Virus record (IMG/VR): IMGVR_UViG_3300042288_001682 | Coordinates: 1 to 54,077 of that record | Reading direction: 5' to 3' (one strand) | From: a virus | DNA length: 54,077 nucleotides | Shown: piece by piece, positions 1 through 54,077 of the stretch | Position numbering within the stretch: the first letter of the stretch is position 1 | How the letters are laid out: the number at the start of each line of letters is the position of its first letter | The notes under the pieces: generated by a model | The model's database searches: none | What the model was told of the DNA's origin: nothing | The model's input: only the letters and a program-made list of their open reading frames with translations | Program-made: the position numbers and the translations under genes

Positions 1-203
1 ATTTGTCCTTCTCTGAAGACCAAATCATTAACTAATTGTATTAGTTGTTGTTTGTTTTGTGCTTTATAAGCCCTATAATTAACGAATGGGAGGGAGTATT
101 CTACCCCATTACTAGAAGTAATTGTTGTATTATCCCCTCCAGTTTGGAATAAAATAGTCGTAATTGGCTGATTTTCGGTTGAGAATGATTGAAAGTTTTT
201 CAT
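1..203 (-). CDS. Hypothetical protein, C-terminus beyond window edge
   Basis: An open frame starts with ATG at 203 and runs off the left edge, giving 67 visible residues beginning MKNFQSFSTENQ. It is rich in Gln, Asn and Thr and has no membrane segment or recognisable motif. It is the most distal visible gene of the leftward left-arm cluster. The start lies in the context AAAATCATG, which several genes of this arm share, and there is no Shine-Dalgarno sequence. The shared start context and the open frame support a real gene. The function is unknown. Confidence 0.6.
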   Translation of the reverse strand, partial: MKNFQSFSTENQPITTILFQTGGDNTTITSSNGVEYSLPFVNYRAYKAQNKQQLIQLVNDLVFREGQ

Positions 204-340
204 GATTTTTTGTGATTGTTTTGTTTGGATAGGCAAAAGACAAGCTTTTGCCTAATAATCGAAGGTGACTTATTTAAATTCGTCAGGGTAAATATTGACT
301 ATTTACCCCTGAGTGCCTACGATTGTTTTGTTTGGGTATA
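204..340 (-). promoter_or_regulatory. Spacer with two hairpins and a duplicated A/C-rich 15-mer
   Basis: This gene-free spacer holds an inverted repeat at 231-253 (9-bp arms AGGCAAAAG and CTTTTGCCT) and another at 286-308 (8-bp arms GGGTAAAT and ATTTACCC). The 15-mer CCAAACAAAACAATC, read on the minus strand, occurs twice, at 214-228 and 321-335; the first copy lies in the leader of the gene that starts at 203. The hairpins could be processing sites, weak terminators or leader structures. The role is inferred from position only. Confidence 0.45.
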
Positions 341-796
341 TTATGGATGCCCTAAAACCTTCTCCAGTTCAAATGCGTATTTGAAATGATCAGGTGTTCT
401 TGTGGCTGTACCATTAATATTTGGAACCATTCTTAGCTTGTATATGTTTACAGCAAGCTTATAACGTTTAAGGAAAGGAATGCCAGTTGCTTTAAACAAC
501 TTGCCTTCCATAGCATCAACGTATAGTCTATGGTTCTGGTAAGAAATCTGTTCTTGGAAAAGATACGTTGTCTTTTCCTCAGAAGTTTCTTGTTGTGGTG
601 ATTCTTGTTTAACAGAATTGGTTTTGTTATCAATTCTGTGAACTATGCTGTTAAGAGCAAGAGTTCTGTCATCAATTACACCGAGTTGTTTATTGATGTG
701 TTTGTGGGTTTGAGTGAGTTGTTGGCTTAGTAAAACTAAGCCTGCGAAGATGATGAGGGCAAGAATGCCAGTGCATGCGATGATTGTGTTTTCCAT
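341..796 (-). CDS. Hypothetical membrane-anchored protein
   Basis: This 151-aa protein starts with a hydrophobic segment at about residues 4-23 (ACTGILALIIFAGLVLL), followed by a polar, probably helical stretch rich in Gln, His and Lys and then a basic C-terminal half. The layout suggests an N-terminal membrane anchor with the bulk on one side of the host membrane. The ATG lies in the context AAAAATCATG with no Shine-Dalgarno sequence. The upstream spacer carries two palindromes. The 1412-1897 gene nearby has the same anchor-plus-helix layout. No family was recognised. Confidence 0.6.
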   Translation of the reverse strand: MENTIIACTGILALIIFAGLVLLSQQLTQTHKHINKQLGVIDDRTLALNSIVHRIDNKTNSVKQESPQQETSEEKTTYLFQEQISYQNHRLYVDAMEGKLFKATGIPFLKRYKLAVNIYKLRMVPNINGTATRTPDHFKYAFELEKVLGHP

Positions 797-866
797 GATT
801 TTTGTGTTCTTGATTGTTGTAGACTAAAGTCTACTGGTAGATATGGGTTAAATTAACCCATTAGTA
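797..866 (-). promoter_or_regulatory. Spacer with two palindromes
   Basis: Between two leftward genes there is a 14-nt palindrome at 820-833 (TAGACT arms) and a 19-nt inverted repeat at 843-861 (8-bp arms around a 3-nt loop). Both lie in the leader of the gene starting at 796. They are either 5' leader structures or a terminator for the gene upstream. No gene is present. Confidence 0.4.
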
Positions 867-1370
867 TCAGAGATAGAGTTCTTCAATTACTTCAGTAGCT
901 ATTCGCATAGCTTCATCGTAATCATCAATATCCTTTATAACTCCACCTTTTAAGTTATTAACTTCATAAATATCGGTACGATAATATGAATAACTTATTA
1001 AGACTTCTGGTGTGAGTTTTCTTTTAACCCTGTAAGAAATTTCTGGTTCTTGATCAAAACCAGTTTCTTTTAGTATTGCCTCTCTAGCGAGAGGCAAGAC
1101 ATTAGTATTAAGGAAGTCCACAAAGAATGTTATAACTTCTTTGGGATCACTTAATTCAGGGTTAGGAAACTTATTAAAGAGAATCTTTTCAGTTTCCTTT
1201 TGATCAATCAGTTCATACTCTGTGAGTATCTCACTTTCTATAAGATCACAAAAAATGTTTTTTGTTCTCTCATGTGTATGATCTAAGTCAACGCTGTTAA
1301 GTATTGTAAGTAATTTAATGTGTTCAATTACTTGAGAGTGATTGTTGTGTTGTGTAGTAGGTGTACTCAT
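867..1370 (-). CDS. Hypothetical acidic soluble protein
   Basis: The gene encodes 167 aa with no signal peptide or membrane segment. The Asn/His/Thr-rich N-terminus (MSTPTTQHNNHSQ) leads into a mostly helical-looking acidic protein with many Glu, Ile and Leu residues, ending EVIEELYL. The ATG at 1370 is in the left-arm context AAAATCATG. It sits between two membrane-anchored proteins in the same direction. No family was recognised; a small host-takeover function is possible but this is only inferred from position. Confidence 0.55.
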   Translation of the reverse strand: MSTPTTQHNNHSQVIEHIKLLTILNSVDLDHTHERTKNIFCDLIESEILTEYELIDQKETEKILFNKFPNPELSDPKEVITFFVDFLNTNVLPLAREAILKETGFDQEPEISYRVKRKLTPEVLISYSYYRTDIYEVNNLKGGVIKDIDDYDEAMRIATEVIEELYL

Positions 1371-1391
1371 GATTTTGTTTGTGTGGTAGTA

Positions 1392-1413
1392 AGGAATGTC
1401 CTAGGACATTCCT
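1392..1413 (-). promoter_or_regulatory. 22-nt perfect palindrome in spacer
   Basis: The two 10-bp arms, AGGAATGTCC and GGACATTCCT, are separated by TA. The palindrome touches the stop codon of the upstream gene (ending at 1412) and precedes the ATG at 1370 by 21 nt. It could form a stable hairpin in the leftward transcript or be a dimeric protein-binding site. Which of these is true cannot be told from sequence. Confidence 0.45.
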
Positions 1414-1897
1414 ATAAGATGATGTTGCGATAAGGATTCTCTTCTACAGAGAAATCTCTTTTATCTTCTGGAAGCATAGATGCATGTGACCAGAATTGTG
1501 AATCAAGATAACCTATAAGAGAGGAATCGGTATTGGGATCTTCTTTGAGTTTCTCAATTTGAAGATAAGATTTCTTGAAAGTATCCCATACCTGTTCCTG
1601 ATTGATAACTGATTGTACTTTAATCTTATGAATAAGATTTGCGTACTTATCAATAATACCATTCAGTTTAGTTATAGAATTCTTTGATACAGCAATGAAT
1701 TCATTCTGTGCTGTAATAAGATTTAAGTTGGCATTGTGTGCATTGGTAAGCTTCTCAATAAGCTCTCTTTGATCAAGAAGAGTTTTCATCTGATCTTTGA
1801 TCAGATTGTTTGAGCTTTTGTTAAGGATGACAAAAGCGATTGTCATTAAGATGACGAAACCCGTAAGGGTAATGGTGATGATTGTATCTGTGTTCAT
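1412..1897 (-). CDS. Hypothetical membrane-anchored coiled-coil protein
   Basis: The chosen ATG at 1897 gives 161 aa; a TTG 15 nt upstream is possible but less likely. Residues about 5-24 form a transmembrane helix (TIITITLTGFVILMTIAFVI). A long amphipathic region with heptad-like Leu and Ile spacing follows (KDQMKTLLDQRELIEKL and onward), then a C-terminal part with Trp and Pro. This is a membrane-anchored coiled coil of unknown function, similar in layout to the 341-796 protein. The leader holds several inverted repeats. Confidence 0.6.
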   Translation of the reverse strand: MNTDTIITITLTGFVILMTIAFVILNKSSNNLIKDQMKTLLDQRELIEKLTNAHNANLNLITAQNEFIAVSKNSITKLNGIIDKYANLIHKIKVQSVINQEQVWDTFKKSYLQIEKLKEDPNTDSSLIGYLDSQFWSHASMLPEDKRDFSVEENPYRNIIL

Positions 1898-2070
1898 AGT
1901 AGTTGTTCTCAACGGGGTCGTATCCCTTCAGTGGTGTTAACCATAGGTTAAGCACCCATAATTTTAAAATAAAATTTACCGAAGGGATAATGGTGTTAAA
2001 ATTGGGTTAGGCACCCAAAATTTTTGAGACCACCAAACCATAGCTTAGTGGTCTCAATTGTAAAAGTGTT
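1898..2070 (-). promoter_or_regulatory. Hairpin-rich spacer with an imperfect direct repeat
   Basis: No gene is visible. There is a strong hairpin at 2024-2057 (10-bp arms TTGAGACCAC and GTGGTCTCAA). Two similar 25-nt units, each running from GGTGTTAA to GCACCC, lie at about 1933-1957 and 1992-2016. TCCCTTC and GAAGGGA also flank an AT-rich centre. The 2024-2057 hairpin is well placed to end transcription from the genes upstream, while the rest may be leader for the next gene. Confidence 0.45.
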
Positions 2071-2307
2071 TCAGACTAGTAAAGACTTGAACCTTTCGAG
2101 GTTCTTGCCTTTGATAATCACGCGGTTGTCCCCGCATGGGCTGTTGGTAATCAGTTGCTGACCCAACTTCCAATTGCCGGCTTGCTCGGCAATTTTGGAG
2201 ATCTCTGCTCTAGAGCACCATACTTCCAGAACTGGTTCTGAAAGGATCCTCTCACGAGCATGTGTGAAGCATACCTCAGTATGCTTTTGTTGGAATTGCA
2301 ATCTCAT
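2071..2307 (-). CDS. Hypothetical small soluble protein
   Basis: This 78-aa protein contains a hydrophilic N-terminus, a Trp-Cys pair (EVWCSRAEI) and a basic C-terminus (VIIKGKNLERFKSLLV). Its ATG overlaps the stop of the upstream gene in an ATGA junction (2304-2307), so translation is probably coupled. It is the last gene of a compact leftward operon starting at 3443. Codon use and base composition are richer in GC than in the left-most genes. The function is unknown. Confidence 0.55.
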   Translation of the reverse strand: MRLQFQQKHTEVCFTHARERILSEPVLEVWCSRAEISKIAEQAGNWKLGQQLITNSPCGDNRVIIKGKNLERFKSLLV

Positions 2308-2633
2308 GATGGATCACCATAAATAGATGCTTGCTCATGACCATATCCCGTAAAGCGGTGACCTGGACTTGGACGACCTGCCATAGGTGGCTCATCGCTA
2401 TCGTCAAAGTCTCCTGGGAGATCTCCTTCCGCACCTGGAAAGTTTATTGCTTCAGCATCTGGCGGGACTATTCCCGCACATTCGTCTGAGCAGAAGTCCC
2501 CTGCTGGGTAACCAACTAGGACTTCACTTACGTATCCACATACTGTGCAGGTATGTGTGGTAGTCATGTCCTTAGAGGACGTAGGGACGAGATTGGTTGC
2601 GTCAAATGCGCTCACCAAGGGAGTTGCAAACAT
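2304..2633 (-). CDS. Small zinc-finger-like protein with shared left-arm N-terminal motif
   Basis: The 109-aa protein has a four-cysteine cluster at about residues 29-51: CTVCGY, then FCSDEC. This is a CxxC...CxxxC arrangement typical of a small zinc ribbon or knuckle. The C-terminal half is acidic and rich in Pro and Gly. The first 20 residues belong to a motif shared with the proteins starting at 3443, 3905 and 4559; at DNA level its codons resemble those of the 4559 gene over about 38 nt. The 3' end overlaps the next gene by ATGA. Zinc binding is inferred. Confidence 0.6.
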   Translation of the reverse strand: MFATPLVSAFDATNLVPTSSKDMTTTHTCTVCGYVSEVLVGYPAGDFCSDECAGIVPPDAEAINFPGAEGDLPGDFDDSDEPPMAGRPSPGHRFTGYGHEQASIYGDPS

Positions 2634-2639
2634 AGTAGT

Positions 2640-2810
2640 TTACTTAGGGTTGTACCCGAAATCGGGTACAAAGGATTGAGGGGAGAATGAGCAATAAGTG
2701 CTCTTACTCCCAAAGGGACTAGAATCGCAAGCTCGCTTGCGTAGGGCTACTACCCCTATTACGCAGAATGCGAGTAGGAATAGTCCGAAGCATAGCTTAC
2801 CCTTGTTCAT
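2640..2810 (-). CDS. Small one-pass membrane protein
   Basis: This 56-aa frame begins MNKGKLCFGLFLL, has one hydrophobic helix at about residues 5-23, then a basic stop-transfer stretch (LRKRAC) and a Ser/Pro-rich tail. Its ATG overlaps the stop of the upstream gene as ATGA (2807-2810), the same coupling used elsewhere in this operon, which is the main reason to believe it. Its 3' end contains a 9-bp inverted repeat (2650-2671) whose hairpin lies just before the next gene. The function is unknown. Confidence 0.5.
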   Translation of the reverse strand: MNKGKLCFGLFLLAFCVIGVVALRKRACDSSPFGSKSTYCSFSPQSFVPDFGYNPK

Positions 2811-2953
2811 AACCACCTACCAAAGATAGGTAGCATGATGTGTTCGTCAATGAACACAAAGATTGTAGTGGCATAGGTTGCTAGTACTAGCATGACCAAA
2901 GCCATTGCTAGTACTAGGACAACTTGCCCAAAGGGGGTAAGACGATCAAACAT
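2807..2953 (-). CDS. Small one-pass membrane protein
   Basis: The 48-aa product starts MFDRLTPFGQ and has a long hydrophobic helix (VVLVLAMALVMLVLATYATT, about residues 11-31), followed by a short amphipathic tail. The start is chosen because ATG at 2953 overlaps the stop of the upstream gene by 8 nt. A longer in-frame extension would run backwards through that gene and is rejected. It lies in a tight leftward operon between two other small genes. The function is unknown; its position and topology would allow a role at the host membrane. Confidence 0.55.
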   Translation of the reverse strand: MFDRLTPFGQVVLVLAMALVMLVLATYATTIFVFIDEHIMLPIFGRWL

Positions 2954-3443
2954 CGCTTTCCTCACCCTTCCAGTCGAGACCTTCTGGTGCTGTACCACCA
3001 GTTGGATCGTAAAACCGATCCGTTTCAAATGCGGTCTTCCCGCATTCTGCGATATAACATGGATCGCATTGATCCACGTCTTCGCATTCGTTAAGGAATA
3101 AGCCACCGCAGTCCCCACATTTGCACATGTGCAAATGTCTTTGGAATTTGAACTCCAAACTTGGAGGGAGATTAAGGGGCAAAAACCCGAAGGCGGTAAG
3201 GTCGCCCATCAGGTTTATGTGACCTATGTCCTTTTGGGGCATAAGCTTCCAATTAACTCCATCCTTGGAACGGGCAAAATATCTCCCGTTTACGAACAGA
3301 CCGAGAAAGTCGCTGTTTAACGAACCTCTCATGTCAATGGTCATGTCTTGAACTGTGAAGCTCAAGATCGTAAATACATCTTGTCCTGTGGACGTAGTGG
3401 ATATCGCTGCGTTAAGAACGCGCGCGCAAAGTTCTGATAACAT
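2946..3443 (-). CDS. Small protein with C-terminal zinc-ribbon-like cluster
   Basis: The protein has 165 aa. Residues about 1-20 carry the N-terminal motif shared by four left-arm proteins (LNAAISTTSTG). A central beta-rich region (FVNGRYFARSKDGVNW) follows, and the C-terminal third holds many cysteines: CKCGDC, then CEDVDQCDPC, then C. Such paired CxxC clusters suggest one or two bound zinc ions. The start at 3443 follows AAAATC with no Shine-Dalgarno sequence. It heads a five-gene overlapping cluster. No family could be named. Confidence 0.6.
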   Translation of the reverse strand: MLSELCARVLNAAISTTSTGQDVFTILSFTVQDMTIDMRGSLNSDFLGLFVNGRYFARSKDGVNWKLMPQKDIGHINLMGDLTAFGFLPLNLPPSLEFKFQRHLHMCKCGDCGGLFLNECEDVDQCDPCYIAECGKTAFETDRFYDPTGGTAPEGLDWKGEESDV

Positions 3444-3473
3444 GATTTTAATTTTACCGACTCAAATAAAAGG

Positions 3474-3499
3474 AAATAATCCCCGTGAGGGGATTATTT
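3474..3499 (-). terminator. Strong hairpin, likely terminator between leftward genes
   Basis: The 11-bp arms (AAATAATCCCC and GGGGATTATTT) flank a 4-nt loop. On the minus strand the stem is followed by TTCCTTTTATTTG, a T-rich tail. It lies between the stop at 3510 and the next start at 3443, so it fits an intrinsic terminator or attenuator. Confidence 0.55.
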
Positions 3500-3509
3500 C
3501 GATGGGAAA

Positions 3510-3905
3510 TTAGATCTTGAACAGATCTAGCTTTACACGCCATAGTTCTGGCGTGACGTTGAACATCCCAACTGGTTCAAGCTCACCAATCGGTTCAAAC
3601 AAACTGGAACCATTGGTTCGTAACCAATGCACCAATGTTTGGTTCTCGCTCCAGGTTTTGACGACGATCTGGTTCTCCGACCTGGATCGGATCACCTGCT
3701 CTTCGCTGAAGTCCTCTGGCTCCAATGCCGTTGTTAAACGTGCATAGGGTTCGCCTTGCTTCGTGTAAACCTGGACAGCAATCTGTCCGTTTACGTACTC
3801 CTGGAACTGGAACGCATAGTTCCCAAGAGTAACGGTCTTGCCAGCAATTACGCTAGGAGTGTTGAATGCGGCTGCGCGAACGCTCGCCTTTTTACATGTT
3901 GCCAT
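3510..3905 (-). CDS. Hypothetical protein with shared left-arm N-terminal motif
   Basis: The 131-aa start at 3905 (MATCKKASVRAAAFNTPS) is chosen because it is preceded by GTACAATC exactly as is the start at 4559, and because the longer frame would begin inside the neighbouring gene. The body looks beta-rich, with regular hydrophobic-polar alternation (YAFQFQEYVNGQIAVQVY). It shares GGCGAGCGTT and CGCAGCC in its first codons with the 4559 gene. It has no cysteine cluster and no membrane helix. The function is unknown. Confidence 0.55.
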   Translation of the reverse strand: MATCKKASVRAAAFNTPSVIAGKTVTLGNYAFQFQEYVNGQIAVQVYTKQGEPYARLTTALEPEDFSEEQVIRSRSENQIVVKTWSENQTLVHWLRTNGSSLFEPIGELEPVGMFNVTPELWRVKLDLFKI

Positions 3906-3931
3906 GATTGTACCTATTGAAAACGTAAAGG

Positions 3932-3957
3932 GAATAGTACCCGTTAGGGTACTATTC
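3932..3957 (-). promoter_or_regulatory. 11-bp-stem hairpin in leader
   Basis: GAATAGTACCC and GGGTACTATTC flank the loop GTTA. It lies between the stop at 3970 and the ATG at 3905 and closely resembles the hairpin at 3474-3499 in stem length and loop size. On the minus strand it is followed by CCTTTACGTTTTC, so weak termination is possible. Confidence 0.5.
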
Positions 3958-3969
3958 TGGTGTGCCTCC

Positions 3970-4194
3970 TTAAAGCTTGCCCCCATTGATGGTGGTATTC
4001 TGCTGACTAGTCTTGTCTGCCAGATCCGCGAGGATCTGGTGCACACGGGCACGACTAGCCTCCGTTGCCTTGCTCAACCTAATGTCTGCTACATCAGACA
4101 CCTGGTTGAACTTCTTCCTACCGAAGAAGCAGACCGCAATTGCGGTTACTGCTCCTACGATGAACGCGACGATGAGTTGTACCAGGGTGCTCAT
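3970..4194 (-). CDS. Small membrane protein
   Basis: This 74-aa protein has an N-terminal transmembrane helix (residues about 6-24, QLIVAFIVGAVTAIAVCFFG), a basic stop-transfer segment (RKK), then an amphipathic helix rich in Ala, Ser and Arg. Its ATG overlaps the stop of the 4559 gene as ATGA (4191-4194), so it is translationally coupled to it. It is one of at least five small membrane proteins in the left arm. No family was recognised. Confidence 0.55.
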   Translation of the reverse strand: MSTLVQLIVAFIVGAVTAIAVCFFGRKKFNQVSDVADIRLSKATEASRARVHQILADLADKTSQQNTTINGGKL

Positions 4195-4559
4195 GCGGAC
4201 ACCTTCTTACCAAGCACGAATGTGACAGGGTTGATGTGACGTAGCCACATCACTGGTGTTGGTGCGTTGATGTTAGCAACCGAACTCACATATGATGAGA
4301 ACACCTTAGTCCACATGGGATTGTCCATACCATCAACCACATGGTAGCAGTTGAGTTCTGTACCAGCAGGGAATCGTCCTTCCCAATTGCTATTAAAGAA
4401 GGTAGCGAATCGTACCTTCTCGTCTGTAGTCACGTTGACCACATACACGAAGTCACCTTCTGTGACCATGATGTGCTGGGCATCTACTTGCCCAACGAAT
4501 GTCTTGACCTCAGAGGTCGTAGTGATGAGATTGGCTGCGTTGGTAACGCTCGCCGTCAT
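4191..4559 (-). CDS. Hypothetical beta-rich protein with shared N-terminal motif
   Basis: The start at 4559 (MTASVTNAANLITTTSEV) gives 122 aa; another ATG lies 12 nt upstream. The inner ATG is preferred because its context GTACAATC is identical to that of the 3905 gene. The body (IMVTEGDFVYVVNVTTDEKVRF) looks like a small beta-barrel. It is the first gene of the leftward cluster next to the divergent control region, so its promoter should lie in 4,560-4,800. The function is unknown. Confidence 0.6.
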   Translation of the reverse strand: MTASVTNAANLITTTSEVKTFVGQVDAQHIMVTEGDFVYVVNVTTDEKVRFATFFNSNWEGRFPAGTELNCYHVVDGMDNPMWTKVFSSYVSSVANINAPTPVMWLRHINPVTFVLGKKVSA

Positions 4560-5107
4560 GATTGTACACATGGTATACCTGGGTTTGAAGCATAAGACTA
4601 ACGCTTACGCTCCGAAACCCCAAGTCGCAGACGTGACGGAAAAGAATCTGAAACGTAGTTTCGATTCTTTTACCATACCGAAGGTTGGGCGAACACGCAG
4701 TGGAGCAAAAAGACCCTGGCCCTTGTAAATCAAACCACCCCCTATTATATATCCTATATACATTGATAAAATTAATTCTGGGTTCTAGGTATGGAGAATA
4801 AAATTATTCCCTAGAAAATTACCCCTGGGGTCTTAGAAACACCCCACCCCATCTGTATATGTTGGTATGGGTAGAAATTAATTAAACCCCCCTCCTTCAG
4901 ACCCTTACTTTGTTTTACTTACTCACCCTGCGGGTGGTAAACAAACAAGTTTGCATTTACTCAATTTATATTCTATAAATTGGCAATGCAATTTATTAAA
5001 TTGCATTACTCACTTTGTGTAAACACAAACTGGTAAAATAAGTTTTACTTATTTTTACTCTATTTAAATAACTGGTATTATTTACCAATTATTTTATAGG
5101 TTTTTTT
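4560..5107. promoter_or_regulatory. Divergent gene-free control region rich in hairpins
   Basis: No convincing gene is present in these 548 bases, which separate the leftward left arm from the rightward early genes. Near the left end is a long hairpin at 4640-4671 (AAAAGAATC plus GAAAC paired to GTTTC plus GATTCTTTT, one bulged T). The middle is very AT-rich with TATA-like stretches at about 4743-4760. A nested inverted repeat lies at about 4781-4817 (TTCTAGG with CCTAGAA). The right part holds the repeated hairpins annotated separately. The region should contain promoters for both arms and might also be a replication origin; the latter is speculation. Confidence 0.6.
4919..5087 (+). repeat. 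Array of four TTACTC-palindrome-TGG hairpin units
   Basis: TTACTC occurs at 4919, 4957, 5006 and 5055. Each copy is followed by a palindrome of different sequence and then by TGG or GTGG: CACCC-TGC-GGGTG; CAATTTATA-TTC-TATAAATTG; TTTGTG-TAAA-CACAAA; TATTTAAATA. In units 1, 3 and 4 the outer TTAC can pair with GTAA or GTA. The arm AATGCAA of the second hairpin can also pair with the TTGCATT at 5001-5007, so the second and third structures exclude each other. The array ends 20 nt before the first rightward start. Confidence 0.55.
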
Positions 5108-5473
5108 ATGAATAGCGGCAAAGCCATAACCAATACTCCTCCAGCCACATGGGGAAAAGAGTATTCTAACACTACAAAAATTATTTCCCCTGATGTTCAG
5201 GTTGCCCAAGGCAAAACATTTGATAAAGCATTTTCTGATGTTTGCCTTTTGAATCTTGCATGTGAAAAGGCTAAAGAAGACTTTAGGTATATTGTATCAA
5301 AGCGGAACAGTATAATGGGGTTCTCTAAATGTGAAGGTAAAGTTTTTGCATACCTACCTTGCAATGAACCTCTCCTCAAACAACCCAAGTCAGTTAAGTT
5401 TATTTCGGAGCATGCTATTGTAGCACCAAGTGAATTAGAAAAAGAAATTTGGTTTGTTGTAAAATACCCCTAA
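5108..5473 (+). CDS. Hypothetical protein, first rightward gene
   Basis: This 121-aa protein begins MNSGKAITNTPPATWG and has a central helical segment with cysteines (VCLLNLACEKAKEDF) and a predicted beta C-terminus ending VVKYP. There is no signal peptide or known motif. The ATG follows a run of T residues (GGTTTTTTT) with no Shine-Dalgarno sequence. It is the first gene right of the hairpin array and so is the one most likely to be controlled by it. The function is unknown. Confidence 0.6.
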   Translation: MNSGKAITNTPPATWGKEYSNTTKIISPDVQVAQGKTFDKAFSDVCLLNLACEKAKEDFRYIVSKRNSIMGFSKCEGKVFAYLPCNEPLLKQPKSVKFISEHAIVAPSELEKEIWFVVKYP

Positions 5474-5484
5474 CTTTTTTGTAG

Positions 5485-5506
5485 TTTTTTACGTATACTA
5501 TATTGT
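5485..5506 (+). promoter_or_regulatory. Promoter-like element giving a near-leaderless start
   Basis: TTTTTTACGTATACTATATTG lies directly before the ATG at 5507. The core TTTTTACGTATA-n-TAT is repeated before the ligase reading frame (12,551-12,566), and ACGTATATAA occurs before the gene at 9870. If TATACT is the -10 box, transcription would begin within a few bases of the ATG. No separate -35 box is clear. Confidence 0.5.
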
Positions 5507-6247
5507 ATGTTAGAAAATTACAACGACCCCTGGATTGGTGTTGACCTTGACGGGACATTAGCTGAACATTTACCTGAGTTTGATATAAGTAAAATTGGCC
5601 CACCCATTCCTGCAATGGTAAGCACAGTTAAAAGTTATTTGGCTAATGGTAAGAAAGTAAAAATCTTTACTGCCAGAGCATCCCTTATTTTTGATTTATC
5701 TTGGGATGAATATAATGCACAAGTAAAGGAACCTATAGATGAATGGTGTAGAATCCATATAGGTGAAGCACTCCCAATTACATGTTCAAAAGATTTCTAT
5801 ACCATAGGTATAGTTGATGACATTGCCGTACATGCCTATAAGGGAGATATTTATAATGCTGGGACACACCTAGCATTGAAAGCACAGTTTGACCACTTAC
5901 AAGAAAAGTATAATAAGTTAGAAATACAGGTAAGTAATTTACAAGAGGATATTGCCTACCGAGACATAGCTATAACAAGCCTTAAAGTAGATGTTAAGGA
6001 GAGGAGTCAAAGTCTGGTAGAGATGATTTTTGCGGAAAACCCTAGAGTGGATAAGATCACTAAAGAAACAATTGAATATCTTCAAAAAGATATTGAAGAC
6101 TTAAAAGAAATCATTAAAAACTACGCTGATGATGAAAAGCAAAGACAAGAACAAGAAAGAAAAGTTCAAGACGTATCTGAAATGCTCAGAGGAAGTTGGA
6201 AACCAAAAGGAAATTGGGATTTAAACCAACAAGAAAACACACAATAA
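5507..6247 (+). CDS. HAD-superfamily phosphatase-like protein with coiled-coil tail
   Basis: In the 246-aa protein, residues about 6-115 match the HAD hydrolase fold: motif I is GVDLDGTLAEH (DxDGT, the first Asp being the nucleophile), motif II is IFTARAS, and an acidic motif IVDDIAV comes near residue 105. HAD enzymes of this type remove phosphates from nucleotides, nucleic-acid ends or small metabolites; the substrate cannot be told. Residues about 125-225 form a long charged coiled coil, unusual for a simple HAD enzyme and suggesting oligomerisation. The gene has its own promoter-like element ending at the start codon. Confidence 0.75.
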   Translation: MLENYNDPWIGVDLDGTLAEHLPEFDISKIGPPIPAMVSTVKSYLANGKKVKIFTARASLIFDLSWDEYNAQVKEPIDEWCRIHIGEALPITCSKDFYTIGIVDDIAVHAYKGDIYNAGTHLALKAQFDHLQEKYNKLEIQVSNLQEDIAYRDIAITSLKVDVKERSQSLVEMIFAENPRVDKITKETIEYLQKDIEDLKEIIKNYADDEKQRQEQERKVQDVSEMLRGSWKPKGNWDLNQQENTQ

Positions 6248-6263
6248 TTACTCTCTCAGAAAC

Positions 6264-6518
6264 ATGGAAAACTTAAAAGAATTAATTGATAATAACTACG
6301 GAATTTTAATCTGTAAAGGTGCTACTGTAAAGGAGTCACAAATAGAAGAAGATGACTTTACTGCTAGGATATTTAAACACCCATTTGTAGAAGGAACAAT
6401 ATCTTACATGATATTTTCAAAAGACTTAGATGAAGTTATGGAAGCGTTGTCCAACGTTACTTTAGAAGCTGTTGAGCTATCAATAAATAACCCCACATAT
6501 ATAGAAAATGAAGATTGA
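6264..6518 (+). CDS. Hypothetical small acidic protein
   Basis: This 84-aa acidic protein (MENLKELIDNNYGILICKG) alternates short strands and helices and has no motif that could be named. It follows the HAD-like gene after 16 nt. Its last codons overlap the next start by 11 nt, indicating a polycistronic early operon. The function is unknown. Confidence 0.55.
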   Translation: MENLKELIDNNYGILICKGATVKESQIEEDDFTARIFKHPFVEGTISYMIFSKDLDEVMEALSNVTLEAVELSINNPTYIENED

Positions 6519-6894
6519 TCACGAACGTGTCATTATTGACATTAAAATTGAAAAAGGTGAGCATGATTTTTTTACTGGTATAGATCTTAGTAAATATATA
6601 CAAACATCAATAAGATCACAGCACAATGGTAAAACTTATAAAAGTTATTATTTAGTAAACCCCGAACTACGTTATTCTTGTTTAAGATTAGAAGATGTTG
6701 TTCTTGATGTGATAACTGACCAAGTAAAGGACCATGTTAAAAAACATTTAAAAACTATTGATTTAGATACCCTTGGTCTGACTATTGTTCCTCACGCCTT
6801 AATGGATAAAGATAAGGGTATACTTTTAAATACGGAGACTGGACAATATGTTGCTGGTTTTAATATTGGAGAAAGTAATGGGGATAAAACTTAA
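6508..6894 (+). CDS. Hypothetical protein
   Basis: The gene encodes 128 aa starting MKIDHERVIIDIKIEKGEHD. The N-terminal half looks beta-rich (KTYKSYYLVNPELRYS) and the middle forms a charged helix (VITDQVKDHVKKHLKTI). No catalytic motif is visible. It overlaps the gene before by 11 nt and the small gene after by 17 nt. Such overlaps are common in this arm and support the reading frame. The function is unknown. Confidence 0.55.
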   Translation: MKIDHERVIIDIKIEKGEHDFFTGIDLSKYIQTSIRSQHNGKTYKSYYLVNPELRYSCLRLEDVVLDVITDQVKDHVKKHLKTIDLDTLGLTIVPHALMDKDKGILLNTETGQYVAGFNIGESNGDKT

Positions 6895-7021
6895 ACAAGA
6901 AACTGAGGAACAAAAAGTATACATGGCATTTATAGAAAAGACTACAAAGATTGTACAGGCATGGCCTGAGTGGATGAAGTGTTTAGCTCCACATATTAAG
7001 GAAAATAAAAATGAAATTTAA
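6878..7021 (+). CDS. Very small protein in early operon
   Basis: The 47-aa frame MGIKLKQETEEQKVYMAFIE... fills the only gap in this part of the operon. It overlaps the genes on both sides (17 nt before, 11 nt after). It is a charged helix followed by an AWPEWMKC turn. A Trp-Pro-x-Trp segment in a short phage protein is suggestive of a protein-binding peptide, but no family can be claimed. Support comes from the exact fit between its neighbours. Confidence 0.5.
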   Translation: MGIKLKQETEEQKVYMAFIEKTTKIVQAWPEWMKCLAPHIKENKNEI

Positions 7022-7463
7022 AGGAAGTGTGGACTTAGTACAAATATATGATGGGATGCAAAACTATAGTGCCGAACTCAAATTAGTAGAGGGCGGAGAC
7101 GTTATTTTAAAAGTTGATGGAATGCCAGATGCTGTATTAAGTTATATAGGCCCACTTTATATTAAGTTTGCTATTCCATGTACACAAAAATCATATCCAC
7201 TTAATTATAATGAGGGATGGGGTACAAATGTAGAATTTGGTATTATTCCTAAAATTACAGAATCAAAATCAGCTTCTATACCTAGAAAAGGAAAAACAAT
7301 TGAAGAAACTGTTGGGGAATTAAGTGAAGATGATGTTAGGGAAAGATGTATTGGTTTAGCTAACATGGTTGAAAGACAACAGGGAGAAATCAATAAACTA
7401 ACAATGGAGTTAAAAGAAATCAAAGATTATCTAAAAGAAAATGAAGAAGCACTTGATAAGTAA
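7011..7463 (+). CDS. Hypothetical protein, paralogue of the 8748-9188 product
   Basis: This 150-aa protein begins MKFKGSVDLVQIYDG and resembles the 146-aa protein at 8748-9188 in the MKF(K/R)G-V start, the following beta-rich domain of about 90 residues, a GWG or GMG-containing turn, and the C-terminal coiled coil (RCIGLANMVERQQGEINKL against EFIALAKRLERKEKEIKRL). The two are probably diverged duplicates. The coiled coil suggests oligomers. The 3' end overlaps the lipoprotein gene by 23 nt. Confidence 0.6.
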   Translation: MKFKGSVDLVQIYDGMQNYSAELKLVEGGDVILKVDGMPDAVLSYIGPLYIKFAIPCTQKSYPLNYNEGWGTNVEFGIIPKITESKSASIPRKGKTIEETVGELSEDDVRERCIGLANMVERQQGEINKLTMELKEIKDYLKENEEALDK

Positions 7464-7782
7464 ATTTATTCTAGCATTTTGTTTATATATTTGTTGTGGG
7501 TGTAATAACCCTTCTCCCCCACCAAGTATAACACTTTACATGAAAGAAGATGAAAAAAGTGTTTTCTCTAAAATCACAAGACAACCAGATGCGGTAATTT
7601 TAAAAGGAGAGATTACAGAATACCATTGGGAAGGAGTAGGAAGTGACATCCCTATATTTCAAACTACTGGAGCAAGGCAACTACATTTTAAAGATGGTAA
7701 GCTTGTAAGCTATAAGTACCTTTGGGATAATGTAACTGTAAAAACATTAAAGAATGAAAAAATACTTAATATACGAAATTGA
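7441..7782 (+). CDS. Putative phage lipoprotein
   Basis: In this 113-aa protein, Lys residues are followed by a hydrophobic stretch (FILAFCLYICCGC) and a plausible lipobox ending at a Cys near residue 21, then Asn-Asn-Pro. This is a typical type II signal peptide, so the mature protein would be lipid-anchored on the outer side of the host cytoplasmic membrane or in the outer membrane. Phage lipoproteins often block superinfection or take part in lysis; neither is proven here. The rest is a small beta domain. Confidence 0.6.
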   Translation: MKKHLISKFILAFCLYICCGCNNPSPPPSITLYMKEDEKSVFSKITRQPDAVILKGEITEYHWEGVGSDIPIFQTTGARQLHFKDGKLVSYKYLWDNVTVKTLKNEKILNIRN

Positions 7783-8125
7783 AGAAGTTACTAATGAACA
7801 CAAAGATGGGAGAGTTATTTATAAGTACCCATTTGGTGATCGCATAAAATGGAATGGTGAAGTTTGGGTGTGTTTGGATCTTCCTGATGATAAATACACT
7901 CATGGACACCACTATAAGGACAATGTAGTTACCCACCACCTTCCTAATGGTCCAATATCCCCTGATCAAGCTGTTGAGGTTGAGGAGTGCCGTATAGAGA
8001 AAATCAATGTTGCATGGGGTAGATCGCATGATCTTGGGGTTGTTAACCCTGGACCATCGTATGATCCGTACGTCTACCTAGAAGGCACCAAAGTAGGTGT
8101 ATTTGAAATACCAACAAAGAAATGA
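7754..8125 (+). CDS. Hypothetical protein
   Basis: This 123-aa soluble protein is rich in aromatic and His residues (KYTHGHHYKDNVVTHHLPNG), which might bind metal, but the spacing fits no family I can name. It overlaps the lipoprotein gene by 29 nt and the next gene by ATGA. It is an internal member of a tightly packed early operon. The function is unknown. Confidence 0.55.
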   Translation: MKKYLIYEIEEVTNEHKDGRVIYKYPFGDRIKWNGEVWVCLDLPDDKYTHGHHYKDNVVTHHLPNGPISPDQAVEVEECRIEKINVAWGRSHDLGVVNPGPSYDPYVYLEGTKVGVFEIPTKK

Positions 8126-8499
8126 GTTTAGGAAATTTAAATAGTTTAAAACTCAGGGCATGGGCTAGGGATGTTAGAATTGCTTTTGGTGGTAATATCT
8201 ATTTAGTTGGATCAGCCACCAAAACTAAAGAATGGAGAGACGTAGATGTAGTTTGTATGCTTAACCTAGAAGAATATACAAAACTTTTTGGAGATTCATA
8301 TGGACATGGAAACTTAAAATGGGAAGTACTTTGTACAGCAGTTTGTATTTGGGGAACAGAAGTAACTGGACTACCAATTGATTTTAAATTCCAAGAAATT
8401 GAATTAGCAAATGAAACACATAAAGGAAATCGAGAACCTTTATCTACTTCGCTTGACACTATAAAAAAAGGATATCCCTTAAGAACAGATAAAAAATGA
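8122..8499 (+). CDS. Nucleotidyltransferase-fold-like small protein
   Basis: Residues about 26-45 of this 125-aa protein read LVGSATKTKEWRDVDVVCML. This matches the polymerase-beta-type nucleotidyltransferase signature: a Gly-Ser at the end of a strand, then DxD (here RDVDVV), the metal-binding Asp pair. A later acidic residue, FKFQEIE, could supply the third carboxylate. Minimal proteins of this fold transfer NMP to proteins or RNA. The match is from motif only and the target is unknown. It overlaps both neighbours by ATGA. Confidence 0.55.
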   Translation: MSLGNLNSLKLRAWARDVRIAFGGNIYLVGSATKTKEWRDVDVVCMLNLEEYTKLFGDSYGHGNLKWEVLCTAVCIWGTEVTGLPIDFKFQEIELANETHKGNREPLSTSLDTIKKGYPLRTDKK

Positions 8500-8732
8500 A
8501 GAAAATAACATTAGTAACAATGGATGATTGGACAGCTGTTTACGTTAACGGTAAGTTAATGGCAGAGAACCATAGCGTTAGTAATGATGAATTACTAAAG
8601 GTCTTAGGTATATCGTATGAGAGTATTACACTTGAAGATGATACATGTATTATGGACTTTCTACCACAAAAACTTGAAGATTTGGATAAAATAGAAAACG
8701 TAAAGTTAACTAGAGAATTCAGAAGCAATTAA
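8496..8732 (+). CDS. Hypothetical small acidic protein
   Basis: The 78-aa protein starts MKKITLVTMDDWTAVYVNGK, which looks like a two-stranded hairpin with a turn at NG, followed by helices rich in Glu, Leu and Asp. The ATG overlaps the stop of the nucleotidyltransferase-like gene by ATGA. No signal peptide or motif is present. The function is unknown. Confidence 0.55.
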   Translation: MKKITLVTMDDWTAVYVNGKLMAENHSVSNDELLKVLGISYESITLEDDTCIMDFLPQKLEDLDKIENVKLTREFRSN

Positions 8733-8747
8733 AAGGAAAACATAAAG

Positions 8748-9188
8748 ATGAAATTTAGAGGAGTTGTAACATCAGCACAAAAGGTAGATGACAGGATACT
8801 GTGTGAAGCAGAGGTAACCCCATTCTTCCACCCATACGTAGAAGATTACAAAAATCATCTGCTTGTTGAGGGTGCTCAAGACGTAGTTATAGAAAGGTTT
8901 AAACCTATGGAACTTAGTTTTACCGTACCGCAAGGTAATGGGGAGAATAATAGTCTCTACTCCCACAAAGGTGGGATGGGAATTATGGTGACATTGGATA
9001 TAGCATCTGATGAACCAGAACTAAGTCCAGAGACAATTGAATCTATTGAAAAAGCTGACCCTAAAGATCTTGTAAAAGAATTTATTGCATTAGCTAAAAG
9101 ACTAGAGCGAAAAGAAAAAGAAATCAAAAGATTAAACGAAGAACTAGAAAGCTTGTATACAGTAAAAGAACATTATACGGCAACATAA
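8748..9188 (+). CDS. Hypothetical protein, paralogue of the 7011-7463 product
   Basis: The 146-aa protein starts MKFRGVVTSAQKVDD. It shares its start, domain order and C-terminal coiled coil with the 150-aa protein 1.3 kb upstream. The last 45 residues are strongly charged heptads (LERKEKEIKRLNEELESL). The leader AAAAGGAAAACATAAAG contains a weak purine-rich site. The function is unknown; a duplicated early protein that forms coiled-coil dimers is the most that can be inferred. Confidence 0.6.
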   Translation: MKFRGVVTSAQKVDDRILCEAEVTPFFHPYVEDYKNHLLVEGAQDVVIERFKPMELSFTVPQGNGENNSLYSHKGGMGIMVTLDIASDEPELSPETIESIEKADPKDLVKEFIALAKRLERKEKEIKRLNEELESLYTVKEHYTAT

Positions 9189-9290
9189 TACCACACAACA
9201 AAGGAACATAATACCGCAAGGTATATTATACAACGAAGGGTCGTAGATATGAGCACGTTAGTGCCATTAAATACGACAAAGGAGTGTTTA

Positions 9291-9482
9291 ATGACAACAG
9301 ATGCAAAATTAGATTTATTAAAAGAAATGAATGCCGAGCTACAATTGGCAATTGAGACAGTACTTGCTGATGCAAGGTTTGCTACACTAGCAAGCAAGTT
9401 TAAAATAAAAGTAACAAACGAAGTGGACCTTGGCGGTGTTATTGAGAACCCGAAATTATCAGCTAGTTTGTCTGTAAAGTGA
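9291..9482 (+). CDS. Hypothetical small helical protein
   Basis: The start at 9291 (MTTDAKLDLLKEMNAELQLA, 63 aa) is preferred because AAAGGAG lies six bases upstream, one of the best Shine-Dalgarno sites in this arm. An in-frame ATG at 9249 would add 14 residues. The protein is mostly helical, with a short C-terminal beta segment ending SLSVK. The 60 bases before it contain repeated AACGAAGG/AACAAAGGA-like purine tracts. The function is unknown. Confidence 0.5.
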   Translation: MTTDAKLDLLKEMNAELQLAIETVLADARFATLASKFKIKVTNEVDLGGVIENPKLSASLSVK

Positions 9483-9488
9483 TAAATA

Positions 9489-9857
9489 ATGCGATTAGAG
9501 CAATACCCAACAACTTTATCAGACACCATCCACGAGCTCGTTGCTTATTTAGTTGTATCTGATAAACCACCATTAATAGGTGTATTGGTACCTAAAATGG
9601 AACATGGGAGAGACTTCATCAGAGATTTAAGGTCTGCACTTTACAAGAAAGGACTAGAACATTTATATACCCACAATAAGTTTATAATATCTGATTATGG
9701 GTCCCTTTCAGACAAGTTTAGAGGGTACGACCTTGATCTATTTATAAATGTATTAGACTTAAACTATCCTAATCACCCTAAAAGAGTTGATTTAGATGAA
9801 ATTTATTATAAATGTAGGCTAGAAAAGAAAAATATAGTTACTGTTATTAACTTTTAA
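9489..9857 (+). CDS. Hypothetical protein
   Basis: This 122-aa protein begins MRLEQYPTTLSDTIHELVAY and looks like an alternating alpha/beta fold (LIGVLVPKMEH; KFIISDYGSL; DLFINVLDLN). The alternation of parallel-strand-like segments and helices resembles small Rossmann-type domains, but there is no glycine-rich nucleotide loop. It follows the previous gene after 6 nt. A promoter-like element overlaps its stop codon and serves the next gene. The function is unknown. Confidence 0.5.
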   Translation: MRLEQYPTTLSDTIHELVAYLVVSDKPPLIGVLVPKMEHGRDFIRDLRSALYKKGLEHLYTHNKFIISDYGSLSDKFRGYDLDLFINVLDLNYPNHPKRVDLDEIYYKCRLEKKNIVTVINF

Positions 9858-9869
9858 ACGTATATAACT
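9857..9869 (+). promoter_or_regulatory. Possible ACGTATA promoter element
   Basis: ACGTATATAACT immediately precedes the ATG at 9870. It resembles the ACGTATACTATAT and ACGTATAATATAG elements before 5507 and 12,574, although the upstream T-run is shorter here. It would give a leaderless or nearly leaderless transcript. Confidence 0.35.
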
Positions 9870-10160
9870 ATGATGACTATTGCAGAATACAAACCACAAC
9901 CACCTATGACTAACGAATACGCAAACAATAATAAGCACGACATTGAAATTAAATATTTCTATGCAAAAGATGATTATGAGTTTCAAAATGAACCAGTTAA
10001 AGTAATTATTAAAACGATTACAACTTCTGTAGAGGATACTCCAACACATACATATGAAGCTACTGAAAACGTAAAAGAATATGTAGAAGAAATGTTAAAA
10101 GTGTTTAATCTAGCTACAAGAATTGGAAAAGTTATTACACTACAAGTATCTGAGGAATAA
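9870..10160 (+). CDS. Hypothetical protein, last gene before a terminator
   Basis: The 96-aa product starts MMTIAEYKPQPPMTNEYANN, contains a beta-rich middle (VKVIIKTITTSVED) and ends in an amphipathic helix. A strong intrinsic terminator follows 10 nt after its stop, so it closes the first rightward operon. No motif was recognised. Confidence 0.55.
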   Translation: MMTIAEYKPQPPMTNEYANNNKHDIEIKYFYAKDDYEFQNEPVKVIIKTITTSVEDTPTHTYEATENVKEYVEEMLKVFNLATRIGKVITLQVSEE

Positions 10161-10170
10161 AAAGTATTAG

Positions 10171-10192
10171 GGAGCCAAAAGCTCCCTTTTTA
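10171..10192 (+). terminator. Rho-independent terminator
   Basis: GGGAGC and GCTCCC pair around a short A-rich loop and are followed by TTTTT. It lies between the stop at 10160 and the next start at 10206. Confidence 0.85.
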
Positions 10193-10205
10193 ATGAGATA
10201 ATATA

Positions 10206-10475
10206 ATGGACGGATTAAAAGAAGGACTATCTACTTTTAAGAATAATTTAGATGGCAATTTAAAAGGCAAAGCAAAGTGCTTTAATGATATTCTGGAAAA
10301 CCACGGTGAATGTCAAATTGTTCTTGCTTCTGGAACTATTCATTCCCTTCACTTAGGTGATAAGGGATATTTTGATGAATCGGTTGTTACATATGCTGAC
10401 AAAGAAGGTAACTATATTTGTATCTTCTGGGATCAAGTAGAATCTGTTAACTTCCACTTAGGGTACAAGGATTAA
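10206..10475 (+). CDS. Hypothetical protein
   Basis: This 89-aa protein has a helical N-terminus (MDGLKEGLSTFKNNL) and a beta-rich C-terminal part (CQIVLASGTIHSLHLGD; YICIFWDQVESVNFH) that could be a small barrel. It starts 14 nt after the terminator and is followed after 3 nt by the next gene. No clear Shine-Dalgarno sequence is present. The function is unknown. Confidence 0.55.
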   Translation: MDGLKEGLSTFKNNLDGNLKGKAKCFNDILENHGECQIVLASGTIHSLHLGDKGYFDESVVTYADKEGNYICIFWDQVESVNFHLGYKD

Positions 10476-10478
10476 TAT

Positions 10479-11372
10479 ATGAAAGACGCACTAACACCAG
10501 CTAACGTTACTTTTATTGTTGAAAACAATGATAGGGTCTTAACACGATTAGACACTGTTACAGGGTTTAACATTGACCTTCAAGAAGATAACAACCTCAA
10601 ATTAGATTTAGAAGTTGTCTATACTACAACTCCAGAAACAAACGATCAACTAACAATAAATAATTTAAATGAAGATGAACTACTAAGGCTTTATATTGTC
10701 CTAGGTTATTCTGTTTATGTTGTTGGTGGGTGGATTGAAACAAAGAATCTTGGGTTATCTGCATCAGTTCCTGACTCTGTTATTACTGCACGTATTGAAG
10801 TAATTGGAGAGTATGAAGTTGTAGATATGAAGCACCTTGAAAACATTACTTCATATTTAGCTAAGGCTGTTAAGGAAGAAACTGAAGCACTACAAGCAAT
10901 ACACAATGAAATCATTAACAACTTTAATGAACGCAACAATACAGAACACACAAGCTTTGAAGACTTGTTAGGTTCTATTAATAACAATGAAAATACTGGG
11001 TGTTGTGGCAATAACGGTTGTGGTTGTCAAGATACTGTAACCACAGTAACAGCTTATCCAGAAAACCTGATTACAAATGCTGATCCAGGTGATGAAACAA
11101 AGTATGAATCAGAACCAAAAGTTATGTCTTTTGAGGTAACTAAAGGAAATCTTTCAAGAACTACTGACACATTAAAAGAGCTATTCAAAGCATGTGACGT
11201 AAAATGGATTAGCTTAGTTGACGACTTACCAGAAGTTGAAGGCTTTGAACCTGCATCTATGCTTTACCAATACTTTAAAGAAGCACATCTTTTAGGGTTG
11301 TTAGTACAAATGGCGGATATTTTACATGGAGAGGATAGAGAAAACGTATTTCTTTATGTCTATTATCGGTAA
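10479..11372 (+). CDS. Hypothetical protein with cysteine-glycine knuckle
   Basis: This is the largest protein of the early right arm, 297 aa. The N-terminal half is beta-rich (FNIDLQEDNNLKLDLEVVYT), a helix spans about residues 125-155, and around residues 174-183 there is a dense Cys/Gly motif (GCCGNNGCGCQ). The C-terminal third is helical. Four clustered cysteines could bind a metal ion. A strong terminator follows. No family was recognised. Confidence 0.6.
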   Translation: MKDALTPANVTFIVENNDRVLTRLDTVTGFNIDLQEDNNLKLDLEVVYTTTPETNDQLTINNLNEDELLRLYIVLGYSVYVVGGWIETKNLGLSASVPDSVITARIEVIGEYEVVDMKHLENITSYLAKAVKEETEALQAIHNEIINNFNERNNTEHTSFEDLLGSINNNENTGCCGNNGCGCQDTVTTVTAYPENLITNADPGDETKYESEPKVMSFEVTKGNLSRTTDTLKELFKACDVKWISLVDDLPEVEGFEPASMLYQYFKEAHLLGLLVQMADILHGEDRENVFLYVYYR

Positions 11373-11406
11373 AACACAATAAAAATCCAATAATTTAAGC
11401 AAATTA

Positions 11407-11437
11407 AGCAGATTTTTCAAAAAATCTGCTTTTTTTG
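11407..11437 (+). terminator. Rho-independent terminator
   Basis: AGCAGATTTTT and AAAAATCTGCT form a stem closed by a very short loop, followed by a run of seven T residues. It ends the operon finishing at 11372. The remaining 190 bases up to the first tRNA are AT-rich and contain TTGACA at about 11515, a possible -35 box for the tRNA array, but no gene. Confidence 0.85.
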
Positions 11438-11625
11438 TAAAAAAATCTCTCTCTATGTGAAAACAATGGAACTTTTTTAAATAAAAATCGTTACATTATA
11501 TATAAACTAGAACTTTGACAATTTAATACAGCTTTTAATCCGAAAATCGTCCAATCCTCATGGACGACAATTAAAAAAGGGTTTCCTTATTGTGGGGTTT
11601 TCTACCTTTCCCCACTCGCGATTTA

Positions 11626-11702
11626 TCTGGATATAGCTCAGTTGATAGAGCGGGGCCTTTGGGAGGCTCAGGTCGCTGGTTTGAGCCCAGCTATTCAGAC
11701 CA
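11626..11702 (+). tRNA. tRNA-Pro(UGG)
   Basis: A complete 77-nt cloverleaf is present. The acceptor TCTGGAT pairs with ATTCAGA, the D-arm is AGCTCAGTTGATAGAGC, and the anticodon loop is TTTGGGA with anticodon TGG. The 3' CCA is encoded. It is the first tRNA of the array. Confidence 0.9.
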
Positions 11703-11707
11703 AGTTT

Positions 11708-11798
11708 CCTCTAGCATGGTAGAGGACAGGGTGACACACCATCTTTGTAGTATTTTCGTAGTGTTGTCACCCATTTTTAAGGGTTTGGATTGTCCTCT
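11708..11798 (+). ncRNA. Strongly structured non-tRNA segment in tRNA array
   Basis: Two stacked 8-bp helices can form: AGAGGACA (11721-11728) with TGTCCTCT (11791-11798), and directly inside it GGGTGACA (11729-11736) with TGTCACCC (11765-11772). An 18-nt one-sided bulge and a 28-nt loop remain. An alternative 6-bp hairpin, CCTCTA with TAGAGG (11708-11725), competes with the outer helix. It fits no tRNA cloverleaf. It may be a small RNA, a processing signal or a decayed tRNA. Confidence 0.4.
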
Positions 11799-11837
11799 TT
11801 GGGTTTTATAACTTGCAATGGTACCAAACCGAAACTG

Positions 11838-11860
11838 AGGTTCAGTGCGCTGAACCTTTT
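11838..11860 (+). terminator. Hairpin with short T tail
   Basis: AGGTTCAG and CTGAACCT flank the loop TGCG and are followed by TTT. It lies directly before tRNA-Asp. It may be a processing or pausing element rather than a terminator, because the array continues. Confidence 0.4.
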
Positions 11861-11862
11861 AC

Positions 11863-11938
11863 GCATCTATATTGTGGAGGAACTGCATACCACTCTGTCA
11901 CAGTGGAGGTCCGGGGTCAGTACCCGGTAGGTGCGCCA
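11863..11938 (+). tRNA. tRNA-Asp(GUC)
   Basis: GCATCTA pairs with TAGGTGC. The anticodon stem CCACT/AGTGG encloses the loop CTGTCAC with anticodon GTC. The T-arm is CCGGG-GTCAGTA-CCCGG and the end is GCCA. The D-stem is weak and the T-loop lacks the usual TTC start, so this is a divergent but foldable tRNA. Confidence 0.8.
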
Positions 11939-11946
11939 TTTTTTGT

Positions 11947-12021
11947 GAGGGGTAGTGTAGGATGTACAGGTCGGTCTCCAAAACCGTACCTCAAGGGTTC
12001 GAATCCCTTACCCACTCGCCA
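11947..12021 (+). tRNA. tRNA-Trp(CCA), divergent
   Basis: The loop CTCCAAA carries anticodon CCA. The T-arm AAGGG-TTCGAAT-CCCTT is normal and CCA is encoded. The acceptor GAGGGGT pairs with ACCC-A-CTC only if one A bulges out. The D-arm is short and the first anticodon-stem pair is a T-T mismatch. It may be functional but weak. Confidence 0.7.
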
Positions 12022-12027
12022 ATGTAC

Positions 12028-12103
12028 GGTGGAGTTGGCCTAATGGTTAAGGCAGAAGTTTGTGGAACTTTTTATACCAGTTCAATTCTGGTACTCTACC
12101 CCA
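12028..12103 (+). tRNA. tRNA-His(GUG)
   Basis: The loop TTGTGGA carries GTG. The acceptor GTGGAGT pairs with ACTCTAC, and an extra G at the 5' end can pair with the discriminator C, the identity mark of tRNA-His. CCA is encoded. Confidence 0.88.
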
Positions 12104-12110
12104 ATTTTAT

Positions 12111-12179
12111 AGCACTACTAGGTAGGTATGGACTCTCATAAGGTCCAATACAGTGATTCAAGTTCACTTAGTGCTCCCA
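12111..12179 (+). tRNA. tRNA-Met(CAU) with truncated D-arm
   Basis: AGCACTA pairs with TAGTGCT. The anticodon stem GGACT/GGTCC encloses CTCATAA with anticodon CAT, the T-stem AGTGA/TCACT is intact, and CCA is encoded. Only 12 nt separate the acceptor from the anticodon stem, against about 19 normally, so no standard D-arm can form. It is an elongator Met tRNA or, if C34 is modified to lysidine, an Ile tRNA. Confidence 0.75.
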
Positions 12180-12182
12180 AAT

Positions 12183-12260
12183 GACCGCATCTTCTAAATG
12201 GAATAGGAATCTTGGTTTTCACCCAGGACAATGTGGGTTCGAGTCCCATTGCGGTTACCA
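12183..12260 (+). tRNA. tRNA-Glu(UUC)
   Basis: GACCGCA pairs with TGCGGTT. The anticodon stem CTTGG/CCAGG encloses TTTTCAC with anticodon TTC. The T-loop is TTCGAGT and the end is ACCA. Confidence 0.88.
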
Positions 12261-12277
12261 ATATTAGGAATATTATT

Positions 12278-12424
12278 ATGGAAGTACCAGTATCTCCGCT
12301 ATATGCGGCACTTAGAAAAAAACCAGAAATCTTGAAAAAGGTTAATAAGGCACTAGCAAGAGAAAACGTTGCCTACGTTCGGTGGAATGGTCAACTTTAT
12401 GTCATAAAATGCAGTTTTAACTAG
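12278..12424 (+). CDS. Small hypothetical protein within tRNA array
   Basis: A 48-aa frame, MEVPVSPLYAALRKKPEILK and onward, fills the gap between tRNA-Glu and tRNA-Phe. It is basic, with a helix followed by a strand pair (VAYVRWNGQLYVIKC). The longer frame that includes tRNA-Glu sequence is rejected in favour of the ATG at 12278. An inverted repeat with 7-bp arms (CTAGTTT, AAACTAG) follows the stop. The function is unknown. Confidence 0.45.
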   Translation: MEVPVSPLYAALRKKPEILKKVNKALARENVAYVRWNGQLYVIKCSFN

Positions 12425-12449
12425 TTTCCTGCTCAAATAAACTAGGTAT

Positions 12450-12526
12450 GGGAATGTAGCTGAGTCGGTACAAGCGTCCGCCTGAAGAGCGGAAGTACGT
12501 AGGTTCGAATCCTACCTATCCCACCA
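12450..12526 (+). tRNA. tRNA-Phe(GAA)
   Basis: The anticodon stem TCCGC/GCGGA encloses CTGAAGA with anticodon GAA. The T-arm GTAGG-TTCGAAT-CCTAC is perfect and CCA is encoded. The acceptor GGGAATG/CTATCCC has two internal mismatches. Confidence 0.88.
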
Positions 12527-12548
12527 TTTTATAGTTACTTTTGACCTT

Positions 12549-12570
12549 GTTTTTACGTATAATATAGTGT
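12549..12570 (+). promoter_or_regulatory. Promoter-like TTTTTACGTATAATATAG element
   Basis: The element shares TTTTTACGTATA with the one before 5507 and contains a consensus TATAAT 11 nt before the ATG at 12,574. Transcription would start within a few bases of that ATG. A TTGACC lies 11 nt upstream of TATAAT, too close for a normal -35 box. Confidence 0.5.
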
Positions 12571-12573
12571 ACA

Positions 12574-13672
12574 ATGAAAAAAAACACTATATCAAAAAGG
12601 TAAAAAAGGCGAAATTAGGGAGTGGTCTGTTTGGACTGAAGGGGATAAGGTCTTCTCTGAGTTTGGATTAGTTGGTGGTAAGTTACAGGTAACTAGTTAT
12701 GTATGTGCCGCCAAAAATGAGGGTAAGACAAACGAAACGACACCTGAACAACAAGCAATTTTAGAGGCAGAAGCTCTTTATATTCACAAACTAGATAGAA
12801 AATACTCTAAAACTATTGAGGAAACAGAGGAAATTTCTAGATTACCAATGCTTGCCCATAGTTATGATAAAAGTAAACATGATGTTACTGGGTGGTATGT
12901 ACAACCTAAACTAGATGGTGTAAGGTGCATAGCTATGTGGGAAGATGATAATGTTGTACTCCTTTCTAGACAAGGAAAAGTGTATAATGTCCCCCATATT
13001 AGTAAAGAATTGGAGTCTTTCCTACCTAAAGATACTATATTTGATGGTGAACTTTATATTCATGGTAGTTCCTTAGAATCCACTATTTCTCTAGTTAAGA
13101 AATACAAGCCAGAATCAATTAACTTAGAATACCATGTATATGATGCACCATTAGTTATGGGTGCCGAGAATTTACCGTTTAAAGAACGTTATTTAACCTA
13201 TGTTGCACTTATTGTTGTCCACACAGAGACTTATAAAACCAATCCAAAGGTTATTGGAGTACTTTCAAAAATAACAAAAACAGGTCAGGAACAGGAAACT
13301 TGTTTTGGAGAGAATTTAGAGGCAGGATATGAGGGAAGCATACTTAGAAACCCAGAATCAGCATATGTTTGGAAACATAGGTCTAAAGACCTGCTAAAAG
13401 TAAAGCAATTTGTTGACGAAGAGTTTGAAGTTATTGGGTATAAAGAAGGCATTGGTAGGATGAAGGGTGCAATTATCTTTACTTGTAAGAATAATACTAA
13501 CCCTGACCAAACATTTGATGTACTACCTAAAACAACTATGGAAAACAGAGCAAAGATGTTTGAAAATGGTGATTCTTATATTGGTAAGAAATACACTGTA
13601 AAATTCTTTGACAGGACTGATGATGGACTACCTAGATTTCCAATTGGGTTAGCTTTCAGAGAGGATATTTAA
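12574..13672 (+). CDS. ATP-dependent DNA ligase with WGR domain, frameshifted at A8
   Basis: The uninterrupted frame from 12,578 encodes a WGR-like N-terminal domain (TLYQKGKKGEIREWSVW; FGLVGGKLQ) and then the ligase core. The core has motif I KLDGVR with the AMP-accepting Lys, motif III FDGELYIHG, motif IV YEGSILRN, motif V LLKVKQF and an OB-fold tail. It would seal nicks in phage DNA. No ATG, GTG or TTG occurs in this frame before 12,848, which would delete the WGR domain. The promoter-proximal ATG at 12,574 is in another frame: with eight A residues it reads MKKNTISKR-stop, with seven it joins the ligase exactly. Transcript slippage on A8, or a one-base sequence error, is likely. The full product would be about 365 aa. 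Confidence 0.8.
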
Positions 13673-13680
13673 CAATTTGA

Positions 13681-13757
13681 GCTTGGGTAGCATAGCGATC
13701 TAATGCACTTACCTTGTAAGTAAGACATCGTGGGTTTGAATCCCACCCCGAGCTCCA
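13681..13757 (+). tRNA. tRNA-Thr(UGU)
   Basis: GCTTGGG pairs with CCCGAGC. The anticodon stem CTTAC/GTAAG encloses CTTGTAA with anticodon TGT. The T-arm is GTGGG-TTTGAAT-CCCAC and the end is TCCA. Confidence 0.9.
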
Positions 13758-13773
13758 TTTTAAGAAACAATTT

Positions 13774-13859
13774 GTCACTACTGACGACAGTGGGATGTCG
13801 GAGCGGTTGTAGCCCGCTTGCCTTACGGATAAGGGGTTCGAATCCTCATAGTGGCACCA
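13774..13859 (+). tRNA. tRNA-Tyr(GUA), class II
   Basis: GTCACTA pairs with TAGTGGC. The D-stem is GAC/GTC around a loop with GGG. A perfect 5-bp anticodon stem AGCGG/CCGCT encloses TTGTAGC with anticodon GTA. A long variable region and the T-loop TTCGAAT follow, and the end is ACCA. The long variable arm agrees with bacterial tRNA-Tyr. A first reading as Val(UAC) left no room for a variable arm and was dropped. Confidence 0.75.
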
Positions 13860-13866
13860 TTTTTAT

Positions 13867-14316
13867 ATGACAAGAATAAAAACAAACAAAACCATTGCTA
13901 TATTTGACTATATTTCTAAGAAGATACCTGATTTATACCCTGAAACAACAGCAAAGATACTTTATTGTTTAGATAAGAAAGCGATAACTGAAAGGAATAT
14001 TCCTGTTACACATGCTAATTTTATTGTTAAAGAGAATACTCTATCATTCTTAGAATATGAAAAACTTTTATCCACATACTTCAAAAAACAAAAAGCAGGA
14101 TTTAAAGGAAACATAAAAGACTTCCTTTCAGAAAACGAAGAAACATTTCTAGAAGAAACACTAAAAGAATATGAGAATTTTCAAGTAAATTTAAAAGATG
14201 GTTTGATAACTTTTAAAGACTTTTTAAGTGATTTAAATTTAACAGAAAAAGAGCTCTATGATAGGTATGAGGATCATTTAGATAATGATTTTTATAAAGA
14301 AGAGACAACAGAGTAA
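13867..14316 (+). CDS. Hypothetical helical protein within tRNA array
   Basis: This 149-aa, strongly charged protein begins MTRIKTNKTIAIFDYISKKI. It is predicted to be mostly helical, with many Lys and Glu residues and a very acidic C-terminus (YEDHLDNDFYKEETTE). It has no signal peptide, no membrane helix and no motif that I recognise. It lies between tRNA-Tyr and tRNA-Ser, 7 and 3 nt away, so it is probably co-transcribed with them. Confidence 0.6.
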   Translation: MTRIKTNKTIAIFDYISKKIPDLYPETTAKILYCLDKKAITERNIPVTHANFIVKENTLSFLEYEKLLSTYFKKQKAGFKGNIKDFLSENEETFLEETLKEYENFQVNLKDGLITFKDFLSDLNLTEKELYDRYEDHLDNDFYKEETTE

Positions 14317-14319
14317 TTT

Positions 14320-14407
14320 GGAGAGTTGGCAGAGTGGTTTATAGCGGTTCCCTGCTAAGGAATCGGGGTGAAAGCCCCCACAGGTTCAAATCCTGTACTC
14401 TCCTCCA
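14320..14407 (+). tRNA. tRNA-Ser(GCU)
   Basis: GGAGAGT pairs with ACTCTCC. The anticodon stem GTTCC/GGAAT encloses CTGCTAA with anticodon GCT. A long variable arm (CGGGGTGAAAGCCCCC) marks a class II tRNA, and TCCA is encoded. Confidence 0.93.
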
Positions 14408-14413
14408 TTTTAA

Positions 14414-14501
14414 GGAAAAGTGCTAGAGCGGTTAATTAGGCTTGCCTTGAAAGCAAGAGGGCTGAAAGGTCTCAAGGGTTCGAATCCCTTCTTTTCCTCC
14501 A
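14414..14501 (+). tRNA. tRNA-Ser(UGA)
   Basis: GGAAAAG pairs with CTTTTCC. The anticodon stem CTTGC/GCAAG encloses CTTGAAA with anticodon TGA. It has a long variable arm and an encoded CCA. Confidence 0.93.
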
Positions 14502-14508
14502 TATTTAA

Positions 14509-14586
14509 GGGTGGTTAGCATATCTGGGTTATTGCAATAGACTGTTAATCTATATTAGAAAAGTTCGATTCTTTTACCACCCTCCA
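14509..14586 (+). tRNA. tRNA-Asn(GUU)
   Basis: GGGTGGT pairs with ACCACCC. The anticodon stem ATAGA/TCTAT encloses CTGTTAA with anticodon GTT. The T-arm is AAAAG-TTCGATT-CTTTT and the end is TCCA. Confidence 0.92.
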
Positions 14587-14589
14587 AAT

Positions 14590-14663
14590 GCGAAATTGAT
14601 GTAATGGTAGCATCCCAGTTTTCCAAACTGTTCGTAAGAGTTCGAATCTCTTATTTCGCTCCA
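14590..14663 (+). tRNA. tRNA-Gly(UCC)
   Basis: GCGAAAT pairs with ATTTCGC. The loop TTTCCAA carries TCC. The T-arm is AAGAG-TTCGAAT-CTCTT and the end is TCCA. Confidence 0.92.
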
Positions 14664-14669
14664 ATTTAT

Positions 14670-14745
14670 GCGCGATTAGTGTTCTGGTGAACACGCTATC
14701 TTTACAAGCTAGTTTAGCTGAGTTCAATTCTCAGATCGCGTACCA
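14670..14745 (+). tRNA. tRNA-Val(UAC)
   Basis: GCGCGAT pairs with ATCGCGT. The loop TTTACAA carries TAC, in a stem CTATC/GCTAG with one T-C mismatch. The T-arm is CTGAG-TTCAATT-CTCAG and the end is ACCA. It is the last tRNA of the array. Confidence 0.85.
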
Positions 14746-14752
14746 ATTTATG

Positions 14753-14782
14753 CCCCATAGTTGTACAACTATGGGGTTTTTT
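14753..14782 (+). terminator. Rho-independent terminator ending the tRNA array
   Basis: A perfect 24-nt palindrome (arms CCCCATAGTTGT and ACAACTATGGGG) is followed by TTTTTT. It lies 7 nt after tRNA-Val. Confidence 0.92.
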
Positions 14783-14808
14783 GTTCTCTATTAGATGTAG
14801 GGGTTAAT

Positions 14809-15018
14809 ATGATTTTTGATGGGAAGAAAACAATACTGAATGCCAACAATGGTGTTAGATATGATTTAGGTATACATAAGTTACCTATGGATAGCGTATT
14901 TGGGGAACAGTCATTTTCTTTCCCCTCTTTAGGAGTTACCAGTTTCTTAGCTGTAACAGCAAGTGCTTCTGGTTTTATTAGATTGGGGTATCAAACAGAC
15001 CCTGCGGCGGGGTATTAA
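14809..15018 (+). CDS. Small hypothetical protein, possibly virion
   Basis: The ATG at 14809 gives 69 aa (MIFDGKKTILNANNGVRYDL) and follows TAGGGGTTAAT, a weak ribosome site; an upstream alternative start would lie inside the terminator. The sequence is beta-rich, with Gly, Ser, Ala and Phe residues as in small capsid or tail accessory proteins (FPSLGVTSFLAVTASASGFI). It is followed after 4 nt by the dockerin-like gene and is probably in the same transcript. Confidence 0.55.
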   Translation: MIFDGKKTILNANNGVRYDLGIHKLPMDSVFGEQSFSFPSLGVTSFLAVTASASGFIRLGYQTDPAAGY

Positions 15019-15022
15019 ATAA

Positions 15023-15682
15023 ATGAATTTAGATGGAAACCAACCAATAAAGAATAAAAGAACAACAAGTGCTGATGGTATTGCTTATGATGTTTTAAAC
15101 CTAAAATTTCTAGGTGATAGTAAGATACACGAAGCTTTTCCAGGTGCTAACCTACCTGTTACTGGGTTTGTAGCTAGTTCAACTGGTGCTCTTAATGTTA
15201 CCAAGTATATTAGCGGAACAGTAACTCACGAAGGTGTTGCTAATAGTGAAGGTCTACCTCTTACTATTGAGTTCTGGAGGGGTCTTAATTATTTTGGGAA
15301 GATTAACGTTACTTTAGGTAGTGCTGGAGTATTTTCTACCTCTACAACTGTGCCTCATGGGTCTTACAAACTAATCCTAAAATCAGGTGCTCCATTCTTA
15401 AACAAAGCTGTGTCTAATGTTAGTATTAGTGCAACTTCCGCAACAGGTGTGACTGGGTTATTATTTACAGGTGATGTAAATGGCGACGGTATTGTAGGTG
15501 AATTTGAGCTAGCTGGAAATCTTGAATTCAATGGAAAAACCAGTGGTGATGGTGATTGGAATACTGTTATAACAACTGGAGCATTTAAAGGGTACAAACC
15601 ATCACAATTTGATGTTGATGGGGATGGAGAAATTGGTCCTGGCGACATGGATAACACAGGACGAGTTCACGATACACCATAA
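15023..15682 (+). CDS. Virion-like protein with C-terminal dockerin-like calcium-binding repeats
   Basis: In this 219-aa protein, residues about 45-150 look like a beta-sandwich (VTGFVASSTGALNVTKY; LPLTIEFWRGL; GSYKLILKSG). The C-terminal part carries two dockerin/EF-hand-like loops: GDVNGDGIVGEFELAG near residue 153 and DVDGDGEIGPGDMDN near residue 200. In cellular dockerins such paired loops bind Ca2+ and dock onto cohesins; here they may stabilise or attach a decoration or fibre protein. The gene is convergent with the 1,309-aa gene and separated from it by a bidirectional terminator. Confidence 0.65.
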   Translation: MNLDGNQPIKNKRTTSADGIAYDVLNLKFLGDSKIHEAFPGANLPVTGFVASSTGALNVTKYISGTVTHEGVANSEGLPLTIEFWRGLNYFGKINVTLGSAGVFSTSTTVPHGSYKLILKSGAPFLNKAVSNVSISATSATGVTGLLFTGDVNGDGIVGEFELAGNLEFNGKTSGDGDWNTVITTGAFKGYKPSQFDVDGDGEIGPGDMDNTGRVHDTP

Positions 15683-15703
15683 TTTTCAATAAAATAAACT
15701 AGA

Positions 15704-15730
15704 ATAGGTTACCCAATGGGTAACCTATTT
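15704..15730. terminator. Bidirectional terminator between convergent genes
   Basis: AATAGGTTACCC and GGGTAACCTATT pair around a short loop. T residues follow on the plus strand, and on the minus strand a TTCTAGTTTATTTTATTG tail follows the stem. It serves both the dockerin-like gene and the long leftward gene. Confidence 0.85.
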
Positions 15731-18700
15731 TTATAAATAATCTTCCAGTGAATCTTGTAAAGCTTTTCCTATACCAAGCATCTTCTTTGAATTGATAAGT
15801 AACTCTTCTGCTGTCATATGTTGTACAACCCCTGTTTCTAGGGCATTAACAGCTATTTTCTGGCTTGCATACGAAACTGCCATATGCATACCAAGCTGAA
15901 CACCCAATCCTACAAGCCCTGAACCTGTCTCATTATCAAGGGCATTAGCTATCCTACCAATAAGTTTGTTCTTGCTTTGTGATTCAATGATAAGTTCTGC
16001 CGCTTTCTGGTCTCTATATATGTCTCCCCAGTTACCAGCAGCAACAAAGTTATCAGTTTCAAATATGCTAGTTTTAAAATGTTGGCTTACACCCTCATGT
16101 CTAAAAGCAACTGCTTGTTGTGCTCTCTCTAACGGATCTATAAAACCTGTTTTAATTTTTGCCAGGAATTCTTCTTGGTTACCACCATGTTTTGCGTATA
16201 TCTCATCAAAATTAATAAATCCATTTTTAGCTGATGCTTGGAATTCTGGTCCAAGGTCTTCCACAGATAACCTACCCTCATTAACAGCAGTTTGAATAAC
16301 TTCTTGGTATCTTGCAATTTCATTTGACCTTGATCTTGCTTGGTTTATGTGCATTAAGATGTCAATCTCTTTTCCATCTTCATCTTGAATACTATCAACA
16401 ACACTCACAACTCCCTTATCACCCAATAGTGAAACTAGTTTAAAGTTTTTAGAGATTACCCTGTCAAGACCTTCATCAGTAGTAACATACTGTCTTTTAC
16501 CGTTGCTATCATCGTATCTATAAAGATTTTTAAATTCTTCTGTGAGCTTTCTCCTCATTTCCTTAAGCTCTGTTGGTGTTAGTCGTCTATCCGTACTATT
16601 TACTCTAGCTTCTCCAACTCCAAACTCTACAAATGAAGCTAATGCCGATTCAAAATCATCTGCACCAATAGTTGGACCAACTCGTAACTGAGCCTTAATC
16701 TTTGCCGCCGCCCTATTACTAAATTGTTTTGAAATTAAGATTAAACCTTCATCTGCCCTTTTTAGACCTAAAGACGCACTAGGATTAATCATATTAAAAT
16801 ATTCTTCTGATATTTCAGTTTCAGCTAATGCAACCCTGACCTTACCTAATGCGGTTCCACCAATTGTTTGTCTTTGAATATCAGACATTCTTTTAGCTAA
16901 GTCTCTTGGCATAAAGTAGTTCTTATTTGTACCTACTGGGGTAATTTCACCTGCCCTCTCCCCCATAGTCATTAATAAATACCTATCGCTTTCTGAACCA
17001 GTATTTTTTCTATTAAAACCACCAAACTTTTTAAAGGCTTCCATCATTATGTTTGCCTTATGCTCGGATTTCATGCCAAGATGTTCAGTATCAATACCCA
17101 ACGTACTTGACATAGCACTTATTGTAAGAGAATCAATACCATCATCTGCTACACCTTTTAATTGAATCCCATTCTCACCCCACCCATAGTTTTCAATCCT
17201 AGCATCAATATTATTACGACCACCAACAGCAGCAACAATGTCTCTTAGGTGTCCTTGTACTGCCGTCATTAGGTCTCTTCTATGTGTAAGGTCATATCTT
17301 CTAATAATTTCTTTATGGGTTCTTGATACTTCTTCCTTATTAGTGCTACTTAATCTATTAATAAGGTCTTGGATAATTGGTGTATCATCTTGAGTTGGTG
17401 CTTGATGAACTCCCTGATACGCTTCAAAAATCTTTTTTCTGAAGCCATCATTATCATACATTAATTTGTTTTTTATATCACTAGCACTAAAACTACCTTG
17501 CTCTGGAGCTTCTAGAAACCCTCTAGAACCAGCAAATCTACTATCTTGAAGCCTTCTTTCTAGTTCTAATGCAAGGTATTGTTCTCTGTTAAGCATTGTC
17601 ATTTTGCTGCCTTGCATAGCTGCAACATTGCCCATAACTGATACACCAATAATATCATCCTTTGAAGGTCCTACTAAGTTACCATTAATATCCCTGATTA
17701 GAATTGCAAGCGGTGAAGCTGTATAGTCAACACCCCTGTTTTTTCTAATACCAGCAAACCCAAAAAGCTCCTGAGTTTCAACAATATGCTCCTTTTGTAA
17801 TCTAGCTAATGTAGTTTTTTTATACTGTCCGTCTTCATATTTAAAGAACGCACCAACTGGTTTTGCCTTCTTATTTGCCATGAGTTGGGCAATAGTTTTC
17901 TCCCTTTCAGAATAAGGGACATCATTTAAAAACATAGCGTCTACAAATTTATCAACAAACTCACCATCTTCTTGTCCAAGTAATTCGGATATGAGATCAT
18001 CATGTTCTTGTGGTTTTAATTTATGGAGGTTTTTTAGTTTATTGATAAATGGATTACCATCTACATATCTTCTATAAGTATCCTTAACTCCATCCTGTAC
18101 TTCTTGAACTTTATTTGTAGTTCTGGTAGTCTTCATACCACCTTCAATCTCAAATATATAGTTAGGATTAGCTAATGGTCCTTTACCTATCCAGTCAATA
18201 TTATCTAGTTGACCATTACTCATAAAAGGATTTGCTGGATCATTAGTTCTTAGTGTTTGGTGGTACTCACCCAAGAACCTATCTGAAACACCTCTAGTAA
18301 GAGTACTACTAACTAATTGATCATGCAGTAATTGGTTTGTTTCTGGGGTTAAATTATCAGCGTCATCTAAGTTAATAGTTGTTAAGCGGTTTAGGAAACC
18401 TTCAAAATTATCTCCATATAATTCTGATTTTTGTTTTTTACCAATTATTTTTGTTCCTAGAATAGTTTGATCTCCTGTTCTTGAAGTTCTAAGATATTCA
18501 GCAATCTGTTCTTGTTGTTCAAGAAGCATTTGCTTGTATAAACTTGGATTTGCTCTTCTTACGTAATGTAAAGCCCTAATGTTTTCAATATTTGCTTGTG
18601 CCTGGTACAGGTTTGTATCAAGCCCAACAGTATTGGCTTTAAAGGATTTTTCTGCTAATGTTTCTCGTAGAGAATCAATGTCTCTGATTCGTGAAAACCC

Positions 18701-19660
18701 TTCTCTAGCTTCTGGTTTTTCATAGGCACGTAAAAAATCACCTAAAACAGAATATTTTCTGTTTCTCATTTCTCCAGAAAACGCTGCTTTTATTTCTCCT
18801 TTGTTTGTTTGAACACCTAAATCAGAGTAGTTTAATCCAGCAAACGTTCCAAAAGGTTTGCCTTTATTAAACTTTATATCACTTTCATAATCAATATTTC
18901 TAAATCTGGGGGTTTTTTGGGTAAGAGGTTCTTTATACGGAATCATAAATTCCGAAGTTATTTTACCAGTTACAGGGTCTCGTTTTCTGGCTACCATAGA
19001 TGTAACCATGTCTCCGTCAAAGTCCATAACCATTGATCCTGCAAGAATATCATTCATATGCAGTAAGTTATGTCCAGATTTTGTTGTTTCTAGGTGGTAA
19101 TACGCTGTTTGGCTAGTATCAACATTATACTCTCCAAACTTTCCAAATGGGTTTTTACCTTGTCCAGCAAGATACTTTTTATGTGCTTCAAGGGTTGATT
19201 CGTGTAGGGGAATACCAGTAGTGCTTCCAACAAGTTTTGCTTTAATAATCTCTATTTCATACCCTTGTTTTGCATACGTTTTTTCAACAAAGGAAGATAA
19301 ACCTCTTCCAATATCAATATTTGCGGCTGCTTCCATGTTTAAGAAAGCAGTCTTTTCAAAGTAACTCTGTGTTCTAGGAGAGGTTAAGTGGTTTGCTATT
19401 TGTTTAGCTAAAAACTTTCTTTCCTCATCACTTGCACTTTTCCTTGAATTTTGAAGGTCAAGTAATCTTTTAAGTTCAGCTATAGCTTCTGGAGGTTTGC
19501 CGTCATTTCCGTTTCTGAAAATAATAGTAGTTGGTTGAGTTAGACCACCCATTGCTGGCAGTTCAAGAGATCGTAACCCACCTTTGTTATAGTTATAATC
19601 ACCTAACTCATAACCATTATCTTCCTGTTTATTCTTTAAACCTTCGTCAAATATACTCAT
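15731..19660 (-). CDS. 1,309-aa protein with DFDGD motif; candidate single-chain RNA polymerase-like protein
   Basis: This is the only long leftward gene of the window. Residues 213-217 read DFDGD inside ILAGSMVMDFDGDMVTSMV. The DxDGD loop is the metal-binding hallmark of double-psi beta-barrel polymerases (bacterial beta-prime NADFDGD, YonO, QDE-1, crAss-like phage enzymes). The rest is mixed alpha/beta and charged; near the C-terminus is a mildly hydrophobic stretch (GLVGLGVQLGMHMAVSYASQ) that could touch a membrane. No other polymerase motif could be proven by eye. Position between the tRNA array and packaging genes and its own divergent promoter would suit a virion-packaged or middle-stage enzyme. 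It could also be an unrelated large virion protein. Confidence 0.6.
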   Translation of the reverse strand: MSIFDEGLKNKQEDNGYELGDYNYNKGGLRSLELPAMGGLTQPTTIIFRNGNDGKPPEAIAELKRLLDLQNSRKSASDEERKFLAKQIANHLTSPRTQSYFEKTAFLNMEAAANIDIGRGLSSFVEKTYAKQGYEIEIIKAKLVGSTTGIPLHESTLEAHKKYLAGQGKNPFGKFGEYNVDTSQTAYYHLETTKSGHNLLHMNDILAGSMVMDFDGDMVTSMVARKRDPVTGKITSEFMIPYKEPLTQKTPRFRNIDYESDIKFNKGKPFGTFAGLNYSDLGVQTNKGEIKAAFSGEMRNRKYSVLGDFLRAYEKPEAREGFSRIRDIDSLRETLAEKSFKANTVGLDTNLYQAQANIENIRALHYVRRANPSLYKQMLLEQQEQIAEYLRTSRTGDQTILGTKIIGKKQKSELYGDNFEGFLNRLTTINLDDADNLTPETNQLLHDQLVSSTLTRGVSDRFLGEYHQTLRTNDPANPFMSNGQLDNIDWIGKGPLANPNYIFEIEGGMKTTRTTNKVQEVQDGVKDTYRRYVDGNPFINKLKNLHKLKPQEHDDLISELLGQEDGEFVDKFVDAMFLNDVPYSEREKTIAQLMANKKAKPVGAFFKYEDGQYKKTTLARLQKEHIVETQELFGFAGIRKNRGVDYTASPLAILIRDINGNLVGPSKDDIIGVSVMGNVAAMQGSKMTMLNREQYLALELERRLQDSRFAGSRGFLEAPEQGSFSASDIKNKLMYDNDGFRKKIFEAYQGVHQAPTQDDTPIIQDLINRLSSTNKEEVSRTHKEIIRRYDLTHRRDLMTAVQGHLRDIVAAVGGRNNIDARIENYGWGENGIQLKGVADDGIDSLTISAMSSTLGIDTEHLGMKSEHKANIMMEAFKKFGGFNRKNTGSESDRYLLMTMGERAGEITPVGTNKNYFMPRDLAKRMSDIQRQTIGGTALGKVRVALAETEISEEYFNMINPSASLGLKRADEGLILISKQFSNRAAAKIKAQLRVGPTIGADDFESALASFVEFGVGEARVNSTDRRLTPTELKEMRRKLTEEFKNLYRYDDSNGKRQYVTTDEGLDRVISKNFKLVSLLGDKGVVSVVDSIQDEDGKEIDILMHINQARSRSNEIARYQEVIQTAVNEGRLSVEDLGPEFQASAKNGFINFDEIYAKHGGNQEEFLAKIKTGFIDPLERAQQAVAFRHEGVSQHFKTSIFETDNFVAAGNWGDIYRDQKAAELIIESQSKNKLIGRIANALDNETGSGLVGLGVQLGMHMAVSYASQKIAVNALETGVVQHMTAEELLINSKKMLGIGKALQDSLEDYL

Positions 19661-19760
19661 TTATTACTACTAACCAAATAGAAGTCTCTATTTAAGTACA
19701 AAAGTAATAAATTAATAAAATAATTGTAATATTACACTAATTACTGTTATTGAGGAAGTT
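19661..19760. promoter_or_regulatory. Divergent promoter region
   Basis: An AT-rich 100-nt spacer separates the leftward 1,309-aa gene from the rightward packaging and structural genes. It contains TAATAAATTAATAAAATAATTG and TAATATTAC tracts but no clear -35/-10 pair. GAGGA lies three bases before the ATG at 19761 and decides that start. Confidence 0.45.
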
Positions 19761-20195
19761 ATGAAAATGCACACAGATTTTACAGTACCAAAAACCGAGT
19801 ATGATTATATTGATGTTTTACCTGTCTTTTGCTTGGTACTTAACCCAGAAGCAGGATTTGCTAAATCAACAAATCTAACATCTAGCTTTAAACTTAATGT
19901 TTTTAGTGATGATGATTTCCTTAATGATTGTACTGAGGAAAAGAATATATTAACGTCTGAGTATTATGATGTAATATATTTAAGAGATACAAGATTAAGA
20001 AATATTACTAAAAAAGAGTGGGATACTAATTATGGTGCCAAGAATGTAAGTCAATATAAGAACTTACACCACTTAAAAAATAAGAAAAGAATTTTGGATG
20101 ATGAAATTGTTAAAGTAATTTGTCTAAAAAAGATTAGCTATGATTTAAACGATTTAAATCATGGGTATAAAAATCCTAAAAAATATGGAAGATAA
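19761..20195 (+). CDS. Hypothetical protein upstream of terminase genes
   Basis: The 144-aa protein begins MKMHTDFTVPKTEYDYIDV and is preceded by GAGGA. It has an N-terminal mixed region with hydrophobic strands (VLPVFCLVLNPEAGF) and a basic C-terminal helix region (NLHHLKNKKRILDDEIVKV) ending in a Lys/Gly-rich tail. The basic end might contact DNA, but no HTH motif is clear. It overlaps the next gene and opens the rightward structural operon. Confidence 0.55.
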   Translation: MKMHTDFTVPKTEYDYIDVLPVFCLVLNPEAGFAKSTNLTSSFKLNVFSDDDFLNDCTEEKNILTSEYYDVIYLRDTRLRNITKKEWDTNYGAKNVSQYKNLHHLKNKKRILDDEIVKVICLKKISYDLNDLNHGYKNPKKYGR

Positions 20196-20943
20196 TAATA
20201 TAGTACAACATGAAGGCGAGTTTCACTTACCTTCAAAAGACAGCATAAAGAGTGAGGCTACTAAGTTTAGTATTGTAGCTCCAATAACTGAAGATGAATT
20301 TGATGATTCTTTGTGGAATCTTGCAACTTTTATGTTGTTCAATACTAAATGGGACCCATCAAATAAGGTAAAAATCCCTAAAAAACTTCCTGTTATTAGT
20401 GACATGCCTATGATTTGTAATACAAAGAAGTGTCACTATGCTTCTGTGTGTCCTACCTTAAAAGCAATGGACCCTTCAAATTACCATATCTTAGAAGGGA
20501 CAAGATGCAGAGAAGAAAAGTATCTTGGAATCCAACACTTTACAACATTAGTTAAAGACCTTAATATTGAACCTGGTCAAGCTGTTGATATTCTAGACGT
20601 TGCTAACCTTGTCAGACTCTATATATATAGGAGAAGGATTGATTGGGACATTGCTGTAGAGGGTATGACTATTGAAGCTGTTAACGCTATTGACCATAAA
20701 ACTAAAAAAGCTTTTGGTGAAATGAAAGAGCACCCCCTATTAAAAGTAGCTAATGCTATTGATAAGCAGATTGATTCTACTAAGAAAAGTTTAATTGCTT
20801 CTAGAAAGGATAGGTTAACTATGGCGGCACAGTTTGGTGGGGATAAAGAACAACTCAAAAAACTATTTACTTCACAGTTGTTTGGAGAAGAACCACAATC
20901 CCTAGAACCACCAAAAGAAGGTGATAATAATGAGTTTATTTAG
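20185..20943 (+). CDS. Putative terminase small subunit
   Basis: The ATG at 20185 gives 252 aa; an in-frame ATG at 20161 would overlap the previous gene by 35 nt. Four cysteines (CNTKKCHYASVC, then TRCREE) lie in the first half, where they could bind a metal. The C-terminal half is helical and basic (LLKVANAIDKQIDSTKK; ASRKDRLTMAAQFGG), a pattern seen in phage small terminases and packaging adaptors. Position just upstream of the large terminase supports this. Small terminases select phage DNA for packaging. The call rests on context more than on motif. Confidence 0.5.
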   Translation: MEDNNIVQHEGEFHLPSKDSIKSEATKFSIVAPITEDEFDDSLWNLATFMLFNTKWDPSNKVKIPKKLPVISDMPMICNTKKCHYASVCPTLKAMDPSNYHILEGTRCREEKYLGIQHFTTLVKDLNIEPGQAVDILDVANLVRLYIYRRRIDWDIAVEGMTIEAVNAIDHKTKKAFGEMKEHPLLKVANAIDKQIDSTKKSLIASRKDRLTMAAQFGGDKEQLKKLFTSQLFGEEPQSLEPPKEGDNNEFI

Positions 20944-21601
20944 TGCATTAGCTGGAAACCTTGCAAAAGCCCCTAGAATAGTATCTAATATTATTAAAGG
21001 TGCAGAAGGTGCATTTGTAGGTGCTACAAATGCCTTAGATACAAACTTTTTTGGAATTTTTCGAGCTAAAGCAAAGAATGCTTCTCAAGCAGTTAAAAAA
21101 CTATTCCCCTACGCAAACGACACCGCTGATAGGCTTGTAAGTGGGGGTGAGATTGAAAAACTAGTTACACCTGATTTTTACAAAAAAATGGGTATGAAAT
21201 CTCATAACCCTAGAGGTGGTAAAGTTGGTAAATTGTTTGGGCAGACTGTGGACTATACTGATACAGCAATAACACAACAAGATCTGATAGACAATGCTGT
21301 TGATGCTAAAGCTGCTGCAAGTCTTAAAGGTATTAAAGTTCAACAAGTACAAGGTGGTAGCCACGCATTTACAAGAACAGTAGCAGATGAAAGAAGATTT
21401 TCACCTAATAAAAGCATGGTTAAAAAGGGTGTTGCTGCTCTTGGTGTTGGTTCCGCAGCTGTTGGTTTAATTCAAGGTTTACCTTATCAAACACCCGACC
21501 CTACCGTGTACTATGATGGTACAAATATTAGAAATATTAACGACATGGGTGCCAATGCGTCTTACGGACGAGCGATAATGGGGAGGAATAGTAGGTTATA
21601 A
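20930..21601 (+). CDS. Hypothetical head-module protein
   Basis: The ATG at 20930 (MSLFSALAGNLAKAPRIVSN, 223 aa) follows GAAGGTG with good spacing; a GTG nine bases upstream is less likely. The N-terminus is amphipathic and Ala/Gly-rich, the middle is basic, and a hydrophobic stretch lies near residue 172 (GVAALGVGSAAVGLIQG). It overlaps the preceding gene by 14 nt, and its stop overlaps the next start by one base (TAATG). This layout resembles small internal or membrane-active virion proteins. The function is unknown. Confidence 0.55.
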   Translation: MSLFSALAGNLAKAPRIVSNIIKGAEGAFVGATNALDTNFFGIFRAKAKNASQAVKKLFPYANDTADRLVSGGEIEKLVTPDFYKKMGMKSHNPRGGKVGKLFGQTVDYTDTAITQQDLIDNAVDAKAAASLKGIKVQQVQGGSHAFTRTVADERRFSPNKSMVKKGVAALGVGSAAVGLIQGLPYQTPDPTVYYDGTNIRNINDMGANASYGRAIMGRNSRL

Positions 21602-22074
21602 TGCTGGGTAGATTATTTTCACCTATCGGAGCAAAATTTGCTGGGAAAACTTTTGGAGCACTAAAGAGAAACAGTAAACTTGCTGGTAACCCATACCATA
21701 ACCTTCTTACTAATACTGCTCTTGTAGGTGGTTTAACTTTCATAACCGCACCACAAGAATCCAAGGTACGAGATACTGCTACAGCTATTGCTGGTGGTTA
21801 CCTGTTTTCTGGTTTTGGTTGGTGGGGTCAATTTATTGGCGGTACAGCCTTCTCAATGGCTTTAGGTGCTGGAGAATACACAAAACATGTTGGAGGGCTT
21901 ATTAGAGGGTCTGGACAGGCTAGAATGATGGCTTCTGTTCCCTTTTCTGCTTCTCCACAGGGTATGGACTTAGCATATGCTAGTTTTCAAAATACCCAAC
22001 AAGAAATGAATAAAAATTACGGTCTAGTAGGAAGCGAAGCAACTATTATGGCATCAAGATACTTATCAAGGTAA
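21601..22074 (+). CDS. Hypothetical Gly-rich protein with hydrophobic segments
   Basis: This 157-aa protein starts MLGRLFSPIGAKFAGKTFGA. Residues about 40-95 contain two hydrophobic Gly/Ala-rich stretches (LLTNTALVGGLTFITA; GWWGQFIGGTAFSMALG) that could be membrane helices. It resembles the protein before it in being basic at the N-terminus with small hydrophobic helices. It lies directly upstream of the large terminase gene and might be a virion or membrane-associated protein; no family was recognised. Confidence 0.55.
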   Translation: MLGRLFSPIGAKFAGKTFGALKRNSKLAGNPYHNLLTNTALVGGLTFITAPQESKVRDTATAIAGGYLFSGFGWWGQFIGGTAFSMALGAGEYTKHVGGLIRGSGQARMMASVPFSASPQGMDLAYASFQNTQQEMNKNYGLVGSEATIMASRYLSR

Positions 22075-22084
22075 AAGATAGACA

Positions 22085-25000
22085 ATGTTCGATCAGAATG
22101 AATTAACACCAGAAATGGTGGAGGCTTTTCAGAAAGCAAAAAGCAGTCCTTTAACGTTTGCTGAGACGTTTCTATTCAGTCCAAACCCAGGACCCCCATA
22201 CAAGCCATTCAAGGCTCAGTACCCCCAAAGAATCATAATGAGCTCTACTGCCCGAGATACTTGGGTATGTGTCCATCGACGTGCCGGGAAAATGCAACCT
22301 TTGGACTCCTTAGTGTATACTCCAAAAGGTCCTATAAGAATGGGGGATGTCAAAATAGGTACAACAGTGTCTACCCCGAATGGTAAAACAGCACCTGTAA
22401 CTAATATTATACCTCATGGAATACAAGATGTTTACAGAATCCACTTATCAGATGGTACTTATGTGGATTCGGGTAAAGACCACGAATGGGAGATTTATAC
22501 TGCACTTGGAAGTAAAGGATCTAGATTAACAAGAAAACTTCAACGTGGCAATGTAGTTAAAACTACAGAAGAGATTCTCAACACATACATTTATAAGTAC
22601 AGTGACAAAGCTGAGTTCAGATATAAATTAAACCCTGTTAAACCTGTTGAGCATAGTGCCAATACACTTCCTATTGACCCATACTTAATGGGTGTATTAT
22701 TGGGTGATGGTTCACTATCAACAGGTGAGATTACAAGTGCTGATGAAGAAATCATTACTACCATTCAAAAAAGAACTGGCTTTGAATTAAAAAGAGTCTC
22801 TGAGACTAAGAGTAAGGCAAAAAGATATTTCTTAGATTTTGGAAAAGAATACCTCCCAGACCTAGAATCTTTAGGGCTGACAAATAAAAAATCTCATACT
22901 AAGTTTATACCTGATATTTACAAGTATAGTAGTGTTGAACAACGTCTTTGGTTGTTACGTGGTTTAATGGACACAGATGGTCATGCTGAAAGAAATAAGA
23001 ATGGTTCAGCAGAGTTTTGTACTGTATCTAAACAACTCACCCATGATGTTGCTGATCTTGCACGATCTTTGGGTTGTAAGGTGTCTGTGAAGGAGTCTGA
23101 TGCGTGTTACACTTTGGATGGTGTAAGAAAGGTTACAGGTACTAGATACAGAGCACACATTACAGTACCAGCAGAACTAAATATCTTCAATTTAGAAAGA
23201 AAAAATTGTGTTGGGCTTCCTGAAAGGTATCTAAGACGAACTATAGTTAAGGTTGAAAAATTAGATTCCAGAGTGGAGATGCAATGTATAACAGTTGGTG
23301 ACGAAGATCATTTATACATAACTGATAACTATACTCCTACGCACAATTGCCTAGATAAGAATTCATTCATTGTTGATGCAGATACATTAAGACCAATAAG
23401 ACTTAAAGATGTAAAAGATAATTTTAATACTGTTACCTACAACTTAAATTCAAATAAACCAGAAAACTCAGGTGCAAGTTTATCAATACCCATTTATAAA
23501 AATTGCGTAAAATTTAGATTAGAGTCAGGCGTGTCACTTACCCCCTCTTTAGACCACCTTGTTTATGAAAAGAAAAGTGGTTGGATTCCTGCAAGTGAAA
23601 TTAAAATAGGTGATCAAATACTTGCTTTTAGTTCATATGAACATGGAGTTAATACTGTAACTGACGAAGAACTTGAAGATATTGCTAACTTTACAATATC
23701 CAAGAACCACATTCCTGATGTTGTATTTAATTTTGATTATCTAACATTAAAGAATTATTTTAAAATTTTATTTGTTAATTATGGTCGTTTAGACCACAAA
23801 CAAAAAAATATTACCTTATCCATATTTAATAAGCCATTTGCTTTTGATTTACAACACCTATTACTTAGATTTAATATTTTCTGTAGGGTGACAAAGGATG
23901 GTCTTATAAGAATAGATGATAGTTTAGATGCTGATCTGTTTTTAAGAGATATTTTAGACCTAGACGTTGCTATACACGAAGCTAAAAATCCTAGAAGGTG
24001 GGAACTTGTTGTTAATATAACAAATGCAGGGATTCGGGAAGTATATGACATCATTCTCAAAGATAATTGTAACTTCTCCTTCTCAGCAAACAATGTAGTT
24101 GTTCATAATAGTTTCTGTTTTTCAGTACTTGCTTTATGGCATGCTGTAACAAGAGAGGGTAAAGCTATTCATGTGTTTGCACCATCAAGCACTCAAATTC
24201 TTGAATTCTTTAAAGCAATTGATGATTGGATTGGTGCTAATCCATTACTAAAAGAGTTTGTACACCCAGTAGGTAACTCAAGTGCCCCAATGAAGAGAAC
24301 ATTTATTACTGGTTCTACTATTCATGGACATATTCTTGGTGTAAACGGTACTGCTCCTGACAAACTTCGTGGTATTACTGCTGACGTGGTGTTTGTTGAT
24401 GAAGGTCAAGGACTCTCCGATGAAGACTGGAGGGTTATTAAGCCAATCATGCGTGGTGACTTAACAAGACGTAAATCTATTAGGACGTATGTTGCTGGTA
24501 CTCTTAATAAAGCAGAAGGTGAATACTACGAGAAAATTGAAAAGAACTTAAAAAAATCAAAAAATGAAACAATAATTAAAATTCCCATTACTGAAAATGA
24601 AGAATGGGATTTTGATATGATTGAAGAAGAAAGGATTGCTGTCAATAGCGAAGCAACCTGGACAACTGAGTACCTATTAGAAGTTGCAGAAGAAGATAGT
24701 GCAGTCTTTAAAAAAGAAGATATTGATAATGTTTTCAAATATGATTGGGAACCGTCAATGGAACAGGTTCACCCACATAATCCAATATTCTTAACGGTTG
24801 ACTGGGATAAAGTACAGTGCGGAACCAATATCCTTATTTCTCAATATGATCCCTACCTAAAAAATCTTAAATTTATATGGCACGAAGAGATATCAAAGGG
24901 TGAGTGGACTTATACCTTAGCAGTTAACAGAATAGTTGAACTTTTTGAGGTGTTCAATCCTACACTTGTGATTATTGACCAAGGGGCCTCTGAGAAGCAA

Positions 25001-25531
25001 TGGGAAGACTTAAATAGTATTGCTTTACTGCGACCAGAGCTTGGTTTAGCTCAAAAACTTACAAGGTTAGCTTTCCAATCCAATGTCGTAGTTCCTGATC
25101 AACTTACTGGAGAAGATAGGAAGATAAAAGTAAAACCATATCTTGTAGAACTCCTCCGAGCTAAAACACAACAAAGTCTTCTTATGATTCCCAAGAATAG
25201 AGAAGACATTCAAAAACAATTCTTAGATTATAAAGTAATTAAAACCACAGCTAATACTGTTAAGTTTACAAGCAAGAACGAGCACATTATTGACTGTTTC
25301 TTGTTTGCTATGTTTGGGATATTTACATTATTTGAGAACCCTTACACTATGACTAACGAAAGTTTAGATAATTTTGGGGTTATAGCTGTACCATCAGAAG
25401 AAGATGCTGTAAGACAAATTAAAAATAATATGTTAAATATGGATTTAGATGAGTTTGAAGCAGTAGATTTTCTCTATAGTAGATCATCTTTGGATGATTC
25501 AATTTATGGTTATGAGAGGGATAATTTTTAA
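22085..25531 (+). CDS. terL: Terminase large subunit precursor interrupted by two adjacent inteins
   Basis: The precursor is 1,148 aa; removing the inteins leaves 542 aa, a normal TerL length. The N-terminal ATPase has a P-loop HRRAGK, cut by the inteins and resumed by SFCFSVLALW, so that splicing yields RRAGKS. Walker B is VVFVDEGQG and the coupling motif is YVAGTLNK. The C-terminal RNase H-like nuclease shows Asp residues in FLTVDWD, LVIIDQG and HIIDCFL. The enzyme cuts concatemeric DNA and pumps it into proheads through the portal. Both inteins sit exactly in the ATP-binding loop, so unspliced protein should be inactive. It is flanked by the putative small terminase cluster and the portal genes. 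Confidence 0.93.
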   Translation: MFDQNELTPEMVEAFQKAKSSPLTFAETFLFSPNPGPPYKPFKAQYPQRIIMSSTARDTWVCVHRRAGKMQPLDSLVYTPKGPIRMGDVKIGTTVSTPNGKTAPVTNIIPHGIQDVYRIHLSDGTYVDSGKDHEWEIYTALGSKGSRLTRKLQRGNVVKTTEEILNTYIYKYSDKAEFRYKLNPVKPVEHSANTLPIDPYLMGVLLGDGSLSTGEITSADEEIITTIQKRTGFELKRVSETKSKAKRYFLDFGKEYLPDLESLGLTNKKSHTKFIPDIYKYSSVEQRLWLLRGLMDTDGHAERNKNGSAEFCTVSKQLTHDVADLARSLGCKVSVKESDACYTLDGVRKVTGTRYRAHITVPAELNIFNLERKNCVGLPERYLRRTIVKVEKLDSRVEMQCITVGDEDHLYITDNYTPTHNCLDKNSFIVDADTLRPIRLKDVKDNFNTVTYNLNSNKPENSGASLSIPIYKNCVKFRLESGVSLTPSLDHLVYEKKSGWIPASEIKIGDQILAFSSYEHGVNTVTDEELEDIANFTISKNHIPDVVFNFDYLTLKNYFKILFVNYGRLDHKQKNITLSIFNKPFAFDLQHLLLRFNIFCRVTKDGLIRIDDSLDADLFLRDILDLDVAIHEAKNPRRWELVVNITNAGIREVYDIILKDNCNFSFSANNVVVHNSFCFSVLALWHAVTREGKAIHVFAPSSTQILEFFKAIDDWIGANPLLKEFVHPVGNSSAPMKRTFITGSTIHGHILGVNGTAPDKLRGITADVVFVDEGQGLSDEDWRVIKPIMRGDLTRRKSIRTYVAGTLNKAEGEYYEKIEKNLKKSKNETIIKIPITENEEWDFDMIEEERIAVNSEATWTTEYLLEVAEEDSAVFKKEDIDNVFKYDWEPSMEQVHPHNPIFLTVDWDKVQCGTNILISQYDPYLKNLKFIWHEEISKGEWTYTLAVNRIVELFEVFNPTLVIIDQGASEKQWEDLNSIALLRPELGLAQKLTRLAFQSNVVVPDQLTGEDRKIKVKPYLVELLRAKTQQSLLMIPKNREDIQKQFLDYKVIKTTANTVKFTSKNEHIIDCFLFAMFGIFTLFENPYTMTNESLDNFGVIAVPSEEDAVRQIKNNMLNMDLDEFEAVDFLYSRSSLDDSIYGYERDNF
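22292..23347 (+). other. Intein 1 (class 3-like, with LAGLIDADG endonuclease), 352 aa
   Basis: The region runs from Met after HRRAGK to THN. Block A reads MQPLDSLVYTPKGPIRMGD, with no Cys or Ser at position 1. Block B SGKDHEW has Trp two residues after His, block F is VEMQCITVGDEDHLYI, and the end is TPTHN: the Trp, Cys and Thr of the class 3 WCT triad. The middle carries two LAGLIDADG motifs (YLMGVLLGDGSL and LLRGLMDTDGHA), so the homing endonuclease looks intact. The Met1 boundary is inferred from alignment to D5 of block A and from restoring GKS. Confidence 0.85.
23348..24109 (+). other. Intein 2 (class 1, decayed endonuclease), 254 aa
   Basis: It begins with Cys (CLDKNSFIVD) directly after the HN of intein 1 and ends NNVVVHN before Ser. 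Block B is LTPSLDHLVY and block F is REVYDIILKDNCNFSF. The middle resembles half of a LAGLIDADG enzyme (YFKILFVNYGRLDHK; LLLRFNIFCRV), but the acidic catalytic positions are not conserved, so homing activity is probably lost. Confidence 0.85.
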
Positions 25532-26772
25532 TGAACAATAGTTTTTCTGGTTTTATTGATAAAAGAGAAATAGAAAAGAAGGTTGACCAACTTTTAACAA
25601 CCCTAGAAGACACCACTTCCATTAAAATAACCAACTCTGAGAACAATAACCAGACTAAAGTAGAGTTAACTTCTCCATATTCTTATCTTAAAGATACATA
25701 TGATATTGTAAAGACAACTACAAGTCTAGTACAGGAAGAAATTAATAGAATAGAAGCTAAATACTCTGACGACGAAGTATTTAGCGCATTTTTTGCTGCT
25801 GCAAAAGTACAATTTGCCACCCCTTATGATTCTAACTATAAAACAACACAAGTTCCCCCAGAAAACATTCAAACAATAATTGAAAGGGACATTTATAGAA
25901 GACAAACTAACCCAGAAATTATATTAGTTAAAGACTATTATAGAAGCAGGGGACAGTTAGCTGTAATTCAAAATGCTTACGAAAATGTTTATATGCCCCT
26001 TTTAGAAAGAGATAATTTAAACTCTGATACAGTAAAAAGATTGTTAATTGGTGTAATCTTAAAGGATCAACAACTAGCTAATAACATAAGAGAAAACATA
26101 TCTAAAATTAAAGGTTTAGTTGAAGATATTATTAGTGAAGATGCTGTTAAAGGAATTCTTAACCTAGCAAGTACATACCCTAACGAGATTAATAAGTATT
26201 TATCGTTCTCTAACTTCTCTTTTGTTACAGAAGTTGACAGATTGTATGATGAATTTAAAATGCTAGATACTGCTTTAGACACCTCTCTAGGGACAGTTTC
26301 AGGTAATAATTATGGTAAGTTATCTCGTAGTTGGGGGTTTGATTACCTATACAGAACTAAAGATATTCTATTAAACTTGACTGAGGATGTGGAGAGAGAT
26401 AATTCTACGTTTACAGCAGACCCTATACTTTTAAAGTACAGACAAACAATAGAAAAATCTTTGTTTGATGCTTTAAAGAATGTTGAAAGTGAATTTCTAG
26501 TTCAAGACCAACAATTTTTCCAAGCTTATGAGGTAAGACAAAAGCTATACGGAAATTTAGTTGATTCAACACTAAATAAAATATTCCTTGGACTAAACAA
26601 ATCAATAAAAAACTACGAAAAACAAATTAAAAAAGAGGGTATATCTGCTAAAGAATTTTTAGAGGAAACAACCAAAGCTAAAAATTACCCACAAACTCCA
26701 CCCATTAATGCTACTGGTAAAGCACAACAAGCAGCTAGTATTATGAAAAAATGGCTAAAAGGTAAAGTATGA
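25531..26772 (+). CDS. Hypothetical helical head-module protein
   Basis: This 413-aa protein is almost entirely helical and charged, starting MNNSFSGFIDKREIEKKVDQ and ending in a basic helix (IMKKWLKGKV). It contains no recognisable enzyme motif or membrane segment. It starts at the last base of the terminase stop codon and overlaps the next gene by ATGA. A protein between TerL and portal may be a portal accessory, internal core or packaging factor. Function is inferred from place only. Confidence 0.6.
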   Translation: MNNSFSGFIDKREIEKKVDQLLTTLEDTTSIKITNSENNNQTKVELTSPYSYLKDTYDIVKTTTSLVQEEINRIEAKYSDDEVFSAFFAAAKVQFATPYDSNYKTTQVPPENIQTIIERDIYRRQTNPEIILVKDYYRSRGQLAVIQNAYENVYMPLLERDNLNSDTVKRLLIGVILKDQQLANNIRENISKIKGLVEDIISEDAVKGILNLASTYPNEINKYLSFSNFSFVTEVDRLYDEFKMLDTALDTSLGTVSGNNYGKLSRSWGFDYLYRTKDILLNLTEDVERDNSTFTADPILLKYRQTIEKSLFDALKNVESEFLVQDQQFFQAYEVRQKLYGNLVDSTLNKIFLGLNKSIKNYEKQIKKEGISAKEFLEETTKAKNYPQTPPINATGKAQQAASIMKKWLKGKV

Positions 26773-27302
26773 TAAGTAGTCTTGTAATTAAATTAAAACA
26801 ATTTTTAATAAAGTTAGTTTATTTCTGTGAAAGTAAAAATGTCCTCACAGAAAAACAAAGAAGAATAGATGTTGTAGGTGATTGTATTTACAATGACTTA
26901 CCATTACTTGTTTTAAATACTAAACAAAATAAGGTTGCAGTATTCAATCAAATTGAAAACACTGTTGAGAATTTAAATGTAATTGAGGGTGGAAAATTTA
27001 ATTATTTTGAGATAAGTAATAATAATATACCTAAATTTGACTTTGTTTGCCCCGAAATTCCACTCTATGTGGTAGTAGGTGGCCCAGAAACAGCTTCTAA
27101 ACAAACTGCTTTGAATCTGGGTATTAGTAATGAACACTGGGAAAGGGCAAGTTTGGATATAGAAACAATTAAGAAATGCCTGCCCCTTTGTGGAACACTT
27201 GGCATTGCAACAAAACCTAAACTAGTTATTTTTAATTGGGATGACCCAGTAAATAAAGCAAGTGTAGTTAGTAAATTAGAAGAGGCATTAAATGAAGCGT
27301 AA
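26769..27302 (+). CDS. Hypothetical protein upstream of portal
   Basis: This 177-aa protein begins MISSLVIKLKQFLIKLVYFC. The N-terminal helix is amphipathic. The remainder alternates strands and helices (YVVVGGPETASKQTALNLGI; PKLVIFNWDDP). It shows no catalytic motif. ATGA overlap with the gene before and an 11-nt overlap with the portal gene point to co-translation with the packaging machinery. The function is unknown. Confidence 0.55.
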   Translation: MISSLVIKLKQFLIKLVYFCESKNVLTEKQRRIDVVGDCIYNDLPLLVLNTKQNKVAVFNQIENTVENLNVIEGGKFNYFEISNNNIPKFDFVCPEIPLYVVVGGPETASKQTALNLGISNEHWERASLDIETIKKCLPLCGTLGIATKPKLVIFNWDDPVNKASVVSKLEEALNEA

Positions 27303-28926
27303 TTTTACAAACGATCTTGGTTTTGTTCAAAAAAATAATGTTGTAGTTAGTGAAGGTATCACCTCTGTAAGTGCTCCTAGTACTTCAGTAGATTATAGTT
27401 TTAGTAAACACAATGTTGATGATAAAGATATAAAGAAAGTCATTGACAAAGCTTGTAAAGCATACACAGTTGATGGATTTGTTAGAGTTGCGGTTGATAG
27501 ACATGCTGAAATGTTTAAAGACTTTGAGCTTCAATCACAAAACACTGAAGCTGTAAAGTATCTTGAAAAAAGATTAACCCTTATTAGTTTATCAACAGGG
27601 GAGCATTGGAAGACTCTTATTGCTAGATATTGCCATGAATATTTTAAACATGGTAACCCTATGCTCTTAAAAATAAGGGGTGGAACACAAGAAAATAAAC
27701 TAGTTAAGAGACCACTATACGTTGAAAAGCCTTATGCTATTAACGGTTTATTCATTGTAAGTCCAACTAAGTACGAACCATACTTAGAAGAAGGACAATT
27801 CTTTGGTTGGACTGTTACAGGTAATCAAAAAGACAATACAAAATTAGTCCTTCCAGCATCAGATCCATTAAACTCTAATTTAGGTTTAATTAATAGAACT
27901 CAGTCACCTAGTAAGAATAAGGATAAGCTTGTACTTAAAAATGGTGTAGACATTCTTCACACACCATATAAGAAACCATCAAACTCTCATTATGGTATAG
28001 GAATTACTTTCCCAGCCCTTGATGATATTTCTTTACTTAGAAATATTGAACAAACAACAGCTATTGGACTTAAAAAGAATACTATTCCTATTTTATGGCA
28101 CAGAATTCTTAGATCAAATAACCCATACGAAAACCCACAAGAAGAAGTTAGTAAAGTTCTAGCAAGTCACAGAAGGATGACTCAGGATGGTTTAATTGTA
28201 ACTCCTGGAACACACGAACTTAAAGTATTAGGTTCTGAATCTCAATCACTTAGAACTGAAGGTTATTTAAAGTACTTTGCAACTCGTGCTTTTTCTGGTT
28301 TAGGTGTTTCTTCCTTCTTAATGGGATTTGAAACTGGTACTATCGGTACTGGTGAAGCTGCTGTTGAACTTTTAATGAATCGTATTAGGTTCTGTCAATC
28401 AGAAATTTCTTTGAATATACAAATGTTCTTATTTAATGAAATGCTTTGGGAAGGTGGTTTTGATCCGTATACTAACGAACAAGATCAAGTAACTCTTATC
28501 TTCAAGGAAGTTGATGAAGCAAGAATGATTAAGCTTCGATCACACTTTGTTGATGTCTTCACTAAGAATGGTATTGGGCTAGACGAATTCAGAAAATTAT
28601 CACAAATACCTGAAAAAGTTAAGTTAAGTGACCTCTATATGAATAGGGTAACTATACCTATCGCAAAAGCTGAGGCGAAAGCTAAGGCAGATTATGCACC
28701 AGAACCAGTTGCTCCTACAACACCAAAAACAAAACCTCTAGTTAAAAAGAAAAAAGTTGAATCATTTTTTGATGAAAATTTCAATAGAAATCAAATAAAT
28801 TCCTTTATTGAAGGGTTTGTTCTTGAATTTGAAATTTACTTTGAAGGGCTTGAAGAGACTATCACTAATTTAGCGGATGATCCACCCGCATTACTAGAAT
28901 ATCTGAAACAACTTGTAGAAGAATAG
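27292..28926 (+). CDS. Portal protein
   Basis: The 544-aa protein has the typical portal order. The first is an N-terminal part with KHGNPMLLKIRG and a wing-like beta region. Then comes DILHTPYKKPSNSHYGIGIT, matching the 'H-x-P...G-x-S/P' segment seen in portals, and long helices around LRNIEQTTAIGLKKNTIP. The GLGVSSFLMGFETGT...EAAVELLMNRI region precedes the crown-like C-terminus. Portals form the dodecameric DNA channel at one capsid vertex and dock the terminase. A Lys/Pro-rich linker (TPKTKPLVKKKKVE) separates a C-terminal acidic tail. It lies 1.8 kb after TerL. Confidence 0.82.
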   Translation: MKRNFTNDLGFVQKNNVVVSEGITSVSAPSTSVDYSFSKHNVDDKDIKKVIDKACKAYTVDGFVRVAVDRHAEMFKDFELQSQNTEAVKYLEKRLTLISLSTGEHWKTLIARYCHEYFKHGNPMLLKIRGGTQENKLVKRPLYVEKPYAINGLFIVSPTKYEPYLEEGQFFGWTVTGNQKDNTKLVLPASDPLNSNLGLINRTQSPSKNKDKLVLKNGVDILHTPYKKPSNSHYGIGITFPALDDISLLRNIEQTTAIGLKKNTIPILWHRILRSNNPYENPQEEVSKVLASHRRMTQDGLIVTPGTHELKVLGSESQSLRTEGYLKYFATRAFSGLGVSSFLMGFETGTIGTGEAAVELLMNRIRFCQSEISLNIQMFLFNEMLWEGGFDPYTNEQDQVTLIFKEVDEARMIKLRSHFVDVFTKNGIGLDEFRKLSQIPEKVKLSDLYMNRVTIPIAKAEAKAKADYAPEPVAPTTPKTKPLVKKKKVESFFDENFNRNQINSFIEGFVLEFEIYFEGLEETITNLADDPPALLEYLKQLVEE

Positions 28927-28935
28927 GCAAAATAA

Positions 28936-29214
28936 ATGATCCCTCCAGAAGTATATAAAGCATTTGAGAAAGAAGGAGCATGGGCTGTATTAGCCCTGAT
29001 CTCTATTGGCTGGGTTCTTAGAATGGCTGCTAAAGACAGAGAGATGCTTGTTAATTTAATGTTTCAATTTAAATCTGCTATTGATGGATTATCATATTCA
29101 GTTGAAAAACTTGGGGATAGGTTAGAAAGCCTAGAAAAGGTTACTGAAAAACATGACGCAATGGCTGAAAGAATGGAGAGGTTAGAAGGATTGTTGAGGG
29201 ATCAAAATAAATGA
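28936..29214 (+). CDS. Small membrane-anchored coiled-coil protein, holin-like layout
   Basis: In this 92-aa protein, residues about 12-30 form one transmembrane helix (GAWAVLALISIGWVLRMAA). They are followed by a coiled coil (VEKLGDRLESLEKVTEKHD; MERLEGLLRDQNK). This resembles single-span BhlA/holin-like phage proteins, but also small head accessory proteins. Its place amid head genes makes a lysis role less certain. It overlaps the next small gene by ATGA. Confidence 0.55.
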   Translation: MIPPEVYKAFEKEGAWAVLALISIGWVLRMAAKDREMLVNLMFQFKSAIDGLSYSVEKLGDRLESLEKVTEKHDAMAERMERLEGLLRDQNK

Positions 29215-29420
29215 AAATAGATTGGGGTTGGCCTAAAGCCGTACTACTCTTTTTTGGTTTAATAGCAAAAGGGTTATCTGTAAACGAACCTTTGCCAATA
29301 CCAGCAGGAGAATTAATTAAAACAGTATCTAATGTCCTATGGATTGCTTTTGATGGGGCATTTTTGTGGTTACTACAACCACCAAAACAAAAAGTAGACG
29401 ATAATTCGGAGGAAGTATAA
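29211..29420 (+). CDS. Small membrane protein
   Basis: This 69-aa protein contains two hydrophobic stretches (KAVLLFFGLIAKGL at about residues 9-22, and VLWIAFDGAFLWLL at about 42-55) with an acidic tail. It is coupled by ATGA to the preceding membrane-anchored coiled-coil gene; the pair may act together, for instance as a two-part membrane protein. No family was recognised. Confidence 0.5.
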   Translation: MKIDWGWPKAVLLFFGLIAKGLSVNEPLPIPAGELIKTVSNVLWIAFDGAFLWLLQPPKQKVDDNSEEV

Positions 29421-29423
29421 ATT

Positions 29424-30200
29424 ATGTTAGGTGGATATAGGGGCAACCCTTATGGAATGGGTGCAGCTAACAGGAGAGGACCTTTAATTTCTCCTGGTGC
29501 TCCCCCAATAGTAAATAGATCAATTGTACCACATGGTGGTGCGGGAATAGTGCCTTCTTCTGCTGGTAATTACGCGGGTGTGCCCGTACCTTACAGTGGA
29601 AGTAGGGCGATTGTACCGTCCTATACTGGAAGTAGGTCGGTTGTTCCAGCTTATAATGGAAGCACAGCAATTGCACCTTACACACCACCAGCTGGACCAA
29701 ATTATGCTGGTGTCCCTGTTGGTGATGCTTATAGTCCATATGGTGGAAGCAGAGCAATTGTACCATTTGATGGTGGTGCAACTGGAGCAAGTGGAGCAGG
29801 TGGTAGAGCTTCTTACAAGCGAAGAGGACCAAGAATGGGTGGTTTTGGTGGTAAAACTAGTGCATCTTCTATGACTAGAGATATTGTACCCTACAATTCT
29901 GTTGGAAAGTTTGCCAAACATGCTGGAAATATTGGTGCTGGGATTGGTGGTTTAATGGCACTTGGTGCTGTTGGTAAAACTTATGACCGACTTAGGCATG
30001 GTGAATATGGTGGAGCAGCTTTGTCAGCAGGTATGGGTGCAGCATATGGTTATGGTGCTTATTACTCTGCAATGAATAAACAAGCTATGAGCAATCACTT
30101 TGATACCGCCGCCAAATTTGTAGGAAAGAAGGGTTCTGCTGGTTTCTCAAATATTAAGGGAACCAAATGGGGTGGAGCAATTGCTAAATTCTTTAGTTAA
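29424..30200 (+). CDS. Low-complexity repeat protein with IVP/VVP units
   Basis: In this 258-aa protein, residues about 30-155 hold repeated units of the form GSRAIVPxYxG. Examples are RSIVPHGGAG, GSRAIVPSYTG, GSRSVVPAYNG, GSTAIAPYT, GSRAIVPFDG and TRDIVPYNS. They are mixed with duplicated NYAGVPV segments. The C-terminal third is Gly/Ala-rich with a hydrophobic helix (GNIGAGIGGLMALGAVG) and a basic region. Elastic, Pro/Gly/Tyr-rich repeats suggest a structural or decoration role. The codons vary between units, so the repeat is old or selected at protein level. Confidence 0.6.
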   Translation: MLGGYRGNPYGMGAANRRGPLISPGAPPIVNRSIVPHGGAGIVPSSAGNYAGVPVPYSGSRAIVPSYTGSRSVVPAYNGSTAIAPYTPPAGPNYAGVPVGDAYSPYGGSRAIVPFDGGATGASGAGGRASYKRRGPRMGGFGGKTSASSMTRDIVPYNSVGKFAKHAGNIGAGIGGLMALGAVGKTYDRLRHGEYGGAALSAGMGAAYGYGAYYSAMNKQAMSNHFDTAAKFVGKKGSAGFSNIKGTKWGGAIAKFFS

Positions 30201-30209
30201 GGGTGTATA

Positions 30210-31634
30210 ATGGATATAAATAATTTACATATTATAAATGAATCAGCAGTTTTAAGGGTAGAGAATCCTATCTATGATGGATTAGGTGGACCTATTCAAG
30301 AAGCAGCTATTGCTGATTTTAAGGTTAAGGATGTTCAGGCAGTTTACCCCTTAATTAATGCTTTGAATTCTGAGAAGATTACTAGGAATAGTACTTATTA
30401 TCCTAGACAAGAATTAATTGGTAAGAAGAATAAGTCTAATCCAACTGGATATTCTAGTTGGGTTTTACCATATGCTAAACCTGTTATTGAAGAACACAGA
30501 TTAAGTGATGGTTGGAATCCTGCTTCTTCACCTTTAGGAAGAGTATTAATGTCTTCCTACAAACCACATGAAGCAAGCAAAATTATTCCTGCAAAAGGTG
30601 GTATGCCAGGATATGAAAAAGGTGATGGTGCTATGCAATTTGTATGTTGCATTAGTGACCAAACTGCTGTACCTAAAGTATTAGGTGGAGCTTTCCACAC
30701 TGTTTCTATTGGTGCAAATGCTGAGGGACTTATTGAGTCTATTTCTGGGCAAGATTTAATTCAACTTAGACGACAAGGAAAAGAGTTGCCGCCATATTCT
30801 AGGGGACAGAGATATAATGTTGGCAATAAAGAACAACTATCTTACTGGACTTATAAAGGGATCAGAGGCGCAGAAGTTAGTTATGTAAACTCTCCTAGCG
30901 ATACTGATGCGTATACACAAGATTCTGACATTGGTATTGATAATGTAAGAATGCTTTTAGGGCAAAAGAAGATTGGTGAAAATACATTTGAGTTCTGTGA
31001 TGCTTTAACTCTTGAAAATGTTCTTGAAATGTCTTCAAGTGAGTATTATGCTATTGCTCCAGATGCTGAGTTTATTGAATCACAAAAGAGACCAAAGCAA
31101 TGGAATATTGCTTTCTCTGGTGAGAAGGAAGCTGAAAAAGCAGATGTAACGGAATCTACTAAAGAACCTATCACAGAAAATACTATTGTTGTAGACAAAG
31201 ATAATAATAGTTTTAAGGTTGTTAAGGTATTAAACTCTGAATACATTCTTGGTAGACAGTTAATAGGAAATAAAGAGTCTCTTAATATTAAGAAGCTTGA
31301 ACAAAAAAATATTACTAAAACTGGTGAGGCAATTCAATTAAGCATAACTGATAACCTTACAGAAAAAGAAAAAACAGAATTAAAGGAATATTTTAAGAAA
31401 AAATCAGATCCTAACAGCGAAATATTAAAGAATTCACCTTTTTCTATTCCTCTATTAGCTTTACACAACAAAGAGTCTTGGGATAATGTTGATTTGAACT
31501 GGGCTTGGAGTTTTAAACAAGTAATGGAAAATTGTTTAGATTCTAACACTCTTCAATTATGGGGCATTGGTTTAGGAATAAGCAAAGAGTCTTTAGAAAA
31601 AATTAATGCAACTATTGATAAGGTACAAAAATAA
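30210..31634 (+). CDS. Putative prohead (capsid maturation) protease
   Basis: In this 474-aa protein, the N-terminal 230 residues fit a phage prohead protease. Candidate catalytic residues are H96 in EEHRLSD, and H163 and S166 in GAFHTVSIGANAEG, with a final GAEVSYVNSPSDTDA strand as in S78/U9-like enzymes. The C-terminal 240 residues are charged and helical, typical of a fused core or scaffold part removed during maturation. The enzyme would cut scaffold and capsid precursors before DNA packaging. Its place upstream of the scaffold and capsid genes agrees. The exact catalytic set is inferred. Confidence 0.7.
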   Translation: MDINNLHIINESAVLRVENPIYDGLGGPIQEAAIADFKVKDVQAVYPLINALNSEKITRNSTYYPRQELIGKKNKSNPTGYSSWVLPYAKPVIEEHRLSDGWNPASSPLGRVLMSSYKPHEASKIIPAKGGMPGYEKGDGAMQFVCCISDQTAVPKVLGGAFHTVSIGANAEGLIESISGQDLIQLRRQGKELPPYSRGQRYNVGNKEQLSYWTYKGIRGAEVSYVNSPSDTDAYTQDSDIGIDNVRMLLGQKKIGENTFEFCDALTLENVLEMSSSEYYAIAPDAEFIESQKRPKQWNIAFSGEKEAEKADVTESTKEPITENTIVVDKDNNSFKVVKVLNSEYILGRQLIGNKESLNIKKLEQKNITKTGEAIQLSITDNLTEKEKTELKEYFKKKSDPNSEILKNSPFSIPLLALHNKESWDNVDLNWAWSFKQVMENCLDSNTLQLWGIGLGISKESLEKINATIDKVQK

Positions 31635-32857
31635 TGAAAGAATTAAAAGAAAAAGTAAATATGTGCCTAAAGTCCTTAACTGAACTTAAAAAAGCAAAAG
31701 AGGAGTTGAAGGAAGATGAAAAGTCTTTAAACGACTTTAATTCCATTTGCTTGTCTCTTATTGAGAGCTTCTACGCTCAGAATAAGGTTGCAGGTTTGGT
31801 AGTAAAGGCTTTAGCAGCAGCAGAAGCACCAAATGAAGGAGTTGGTGATGAGGCATTACTTACAAAGTGCCAAGAAGAGTCACTAGAAATTTACGGTGAT
31901 TGGACAGAAGAAGCTGTACAGGTTGCAGTTATGTCATACGTACTTCAAGGCGGCGAATTTACTCTGTCTGAAGAAGAGTCTGTAAAGATGGTTCCTTTGG
32001 AGTCGTTTTACGGTCTTACAGAAAGTATGGGTGATTCTGAGTATACTCAAAAAGAATTTGAGAGTCTTCCTGAAACTGTATTTGCTGGAGAAAACAAAAC
32101 ATTTCCAGTTTACAACTTGGAGTCCGCATTACTAGCAGTTAAAACATTAGAAAGCTTAGAAGAAAAAGAAGATACAACAAATAAGGTATTTGAAGCTTCT
32201 GCTAAGTATGGTATTGTTAAGACAGAAAATGGTGTTGGCTTTACTCCAATCCAAATTGAATCAGTCGGCTCTGACAGTAAAGTTACAAAATACGTTCCTT
32301 TTGTTTTAAATACAGAAGCAGAATTTAAGGAGTTTTCAGATAATATTGATTTACTAGCAGAAACTTACTCTATTAGTAATGACATAAAAGAAAAAATACT
32401 TAGTTTTTCAAATAATATTAAAGAAAAGATTATTGAAAATAAAGAGTATTCCCCTCTATTAGTTAAAGAAAGTGAATTTGACAGCCCAGTTGTTTTAACA
32501 AACGAATTTCTGTTGTCATACTTCACAAAGCACGAAGCCCAAAACACTGAAAAAGAAAGTTTGATGAAACTTGTCGGGGCAGTAAGAAAACTTGGGATTA
32601 GTAATGAAAGTTTAGAAGAAAACGCAAAGCCGTATTCTGTTTTCGGTACTTCGGTCTTAAAGAAGCTGATGTTAAAACCAGTTGAAGGTAAGGCAGAGGA
32701 AACACCTAAAGTAGACGTAGTTGCACAACCCAATTCAGAAGAATCTAGTAAAGCAAAAGAAACAAATAAACCAGAAACAATACTAGAAGTATTTGAGAAA
32801 ACGCACTTTTCATCATTCAAAAACAGTAAAAAGAAAAAATTAGGAGAAACTAAGTAA
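31634..32857 (+). CDS. Putative prohead scaffold/core protein
   Basis: This 407-aa protein is strongly acidic and helical, beginning MKELKEKVNMCLKSLTELKK. Many short Glu-Ser/Leu-Glu segments (SLEEN, LESFY, KESEFD) could be prohead protease sites. It ends in a basic tail (SSFKNSKKKKLGETK), as scaffold proteins often do to bind the capsid protein. It starts on the last base of the protease stop codon and precedes the capsid genes. Scaffold function is inferred from composition and order. Confidence 0.6.
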   Translation: MKELKEKVNMCLKSLTELKKAKEELKEDEKSLNDFNSICLSLIESFYAQNKVAGLVVKALAAAEAPNEGVGDEALLTKCQEESLEIYGDWTEEAVQVAVMSYVLQGGEFTLSEEESVKMVPLESFYGLTESMGDSEYTQKEFESLPETVFAGENKTFPVYNLESALLAVKTLESLEEKEDTTNKVFEASAKYGIVKTENGVGFTPIQIESVGSDSKVTKYVPFVLNTEAEFKEFSDNIDLLAETYSISNDIKEKILSFSNNIKEKIIENKEYSPLLVKESEFDSPVVLTNEFLLSYFTKHEAQNTEKESLMKLVGAVRKLGISNESLEENAKPYSVFGTSVLKKLMLKPVEGKAEETPKVDVVAQPNSEESSKAKETNKPETILEVFEKTHFSSFKNSKKKKLGETK

Positions 32858-34323
32858 TGAGTATTTCAGATTTCTATGGCTCGTCAATGCAGCCTACAAA
32901 AAGATGGACCGGAGGCTTTACAGAAGTCTCAGGACCACAAGTTGGTCAAACACCGCCAGAAGCTCTGCGTGTTGACCCATTCCTTCCTGGTCAATTTGCT
33001 GACCCTTACGATCCAGCCGGAACTATTGTAATCCCAGCAGGTCGTTTTGTGTCTATTGGCCAATCAGCTGCTTCTGCTGATGCTTCCTATACTAGCACTG
33101 GTGGTGTTGCTTCGGTTAACACATCTAGAATGGGACAAGCTGCTAGAGGTTTGACTATGCTTACTCTTCACGATGGAAGAAACTTGACTCCTGTTGGATT
33201 GTCAACTAATAACATCTTCAAGAGCACTGCACAGTATTCTACTGGCAACCCAACTGCTGGTGGTGAATTCTGGCAAACAGGAAATACGTTTGGTACAGAC
33301 TCAGCACAAAGTGCATCTGATGTAAAGTTCAGACGCGGATTCTTGGCTGCTGCCCCATTCGTATTGTCAGTTAACAACGCACAAGGTGCTTTGGTTTCTG
33401 GTGACAGTTTGACAGGTTTCTGGGGATCAACAACTAGCACTTCAGCTATTGGTTGGATTCACAGAGGTAAGCCAGTTAAGCGACAAGAAAAGACAGTTAG
33501 ATTCCAATTGTTCTCTGCTGGTACTACTGTTACTTTGACAGAAGCAATCTATCCTGGTATTGAACCACGCGCCATTGCTCTTAGAAATACAACAACTGTT
33601 GTAACTGGCTCAACCACTTTTGCCTTCAACGGTACAAACTGGGTTGCAACATTGCCAGCTACTTCAACTGAAATCTTCTATGAGTACGGTCAAGCTGAAG
33701 AACAACATGGTGGAGAAGTTGTAAGAATTCAATCTCTCGCTGATGTTAAGTCAAGAGAAGAACTGTTCAAGTTTGTTGAAGTTGCTAGAGGCGACTACCT
33801 CAACTATCCTCCAATGAGTCAAAAGGTTGCTGTTGTTACTCGAAATCAGGAAGCTGCTTCGGTTGTTACTGCTAACAGAGTTTATCGAATCCTTAATGCT
33901 CCTCTTTCCATCAACCACGCTGTAGTTGTAGAAATGCAAGGAACTGTTCTTGATCCAAGCACTGGAATTCTTGCAACATACTCTTCAGACAACTGGTTTA
34001 CACTCCCTTCAGGTCCTCAACTTAGTCTGGTGGTTGCTCTTAACGGACCATACCACAACATTAACTGGAGAACAGGTACTATTGAATTTGCTGCAAACGT
34101 TGCAACAATTACAGCAGTACGAGTAACCTACTCTTCAATTGCAAATGATAGAACAGGTGCAGTATTGTGGGGTGCTGGTATTGAAGGTCTTACTGATGGA
34201 CGATACCTTACAGCTGGAGCAGGTTCCGCTGGACAGTTGGTACCATCAAGTAGAACTGGTATTCCGGCTCACCTTAACTTTGCCGATGTTGTCGGTGAAA
34301 TGAGGTTCCTGGTTAAGAACTAA
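32857..34323 (+). CDS. Major head-associated structural protein
   Basis: This 488-aa protein is rich in Thr, Ser, Gly and Ala, with a beta-strand pattern throughout (GTIVIPAGRFVSIGQSAA; TVRFQLFSAGTTVTL). It uses GC-richer, well-biased codons (such as GTT, GGT and AAC) like the major capsid gene that follows. It has no cysteines and no enzyme motif. It is probably an abundant head protein such as a decoration, vertex or second capsid protein. A hairpin (34333-34352) separates it from the capsid gene. Homology was not established. Confidence 0.65.
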   Translation: MSISDFYGSSMQPTKRWTGGFTEVSGPQVGQTPPEALRVDPFLPGQFADPYDPAGTIVIPAGRFVSIGQSAASADASYTSTGGVASVNTSRMGQAARGLTMLTLHDGRNLTPVGLSTNNIFKSTAQYSTGNPTAGGEFWQTGNTFGTDSAQSASDVKFRRGFLAAAPFVLSVNNAQGALVSGDSLTGFWGSTTSTSAIGWIHRGKPVKRQEKTVRFQLFSAGTTVTLTEAIYPGIEPRAIALRNTTTVVTGSTTFAFNGTNWVATLPATSTEIFYEYGQAEEQHGGEVVRIQSLADVKSREELFKFVEVARGDYLNYPPMSQKVAVVTRNQEAASVVTANRVYRILNAPLSINHAVVVEMQGTVLDPSTGILATYSSDNWFTLPSGPQLSLVVALNGPYHNINWRTGTIEFAANVATITAVRVTYSSIANDRTGAVLWGAGIEGLTDGRYLTAGAGSAGQLVPSSRTGIPAHLNFADVVGEMRFLVKN

Positions 34324-34332
34324 GATGTACTT

Positions 34333-34352
34333 TGGGTGGGGCAACCCACCCA
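34333..34352 (+). terminator. Hairpin between head protein and capsid genes
   Basis: TGGGTGGG and CCCACCCA close a GCAA tetraloop, followed by TAAAAAAATAATT. Without a T-run it may pause transcription or protect the upstream mRNA end. AGGAAATTAAAAAA precedes the next ATG. Confidence 0.55.
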
Positions 34353-34379
34353 TAAAAAAATAATTAGGAAATTAAAAAA

Positions 34380-35609
34380 ATGAAAAATAAGAGTATCTTA
34401 AATTTAATCAAGGAAGCAACCAGCAACGCAGAATATGAATTTAACAAATTTGTTGAAGCATCTGGAATGACTATCGGCACTGAGGAAGGAAACGTCTCTA
34501 AAGCAGAAGCTTTGGGTGCTATGGACTCAGTTAAGGAATATGTCCACGCTCTCTTTACTAGAACTGACTCAGAAGGTAACCGTATGGAAGTTCCAAACGT
34601 TGACCTTGCTGAAATGTTGACCTCTTCTGACTCTTCTGGTGTGTTCAAGCGTGTTATCAGTGAGATTCTGGTTAAGCCAAAGGAACCAGCCCTCTTCCTG
34701 TCAAATAACGTAGCTAAACAGGTTACTTTAGATGCTAAAGCACCTTTGACAGTTACATTCCCAGTTGTGGGTGCTTACCAAGCGTTCCCAGTTGGTGAAG
34801 GACAAGAGTACAGACAACAAGTTATGACTATGCAAGAACACATTGCTAGTCTGCGACTTGGTAAGGTTGGTGTTATGGCTTCTCTTACAGAAGAAGTTGT
34901 TGAGCACTCAATCTATCCTCTCATCAACCTTAACCTTGAATTGATGGCAAATGGTATTAACCGATACGGTGAAGAACTTTGCTACAAGGCTTTGACTCAG
35001 AAGGCACAAGAAGTTTTCAACAACGATACTGGTGTATCTGCTGAAAGAACTTCAGGTGTTGATGTTGGACAAGTCTGGAACGGTTCAGTTGCTTTGAAGG
35101 ATATCTTGACAATGGCTGGTGTTGTTGTTGGTAACAGATACGAACCAAGCCACATGTTGATTCACCCTCTGGCATACCACGTTATCTTCCAAGATCCACT
35201 TATCCGATCAACATTCTTCCACCAAGGACAAATTGGTAGCGGTATTCACCGACAACTGCCTAAGTTTGACCAAGGTGCAAATATGCCATTTGGTTTGAGT
35301 TATGTTCCTTACTACGCTCTTCCTTATCAGGAGTCTGGAGTTATGGCAAGTCACCCAGGTTCAGGTTTCGCATCTGCCCTCTTGACCGACATCTATGTTA
35401 TTGACAGTGCAAACTCAATGACAATGTTGAGCAGAGGCGATATTGAAATTGACAGCATGGATGACTGGTTCAAGGATGCTACAACTCTTAAGGCACGTAA
35501 GTACATGGCTGTTGCTGGTATGGATGGTGGTAAGGGTATGACAGTTGCTCGAAACGTTCGAGTGGTTGAAAACTTTACCCCGATTATGACGGTAAGAAAT
35601 ACGGTCTAA
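34380..35609 (+). CDS. Major capsid protein
   Basis: The 409-aa protein has a charged helical N-terminal region (about residues 1-75) that may be cleaved by the protease. An HK97-like core follows: PLTVTFPVVGAYQAFPVGEG leads into a stretch like the E-loop/spine region (QVMTMQEHIASLRLGKVGVM; LTEEVVEHSIYPLINLNLEL), and HMLIHPLAYHVIFQDP forms the P-domain. Codon use is the most biased in the window, as expected for an abundant protein. It lies in the standard place after protease and scaffold genes. Hairpins on both sides would allow it to be expressed at its own level. Confidence 0.85.
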   Translation: MKNKSILNLIKEATSNAEYEFNKFVEASGMTIGTEEGNVSKAEALGAMDSVKEYVHALFTRTDSEGNRMEVPNVDLAEMLTSSDSSGVFKRVISEILVKPKEPALFLSNNVAKQVTLDAKAPLTVTFPVVGAYQAFPVGEGQEYRQQVMTMQEHIASLRLGKVGVMASLTEEVVEHSIYPLINLNLELMANGINRYGEELCYKALTQKAQEVFNNDTGVSAERTSGVDVGQVWNGSVALKDILTMAGVVVGNRYEPSHMLIHPLAYHVIFQDPLIRSTFFHQGQIGSGIHRQLPKFDQGANMPFGLSYVPYYALPYQESGVMASHPGSGFASALLTDIYVIDSANSMTMLSRGDIEIDSMDDWFKDATTLKARKYMAVAGMDGGKGMTVARNVRVVENFTPIMTVRNTV

Positions 35610-35612
35610 GTT

Positions 35613-35632
35613 GTGGGGGTGAAAACCCCCAC
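35613..35632 (+). terminator. Terminator after major capsid gene
   Basis: GTGGGGGT and ACCCCCAC pair around GAAA, followed by TCATTTTCTCCTTTT. It is very stable, with a loosely T-rich tail. Confidence 0.75.
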
Positions 35633-35648
35633 TCATTTTCTCCTTTTA

Positions 35649-35674
35649 AGGCTTATCTAGTGATAGATAAGCCT
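35649..35674 (+). terminator. Second hairpin after major capsid gene
   Basis: AGGCTTATCTA and TAGATAAGCCT form an 11-bp stem, followed by CTATTTATAA. It stacks behind the first terminator and ends 15 nt before the next ATG. Confidence 0.7.
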
Positions 35675-35688
35675 CTATTTATAATAAG

Positions 35689-37311
35689 ATGGTTGGATTC
35701 CCAGAATTAGTTAATAATTATCCAGAAAACGGTCAAAAAGACTTTTTAGTGGATTCTGACATCTACTTGGATTGGTCTAAAGATATTGACCTCTCTCAGT
35801 TAACAGACTCAGGTGAATTATCAAAAAGATTCATCTTAATAAATGAGTCAACTAACACAACTACTCCTCTTACATATATTAGCTATAACGCAAGTAATAA
35901 GAGAGTTACCCTAAGACCTAGTACAACTTTAACAGCATCAACATCTTATAGGTTGGTTGTTAGAAGTGGGTTTGCGGATTCTGTTGGAAGAAAGACTAGA
36001 CAAGACTATACTATTTACTTTACCACAAATAGTATTGGCATATCTACTACAACGCTAGTAACCCCTCCAGACAGTTCAGTACTAATTGATTTACCTTATG
36101 TATTTAGCTGGACAGCTAGTACTGCAACTACGGGTGTTGTTAATCTTGGTTATGATGTTAATTTCTATGAAAATGGTATTAATATTGGCACCTTCACAAC
36201 AGCAAGCACCTCCCTATCTTTAAGTACAGGTAGTTTTGAGTCTGTCATTGGTTCTGTTGTTGGGAGGTCATTAAATTGGGACGTAACACCTAGAACTCAT
36301 GTGGGTGTTACAGGAACACCTTTCTACACCGTACCTTCTGAAAGACGAACTGTTTTATTTCAGAGAACACAACTAGAAGCTACTGACCCTACATCAAATA
36401 GGACTTATGATTATGCAGACTATACTGTAACTAAGCCCTTATACGTAGAAGAAGTAAGTCCAAAACATATGACCTCAATGGTAAACAGTTTTGGAACTAT
36501 AAGCGTTACATTTTCCCAACCCGTAGCTACTGGAGCTATTAATGATTATATATCATTTACTAGAAAAGATCAACTACCAAGAAACGATATTGAAGCTAGT
36601 TATTTAGATCTTCCAGTTAGTGGGTCGTGGGTAGTGTCTGGACTAACAGCAACCTTTACACCTTCAGAGACTATACTTAGTAACCTTAAATATACTATAA
36701 CAGTTAAAAAAGGTTTACCAAGTTTGAATGGTTTAAGAACCACAACTCAAGAAGAAGTTTTCTGGTTTTCAAGTAGATACAACCCATACTACGTTGATAT
36801 TAGATTAATTAAATCAAGGTTAAGATCAGAGGCTGCAACAATGCCAGACGATTTAATTAATTTCTATATTTATATGGCATCACTAGAGGCAAATGCTAAG
36901 TATCAGGCATGGTTACTAAACTTACCAAGCATATCTAGCTTCTCTGACCCTTTAAGAGAAAGTTATGTTAGGAGTCCAAGTAATAACTTAACTGGTTTTG
37001 GTGTATTAAAGTGGGTTGAAAATTACACTCTTTATAACATCTATTCTTCTATTCTTGTAGATGAAATTAGAAATGTTGGTAGAAGAAGAAGATTAGCTGA
37101 TTACGAAGAATCACTATCAGATCATTTCATAGATGCAATTGATGCTGCAAAGAAAGATGTTAAAGCTGCTCTTGATCATTGGGAGTCCTTCTTGATTCCA
37201 GCTATGGATATAGGTGTTGGTGGAAGAATGACAGACACATATCTACCTTATGACCACTATATGGACTTATCATTAGATAGACCAGAATATGATAGGGGAG
37301 ATATATTCTAA
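35689..37311 (+). CDS. Neck/adaptor protein with two SbsA-type Ig-like domains
   Basis: In this 540-aa protein, residues about 15-115 form a Big_5 (SbsA Ig-like) domain (WSKDIDL...SKRFILINESTN...YRLVVRSGFADSVG...YTIYFTTNS). A second beta domain follows, and another Big_5-like repeat spans about 258-362 (ISVTFSQPVATGAINDYISF; ATFTPSETILSNLKYTITV). The C-terminal 180 residues are helical (IRLIKSRLRSEAATMPDDL), resembling head-tail adaptor proteins. Such a mix suggests a neck protein decorated with Ig domains that may bind sugars on the host. It is followed by the connector-like gene with a one-base overlap. Confidence 0.6.
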   Translation: MVGFPELVNNYPENGQKDFLVDSDIYLDWSKDIDLSQLTDSGELSKRFILINESTNTTTPLTYISYNASNKRVTLRPSTTLTASTSYRLVVRSGFADSVGRKTRQDYTIYFTTNSIGISTTTLVTPPDSSVLIDLPYVFSWTASTATTGVVNLGYDVNFYENGINIGTFTTASTSLSLSTGSFESVIGSVVGRSLNWDVTPRTHVGVTGTPFYTVPSERRTVLFQRTQLEATDPTSNRTYDYADYTVTKPLYVEEVSPKHMTSMVNSFGTISVTFSQPVATGAINDYISFTRKDQLPRNDIEASYLDLPVSGSWVVSGLTATFTPSETILSNLKYTITVKKGLPSLNGLRTTTQEEVFWFSSRYNPYYVDIRLIKSRLRSEAATMPDDLINFYIYMASLEANAKYQAWLLNLPSISSFSDPLRESYVRSPSNNLTGFGVLKWVENYTLYNIYSSILVDEIRNVGRRRRLADYEESLSDHFIDAIDAAKKDVKAALDHWESFLIPAMDIGVGGRMTDTYLPYDHYMDLSLDRPEYDRGDIF

Positions 37312-37922
37312 TGTCAGAGTGGGGTCAATCTAGATCTAACTGGAAGAAAGCTTATCCTATTGGCAACAGTGCGGAAAAGTTCATCTTTGAAAACCCAGAT
37401 TACGCAATTTATTTAAGGTTGCGCGATGAGGATAAGTGTGCAAAGCATTGGAGCGATTCAGATGCGTCCACTACCATAGCTAGGGTGACCGAAGAGGCTT
37501 GCAGTAAGTGTTGGGGTACTGGGAGACTGGTTACCCCTAAGATCATCCCTATAAGGCTTGCACAAGGACTAGCAAGCACACAAGGTGAAGTAAGAAGCGA
37601 AGCTGGTTATCTTGAAGTTTGGAGTTATACTGGATATATTCCAAGAGTTATTAAACCAGAACTTGAAGATATTATTTTAATTTGTGAGTGGAACATTCCT
37701 ATTGAACAAGTTCCTGTTAACCCTAAAAGAAAAGTTCTTCGTTTTACTGATGCACTAACTATTAAATCAGTTGTTGATAGGTTTGAAAGAGAAGTTGCAT
37801 ACATTGGCATAAACCTAAAAAATACAAATATTGATAAAAATCTGCTTGATAAAAATATTCCACTAACAATAGACACTCCGATTTTCAAAGAAGAAGAGTG
37901 GTCTAGAACAACTTACTGGTAA
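37311..37922 (+). CDS. Putative head-tail connector protein with zinc motif
   Basis: This 203-aa protein contains one cysteine/histidine group (KCAKHWSD, then EEACSKCWGTG) close to residues 41-66. Its CxxCxGTG resembles a DnaJ-type zinc knuckle. The C-terminal half has strands as in neck proteins (VLRFTDALTIKSVVDRFERE). A CxxC zinc site in head-tail joining proteins is known from several phages. Position between the adaptor and the first sheath-like gene supports a connector or tail-terminator role, which is inferred. Confidence 0.55.
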   Translation: MSEWGQSRSNWKKAYPIGNSAEKFIFENPDYAIYLRLRDEDKCAKHWSDSDASTTIARVTEEACSKCWGTGRLVTPKIIPIRLAQGLASTQGEVRSEAGYLEVWSYTGYIPRVIKPELEDIILICEWNIPIEQVPVNPKRKVLRFTDALTIKSVVDRFEREVAYIGINLKNTNIDKNLLDKNIPLTIDTPIFKEEEWSRTTYW

Positions 37923-37927
37923 TTTAT

Positions 37928-39856
37928 ATGGCGACAAACGTTTTAATATTAGGTACAGCTACTGATGGACCATCAAATACTTGTGTTCAAGTTAATAACT
38001 TAACAACACTTAAACAGACATTTGGTGGAGAGTACATACAAAACGTATCCCTTACAGCGACAGCTACATCAGCAATACTGGATTATACACCACAAACAAC
38101 TGTAAAGAATTCAGATACCTTGTTGACTGGTATTCTATATTCTCCAACAGTACAAGATAAAACACTTTATTTTGGGTCAATTGGAGGTACAGGTAAGTTA
38201 CTTAATTTACATTATTGTCCCTATACAGAATCATCTGACATTATTAGTAATGCCACTTACTTACTTGAAAACGGTCAAACTAATTTCTATTGTGGTAGGT
38301 TAGGTGGAGTATCTGCAAATTGTGATCTAGATGATTGGGTTTTTACATCCAAATATCGTGGAATAAAATACAATAATATTAGCTTAGATATAAGCACATC
38401 AGGAATTATCTTTGAAGCATTTGAAAACTACCCTGAAAAAACTTATTTTGGTGATGTTGACACTGTTGTTAGTAAGATAAACAGAGACTGTGATAGTGGG
38501 TTATTGCCTTTTTATATTAGTAAATATAATATAGAAGCTTTCCCACCTGACGACACTTATACATTATCTAATGGTTCAGATGGTGCTGTTGATTTTAATA
38601 GTATTAATGAGTTTTTAGATATTAATGAGATTCCATATAATGTTACTCATGTTGTTGTTCTTGGACACATTGATAACAATATAATGGGAAGAATATCAGA
38701 CTTCTACAACGATAATTTTAATCAATTAAGACAATTTTGCTTCCAAGTTCCAAGACTTGTTGGTGGTGTTAACTATAGTGGGGGATTGGTTGCATCAACT
38801 ACTTTTGGCTTGCAAAACCCGTTTGCACCAATAAACACTTTTGAGGCTACATTAAGTGGAACTGTTTTGAGCACAATAGAAGGTTGTTCAATCTCGCCAA
38901 CAGGAGCTATTGTAGTTGACAATTTAAACCCTACTACTTCAGGGTATGTTGCGTACTCTGGAACAAAGTCACTTAGGCTTTTCCCAGTAAGTTCAGGAGC
39001 ATTGACATTCACTCCTCCAGCAAACAAAAAAATAAGTTCTTTTGGTTTTTGGAGTTGTAAAGGATCAGAAAGCTACAGATTGACAGCTTTTGATCAGAAC
39101 AATATTATTTACGAAACAACATCACTAACTGGTGTCGTAGCCGAAGCAAAATACTTTTTTGGTTGTCAATTTAATAAACCCGCAACACGAATAGAATTAT
39201 TGTTAATAGATACCGACGACCACTTAAATACTACAATTGACGATGTAACGGTGGGTGTGGTGGCTTCTGCTGGTAATGAAAACAATGTTGACGATATCAT
39301 GTCTTACCTAAGACAACTACAAATACGACACCCATTTGTAACATTATTTGCTGGAACTTGTGATTTAAGTATTAACGGACAGACATGGGTACAGAATTCA
39401 GTAAATGCTGTGAGTTTAATTTTACTAGAAAATGATGGTCTGTTAACTAATAAACCTAGTAAAATATTAAGAACAACACCTAACTATGCTGAACCAGAAA
39501 TTGAATTTGCATACCTTAATGGTATAAATGTATTCAGACGATGGATAGGTAATAATAGTGTGGCTGTGGATAGTTCAGTCTGCTCTGATTCTACTTTCAG
39601 TTATAATTATAATTCAAAAGTTTGTGAAATACAAAAACACGCAGTACAATATCTTAGAAAATTCCTTGGAAACAATTTACAACAAGGCTACCAATCAAAC
39701 TTATCAAACACCTTAAAAGGAATCTTAGACCAAATTAAGAATATAACTATTGAAGATGTCACTATTTATTTGAATGACGGTGTGTTAACTGTATTTATTC
39801 AGGGACTTATTTTTTCTCAGATACTAAAAATATCATTTAATGTTATGGTTTCTTAG
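37928..39856 (+). CDS. Tail-sheath-like protein with inserted jelly-roll domain
   Basis: The 642-aa protein starts with VLILGTATDGPSN...TTLKQTFGGEY, the pattern of contractile tail sheaths, and its C-terminal part (QKHAVQYLRKFLGNNLQQGY...LNDGVLTVFIQGLIFSQI) matches the conserved sheath C-terminus. Between them, about residues 300-440 form an extra beta domain (KSLRLFPVSSGALTFTPPAN; SFGFWSC; TTIDDVTVG) similar in pattern to carbohydrate-binding jelly rolls. It may be a second sheath, a sheath initiator or a cap-proximal variant. It lies two genes upstream of the more canonical sheath. Confidence 0.7.
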   Translation: MATNVLILGTATDGPSNTCVQVNNLTTLKQTFGGEYIQNVSLTATATSAILDYTPQTTVKNSDTLLTGILYSPTVQDKTLYFGSIGGTGKLLNLHYCPYTESSDIISNATYLLENGQTNFYCGRLGGVSANCDLDDWVFTSKYRGIKYNNISLDISTSGIIFEAFENYPEKTYFGDVDTVVSKINRDCDSGLLPFYISKYNIEAFPPDDTYTLSNGSDGAVDFNSINEFLDINEIPYNVTHVVVLGHIDNNIMGRISDFYNDNFNQLRQFCFQVPRLVGGVNYSGGLVASTTFGLQNPFAPINTFEATLSGTVLSTIEGCSISPTGAIVVDNLNPTTSGYVAYSGTKSLRLFPVSSGALTFTPPANKKISSFGFWSCKGSESYRLTAFDQNNIIYETTSLTGVVAEAKYFFGCQFNKPATRIELLLIDTDDHLNTTIDDVTVGVVASAGNENNVDDIMSYLRQLQIRHPFVTLFAGTCDLSINGQTWVQNSVNAVSLILLENDGLLTNKPSKILRTTPNYAEPEIEFAYLNGINVFRRWIGNNSVAVDSSVCSDSTFSYNYNSKVCEIQKHAVQYLRKFLGNNLQQGYQSNLSNTLKGILDQIKNITIEDVTIYLNDGVLTVFIQGLIFSQILKISFNVMVS

Positions 39857-39882
39857 TCTCTATTTGTTAAAGATGTTTAAAT

Positions 39883-40800
39883 ATGCTTTTAAATAGTAAT
39901 TCAGACAATAGGAGCGACTTTAATCCTTATAAAGTTGGTAGTTACATTTATGAGCTTATAGGGGATTATTTTAAAAACACATACGATGTTGGGTTTTCTA
40001 ATGCGTATCCCAAAGAAAGCGTAAATAAATCAACCATAGTTTATAAGACAATTAAAAGAGTTCCTGGTGGTGGTAAGAATAAGACCGCCCAAGCAAGAGG
40101 AGCTAATTTTGAGAGACAATTACATTCTGATGAGTTTGGACAAGTTGTAGAACAACACAAACAACAACACACCATACACTTAGAGTTTTCTGTTTTCTCT
40201 AGTTCTAGTGATGAAGCTGATGACATTGCCTGGGACCTTGAAAATGCAGTAATTGATTGTGAAGGTGAGTTACAAAGACTAGTTGAAGGTTTATCACTAT
40301 CATTTGAACAACAATACGAAGACACACACTATGCTTGGCAGAGAGTTGATGATTTACTAGTTAGAACTTGCAGATTTCAGTTACTCTTCCCTGTTAGACG
40401 CAAAGTAATCCTTCCAGAACTACGAGAAATTAGAGTAGAAAAAAGGTTAGGATTAATGAAAGACATTACTGACATTATAGTTCAACCAGATAGCAATAGC
40501 ACATTATTTACAATACCAACAAGAAACTCAAACCAAAGAATCTCAGAAGTACTTTCCGTAAGGAAGAGAAAACCCAATTCTACCGTACTTATTGAGCTAT
40601 ACGAAGGTGCAGACTATCAAAAAGTATTAGAAACTGATAACACAATCAAAAGTCTTAAATGGCTTAGAGAATATGGGGCACCACCCAAAGAAAACGAAAG
40701 CTTCATTGTTGAGTATGCTTATTACTCAGGAACTACAACACAAACAATTAGGGATGGTTACTTAAATTATCCTACAACCATAAAAAAAGAAGAAACTTAA
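39883..40800 (+). CDS. Putative tail terminator/tail completion protein
   Basis: In this 305-aa protein, an N-terminal polar region is followed by a basic stretch (RVPGGGKNKTAQARGANFER). A central beta/alpha domain (QQHTIHLEFSVFSSSSDEAD; LENAVIDCEGELQRLVEGLS) matches the general pattern of tail terminator folds that cap tubes. The C-terminal 90 residues form another beta domain. It sits between the two sheath-like genes, where such a protein is often found. The assignment is from context and fold pattern only. Confidence 0.45.
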   Translation: MLLNSNSDNRSDFNPYKVGSYIYELIGDYFKNTYDVGFSNAYPKESVNKSTIVYKTIKRVPGGGKNKTAQARGANFERQLHSDEFGQVVEQHKQQHTIHLEFSVFSSSSDEADDIAWDLENAVIDCEGELQRLVEGLSLSFEQQYEDTHYAWQRVDDLLVRTCRFQLLFPVRRKVILPELREIRVEKRLGLMKDITDIIVQPDSNSTLFTIPTRNSNQRISEVLSVRKRKPNSTVLIELYEGADYQKVLETDNTIKSLKWLREYGAPPKENESFIVEYAYYSGTTTQTIRDGYLNYPTTIKKEET

Positions 40801-40839
40801 GGAATAAAAAGCACTCTATTAATAATTAGGAGATAACAA

Positions 40840-42594
40840 ATGGCAATAAGAACTGGATTTACCTCTTCACTTTTTGGAGGGAAGATAAAGCAAATTGTTG
40901 AAGGTCCTTCAACAAACACTTTACTTATTATCGGTACAGCACAGGATGGTCCTTTAAATAGTCCTGTTCGTATCACTGACGGAACACAAGCAGAACGAGT
41001 ATTCGGACCTGCAAATTATAGTAAGGGCTACCTAGACCCGACTACAGGCACTGAATCTAACAAGTATGCTGGAAGTACTCTGCCATTAGCTATTGCACAA
41101 GCAATTGCTGCTGGTGCGCGGGACATTGTTGCTGTTAGAGCATCAGGAACCAAAGCAACTGTAACTTTGGGTGGTGGTGGATACTTAACAGGTGTTGCTA
41201 GAAACCCAGGACGAATCTACAATACCCAATCTGTATCTCTAGGTATTGTAGGTGACCTTTATACCTTTACCTTGACCCAACCTTTAACAAAGGGTGGTAA
41301 CCTAGTCCTTACAGGTAGCGCAAGTGGTACTACATTAGGCGAATTTATTATTCGAGTCAATACAAACTTTGCAAATAAGAGTATTGATTTTAATGATACT
41401 TCTGCTACTGTAAATCCATATCTTGCTTCTACATTGTCCTCAATCTATGCTGCAACTTCTGGTACAGCTAACTTTACAGGTGGTACTAATGGTTGCTTTG
41501 CAAGAGGCGAAACTTATGGTCCTGAACACTTTACAACATCTGGAAGTGGTCTGTTTGATTATGCTCTCGGACTTGTTAACGCAACGACTGGAACATTCCA
41601 ATCAATTAGAGATAGTAGATACCCATTTGATGTAGCTGTATTGACAGGTGTTCACGTTGATGACCAGGTAACTGCTGGTGGAAACGCAACTTCAACATCC
41701 CTGCTTAATGACTTTGCTGACTTCATTGATGCTGTAAGCTCAGAGCAAACACAATGTCATGGAGTTATGGCTACTAGAAGCAATCCTCTTAGAGATAATG
41801 CTGATATCATTACTTACGCTAATGATTCGTTGTTAGCAACATCATACGGATATTACCGACAAGCATCTAAGTGGATTAAAGCTGGTCCTATTCTTGCTAC
41901 TGGAAGAACTCGATCTGGTACTAATGGCACTCTTAAAGATGTCTTCAGTAACGTATCTGTTGTTGCTGGTCCAGACGTAATCTACAATCACCCAGACATG
42001 GGCGGAGATTACAACTACCAACCACACGTATCTTACGCTGCATTCTTGACTACTATTCCACCTGAGCAATCAACAACTCAAAGAACCCTGCCAGGTATTA
42101 AAGGTTATACTAGACCATTCCCACAAAGCACTGCTGTGTTGTTAGGTAATGGAGTAGGTGCTGACCTTAATAACAATGTCAGCGGTGGTGGAGCATACGT
42201 TGTACTCGTCAGAGACCAAATCAGTCCTCTTGGACCTTTGGTTATCAATGATGATGTTACTGCATCTGCTAGAGATGATTTCTTCAGAAATTATCAGCAA
42301 ATGAATATGTGTGCATCTATTCAAAAGGACATTCAAGTTGCTCTTAGACCGTTCATTGGACAGACTTTGGGTTATGGAACTCAGGCAGCTATGGAAGCTA
42401 AGGTGGAAAACGTCTTGGCTGGATACGCATTGTCTGGTGGTCTTAGAGGTAGTAGAGGAGAAGGATACGACTTCAGCATTGAAATGGCTGGAACCGAAGC
42501 AGCATTAGGTATCGTAACTGTGTTGTTAGAACTTGCTCTTTCTAGTGCGATTAGACAAATTAAGTTGAATGTTTCAGTGAGACAAGTTGACTAA
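40840..42594 (+). CDS. Contractile tail sheath protein
   Basis: This 584-aa protein contains the classic sheath start LLIIGTAQDGPLNSPVRI...AERVFGPAN and an aperiodic middle with TGVHVDDQVTAGG. The conserved C-terminus reads QKDIQVALRPFIGQTLGYGT...AGTEAALGIVTVLLELALSS. Sheath subunits stack around the tube and contract to drive it through the envelope. A good AGGAG lies upstream of the ATG. Biased codons suggest high expression. Tube-like genes follow directly. Confidence 0.9.
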   Translation: MAIRTGFTSSLFGGKIKQIVEGPSTNTLLIIGTAQDGPLNSPVRITDGTQAERVFGPANYSKGYLDPTTGTESNKYAGSTLPLAIAQAIAAGARDIVAVRASGTKATVTLGGGGYLTGVARNPGRIYNTQSVSLGIVGDLYTFTLTQPLTKGGNLVLTGSASGTTLGEFIIRVNTNFANKSIDFNDTSATVNPYLASTLSSIYAATSGTANFTGGTNGCFARGETYGPEHFTTSGSGLFDYALGLVNATTGTFQSIRDSRYPFDVAVLTGVHVDDQVTAGGNATSTSLLNDFADFIDAVSSEQTQCHGVMATRSNPLRDNADIITYANDSLLATSYGYYRQASKWIKAGPILATGRTRSGTNGTLKDVFSNVSVVAGPDVIYNHPDMGGDYNYQPHVSYAAFLTTIPPEQSTTQRTLPGIKGYTRPFPQSTAVLLGNGVGADLNNNVSGGGAYVVLVRDQISPLGPLVINDDVTASARDDFFRNYQQMNMCASIQKDIQVALRPFIGQTLGYGTQAAMEAKVENVLAGYALSGGLRGSRGEGYDFSIEMAGTEAALGIVTVLLELALSSAIRQIKLNVSVRQVD

Positions 42595-42616
42595 TCTATA
42601 ATAGGAAAATATAAAA

Positions 42617-43420
42617 ATGGCTAGAACAAACCCTTTTCAAAGAACCGCATACAGTCCGCAGAGTGCGAACTATAAGCCTGTTAGAGATGCATTCAGCGTT
42701 GCGGATTTTGCTGATTCAACTTTCTCAGGTCATGACCTACAAGTATACTTCAACGAAATCAAGGTTGGTAACGTTGAAGCAGTATCTTGGACAATTCAAA
42801 CAGAAACAGTTAGTAACCACGTCATGGGTCGAAGAGACCCAGTTGCCTTTACTCAAGGTAAGCGTGTTGTAGTTGGTTCTATGGTTTTGCAACAATTTGC
42901 AAGACACGCATTGCTTCAACAAGTATTTAAACTTCACAATAAAGTGAATGGTTTAGACATCGGTACAATTGGCGACTTGTGGAACCTCTCATCGGGAGCA
43001 CCTACTAATGGAGTCAATCTTGCTAATGGAAATGTAAACACAGCAAATACAAGGGGATCAAATCCTTTGGGTGTTACATCAAGCTTCAGCAATACTGATG
43101 CAAACAACCTTGGTAACTTGTCTAACTTCAGAGGTCTAAGTGCTCAAGATCAACAAGACCAACTTAGAGATCAAATTATTGATGCTGCTAGGTTTGTACG
43201 AGATACGAAGGTTATGTATTCTGACCAAATTCCTCCATTTGACATTGCGTTAGTTGGTGTGAACAAGTCTGGTGCTGCTGCTCGTTGTCTGCTTCACGGT
43301 ATTCAAATTACTCAAGAAACTGGCGGTTACAGCCAAAACGACATGGGTAACTCTGTCGGTATGGCTTTTGTAGCTCTTGCTGTCACTCCTTGGACAGCTA
43401 TTGAAACTATTAATAGATAA
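42617..43420 (+). CDS. Tail tube protein (tube-like paralogue 1)
   Basis: In the 267-aa protein, residues about 35-100 read LQVYFNEIKVGNVEAVSWTI...GKRVVVGSMVLQQF, and the end region is a strand-rich IPPFDIALVGVNKSGAAARC...GMAFVALAVTPW. This beta-barrel order, with GxRxVxGS, recurs in the next two proteins. It follows the sheath gene, has abundant-protein codon use and is closed by a terminator, all as expected for the main tail tube subunit. Confidence 0.72.
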   Translation: MARTNPFQRTAYSPQSANYKPVRDAFSVADFADSTFSGHDLQVYFNEIKVGNVEAVSWTIQTETVSNHVMGRRDPVAFTQGKRVVVGSMVLQQFARHALLQQVFKLHNKVNGLDIGTIGDLWNLSSGAPTNGVNLANGNVNTANTRGSNPLGVTSSFSNTDANNLGNLSNFRGLSAQDQQDQLRDQIIDAARFVRDTKVMYSDQIPPFDIALVGVNKSGAAARCLLHGIQITQETGGYSQNDMGNSVGMAFVALAVTPWTAIETINR

Positions 43421-43434
43421 TAGTTAAACAAAAT

Positions 43435-43458
43435 CCTGGGTGGAAATCTCCACCCAGG
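43435..43458 (+). terminator. Hairpin after tail tube gene
   Basis: CCTGGGTGG and CCACCCAGG form a 9-bp stem around a 6-nt loop, followed by TACTATTTG. It would lower expression of the genes downstream of the abundant tube gene. Confidence 0.65.
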
Positions 43459-43474
43459 TACTATTTGAATTTGT

Positions 43475-45133
43475 ATGACAGGTAATCTTCTAAATGTTGG
43501 TGACAACACCGGTGGTGGATTTGTATGGACTAAAGGTTCTAACCCACCCGTATCCTGGCAACGAGCAAAGAATTACTCTTTTGCCAATATGAAGATTACT
43601 GCTTTGATTCCTTATTCAAAGCAAGCACAAAATTCAAAATTAGCCCAAATAGATTTACATAACGTATCTCTTCTTTCTATATCTACTCACAGAGATAAAT
43701 ACCCTGTAGTTAGTCTTGGTAGAAGAGGTATTAGAGCCACAACTAAAGGGCATAGAATGGTTGCTGGTTCCATTGCATTTTCGTTTATTAATGAAAACCC
43801 ATTTGCACCACTCATAAGAGAATACGCTGCATGGATGGGGAATGCTTTCCAATCCTACACAATTCTGCCTGATGAATTGCCTCCTTTTGATCTATTGGTT
43901 TTATTTGAAAGTAGCCAAATAAAAGGAGATAACGCTTATTTCCATATTAGAGGGATACACATCCTGGACTCTGCTAAGAGTGTAAGTACAGATAATATTG
44001 TGCTTAATGAAACTTTTAGCTTTATGGCAGAAGCCATATCTGAAATACAAGACTTGTCTGGGTTTGATGTTTATAGTAAAACAACGACAAGCAAAGTACA
44101 AGCTACTGCTGATAAAGTGGTGGGTACACTTCCTTCTATTATTTTAACCAACACCATTATTGCGGCTTTAGTTGGTGCTGTTAGTGGTGACTTAACTGGG
44201 GTTGATTCTGGTTTAAGTGGAGGTGGAACTAGTCCAAACACCCCACCTATCATACCTCCAGAAGAGGTTCCAGACTCAGGAGATTTAGGTCTAACTTGTA
44301 TTAATTGTTTAAGATATGGATCTGAAGTACCTACAAAAAATGGACGTAAGAAAGTAGAAGATTTAGTTGTTGGTGAGTTTGTTGATTCATGGTTTGGTGA
44401 AGAAGAAATCACCCACATTAAACATGCTGCAAACCAAAAAGTATACAGAGTTTACACAAACAATGGCATAATTAAATGCACCAAAACCCACAGATTTTGT
44501 GTTAGTAAAGATGATTGTGACAAATACAAGCTATTAAGTGAACTACATATTGGGGACTTTCTGTTGGATAAAGACTTTAATCCAATTCAAATTCTTGATA
44601 TTGTTGATGATGGGTATGGTAGTGTTGTAAATATAACATTAAAAGGTCCAAGCCATGCTTATCTTAGTGGTGATATATGGAACCACAATAAGTTTGCTAT
44701 TATAGATGGAGTTGTGACTGATTGTGATGCTCTTGTACCTAACGCACCAGTAACACCACAACCAAACACACCACCACCAAGCGGTGGTGGAGGTGGAGGA
44801 GGCGGTGGCGGCGGTGGGGGTATTATAGTAGTACCAGACGACAGACTAGGTGCAAGGAGTAGCGGAGGATCTGGCACTACCCAGTCAACAAGAGGTGACC
44901 TTGACGGTTCAACTGAATTTATTCCTAATCCTTACCTTTTAATAAGCAATAGCGGACTTAAATATGAAGACAATGGTGCAAGGTCTGGTACTTATATAAA
45001 GAAACAGAATAAAAACTCCGTAAACACAAGTTCTGCTGGGTTTGATTTCTTAGCTCAAGATGCTGAGAGCATTTTCTTGTACAATGAGGATATTATAAGT
45101 ACCATATCAAATACTAATACAGGAGAGGCGTAA
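43475..45133 (+). CDS. Tube-like paralogue 2 carrying a Hint (intein-like) domain and glycine run
   Basis: In this 552-aa protein, residues about 25-205 match the tube-like family (GHRMVAGSIAFSF; LPPFDLLVLFESSQIKGDNA; NETFSFMAEAIS). Then, after CINC, a 128-aa Hint module lies at about residues 278-405 (see separate entry). A Pro-rich stretch, a run of 12-13 glycines and a Ser/Thr-rich tail (about 430-552) follow. The protein is larger than the simple tube and could be a tail initiator, baseplate-side tube cap or hub. Autoprocessing by the Hint domain might release the C-terminal 147 residues. Confidence 0.65.
   Translation: MTGNLLNVGDNTGGGFVWTKGSNPPVSWQRAKNYSFANMKITALIPYSKQAQNSKLAQIDLHNVSLLSISTHRDKYPVVSLGRRGIRATTKGHRMVAGSIAFSFINENPFAPLIREYAAWMGNAFQSYTILPDELPPFDLLVLFESSQIKGDNAYFHIRGIHILDSAKSVSTDNIVLNETFSFMAEAISEIQDLSGFDVYSKTTTSKVQATADKVVGTLPSIILTNTIIAALVGAVSGDLTGVDSGLSGGGTSPNTPPIIPPEEVPDSGDLGLTCINCLRYGSEVPTKNGRKKVEDLVVGEFVDSWFGEEEITHIKHAANQKVYRVYTNNGIIKCTKTHRFCVSKDDCDKYKLLSELHIGDFLLDKDFNPIQILDIVDDGYGSVVNITLKGPSHAYLSGDIWNHNKFAIIDGVVTDCDALVPNAPVTPQPNTPPPSGGGGGGGGGGGGGIIVVPDDRLGARSSGGSGTTQSTRGDLDGSTEFIPNPYLLISNSGLKYEDNGARSGTYIKKQNKNSVNTSSAGFDFLAQDAESIFLYNEDIISTISNTNTGEA
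44306..44689 (+). other. Hint domain (intein-like), 128 aa
   Basis: It starts CLRYGSEVPTKNGRKKVED, as intein block A with Cys1. Block B is IIKCTKTHRFCVS (TxxH-like), and the end is YLSGDIWNHNK. The last two residues HN are followed by Lys, not Cys, Ser or Thr, so complete splicing is not expected. N- or C-terminal cleavage, as in bacterial intein-like domains, is more likely. No endonuclease is present. Confidence 0.8.
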
Positions 45134-45135
45134 AC

Positions 45136-45969
45136 ATGGAAGAAACCAATAGAGACTCATTGAATGTGAGGGGTGGATTATCTTACAACAGTGAAGAAAG
45201 GTGGAGAGTCGTTGATAGTTATAATTCTACTTACTGGTCTGGTTTAGATGTAAACGTTTATGCTAATAATATTAGGCTAGAAGAAGCTGTACAAGTCTCA
45301 TATCAAATTCTAGAACCAATAAGACCACTGTATAATTATGCAAGTCATGTAGCAAATAGAATTATTCACGGACAAAGAATAGTTGCTGGTGAGTTAACCC
45401 TTAACTTTAAGAGAGATGGTTATCTTTTTTCTTTACTTGATGCCTTAAAGAAAGAGGATAATTGGTTACCTGCATCAAGAGATAGTGAGGTTAATTCCCC
45501 CATTCCTGCTGTATTGACTGAATATGGTGCTTTTAATTATGATGATACAATTAAAGCAGACATTAAAGCAGGTAAATATAAAGGCAAACTCCTCTCAGAC
45601 ATTATTAAAACAGTTAATGATAGGGAATTACAAACATCTACCCCTAACAGTCAAGCAAACATATCCAACAATTCAGGTATGTTAGAGACAACTTTAGGTG
45701 GTTTTGATTTAAATATTATTTATGGTTCACAAATAAAAAGTGAACAAGTATTAAGATTTACAGGTAGTGATACACTAGTAAGTGATGCAACTACAACTAA
45801 CGACCCAAAAGCAGACACTAAAATTGCAAGCGGATTAAAACTTGTAGGTGTTAGTCTTGGTGGAATTAGTAAAGTAATTTCAGATGATGGTAGAGCATTG
45901 ATGGAAACTTATACTTTCCAAGCTAAAAACATTCAGATTATTAAATTAGAAGATTTATTTATAGGATAA
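45136..45969 (+). CDS. Tube-like paralogue 3
   Basis: This 277-aa protein shares the family pattern of the two genes before it: LDVNVYANNIRLEEAVQVSY, then IIHGQRIVAGELTLNF, then GGFDLNIIYGSQ, ending MMETYTF-like AKNIQIIKLEDL. An insertion near the middle is rich in Ser, Asn and Thr. Baseplates often use diverged tube copies as initiators, so a baseplate tube or hub-adaptor role is likely. It starts 2 nt after the Hint-containing gene. Confidence 0.62.
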   Translation: MEETNRDSLNVRGGLSYNSEERWRVVDSYNSTYWSGLDVNVYANNIRLEEAVQVSYQILEPIRPLYNYASHVANRIIHGQRIVAGELTLNFKRDGYLFSLLDALKKEDNWLPASRDSEVNSPIPAVLTEYGAFNYDDTIKADIKAGKYKGKLLSDIIKTVNDRELQTSTPNSQANISNNSGMLETTLGGFDLNIIYGSQIKSEQVLRFTGSDTLVSDATTTNDPKADTKIASGLKLVGVSLGGISKVISDDGRALMETYTFQAKNIQIIKLEDLFIG

Positions 45970-45972
45970 AAT

Positions 45973-46659
45973 ATGTTAGGTAAAGGTAAAGCAGACGAAC
46001 AAACAATAAAAGAATTGAAACTTTCAAATCCTGGTGTTCCACTACTTAAATGGGCGTGGGCAGGTACTGGTGACGAGATGATTTTCAAGGTTGTTGACAG
46101 GGAAACCTATCACTTTATTCTTGAATTGTTGGAGAATTGTAAGAAGAATCGTATTACTACATTTGTAGATGAGATTAACCAAGCACTCTTTGATAGGTGT
46201 GTATTGTGGCCAAAATTAACCATTGAAGAAAAGTTTGGTTTACCTATTGGGGTTATTCCTTCTTGTACTAAAGTCATTCAAGAAAAATCAGGTTTCCTTG
46301 ACGTTGATATTAATGATAGAATCCTAGCTCCATCAACCAGAACCCAAATGATTCAACCATACCATTATTGGGGTGATATCACTGATGAACAGATAACTGA
46401 GTTAAGAAAAACAACGTCATTCCCACTCTTCAAGATTATTGTAGAAACATGTGTATTTGTTGTTAGACCAATGACAAGAACAGACGTTCAAGTATCTGCA
46501 CAAGCTATTGACGACCAATTGGCAATTACAAAAGCGGTGACTATGTGGCCTGATGAAGTACCTTGGGCTGACCTTCCTGCTGGATGGATTCAAACTCTCC
46601 ACTCTTGTGTATCTGATATTTCAGGTTGGGATGCTGAAGGTATCTGCACAGAACTTTAA
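45973..46659 (+). CDS. Putative tail assembly protein
   Basis: This 228-aa soluble protein begins MLGKGKADEQTIKELKLSNP and is mixed helical with several Trp residues (WPDEVPWADLPAGW). Proteins of this size between the tube and tape-measure genes are usually tail assembly chaperones. No slippery sequence fusing it to the next gene was found, and a terminator separates them. The assignment is by position. Confidence 0.5.
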   Translation: MLGKGKADEQTIKELKLSNPGVPLLKWAWAGTGDEMIFKVVDRETYHFILELLENCKKNRITTFVDEINQALFDRCVLWPKLTIEEKFGLPIGVIPSCTKVIQEKSGFLDVDINDRILAPSTRTQMIQPYHYWGDITDEQITELRKTTSFPLFKIIVETCVFVVRPMTRTDVQVSAQAIDDQLAITKAVTMWPDEVPWADLPAGWIQTLHSCVSDISGWDAEGICTEL

Positions 46660-46685
46660 TTCTTACAACTTACAGTAAGTAATGT

Positions 46686-46716
46686 GGGTTGCAAATTACT
46701 GCAACCCTTTTTATTA
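46686..46716 (+). terminator. Rho-independent terminator
   Basis: GGGTTGC and GCAACCC form the stem around an 8-nt loop, followed by TTTTTATTAT. It ends the operon closing at 46659 and excludes a TTG at 46689 as a start codon. Confidence 0.85.
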
Positions 46717-46739
46717 TAAAACCATATTTGGATATTAAA

Positions 46740-47375
46740 TTGAAAGCACTATTGAAACTGTTAGAAAGTATTAAGACATTACTACAATTATGTTTAAATA
46801 AGCAAACATCCGAACTAGATAGGAATTTTAGGTGGTTTGATGTTACCTTGAAAGGACCAGACATGCAACCTAAAAAATACGTTTTTAGGGGATTAACACA
46901 GGGGGAGCAATTAGCTGTAGCCAGTAAAGCAACACAATACGAAGCAGAAGAATATATTCTTTCAAGTTGTGTTGCAGATTACAGTTCAAATGAATTACAA
47001 GGTACGTGTCTTAGATTACTAGAATTAATTCATTTAAGATCAGGTAGCGACCCAGAAAGATACATAATAACAGAGACATCTAACTGGTTAACACATGAAG
47101 ACGGATTATACGAAGCAGCTGCAATTTCAGTTTTGTCAGGTATAACACCAACATATTTAAGAAATTGTGACCCAACTGATAGAATGAAGTGCCTTCTATT
47201 AGGTAAGATTGTGTTTGAAAACATGACTGGTAAGACTGTGGAAGAAAGTTTTATTAGGGTAGAAGAGAATACTGAATTAAGTGCGGCTGTTCAAAACACA
47301 GAAAATAAAATAAAAAATGAAGCCCACCCAGAAGCATTTATGAAGCATGGTGGGAGTTTCCAGTATAAGAAATAA
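46740..47375 (+). CDS. Putative tail assembly chaperone
   Basis: The start is uncertain. TTG at 46740 gives 211 aa and keeps the domain-like FDVTLKGP...KKYVFRGLTQGEQ; ATG at 46863 has a better ribosome site (AAAGGA) but removes 41 residues. The protein is helical and acidic with an FRGLT motif reminiscent of tail chaperones in myophages. The last base overlaps the first base of the giant gene that follows. The place just before a tape-measure-length protein supports the call. Confidence 0.5.
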   Translation: MKALLKLLESIKTLLQLCLNKQTSELDRNFRWFDVTLKGPDMQPKKYVFRGLTQGEQLAVASKATQYEAEEYILSSCVADYSSNELQGTCLRLLELIHLRSGSDPERYIITETSNWLTHEDGLYEAAAISVLSGITPTYLRNCDPTDRMKCLLLGKIVFENMTGKTVEESFIRVEENTELSAAVQNTENKIKNEAHPEAFMKHGGSFQYKK

Positions 47376-50300
47376 TGATAGGATCAGATTTTCACAAAGA
47401 GAAAGAAACTTTTATTGATAAAGTTTCAGCATTTGCAAAGTTTGCAGGTGTGGCTGCTGTCGCTCTTGGTTCTGTTCCTTATATTAGTAAAAGTGTTGCG
47501 TCTCAATTAGCTGGTCAAGGAACCACTCTAAGAAAATATATTGGGGCAATAGCTGGTGTTCAAGACAGTAAAATACTCTTCTCAGACTCTTTTAACTTCA
47601 TGGCTGATAGTGTACCAAGAATTAGAAGGTCTTTTTTAAGTAGTGCTTTAAAAGCTGAGAGGAGAACTACCTTCCTTAATGCTATGAGGGAAAACGTAGA
47701 GGATTCAAGTCGTGAAGCTTTTGATACTCAGAAACATGCAGTAGCTGAAGTTTTTGATTCCTTTATGGATGGTAATTATTCTAAGATTGCTGACGGTCTT
47801 TTACAAGATACCCACATGAAAAGATTCCAAGAAGCCACTCCTGGAATTCAATTTAAGACAGTTAGGGGCGTTACTGGACAGGAAGAAATACTAGAAAAAC
47901 AAAGAAAAATGGTTCAAGAGTCTATGAAGAAGGCTATCAAAGAGACTCCAGACATTAGAACCAGTACAATATTTCAGGGAGTTAATGGAGCAAAAAATGC
48001 TGATGTGTTATTTGATTCAATTAAACGACACCTAAACGAAACTCAATCTGTTGAGACTAAAACCCTAGACCTTTTAGGTTTAACGAAATCACACAAACTT
48101 CTAACCTTAAAAGATGTAGAAGGTACTCACAAAGCAGCAGTTGAAACGTACCTTAAAAATGTAGGTAGCGACGATACCGTTGATATTGTATCAGCCAGAG
48201 CAAGAAAAGGTTTAGAGGAGCTTTTATACTCTAAAGGTAAAGATGATACGTTAATACCTAACGTCCCAGCTAATATTATAAATGATGTAAACACATTAGT
48301 AGATAATACTTTTACTGGTCTTGCAATGAGTGGAGATGGTCAAGTAGTCTCACTATCTCATGCAAGAAATATGAGAAGAAAGGTTGCAAGTTCTGTTAGA
48401 AAAGGTGGACAAATTCCATTACTGCCTTTTACTTTTAATATTCCTACAACCATTGGTAAGTTTTTAGAGCCAGATAATACACCTATTAAGAATCTTGGAT
48501 TCTTAAACAAACTTGGTGAACTAAAAAGAATGGGTGGTTCTTTTGGTGAAAATGATTTTGGTATTGGCATTGGTAGCGATATTATTAAAGTTAACCACTT
48601 AAAAGAAACTGATTCATTTGTTTTAGAAAAACTTAATCTAGGCGATGCAAGAAGATTCACTTACTTAGACAATGAAAGAAGCGAGATTCTGCAAAACATG
48701 TCTAGGGCAAGATCAGACATTGTTGATGATAATTTATTTAAAGACCTTCTTTCAGACATGGATGAAAAAGGCAACATAAAAGGTGCAGCTAATTTCTTCT
48801 TCCAAAGAGAGTCTAAGAATATGACTAAAGTAGAGAGAGCAGCTTATAATGCTCAACCTGAACTCTTTACTTTACTTGTAGAAGATGGAAAACTAAAAGC
48901 CAAACCTAGAAACTTAGGTGGTGTAGGGTCAGACATAATAACTAGGTTTTTTGGTGGTGATCCTAGTAATGTCACTTCTGATCAACTTCACCCAAAACTT
49001 GTTGCAGGTTTCTTAAAAGAAAATGAGGGTAAAATCCCTACGGCTATTGCTCAAGACTTGCAAAGAAGATTAGGTGCTACTGTTACGCCAGATTCTTACA
49101 ATGATCTTAATACTGCAATTGCTGCAATAAGCAAAGCAAAAGTATTTGATGGTGACGACTTCTTAGTTCAATTAGCTGAAGTTGCAGGTGATACTGATAA
49201 GCTTGGTGCTTTTTTAAGGGGGTCAGATTTAGAATCAAGGACTAACTCCCAGTATGGTGCCACACTATCTAAAGCTCTGGCAGACTATGTTTCTGATAGT
49301 GAGAGACTTGGAGACGTTTCAAAAGCCACAAAAGGTGGTTTCAAAGAAAAGGTTGAGGATACTTTATTAGGTGAAAATAGTTTATCATATCTACAAAAGA
49401 ACATACAAAGAGGACTAGTTGAAGAAGCAAGCGTTAACATAGGTGTAAAAGAAATTGAAGATGCACTTGCAGGTTCCAAGACTGGTTTTACTACATTAGA
49501 AGGACTTTTAAGAGACATTAGAGACCCCCTCTCAGCAAATCCAGAGTCTGTTAAGTTTTTTGAAAGTTATTTGGGTGCTGGAGTACAAAATCTTGCTAAT
49601 CTTGCTGACACAGCTTTTTCTAATACTGCGGCAGAGGAATATATTCCATCTGTTGGAAGGTCAATTGCAAGTGGTTTAGCATCAAAACAAGGTATAGATA
49701 GTTTAATTGAAGACCCCATAGCTAGGTTAATTAGCTTAGAAAAACATAGGAGTGATTCACTACTACTCTCAGCTTATACCCAAACTGAGGATAGGGCTGT
49801 TAATGCAACTCAACAACTAGCAAATAACCTAGGGGTTTTTGATTATTACGATAAAAATATTTTTCAACGTGGAGTAGAACCACCAACAGTCCCTGAAGAG
49901 GTATTCTCCAGGTATACTGTATTACCATCTAATTTTCCTTCTCTTGGTTCCATGTTAACTGGAAGTAAAGAAAGCATGCTTCAGATGATGGCAGAACAAG
50001 CTAAAAGAGGTTTTGGTATGTTGAGTGCTGGAAAAGGCTTGGTATATAATAGTGAAGCTCAGGGCTATTTTGGTACAGCTTTTACTGCTTTATCTCATGG
50101 TGCGGTTAAGGTTTTAGAAGATGCTGGTTTAGGACTTGCCTCAAGAGACACGACTACCTTTGCAAAAACACACGCTGCTTTATACGCAAAAAGGATTTTA
50201 CCTGTTATAGTTGCAGGTGAGCTTTATAGAAACTTTAATGCAGATATGCACGAAAAAGATCTTGAAGGTATTGATGATTACAGTGCAAACATATATGCGA

Positions 50301-53300
50301 ATACAAGAATAAATAGTGCAAGACTTAGAGATAATTTTGGTCTAACAGATCCACTTAAAAATTTAGTATATGGTGTTCCTGGATTAGATAATTATCTAAA
50401 TCCATTATCTGAAGAAGAGACAAGAGAAGATATTCTTTATGGTAACGAGTTTGTAAGAACAGGTAGGTTATTTAGTGTTGGTAACAGAAACCCATTATAC
50501 GGTGGTGCTGTTGAATCTGCAAGACCAAATGCTTATCGAAGATGGAAATCTCACTGGACTGAAGCAGATAACGTTCAACTATCAAATCCGAACTATAGTT
50601 ACCTACCAACTCTTACTAATCCTTTTGCACCTCTTTTCAGGTTGTTTAACAGAGACTGGCAACAAGACTTAACAGCTAAAGACAGACCATACGCTTCCAA
50701 AGAAGAAATGTTTGACTACTTAGAAAAGAGTCAAGAAGGTTACGCATCAAAAAATTCGGGTAACTATCTACAAGCAGTTTTATCTAGTTATAAAGGTCAG
50801 GAACCTGTGGAAGACTTTTTAGATAATGCAGGAGTGGGTGGTTCTACTGATGAAGGTGGAATTTTTAGAGGTTTCGGAATAGGTAAAGGCTCTGGCGGAG
50901 GTGGTTCAGGTGGTGGACACGGTTCAGGCGGGGGCGGCGGTGGAGAAGGTGGGTCTTATGGTGATAATAGGGTCTACAAGTATGGTTACAATAAACACTA
51001 TGAAGAGGAAAATTACCACCACAATGCTTTAAGTGAAGTGTATGAAAAGATGGTTCACCACACTATTACACCTATGGGTATTTATAGTGGGGTGGCAAGA
51101 CAACTTCCTTTCTATCCAGAAGAGCATGCCTTCCAGATTCAAGACCCTGATAAAGCTTTTTCTACTAATAGACTTCTTTACTCAGCTAAGTTTGGTGAAA
51201 AAGGGACTGGGATGTTTGGTGAATTCTTTAGACGATTTATTGACGAGCCAAGACAAGACCCAGACGCATTTAACCCCTTACCTAACTCAATGCCAGGATG
51301 GATGCCTTCCAAGTTCCGGACTGGGGACCCATATGCCAGAGTCTCAGACGGAGAACTTGTAATGCCTGGTGATGCTTATGAAAGAGCAAACCCATTTGTA
51401 CGACCATTAAAAATAAGAGGTTCTTCTATTGGTTTGTCTGAGGATGAGATGGTTAAGTCTTTCCTTGACCCTGTTGGTGTAGAACAAGCAGAACAACTCC
51501 AGAATATTATGGAGTTCGGAAGTGCCGCCCATAAAATTATCATGCAACAAATGAATCAACAAGGTATTCTTGTTGGTGCAGAAATTGCCGCATATGATGA
51601 GTCTGTGAATGGTAGTGCAACAATTGAAACATTGGTTAGAGGTAAAAGTGGGTTAGAAGTAGTTGAAATTAAGACTAGGGGTACTGAAAATATTAATGAG
51701 GATGTCTCAAAATATGAAGACCAACTTATGTACTACATGTACCTTACAAAAACAAAGGTAGGACATATTGCTCACGTTAATAGGGATAACCCATCTGAAG
51801 TCAGAATTAAAAGCTATGAATACGACCCACATCGTATGCAAGAGATTTTTGAGAAGGTTGAAAGAGCAAGAAACAGAGTTAAAAATCTTATTGAAGAGGG
51901 TGTTGTAAGTCCCTATGAAACTTATGGGTTGCTTGAAAGAATTGAAGTCTTAGCAAAAGTGGCTCCAGAATCAAGTGAGTATCGAAGATATTTACAAAGA
52001 GCAGAAGATTCTGGTGCGTTTGGTGGTATGGAAGCAAGAAGATTTGAAATTGCAAAAGAAATTGCAAGAAGAAAATCAGAAATGTATAACTTGTACCCTA
52101 AGAGAAATGTTAGATTAGAGACTCAAGCAGTAACTATTGAAGGGTTTACAGATACTGGTAATATTATTACAGACCGAGGTATTGTCAAACTGGCTGGAGT
52201 TGATTTTGACCCTCAAGCGTTTACTTACCAAAATCCTGAAGATGTTTATAAGAAGTATGGTCTGAGTGTTGGTAAAAAGGCAAACCTCACATTAATTCAA
52301 GGTCAATTCAATCCTGAATTAATGAAGCATACTGTATTAGACGCAATCATTGAGGATGTTAATAGAGAATTAATTAAGTCCGATTATGCTGATAGTGATT
52401 ACAAATCTAGAAACCCACTAGCAAATCGGGTCATAGGTAGAACTGGTTTTATGTCATCCATTACAGAATACATAACACACAGCGATAATATGGTGTCAAA
52501 TAAATATCTGCGCGTGAGGACAGGACTTGAACAGTTTAAGAGAGGAGAAGTTTATGGTACTGATGACTACTCTTTGAGAGACATTAAAGATAACTATGTC
52601 ACACCAACAATTAACTCAATCATAAGTAAAGACCCTATTACAGCAGGTATTCAGTCAGCACTTGCTGCGTCTATTTTTGCACGAACAAGACAATCTAGGT
52701 TGAAAGTAGCAAAGGTTGCTGCTGTTGTTGGGGCTAGTCTTTCCATTATTAGGAACATAGGTGAGGCTGTAAGTGGAGATACTTGGACACCTAAACGATA
52801 TAAAGATCGTGCTGAGTTTGATGAGTATTATGATACTCTGACCTTTATAAAAGAAGCATCCATATCTAATGCGGCAAGGAAGAAAGAGGGTGTAGACGAA
52901 CTATCTGCTACCATGCAAGAGTCTCAGTTTAATTCTTTGGCTACTGATGCTGAGTTTAAAGCTCGGAGAACTATGTATGGGTTTGATGTTGTGTCAGGTA
53001 CCTTACAAGAAGCTTTAGATGCCATTCCTAAAAGACAGAGACAGATAGCTGAATCAATTGTCACTACTGGAACTGATAGGGAGAAAGAAGAATTTTATAG
53101 GTTGCTTCCAAGAGCGCAAAAAAGGGTTCTAGGTAAGTTCTTAGGTAAAGATGTTGATGATGTTCCTGATAAGCCAACACTAAAAGAATACTTTAGAGAC
53201 CATGCTTTGCCTGGGGCAGATTGGCAAGGCTGGAAGAGAGACGTTGACCTTGAGGATATTAAGACAAGGGCAAGCGAATTGGAAGGAATTAAGATTGCAA

Positions 53301-53563
53301 GGCCGAGCAGAAAGAAGCTTGAAAAGGCAAAGGCGTACACTAGAGATATAGAAGTACCAAGAATGAACCGAAGATCAAGGAATAATATAGAGAGAGAAAT
53401 CGGAAAATTAGCCTCATCTGGCGAATTTGGTAAAATAATTGTAAATTATAGTCAATTTCCCACCGAAAAAAACGTAATAAATATTAACCTAAACGTTTTT
53501 TCTGATATATCTTCAGAGATAGAAGCAGAAAAAGAGCGTACTAGGTCTCGACTACAACAATAA
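47375..53563 (+). CDS. Giant tail protein at tape-measure position with PD-(D/E)XK nuclease domain
   Basis: In this 2,062-aa protein, residues 1-1170 are helical with a hydrophobic segment near the start (AKFAGVAAVALGSVP) and another around 940. A Gly/Ser linker lies at about 1172-1195. Residues about 1380-1470 match RecB/Cas4-type nucleases: FGSAAHKII, E1418 in TIETLV, E1431-x-K1433 in VVEIKT, then Q1450 in QLMYYMY. Residues about 1580-1680 (IVKLAGVDFD; KKANLTLI; VNRELIKSDYAD) resemble a diverged staphylococcal-nuclease fold. A last membrane-like helix (KVAKVAAVVGASLSII) lies near 1780. Length and place fit a tape measure, and the nuclease part may be injected into the host. Confidence 0.7.
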   Translation: MIGSDFHKEKETFIDKVSAFAKFAGVAAVALGSVPYISKSVASQLAGQGTTLRKYIGAIAGVQDSKILFSDSFNFMADSVPRIRRSFLSSALKAERRTTFLNAMRENVEDSSREAFDTQKHAVAEVFDSFMDGNYSKIADGLLQDTHMKRFQEATPGIQFKTVRGVTGQEEILEKQRKMVQESMKKAIKETPDIRTSTIFQGVNGAKNADVLFDSIKRHLNETQSVETKTLDLLGLTKSHKLLTLKDVEGTHKAAVETYLKNVGSDDTVDIVSARARKGLEELLYSKGKDDTLIPNVPANIINDVNTLVDNTFTGLAMSGDGQVVSLSHARNMRRKVASSVRKGGQIPLLPFTFNIPTTIGKFLEPDNTPIKNLGFLNKLGELKRMGGSFGENDFGIGIGSDIIKVNHLKETDSFVLEKLNLGDARRFTYLDNERSEILQNMSRARSDIVDDNLFKDLLSDMDEKGNIKGAANFFFQRESKNMTKVERAAYNAQPELFTLLVEDGKLKAKPRNLGGVGSDIITRFFGGDPSNVTSDQLHPKLVAGFLKENEGKIPTAIAQDLQRRLGATVTPDSYNDLNTAIAAISKAKVFDGDDFLVQLAEVAGDTDKLGAFLRGSDLESRTNSQYGATLSKALADYVSDSERLGDVSKATKGGFKEKVEDTLLGENSLSYLQKNIQRGLVEEASVNIGVKEIEDALAGSKTGFTTLEGLLRDIRDPLSANPESVKFFESYLGAGVQNLANLADTAFSNTAAEEYIPSVGRSIASGLASKQGIDSLIEDPIARLISLEKHRSDSLLLSAYTQTEDRAVNATQQLANNLGVFDYYDKNIFQRGVEPPTVPEEVFSRYTVLPSNFPSLGSMLTGSKESMLQMMAEQAKRGFGMLSAGKGLVYNSEAQGYFGTAFTALSHGAVKVLEDAGLGLASRDTTTFAKTHAALYAKRILPVIVAGELYRNFNADMHEKDLEGIDDYSANIYANTRINSARLRDNFGLTDPLKNLVYGVPGLDNYLNPLSEEETREDILYGNEFVRTGRLFSVGNRNPLYGGAVESARPNAYRRWKSHWTEADNVQLSNPNYSYLPTLTNPFAPLFRLFNRDWQQDLTAKDRPYASKEEMFDYLEKSQEGYASKNSGNYLQAVLSSYKGQEPVEDFLDNAGVGGSTDEGGIFRGFGIGKGSGGGGSGGGHGSGGGGGGEGGSYGDNRVYKYGYNKHYEEENYHHNALSEVYEKMVHHTITPMGIYSGVARQLPFYPEEHAFQIQDPDKAFSTNRLLYSAKFGEKGTGMFGEFFRRFIDEPRQDPDAFNPLPNSMPGWMPSKFRTGDPYARVSDGELVMPGDAYERANPFVRPLKIRGSSIGLSEDEMVKSFLDPVGVEQAEQLQNIMEFGSAAHKIIMQQMNQQGILVGAEIAAYDESVNGSATIETLVRGKSGLEVVEIKTRGTENINEDVSKYEDQLMYYMYLTKTKVGHIAHVNRDNPSEVRIKSYEYDPHRMQEIFEKVERARNRVKNLIEEGVVSPYETYGLLERIEVLAKVAPESSEYRRYLQRAEDSGAFGGMEARRFEIAKEIARRKSEMYNLYPKRNVRLETQAVTIEGFTDTGNIITDRGIVKLAGVDFDPQAFTYQNPEDVYKKYGLSVGKKANLTLIQGQFNPELMKHTVLDAIIEDVNRELIKSDYADSDYKSRNPLANRVIGRTGFMSSITEYITHSDNMVSNKYLRVRTGLEQFKRGEVYGTDDYSLRDIKDNYVTPTINSIISKDPITAGIQSALAASIFARTRQSRLKVAKVAAVVGASLSIIRNIGEAVSGDTWTPKRYKDRAEFDEYYDTLTFIKEASISNAARKKEGVDELSATMQESQFNSLATDAEFKARRTMYGFDVVSGTLQEALDAIPKRQRQIAESIVTTGTDREKEEFYRLLPRAQKRVLGKFLGKDVDDVPDKPTLKEYFRDHALPGADWQGWKRDVDLEDIKTRASELEGIKIARPSRKKLEKAKAYTRDIEVPRMNRRSRNNIEREIGKLASSGEFGKIIVNYSQFPTEKNVININLNVFSDISSEIEAEKERTRSRLQQ

Positions 53564-53572
53564 AGGTTAAAC

Positions 53573-54077
53573 ATGCAGAATAGAAATAACATCCCAACCA
53601 AGTTCTTAGAGTTGGCACAATTAGAAGGCATCCGAGCTGAGATAGCTACTGACTATTATTTTAGAAGAATTGAGGGTCAATCTTTTTATGACTTGTCGTT
53701 AATTCTTCAAGCTGATTTTGATAATAACAAGCTCACCGCTTCTAGGGCGTTGATGCGATTGTGGAATAATTGGAAGAGCTTTACTTATAACAACACAACA
53801 TTACAAAATAAGAAAGCTGTTGTTGCAACTGAACCAGCACACATTACTAACACAAGAAGACAGTTTGTTAAAACAAGTTCATTCCTAGACGATGCTAGGG
53901 AAGGATTAGAGAAGCTTATTGGGCCTGTGAAGGACATAGAGGCTCCTCTAAGTAGAACAGGGTTGGAAGACACGGTAGATGTTGTTAGTGACCTACACAT
54001 CCCTTTCCACGATGAAAACAGTCTTAAGAAGTTGATGACTTCAAAATCTAAGAAGCTTATTATTGTAGGTGACTTGA
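53573..54077 (+). CDS. Calcineurin-like metallophosphoesterase-type protein, truncated by window end
   Basis: The frame starts with ATG at 53573 and runs off the right edge. The first 120 visible residues are helical (LELAQLEGIRAEIATDYYFR). From about residue 137, VVSDLHIPFHDE gives the first metal motif D-x-H, and LIIVGDL near the edge is the start of the GD-x-x-D second motif of calcineurin-like phosphoesterases. These enzymes hydrolyse phosphodiesters or phosphomonoesters using two metals. The rest of the catalytic domain lies outside the window. Confidence 0.75.
   Translation, partial: MQNRNNIPTKFLELAQLEGIRAEIATDYYFRRIEGQSFYDLSLILQADFDNNKLTASRALMRLWNNWKSFTYNNTTLQNKKAVVATEPAHITNTRRQFVKTSSFLDDAREGLEKLIGPVKDIEAPLSRTGLEDTVDVVSDLHIPFHDENSLKKLMTSKSKKLIIVGDL

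Follow-up and report, generated by a model that had tools for sequence, protein, structure and literature searches.

Does a chain of short hairpins between two divergent gene arms of a phage act as RNA or as DNA and, if as RNA, on which strand? This question is raised by a locus in the IMG/VR virus record IMGVR_UViG_3300042288_001682, of which the whole stretch analysed, 54,077 nucleotides, is referred to here as the window. A preliminary description had pointed to repeated TTACTC boxes opening hairpins with changing stems, just ahead of the first rightward gene. In our analysis, this array (Table 1) probably works as leftward RNA.

Gene content (terminase, portal, tail sheath) identifies the window as part of a large tailed dsDNA phage, and 12 tRNA genes are present. 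A second IMG/VR contig, G001 (118,098 bp), shows 100% identity across window 13073-54077 and thus represents the same phage; it ends short of the array. Portals of phages other than G001 (80 of 112 kept) share 23-34% identity in their best segments. The terminase large subunit at window 22085-25531 is split by intein and homing endonuclease domains, and the protein of window 43475-45133, which has a weak head-protein match, holds by eye a Hint (intein-type)-like insertion. Near the tail genes, residues 1363-1513 of a 2062-aa protein (window 47375-53563) match PHROGs named RecE-like exonuclease and CRISPR/Cas system associated. A GroEL-like chaperonin is encoded by the same phage (L135 13339-15024).

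Table 1 Window coordinates of the array, its parts and the flanking features
Feature	Position	Strand	Details
Hairpin-saturated leftward gene tract	1..4650	-	at least 4.6 kb; extends past the left end of the window
Unstructured gap, array to leftward genes	4651..4880		about 230 nt; putative promoter region
Multi-hairpin array	4905..5097	-	probably works as leftward RNA
TTACTC box 1	4919..4924	+	
TTACTC box 2	4957..4962	+	
TTACTC box 3	5006..5011	+	
TTACTC box 4	5055..5060	+	shares bases with the -35 hexamer of a weak promoter-like match (5054-5081)
Closing box TGGTAA	4935-4940	+	
Closing box TGGCAA	4981-4986	+	
Closing box TGGTAA	5031-5036	+	
Closing box TGGTAT	5073-5078	+	
Hairpin A1	4924..4936		5 bp, loop 3
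Hairpin B1	4942..4953		5 bp, loop 2
Hairpin A2	4962..4982		9 bp, loop 3
Hairpin B2	4985..5007		11 bp, loop 1
Hairpin A3	5014..5029		7 bp, loop 2
Hairpin B3	5035..5055		9 bp, loop 3
Last hairpin	5065..5094		perfect 7-bp stem 5065-5084 and helix 5066-5077/5083-5094, overlapping competitors
13-bp outer helix	4948-4960 with 5019-5031	minus RNA	tandem G-U pairs; encloses A2 and B2, excludes A3 and B1
First rightward gene	5108..5473	+	121 aa, no known family

The units of the array follow the order TTACTC, hairpin A, TGGYAW, hairpin B. The four boxes were found at the spacings given before (38, 49 and 49 nt), and a box followed by a hairpin with a changing stem recurs in every unit, although each unit holds two hairpins and not the single one described. 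The frame TTACTC...TGGTAA, said to persist throughout, is exact in two of the four units and present in all four only as the TGGYAW variant. Across 4924-5084 there are seven consecutive perfect stems, 5-11 bp long and closed by loops of 1-6 nt, and the right end of the array lies about 10 nt upstream of the start codon at 5108. At the last hairpin the minimum-energy fold takes the longer helix, which on the minus RNA has 12 bp, one of them G-U. A general closing stem of TTAC and GTAA was considered and discarded, as it is highly probable around hairpin A only in unit 1.

The hairpin chain is not a product of chance. Stems of at least 6 bp total 43 bp in the array; dinucleotide shuffles gave a mean of 6.4 and a maximum of 27, and none of 1000 was as high. 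Fold z scores over 4900-5107 were -5.9 for plus RNA, -8.5 for minus RNA and -8.1 for plus ssDNA, and the minus-strand value of -9.9 at 4951 is the lowest among all 150-nt windows on both strands of the contig. No other 200-bp segment of the window is as dense in hairpins as the array (41 bp, runner-up 34), which keeps a narrow lead of 43 over 42 bp (at 2984) when looser loops are admitted. The TTACTC boxes by themselves are only mildly unusual. Some hexamer occurred four times in 289 of 1000 shuffles and did so at spacings of at least 20 in 34 of 1000, while the window holds no excess of TTACTC (25 observed, 36.8 expected); the repeated hexamer is thus weak evidence.

A mutually exclusive pair of hairpins had been proposed as a switch. 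The 5-bp outer stem 4951-4955/4987-4991 does clash with the 11-bp hairpin 4985-5007, but the switch is weak: the penalty for forcing the outer stem is 1.7 kcal/mol for plus RNA and 4.7 kcal/mol for minus RNA, and the exclusive fold is therefore possible, not favoured. The 13-bp outer helix on minus RNA is predicted to lie 0.9 kcal/mol apart from the 5014-5029 hairpin and would make a better, more balanced switch candidate.

Beyond an unfolded interval at 4651-4880, the array is followed by leftward genes, the folding of which was compared with that of sequences whose synonymous codons were permuted within each gene, so that protein and codon usage were kept (randomisation of PMC7063772). All eight leftward genes tested (341-4571) were more folded than each of 60 synonymous permutations, with sense z scores of -3.6 to -8.4; of 35 further window ORFs, picked mechanically, the lowest sense z was -3.6, in one of 413 codons. 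The excess folding per 40 nt amounted to -2.22 kcal/mol in the left arm, -0.29 in 18 other (right-arm) genes and -1.71 in MS2. Perfect hairpins numbered 30 in the leftward genes, compared with 5.6 +/- 2.1 and a maximum of 11 in 200 permutations. Per kilobase, the mean fold z over 1-5000 ranged from -2.6 to -3.7 on the minus strand and from -1.7 to -2.6 on the plus strand; in each kilobase from 5001 on it lay between +0.3 and -1.3 (minus) and between +0.3 and -1.7 (plus). The rest of G001 contains no comparable tract and no kilobase below -2.0. In the mRNA of the leftward genes, hairpin folding is predicted to reach roughly the density of an RNA phage genome; for a DNA virus this would be out of the ordinary.

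The 4680 nt of the left arm hold 48 perfect hairpins (stem of at least 6 bp, loop of 3-8 nt), 35 of them inside ORFs, at a median spacing of 80 nt. Neither the base composition of their loops nor their closing pairs showed a bias, and shape rather than sequence therefore seems to be kept. The genes starting at 4559, 3443 and 2633 on the minus strand have, by eye, similar first 75 nt with a hairpin at a common position and differing stems. To judge from the sequence, these hairpins and the array appear to share one principle. The ORF truncated at the left window end has its ATG at 203.

The start sites of the left arm have a context of their own. A Shine-Dalgarno-like sequence was found at none of 10 left-arm starts, as opposed to 15 of 40 in the right arm, and AATCATG occurs at six of the 10. 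The region from -50 to -26 was more paired than the arm mean at six of nine left-arm starts. The 20 nt upstream were more open on average (unpaired 0.59-0.64, arm mean 0.41), but right-arm starts showed a milder opening as well (0.52-0.63, against 0.47), so that this trait is not specific to the left arm.

RNA and DNA were discriminated by the energy gained from G-U pairs, strand by strand, with hairpins planted in shuffled or permuted sequence as a control that models DNA palindromes. When G-U pairs were left out, the left-arm genes were equally folded on both strands (z -13.6 and -14.9), as perfect palindromes require. G-U pairs contributed -184 to their leftward strand and -149 to the opposite one, as compared to -152 and -222 in the planted controls; the resulting strand difference of -35 (planted, +70 +/- 25) was reached in none of 20 controls. 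MS2 RNA gave the same G-U direction (0 of 20 controls), and like MS2 the left-arm genes retain G-U pairs on their sense strand. In the array the G-U gain was -10.4 kcal/mol on the minus and -0.5 kcal/mol on the plus strand. Planted controls reached a strand difference as large in four of 500 cases and the gap between minus and plus energy in two of 500; taken singly, the minus gain was reached in 10 and the plus loss in 52 of 500. Among plain shuffles, 13 of 400 had as large a strand difference and 165 of 400 the minus gain alone. The array result depends on six G-U pairs. At C4984 (in TGGCAA), opposite A5008 in the B2 helix, the plus strand has an A-C mismatch (probability 0.00) and the minus strand a G-U pair (0.99). 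Since G-U pairing persists in the leftward RNA but has been lost from the complementary strand, the test favours a folded leftward RNA over DNA cruciforms. The asymmetry indicates selection on leftward RNA, with modest evidence in the case of the array. The earlier suggestion that shape, as RNA or cruciform, matters more than stem sequence was thus supported and narrowed towards RNA. The difference between sense and antisense z scores was dropped as direct proof of selection on RNA and replaced by the planted control, because base composition explains part of it.

The same asymmetry makes it unlikely that the array is a DNA-level element, be it a cruciform or hairpin promoter for a phage RNA polymerase, an operator cluster or a replication origin. 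Perfect, close-looped stems, with which both strands fold well, would suit such an element, as would the location between divergent arms. GC skew changes from -0.07 at 4001-5000 to +0.05 at 5001-6000, and the cumulative skew has a shallow minimum near 5 kb; skew is positive again at 1-2000, and so small a sign change would also arise from divergent transcription, is confounded by the divergent genes and speaks neither for nor against an origin. The early promoters of phage N4 likewise are hairpins with partly free stems (PMC4496689), and the array resembles them in that the hairpins preceding early genes vary in their stem bases. An N4-type promoter, however, is described as a short hairpin with a 3-nt loop and a conserved GC-rich heptamer at -11 (PMC4496689), whereas loops and stems differ in every unit of the array, which has no common loop or stem and no conserved heptamer. 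It is also at odds with a DNA-level element that coding sequence is filled with the same kind of hairpins. A search for an N4-type virion polymerase returned no polymerase match for the 1309-aa and 2062-aa proteins of the window or the 2634-aa and 1572-aa proteins of G001; the 1309-aa protein has a DFDGD motif. The latter protein (window 15731-19660, minus strand) looks by eye RNA polymerase beta'-like or HAD-like around its MDFDGDM motif, had no homologue in our searches and gave an uninformative single-sequence AlphaFold model of 400 residues (pLDDT 36).

The perfection of the stems could also be a mutational by-product, template switching having turned imperfect repeats into perfect hairpins with no selection on RNA. 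The excess does lie in perfect stems, and one-mismatch stems are few in the left arm: eight in 4650 nt, as compared to 45 in 34,000 nt of late genes and 23 in the 3569 nt of MS2. A symmetric DNA process should nevertheless deplete G-U pairs on either strand alike, but on the leftward one they persist beyond all 20 controls, which renders this origin improbable.

A leader RNA of the rightward gene had been the use implied for the array. Transcribed rightward, the array would control the 5108 gene by leader hairpins or a switch, and it indeed stops about 10 nt ahead of that start codon. The plus RNA is strongly folded too (z -5.9), and the 5108 gene itself has slight structure in the sense strand (z -1.9, antisense +0.7). 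The signal nevertheless sits on the leftward (minus) RNA, plus-strand G-U pairing being low, and the best plus-strand promoter-like match, at 5054-5081, would initiate downstream of most of the array. A role as rightward leader is therefore rather unlikely. A sigma-70 reading was abandoned, as promoter-like matches were no more frequent than chance (five found, 3.3 expected). The motif TTTTACGTATAMTATAKTGTA is common to window positions 5487 and 12551, at 5487 just upstream of the 5507 gene, and is a possible phage promoter; it is absent from the array.

The extent to which the left arm stands out was assessed among phages fetched for other reasons, which form no random sample. The 2727 mechanically called ORFs of at least 75 codons (eight of 2735 were dropped for ambiguous bases) include some second copies, since pieces of G001 repeat window DNA; their mean excess was -0.30 kcal/mol per 40 nt, and six of the eight left-arm ORFs were among the 16 lowest. 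Only the left arm had a run of more than three consecutive ORFs below -1.2 (eight, mean -2.28), the next being three in L059. For perfect hairpins in 5698 overlapping 2-kb bins (3.18 Mb, window copies included), the left arm ranked first with 10.3 times the expectation, followed among other phages by a best bin at 6.8 times. When 1083 bins were scanned for plus-strand folding, none but those of MS2 fell below the best bin of the window (-2.45); a bin of G007 at -2.16 falls among the weaker left-arm bins. The genes in that region of G007, a distant relative (L267 9000-13000), reach z scores of -3 to -4. Strong folding also occurs elsewhere, with z scores of -8.4 (740 codons) and -5.0 (398 codons) in L206, -6.5 (535 codons) in L059, and -5.3 (161 codons, inside the left-arm range) and -5.4 (788 codons) in L262, and single ORFs of L025 and L062 reach -2.8 and -2.6 kcal/mol per 40 nt. 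Genes of other phages that are folded beyond their synonymous permutations lie at L206 1705-5139, L059 4111-7349 and L262 6367-6852.

Selection for local folding of mRNA has been described as a general trait of coding sequences, with the use of within-gene synonymous permutation and 40-nt windows (PMC7063772). With the same permutation and window size, the left arm reaches -2.22 kcal/mol as opposed to -0.29 and -0.30 for the right-arm genes and the phage ORFs. It resembles RNA viruses such as MS2 in that local folding pervades the coding RNA and exceeds that of synonymous permutations, at kilobase scale and to a similar degree. Unlike in RNA viruses, this folding lies in one operon of a dsDNA myovirus; the virus is dsDNA by gene content, not an RNA genome as in RNA phages, and its left arm comes from one assembly. 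Unlike those of MS2, the left-arm hairpins are perfect and close-looped, at 8.7 to 12 times the independent-base expectation versus four times in MS2. Viral mRNA structures in general are covered in PMC6563262, and a partial literature search, which proves little, found no report of a dsDNA phage operon folded at this level.

A further alternative is an assembly chimera, in which window 1 to about 4.9 kb would be foreign, e.g. RNA-virus-derived, and joined to the phage. The sole record covering the left arm and the array is IMGVR_UViG_3300042288_001682, with G001 matching at 100% only from 13073, and the left arm deviates in GC (0.46-0.48 at 2-5 kb), start context and folding. GC within the left arm itself varies from 0.34 to 0.48, however, and its ORFs are numerous, short and orphan, a picture known from early regions of phages. 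Eight left-arm ORFs had no PHROGs match below E 0.04, and none is thus recognisably from a known prokaryotic RNA virus. Moreover, the G-U polarity of the left arm recurs in the array, which lies across the gap on the side of the phage. We regard a chimera as improbable.

Relatives of the locus were sought at several levels. Nucleotide searches of phages, near (1-20000) and distant (1-5107), gave no homologue of the array, and comparison of the array with its own record and with three records, as well as of an exact 22-base piece with IMG/VR, gave nothing homologous. The frame pattern occurs at a minimum of 120 loci in IMG/VR; in the 128 matches at the listed loci the largest two-gap stem sum was 10, as compared to 9, 17 and 15 for window units 1-3. 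Two of these loci were set aside as a tandem repeat (L006) and, by eye, a coding repeat (L060). Protein scans requiring exact 8-residue matches, in IMG/VR with 5507, 5108, 2949 and 870 and in GTDB genomes with 4194, gave no left-arm homologue for the three left-arm queries (2949, 870 and 4194, of eleven ORFs), nor did tblastn of phages with 2949. The eleven left-arm ORFs had no homologue in the fetched loci, the ORF cut by the left end having been compared in the wrong frame. No homologue of 5108 was found in the 35 records searched, and the 5507 protein matched at E <= 0.1 in two of the 35, one of them clear and at a contig edge. Taken together, these searches yielded no relative spanning the locus. 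An Rfam search returned only tRNA above the gathering score in the window.

The explanation that we prefer, though we hold it at somewhat less than even confidence, is that the array is a chain of short-range hairpins acting as folded leftward RNA and bordering a hairpin-saturated leftward operon. Coding and intergenic RNA of this operon would be saturated with perfect short hairpins, with the array at the right edge as a multi-hairpin leader or upstream segment of the folded leftward transcript. This supposes that the array is transcribed leftward and that it serves one function together with the leftward genes. Stem sequences would be free because only pairing is selected. The role might be physical protection and pacing of the mRNA, which would resist RNases specific for single strands or RNA-guided defence, while the start codons presumably keep open windows for ribosomes. 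Against a leftward RNA counts that the array adjoins a rightward start codon and not a leftward one; as the gap at 4651-4880 is unfolded, the leftward promoter may lie there, which would exclude the array from the leftward mRNA.

Strongly ordered RNA structure in coding sequence is linked with RNA viruses. We tentatively propose, short of an even chance, that this phage has an operon, 4.6 kb or longer, with an mRNA that is folded along its whole length at RNA-phage strength and headed by a multi-hairpin leader, the transcript being an evolved structural object, an armoured or otherwise physically handled RNA, and more than a message. If true, a DNA-phage operon folded at MS2 strength beside weakly folded genes would offer an internal control on the purpose of such structure, for which RNase resistance, escape from RNA-guided defence, translation pacing and RNA packaging would be the candidates.
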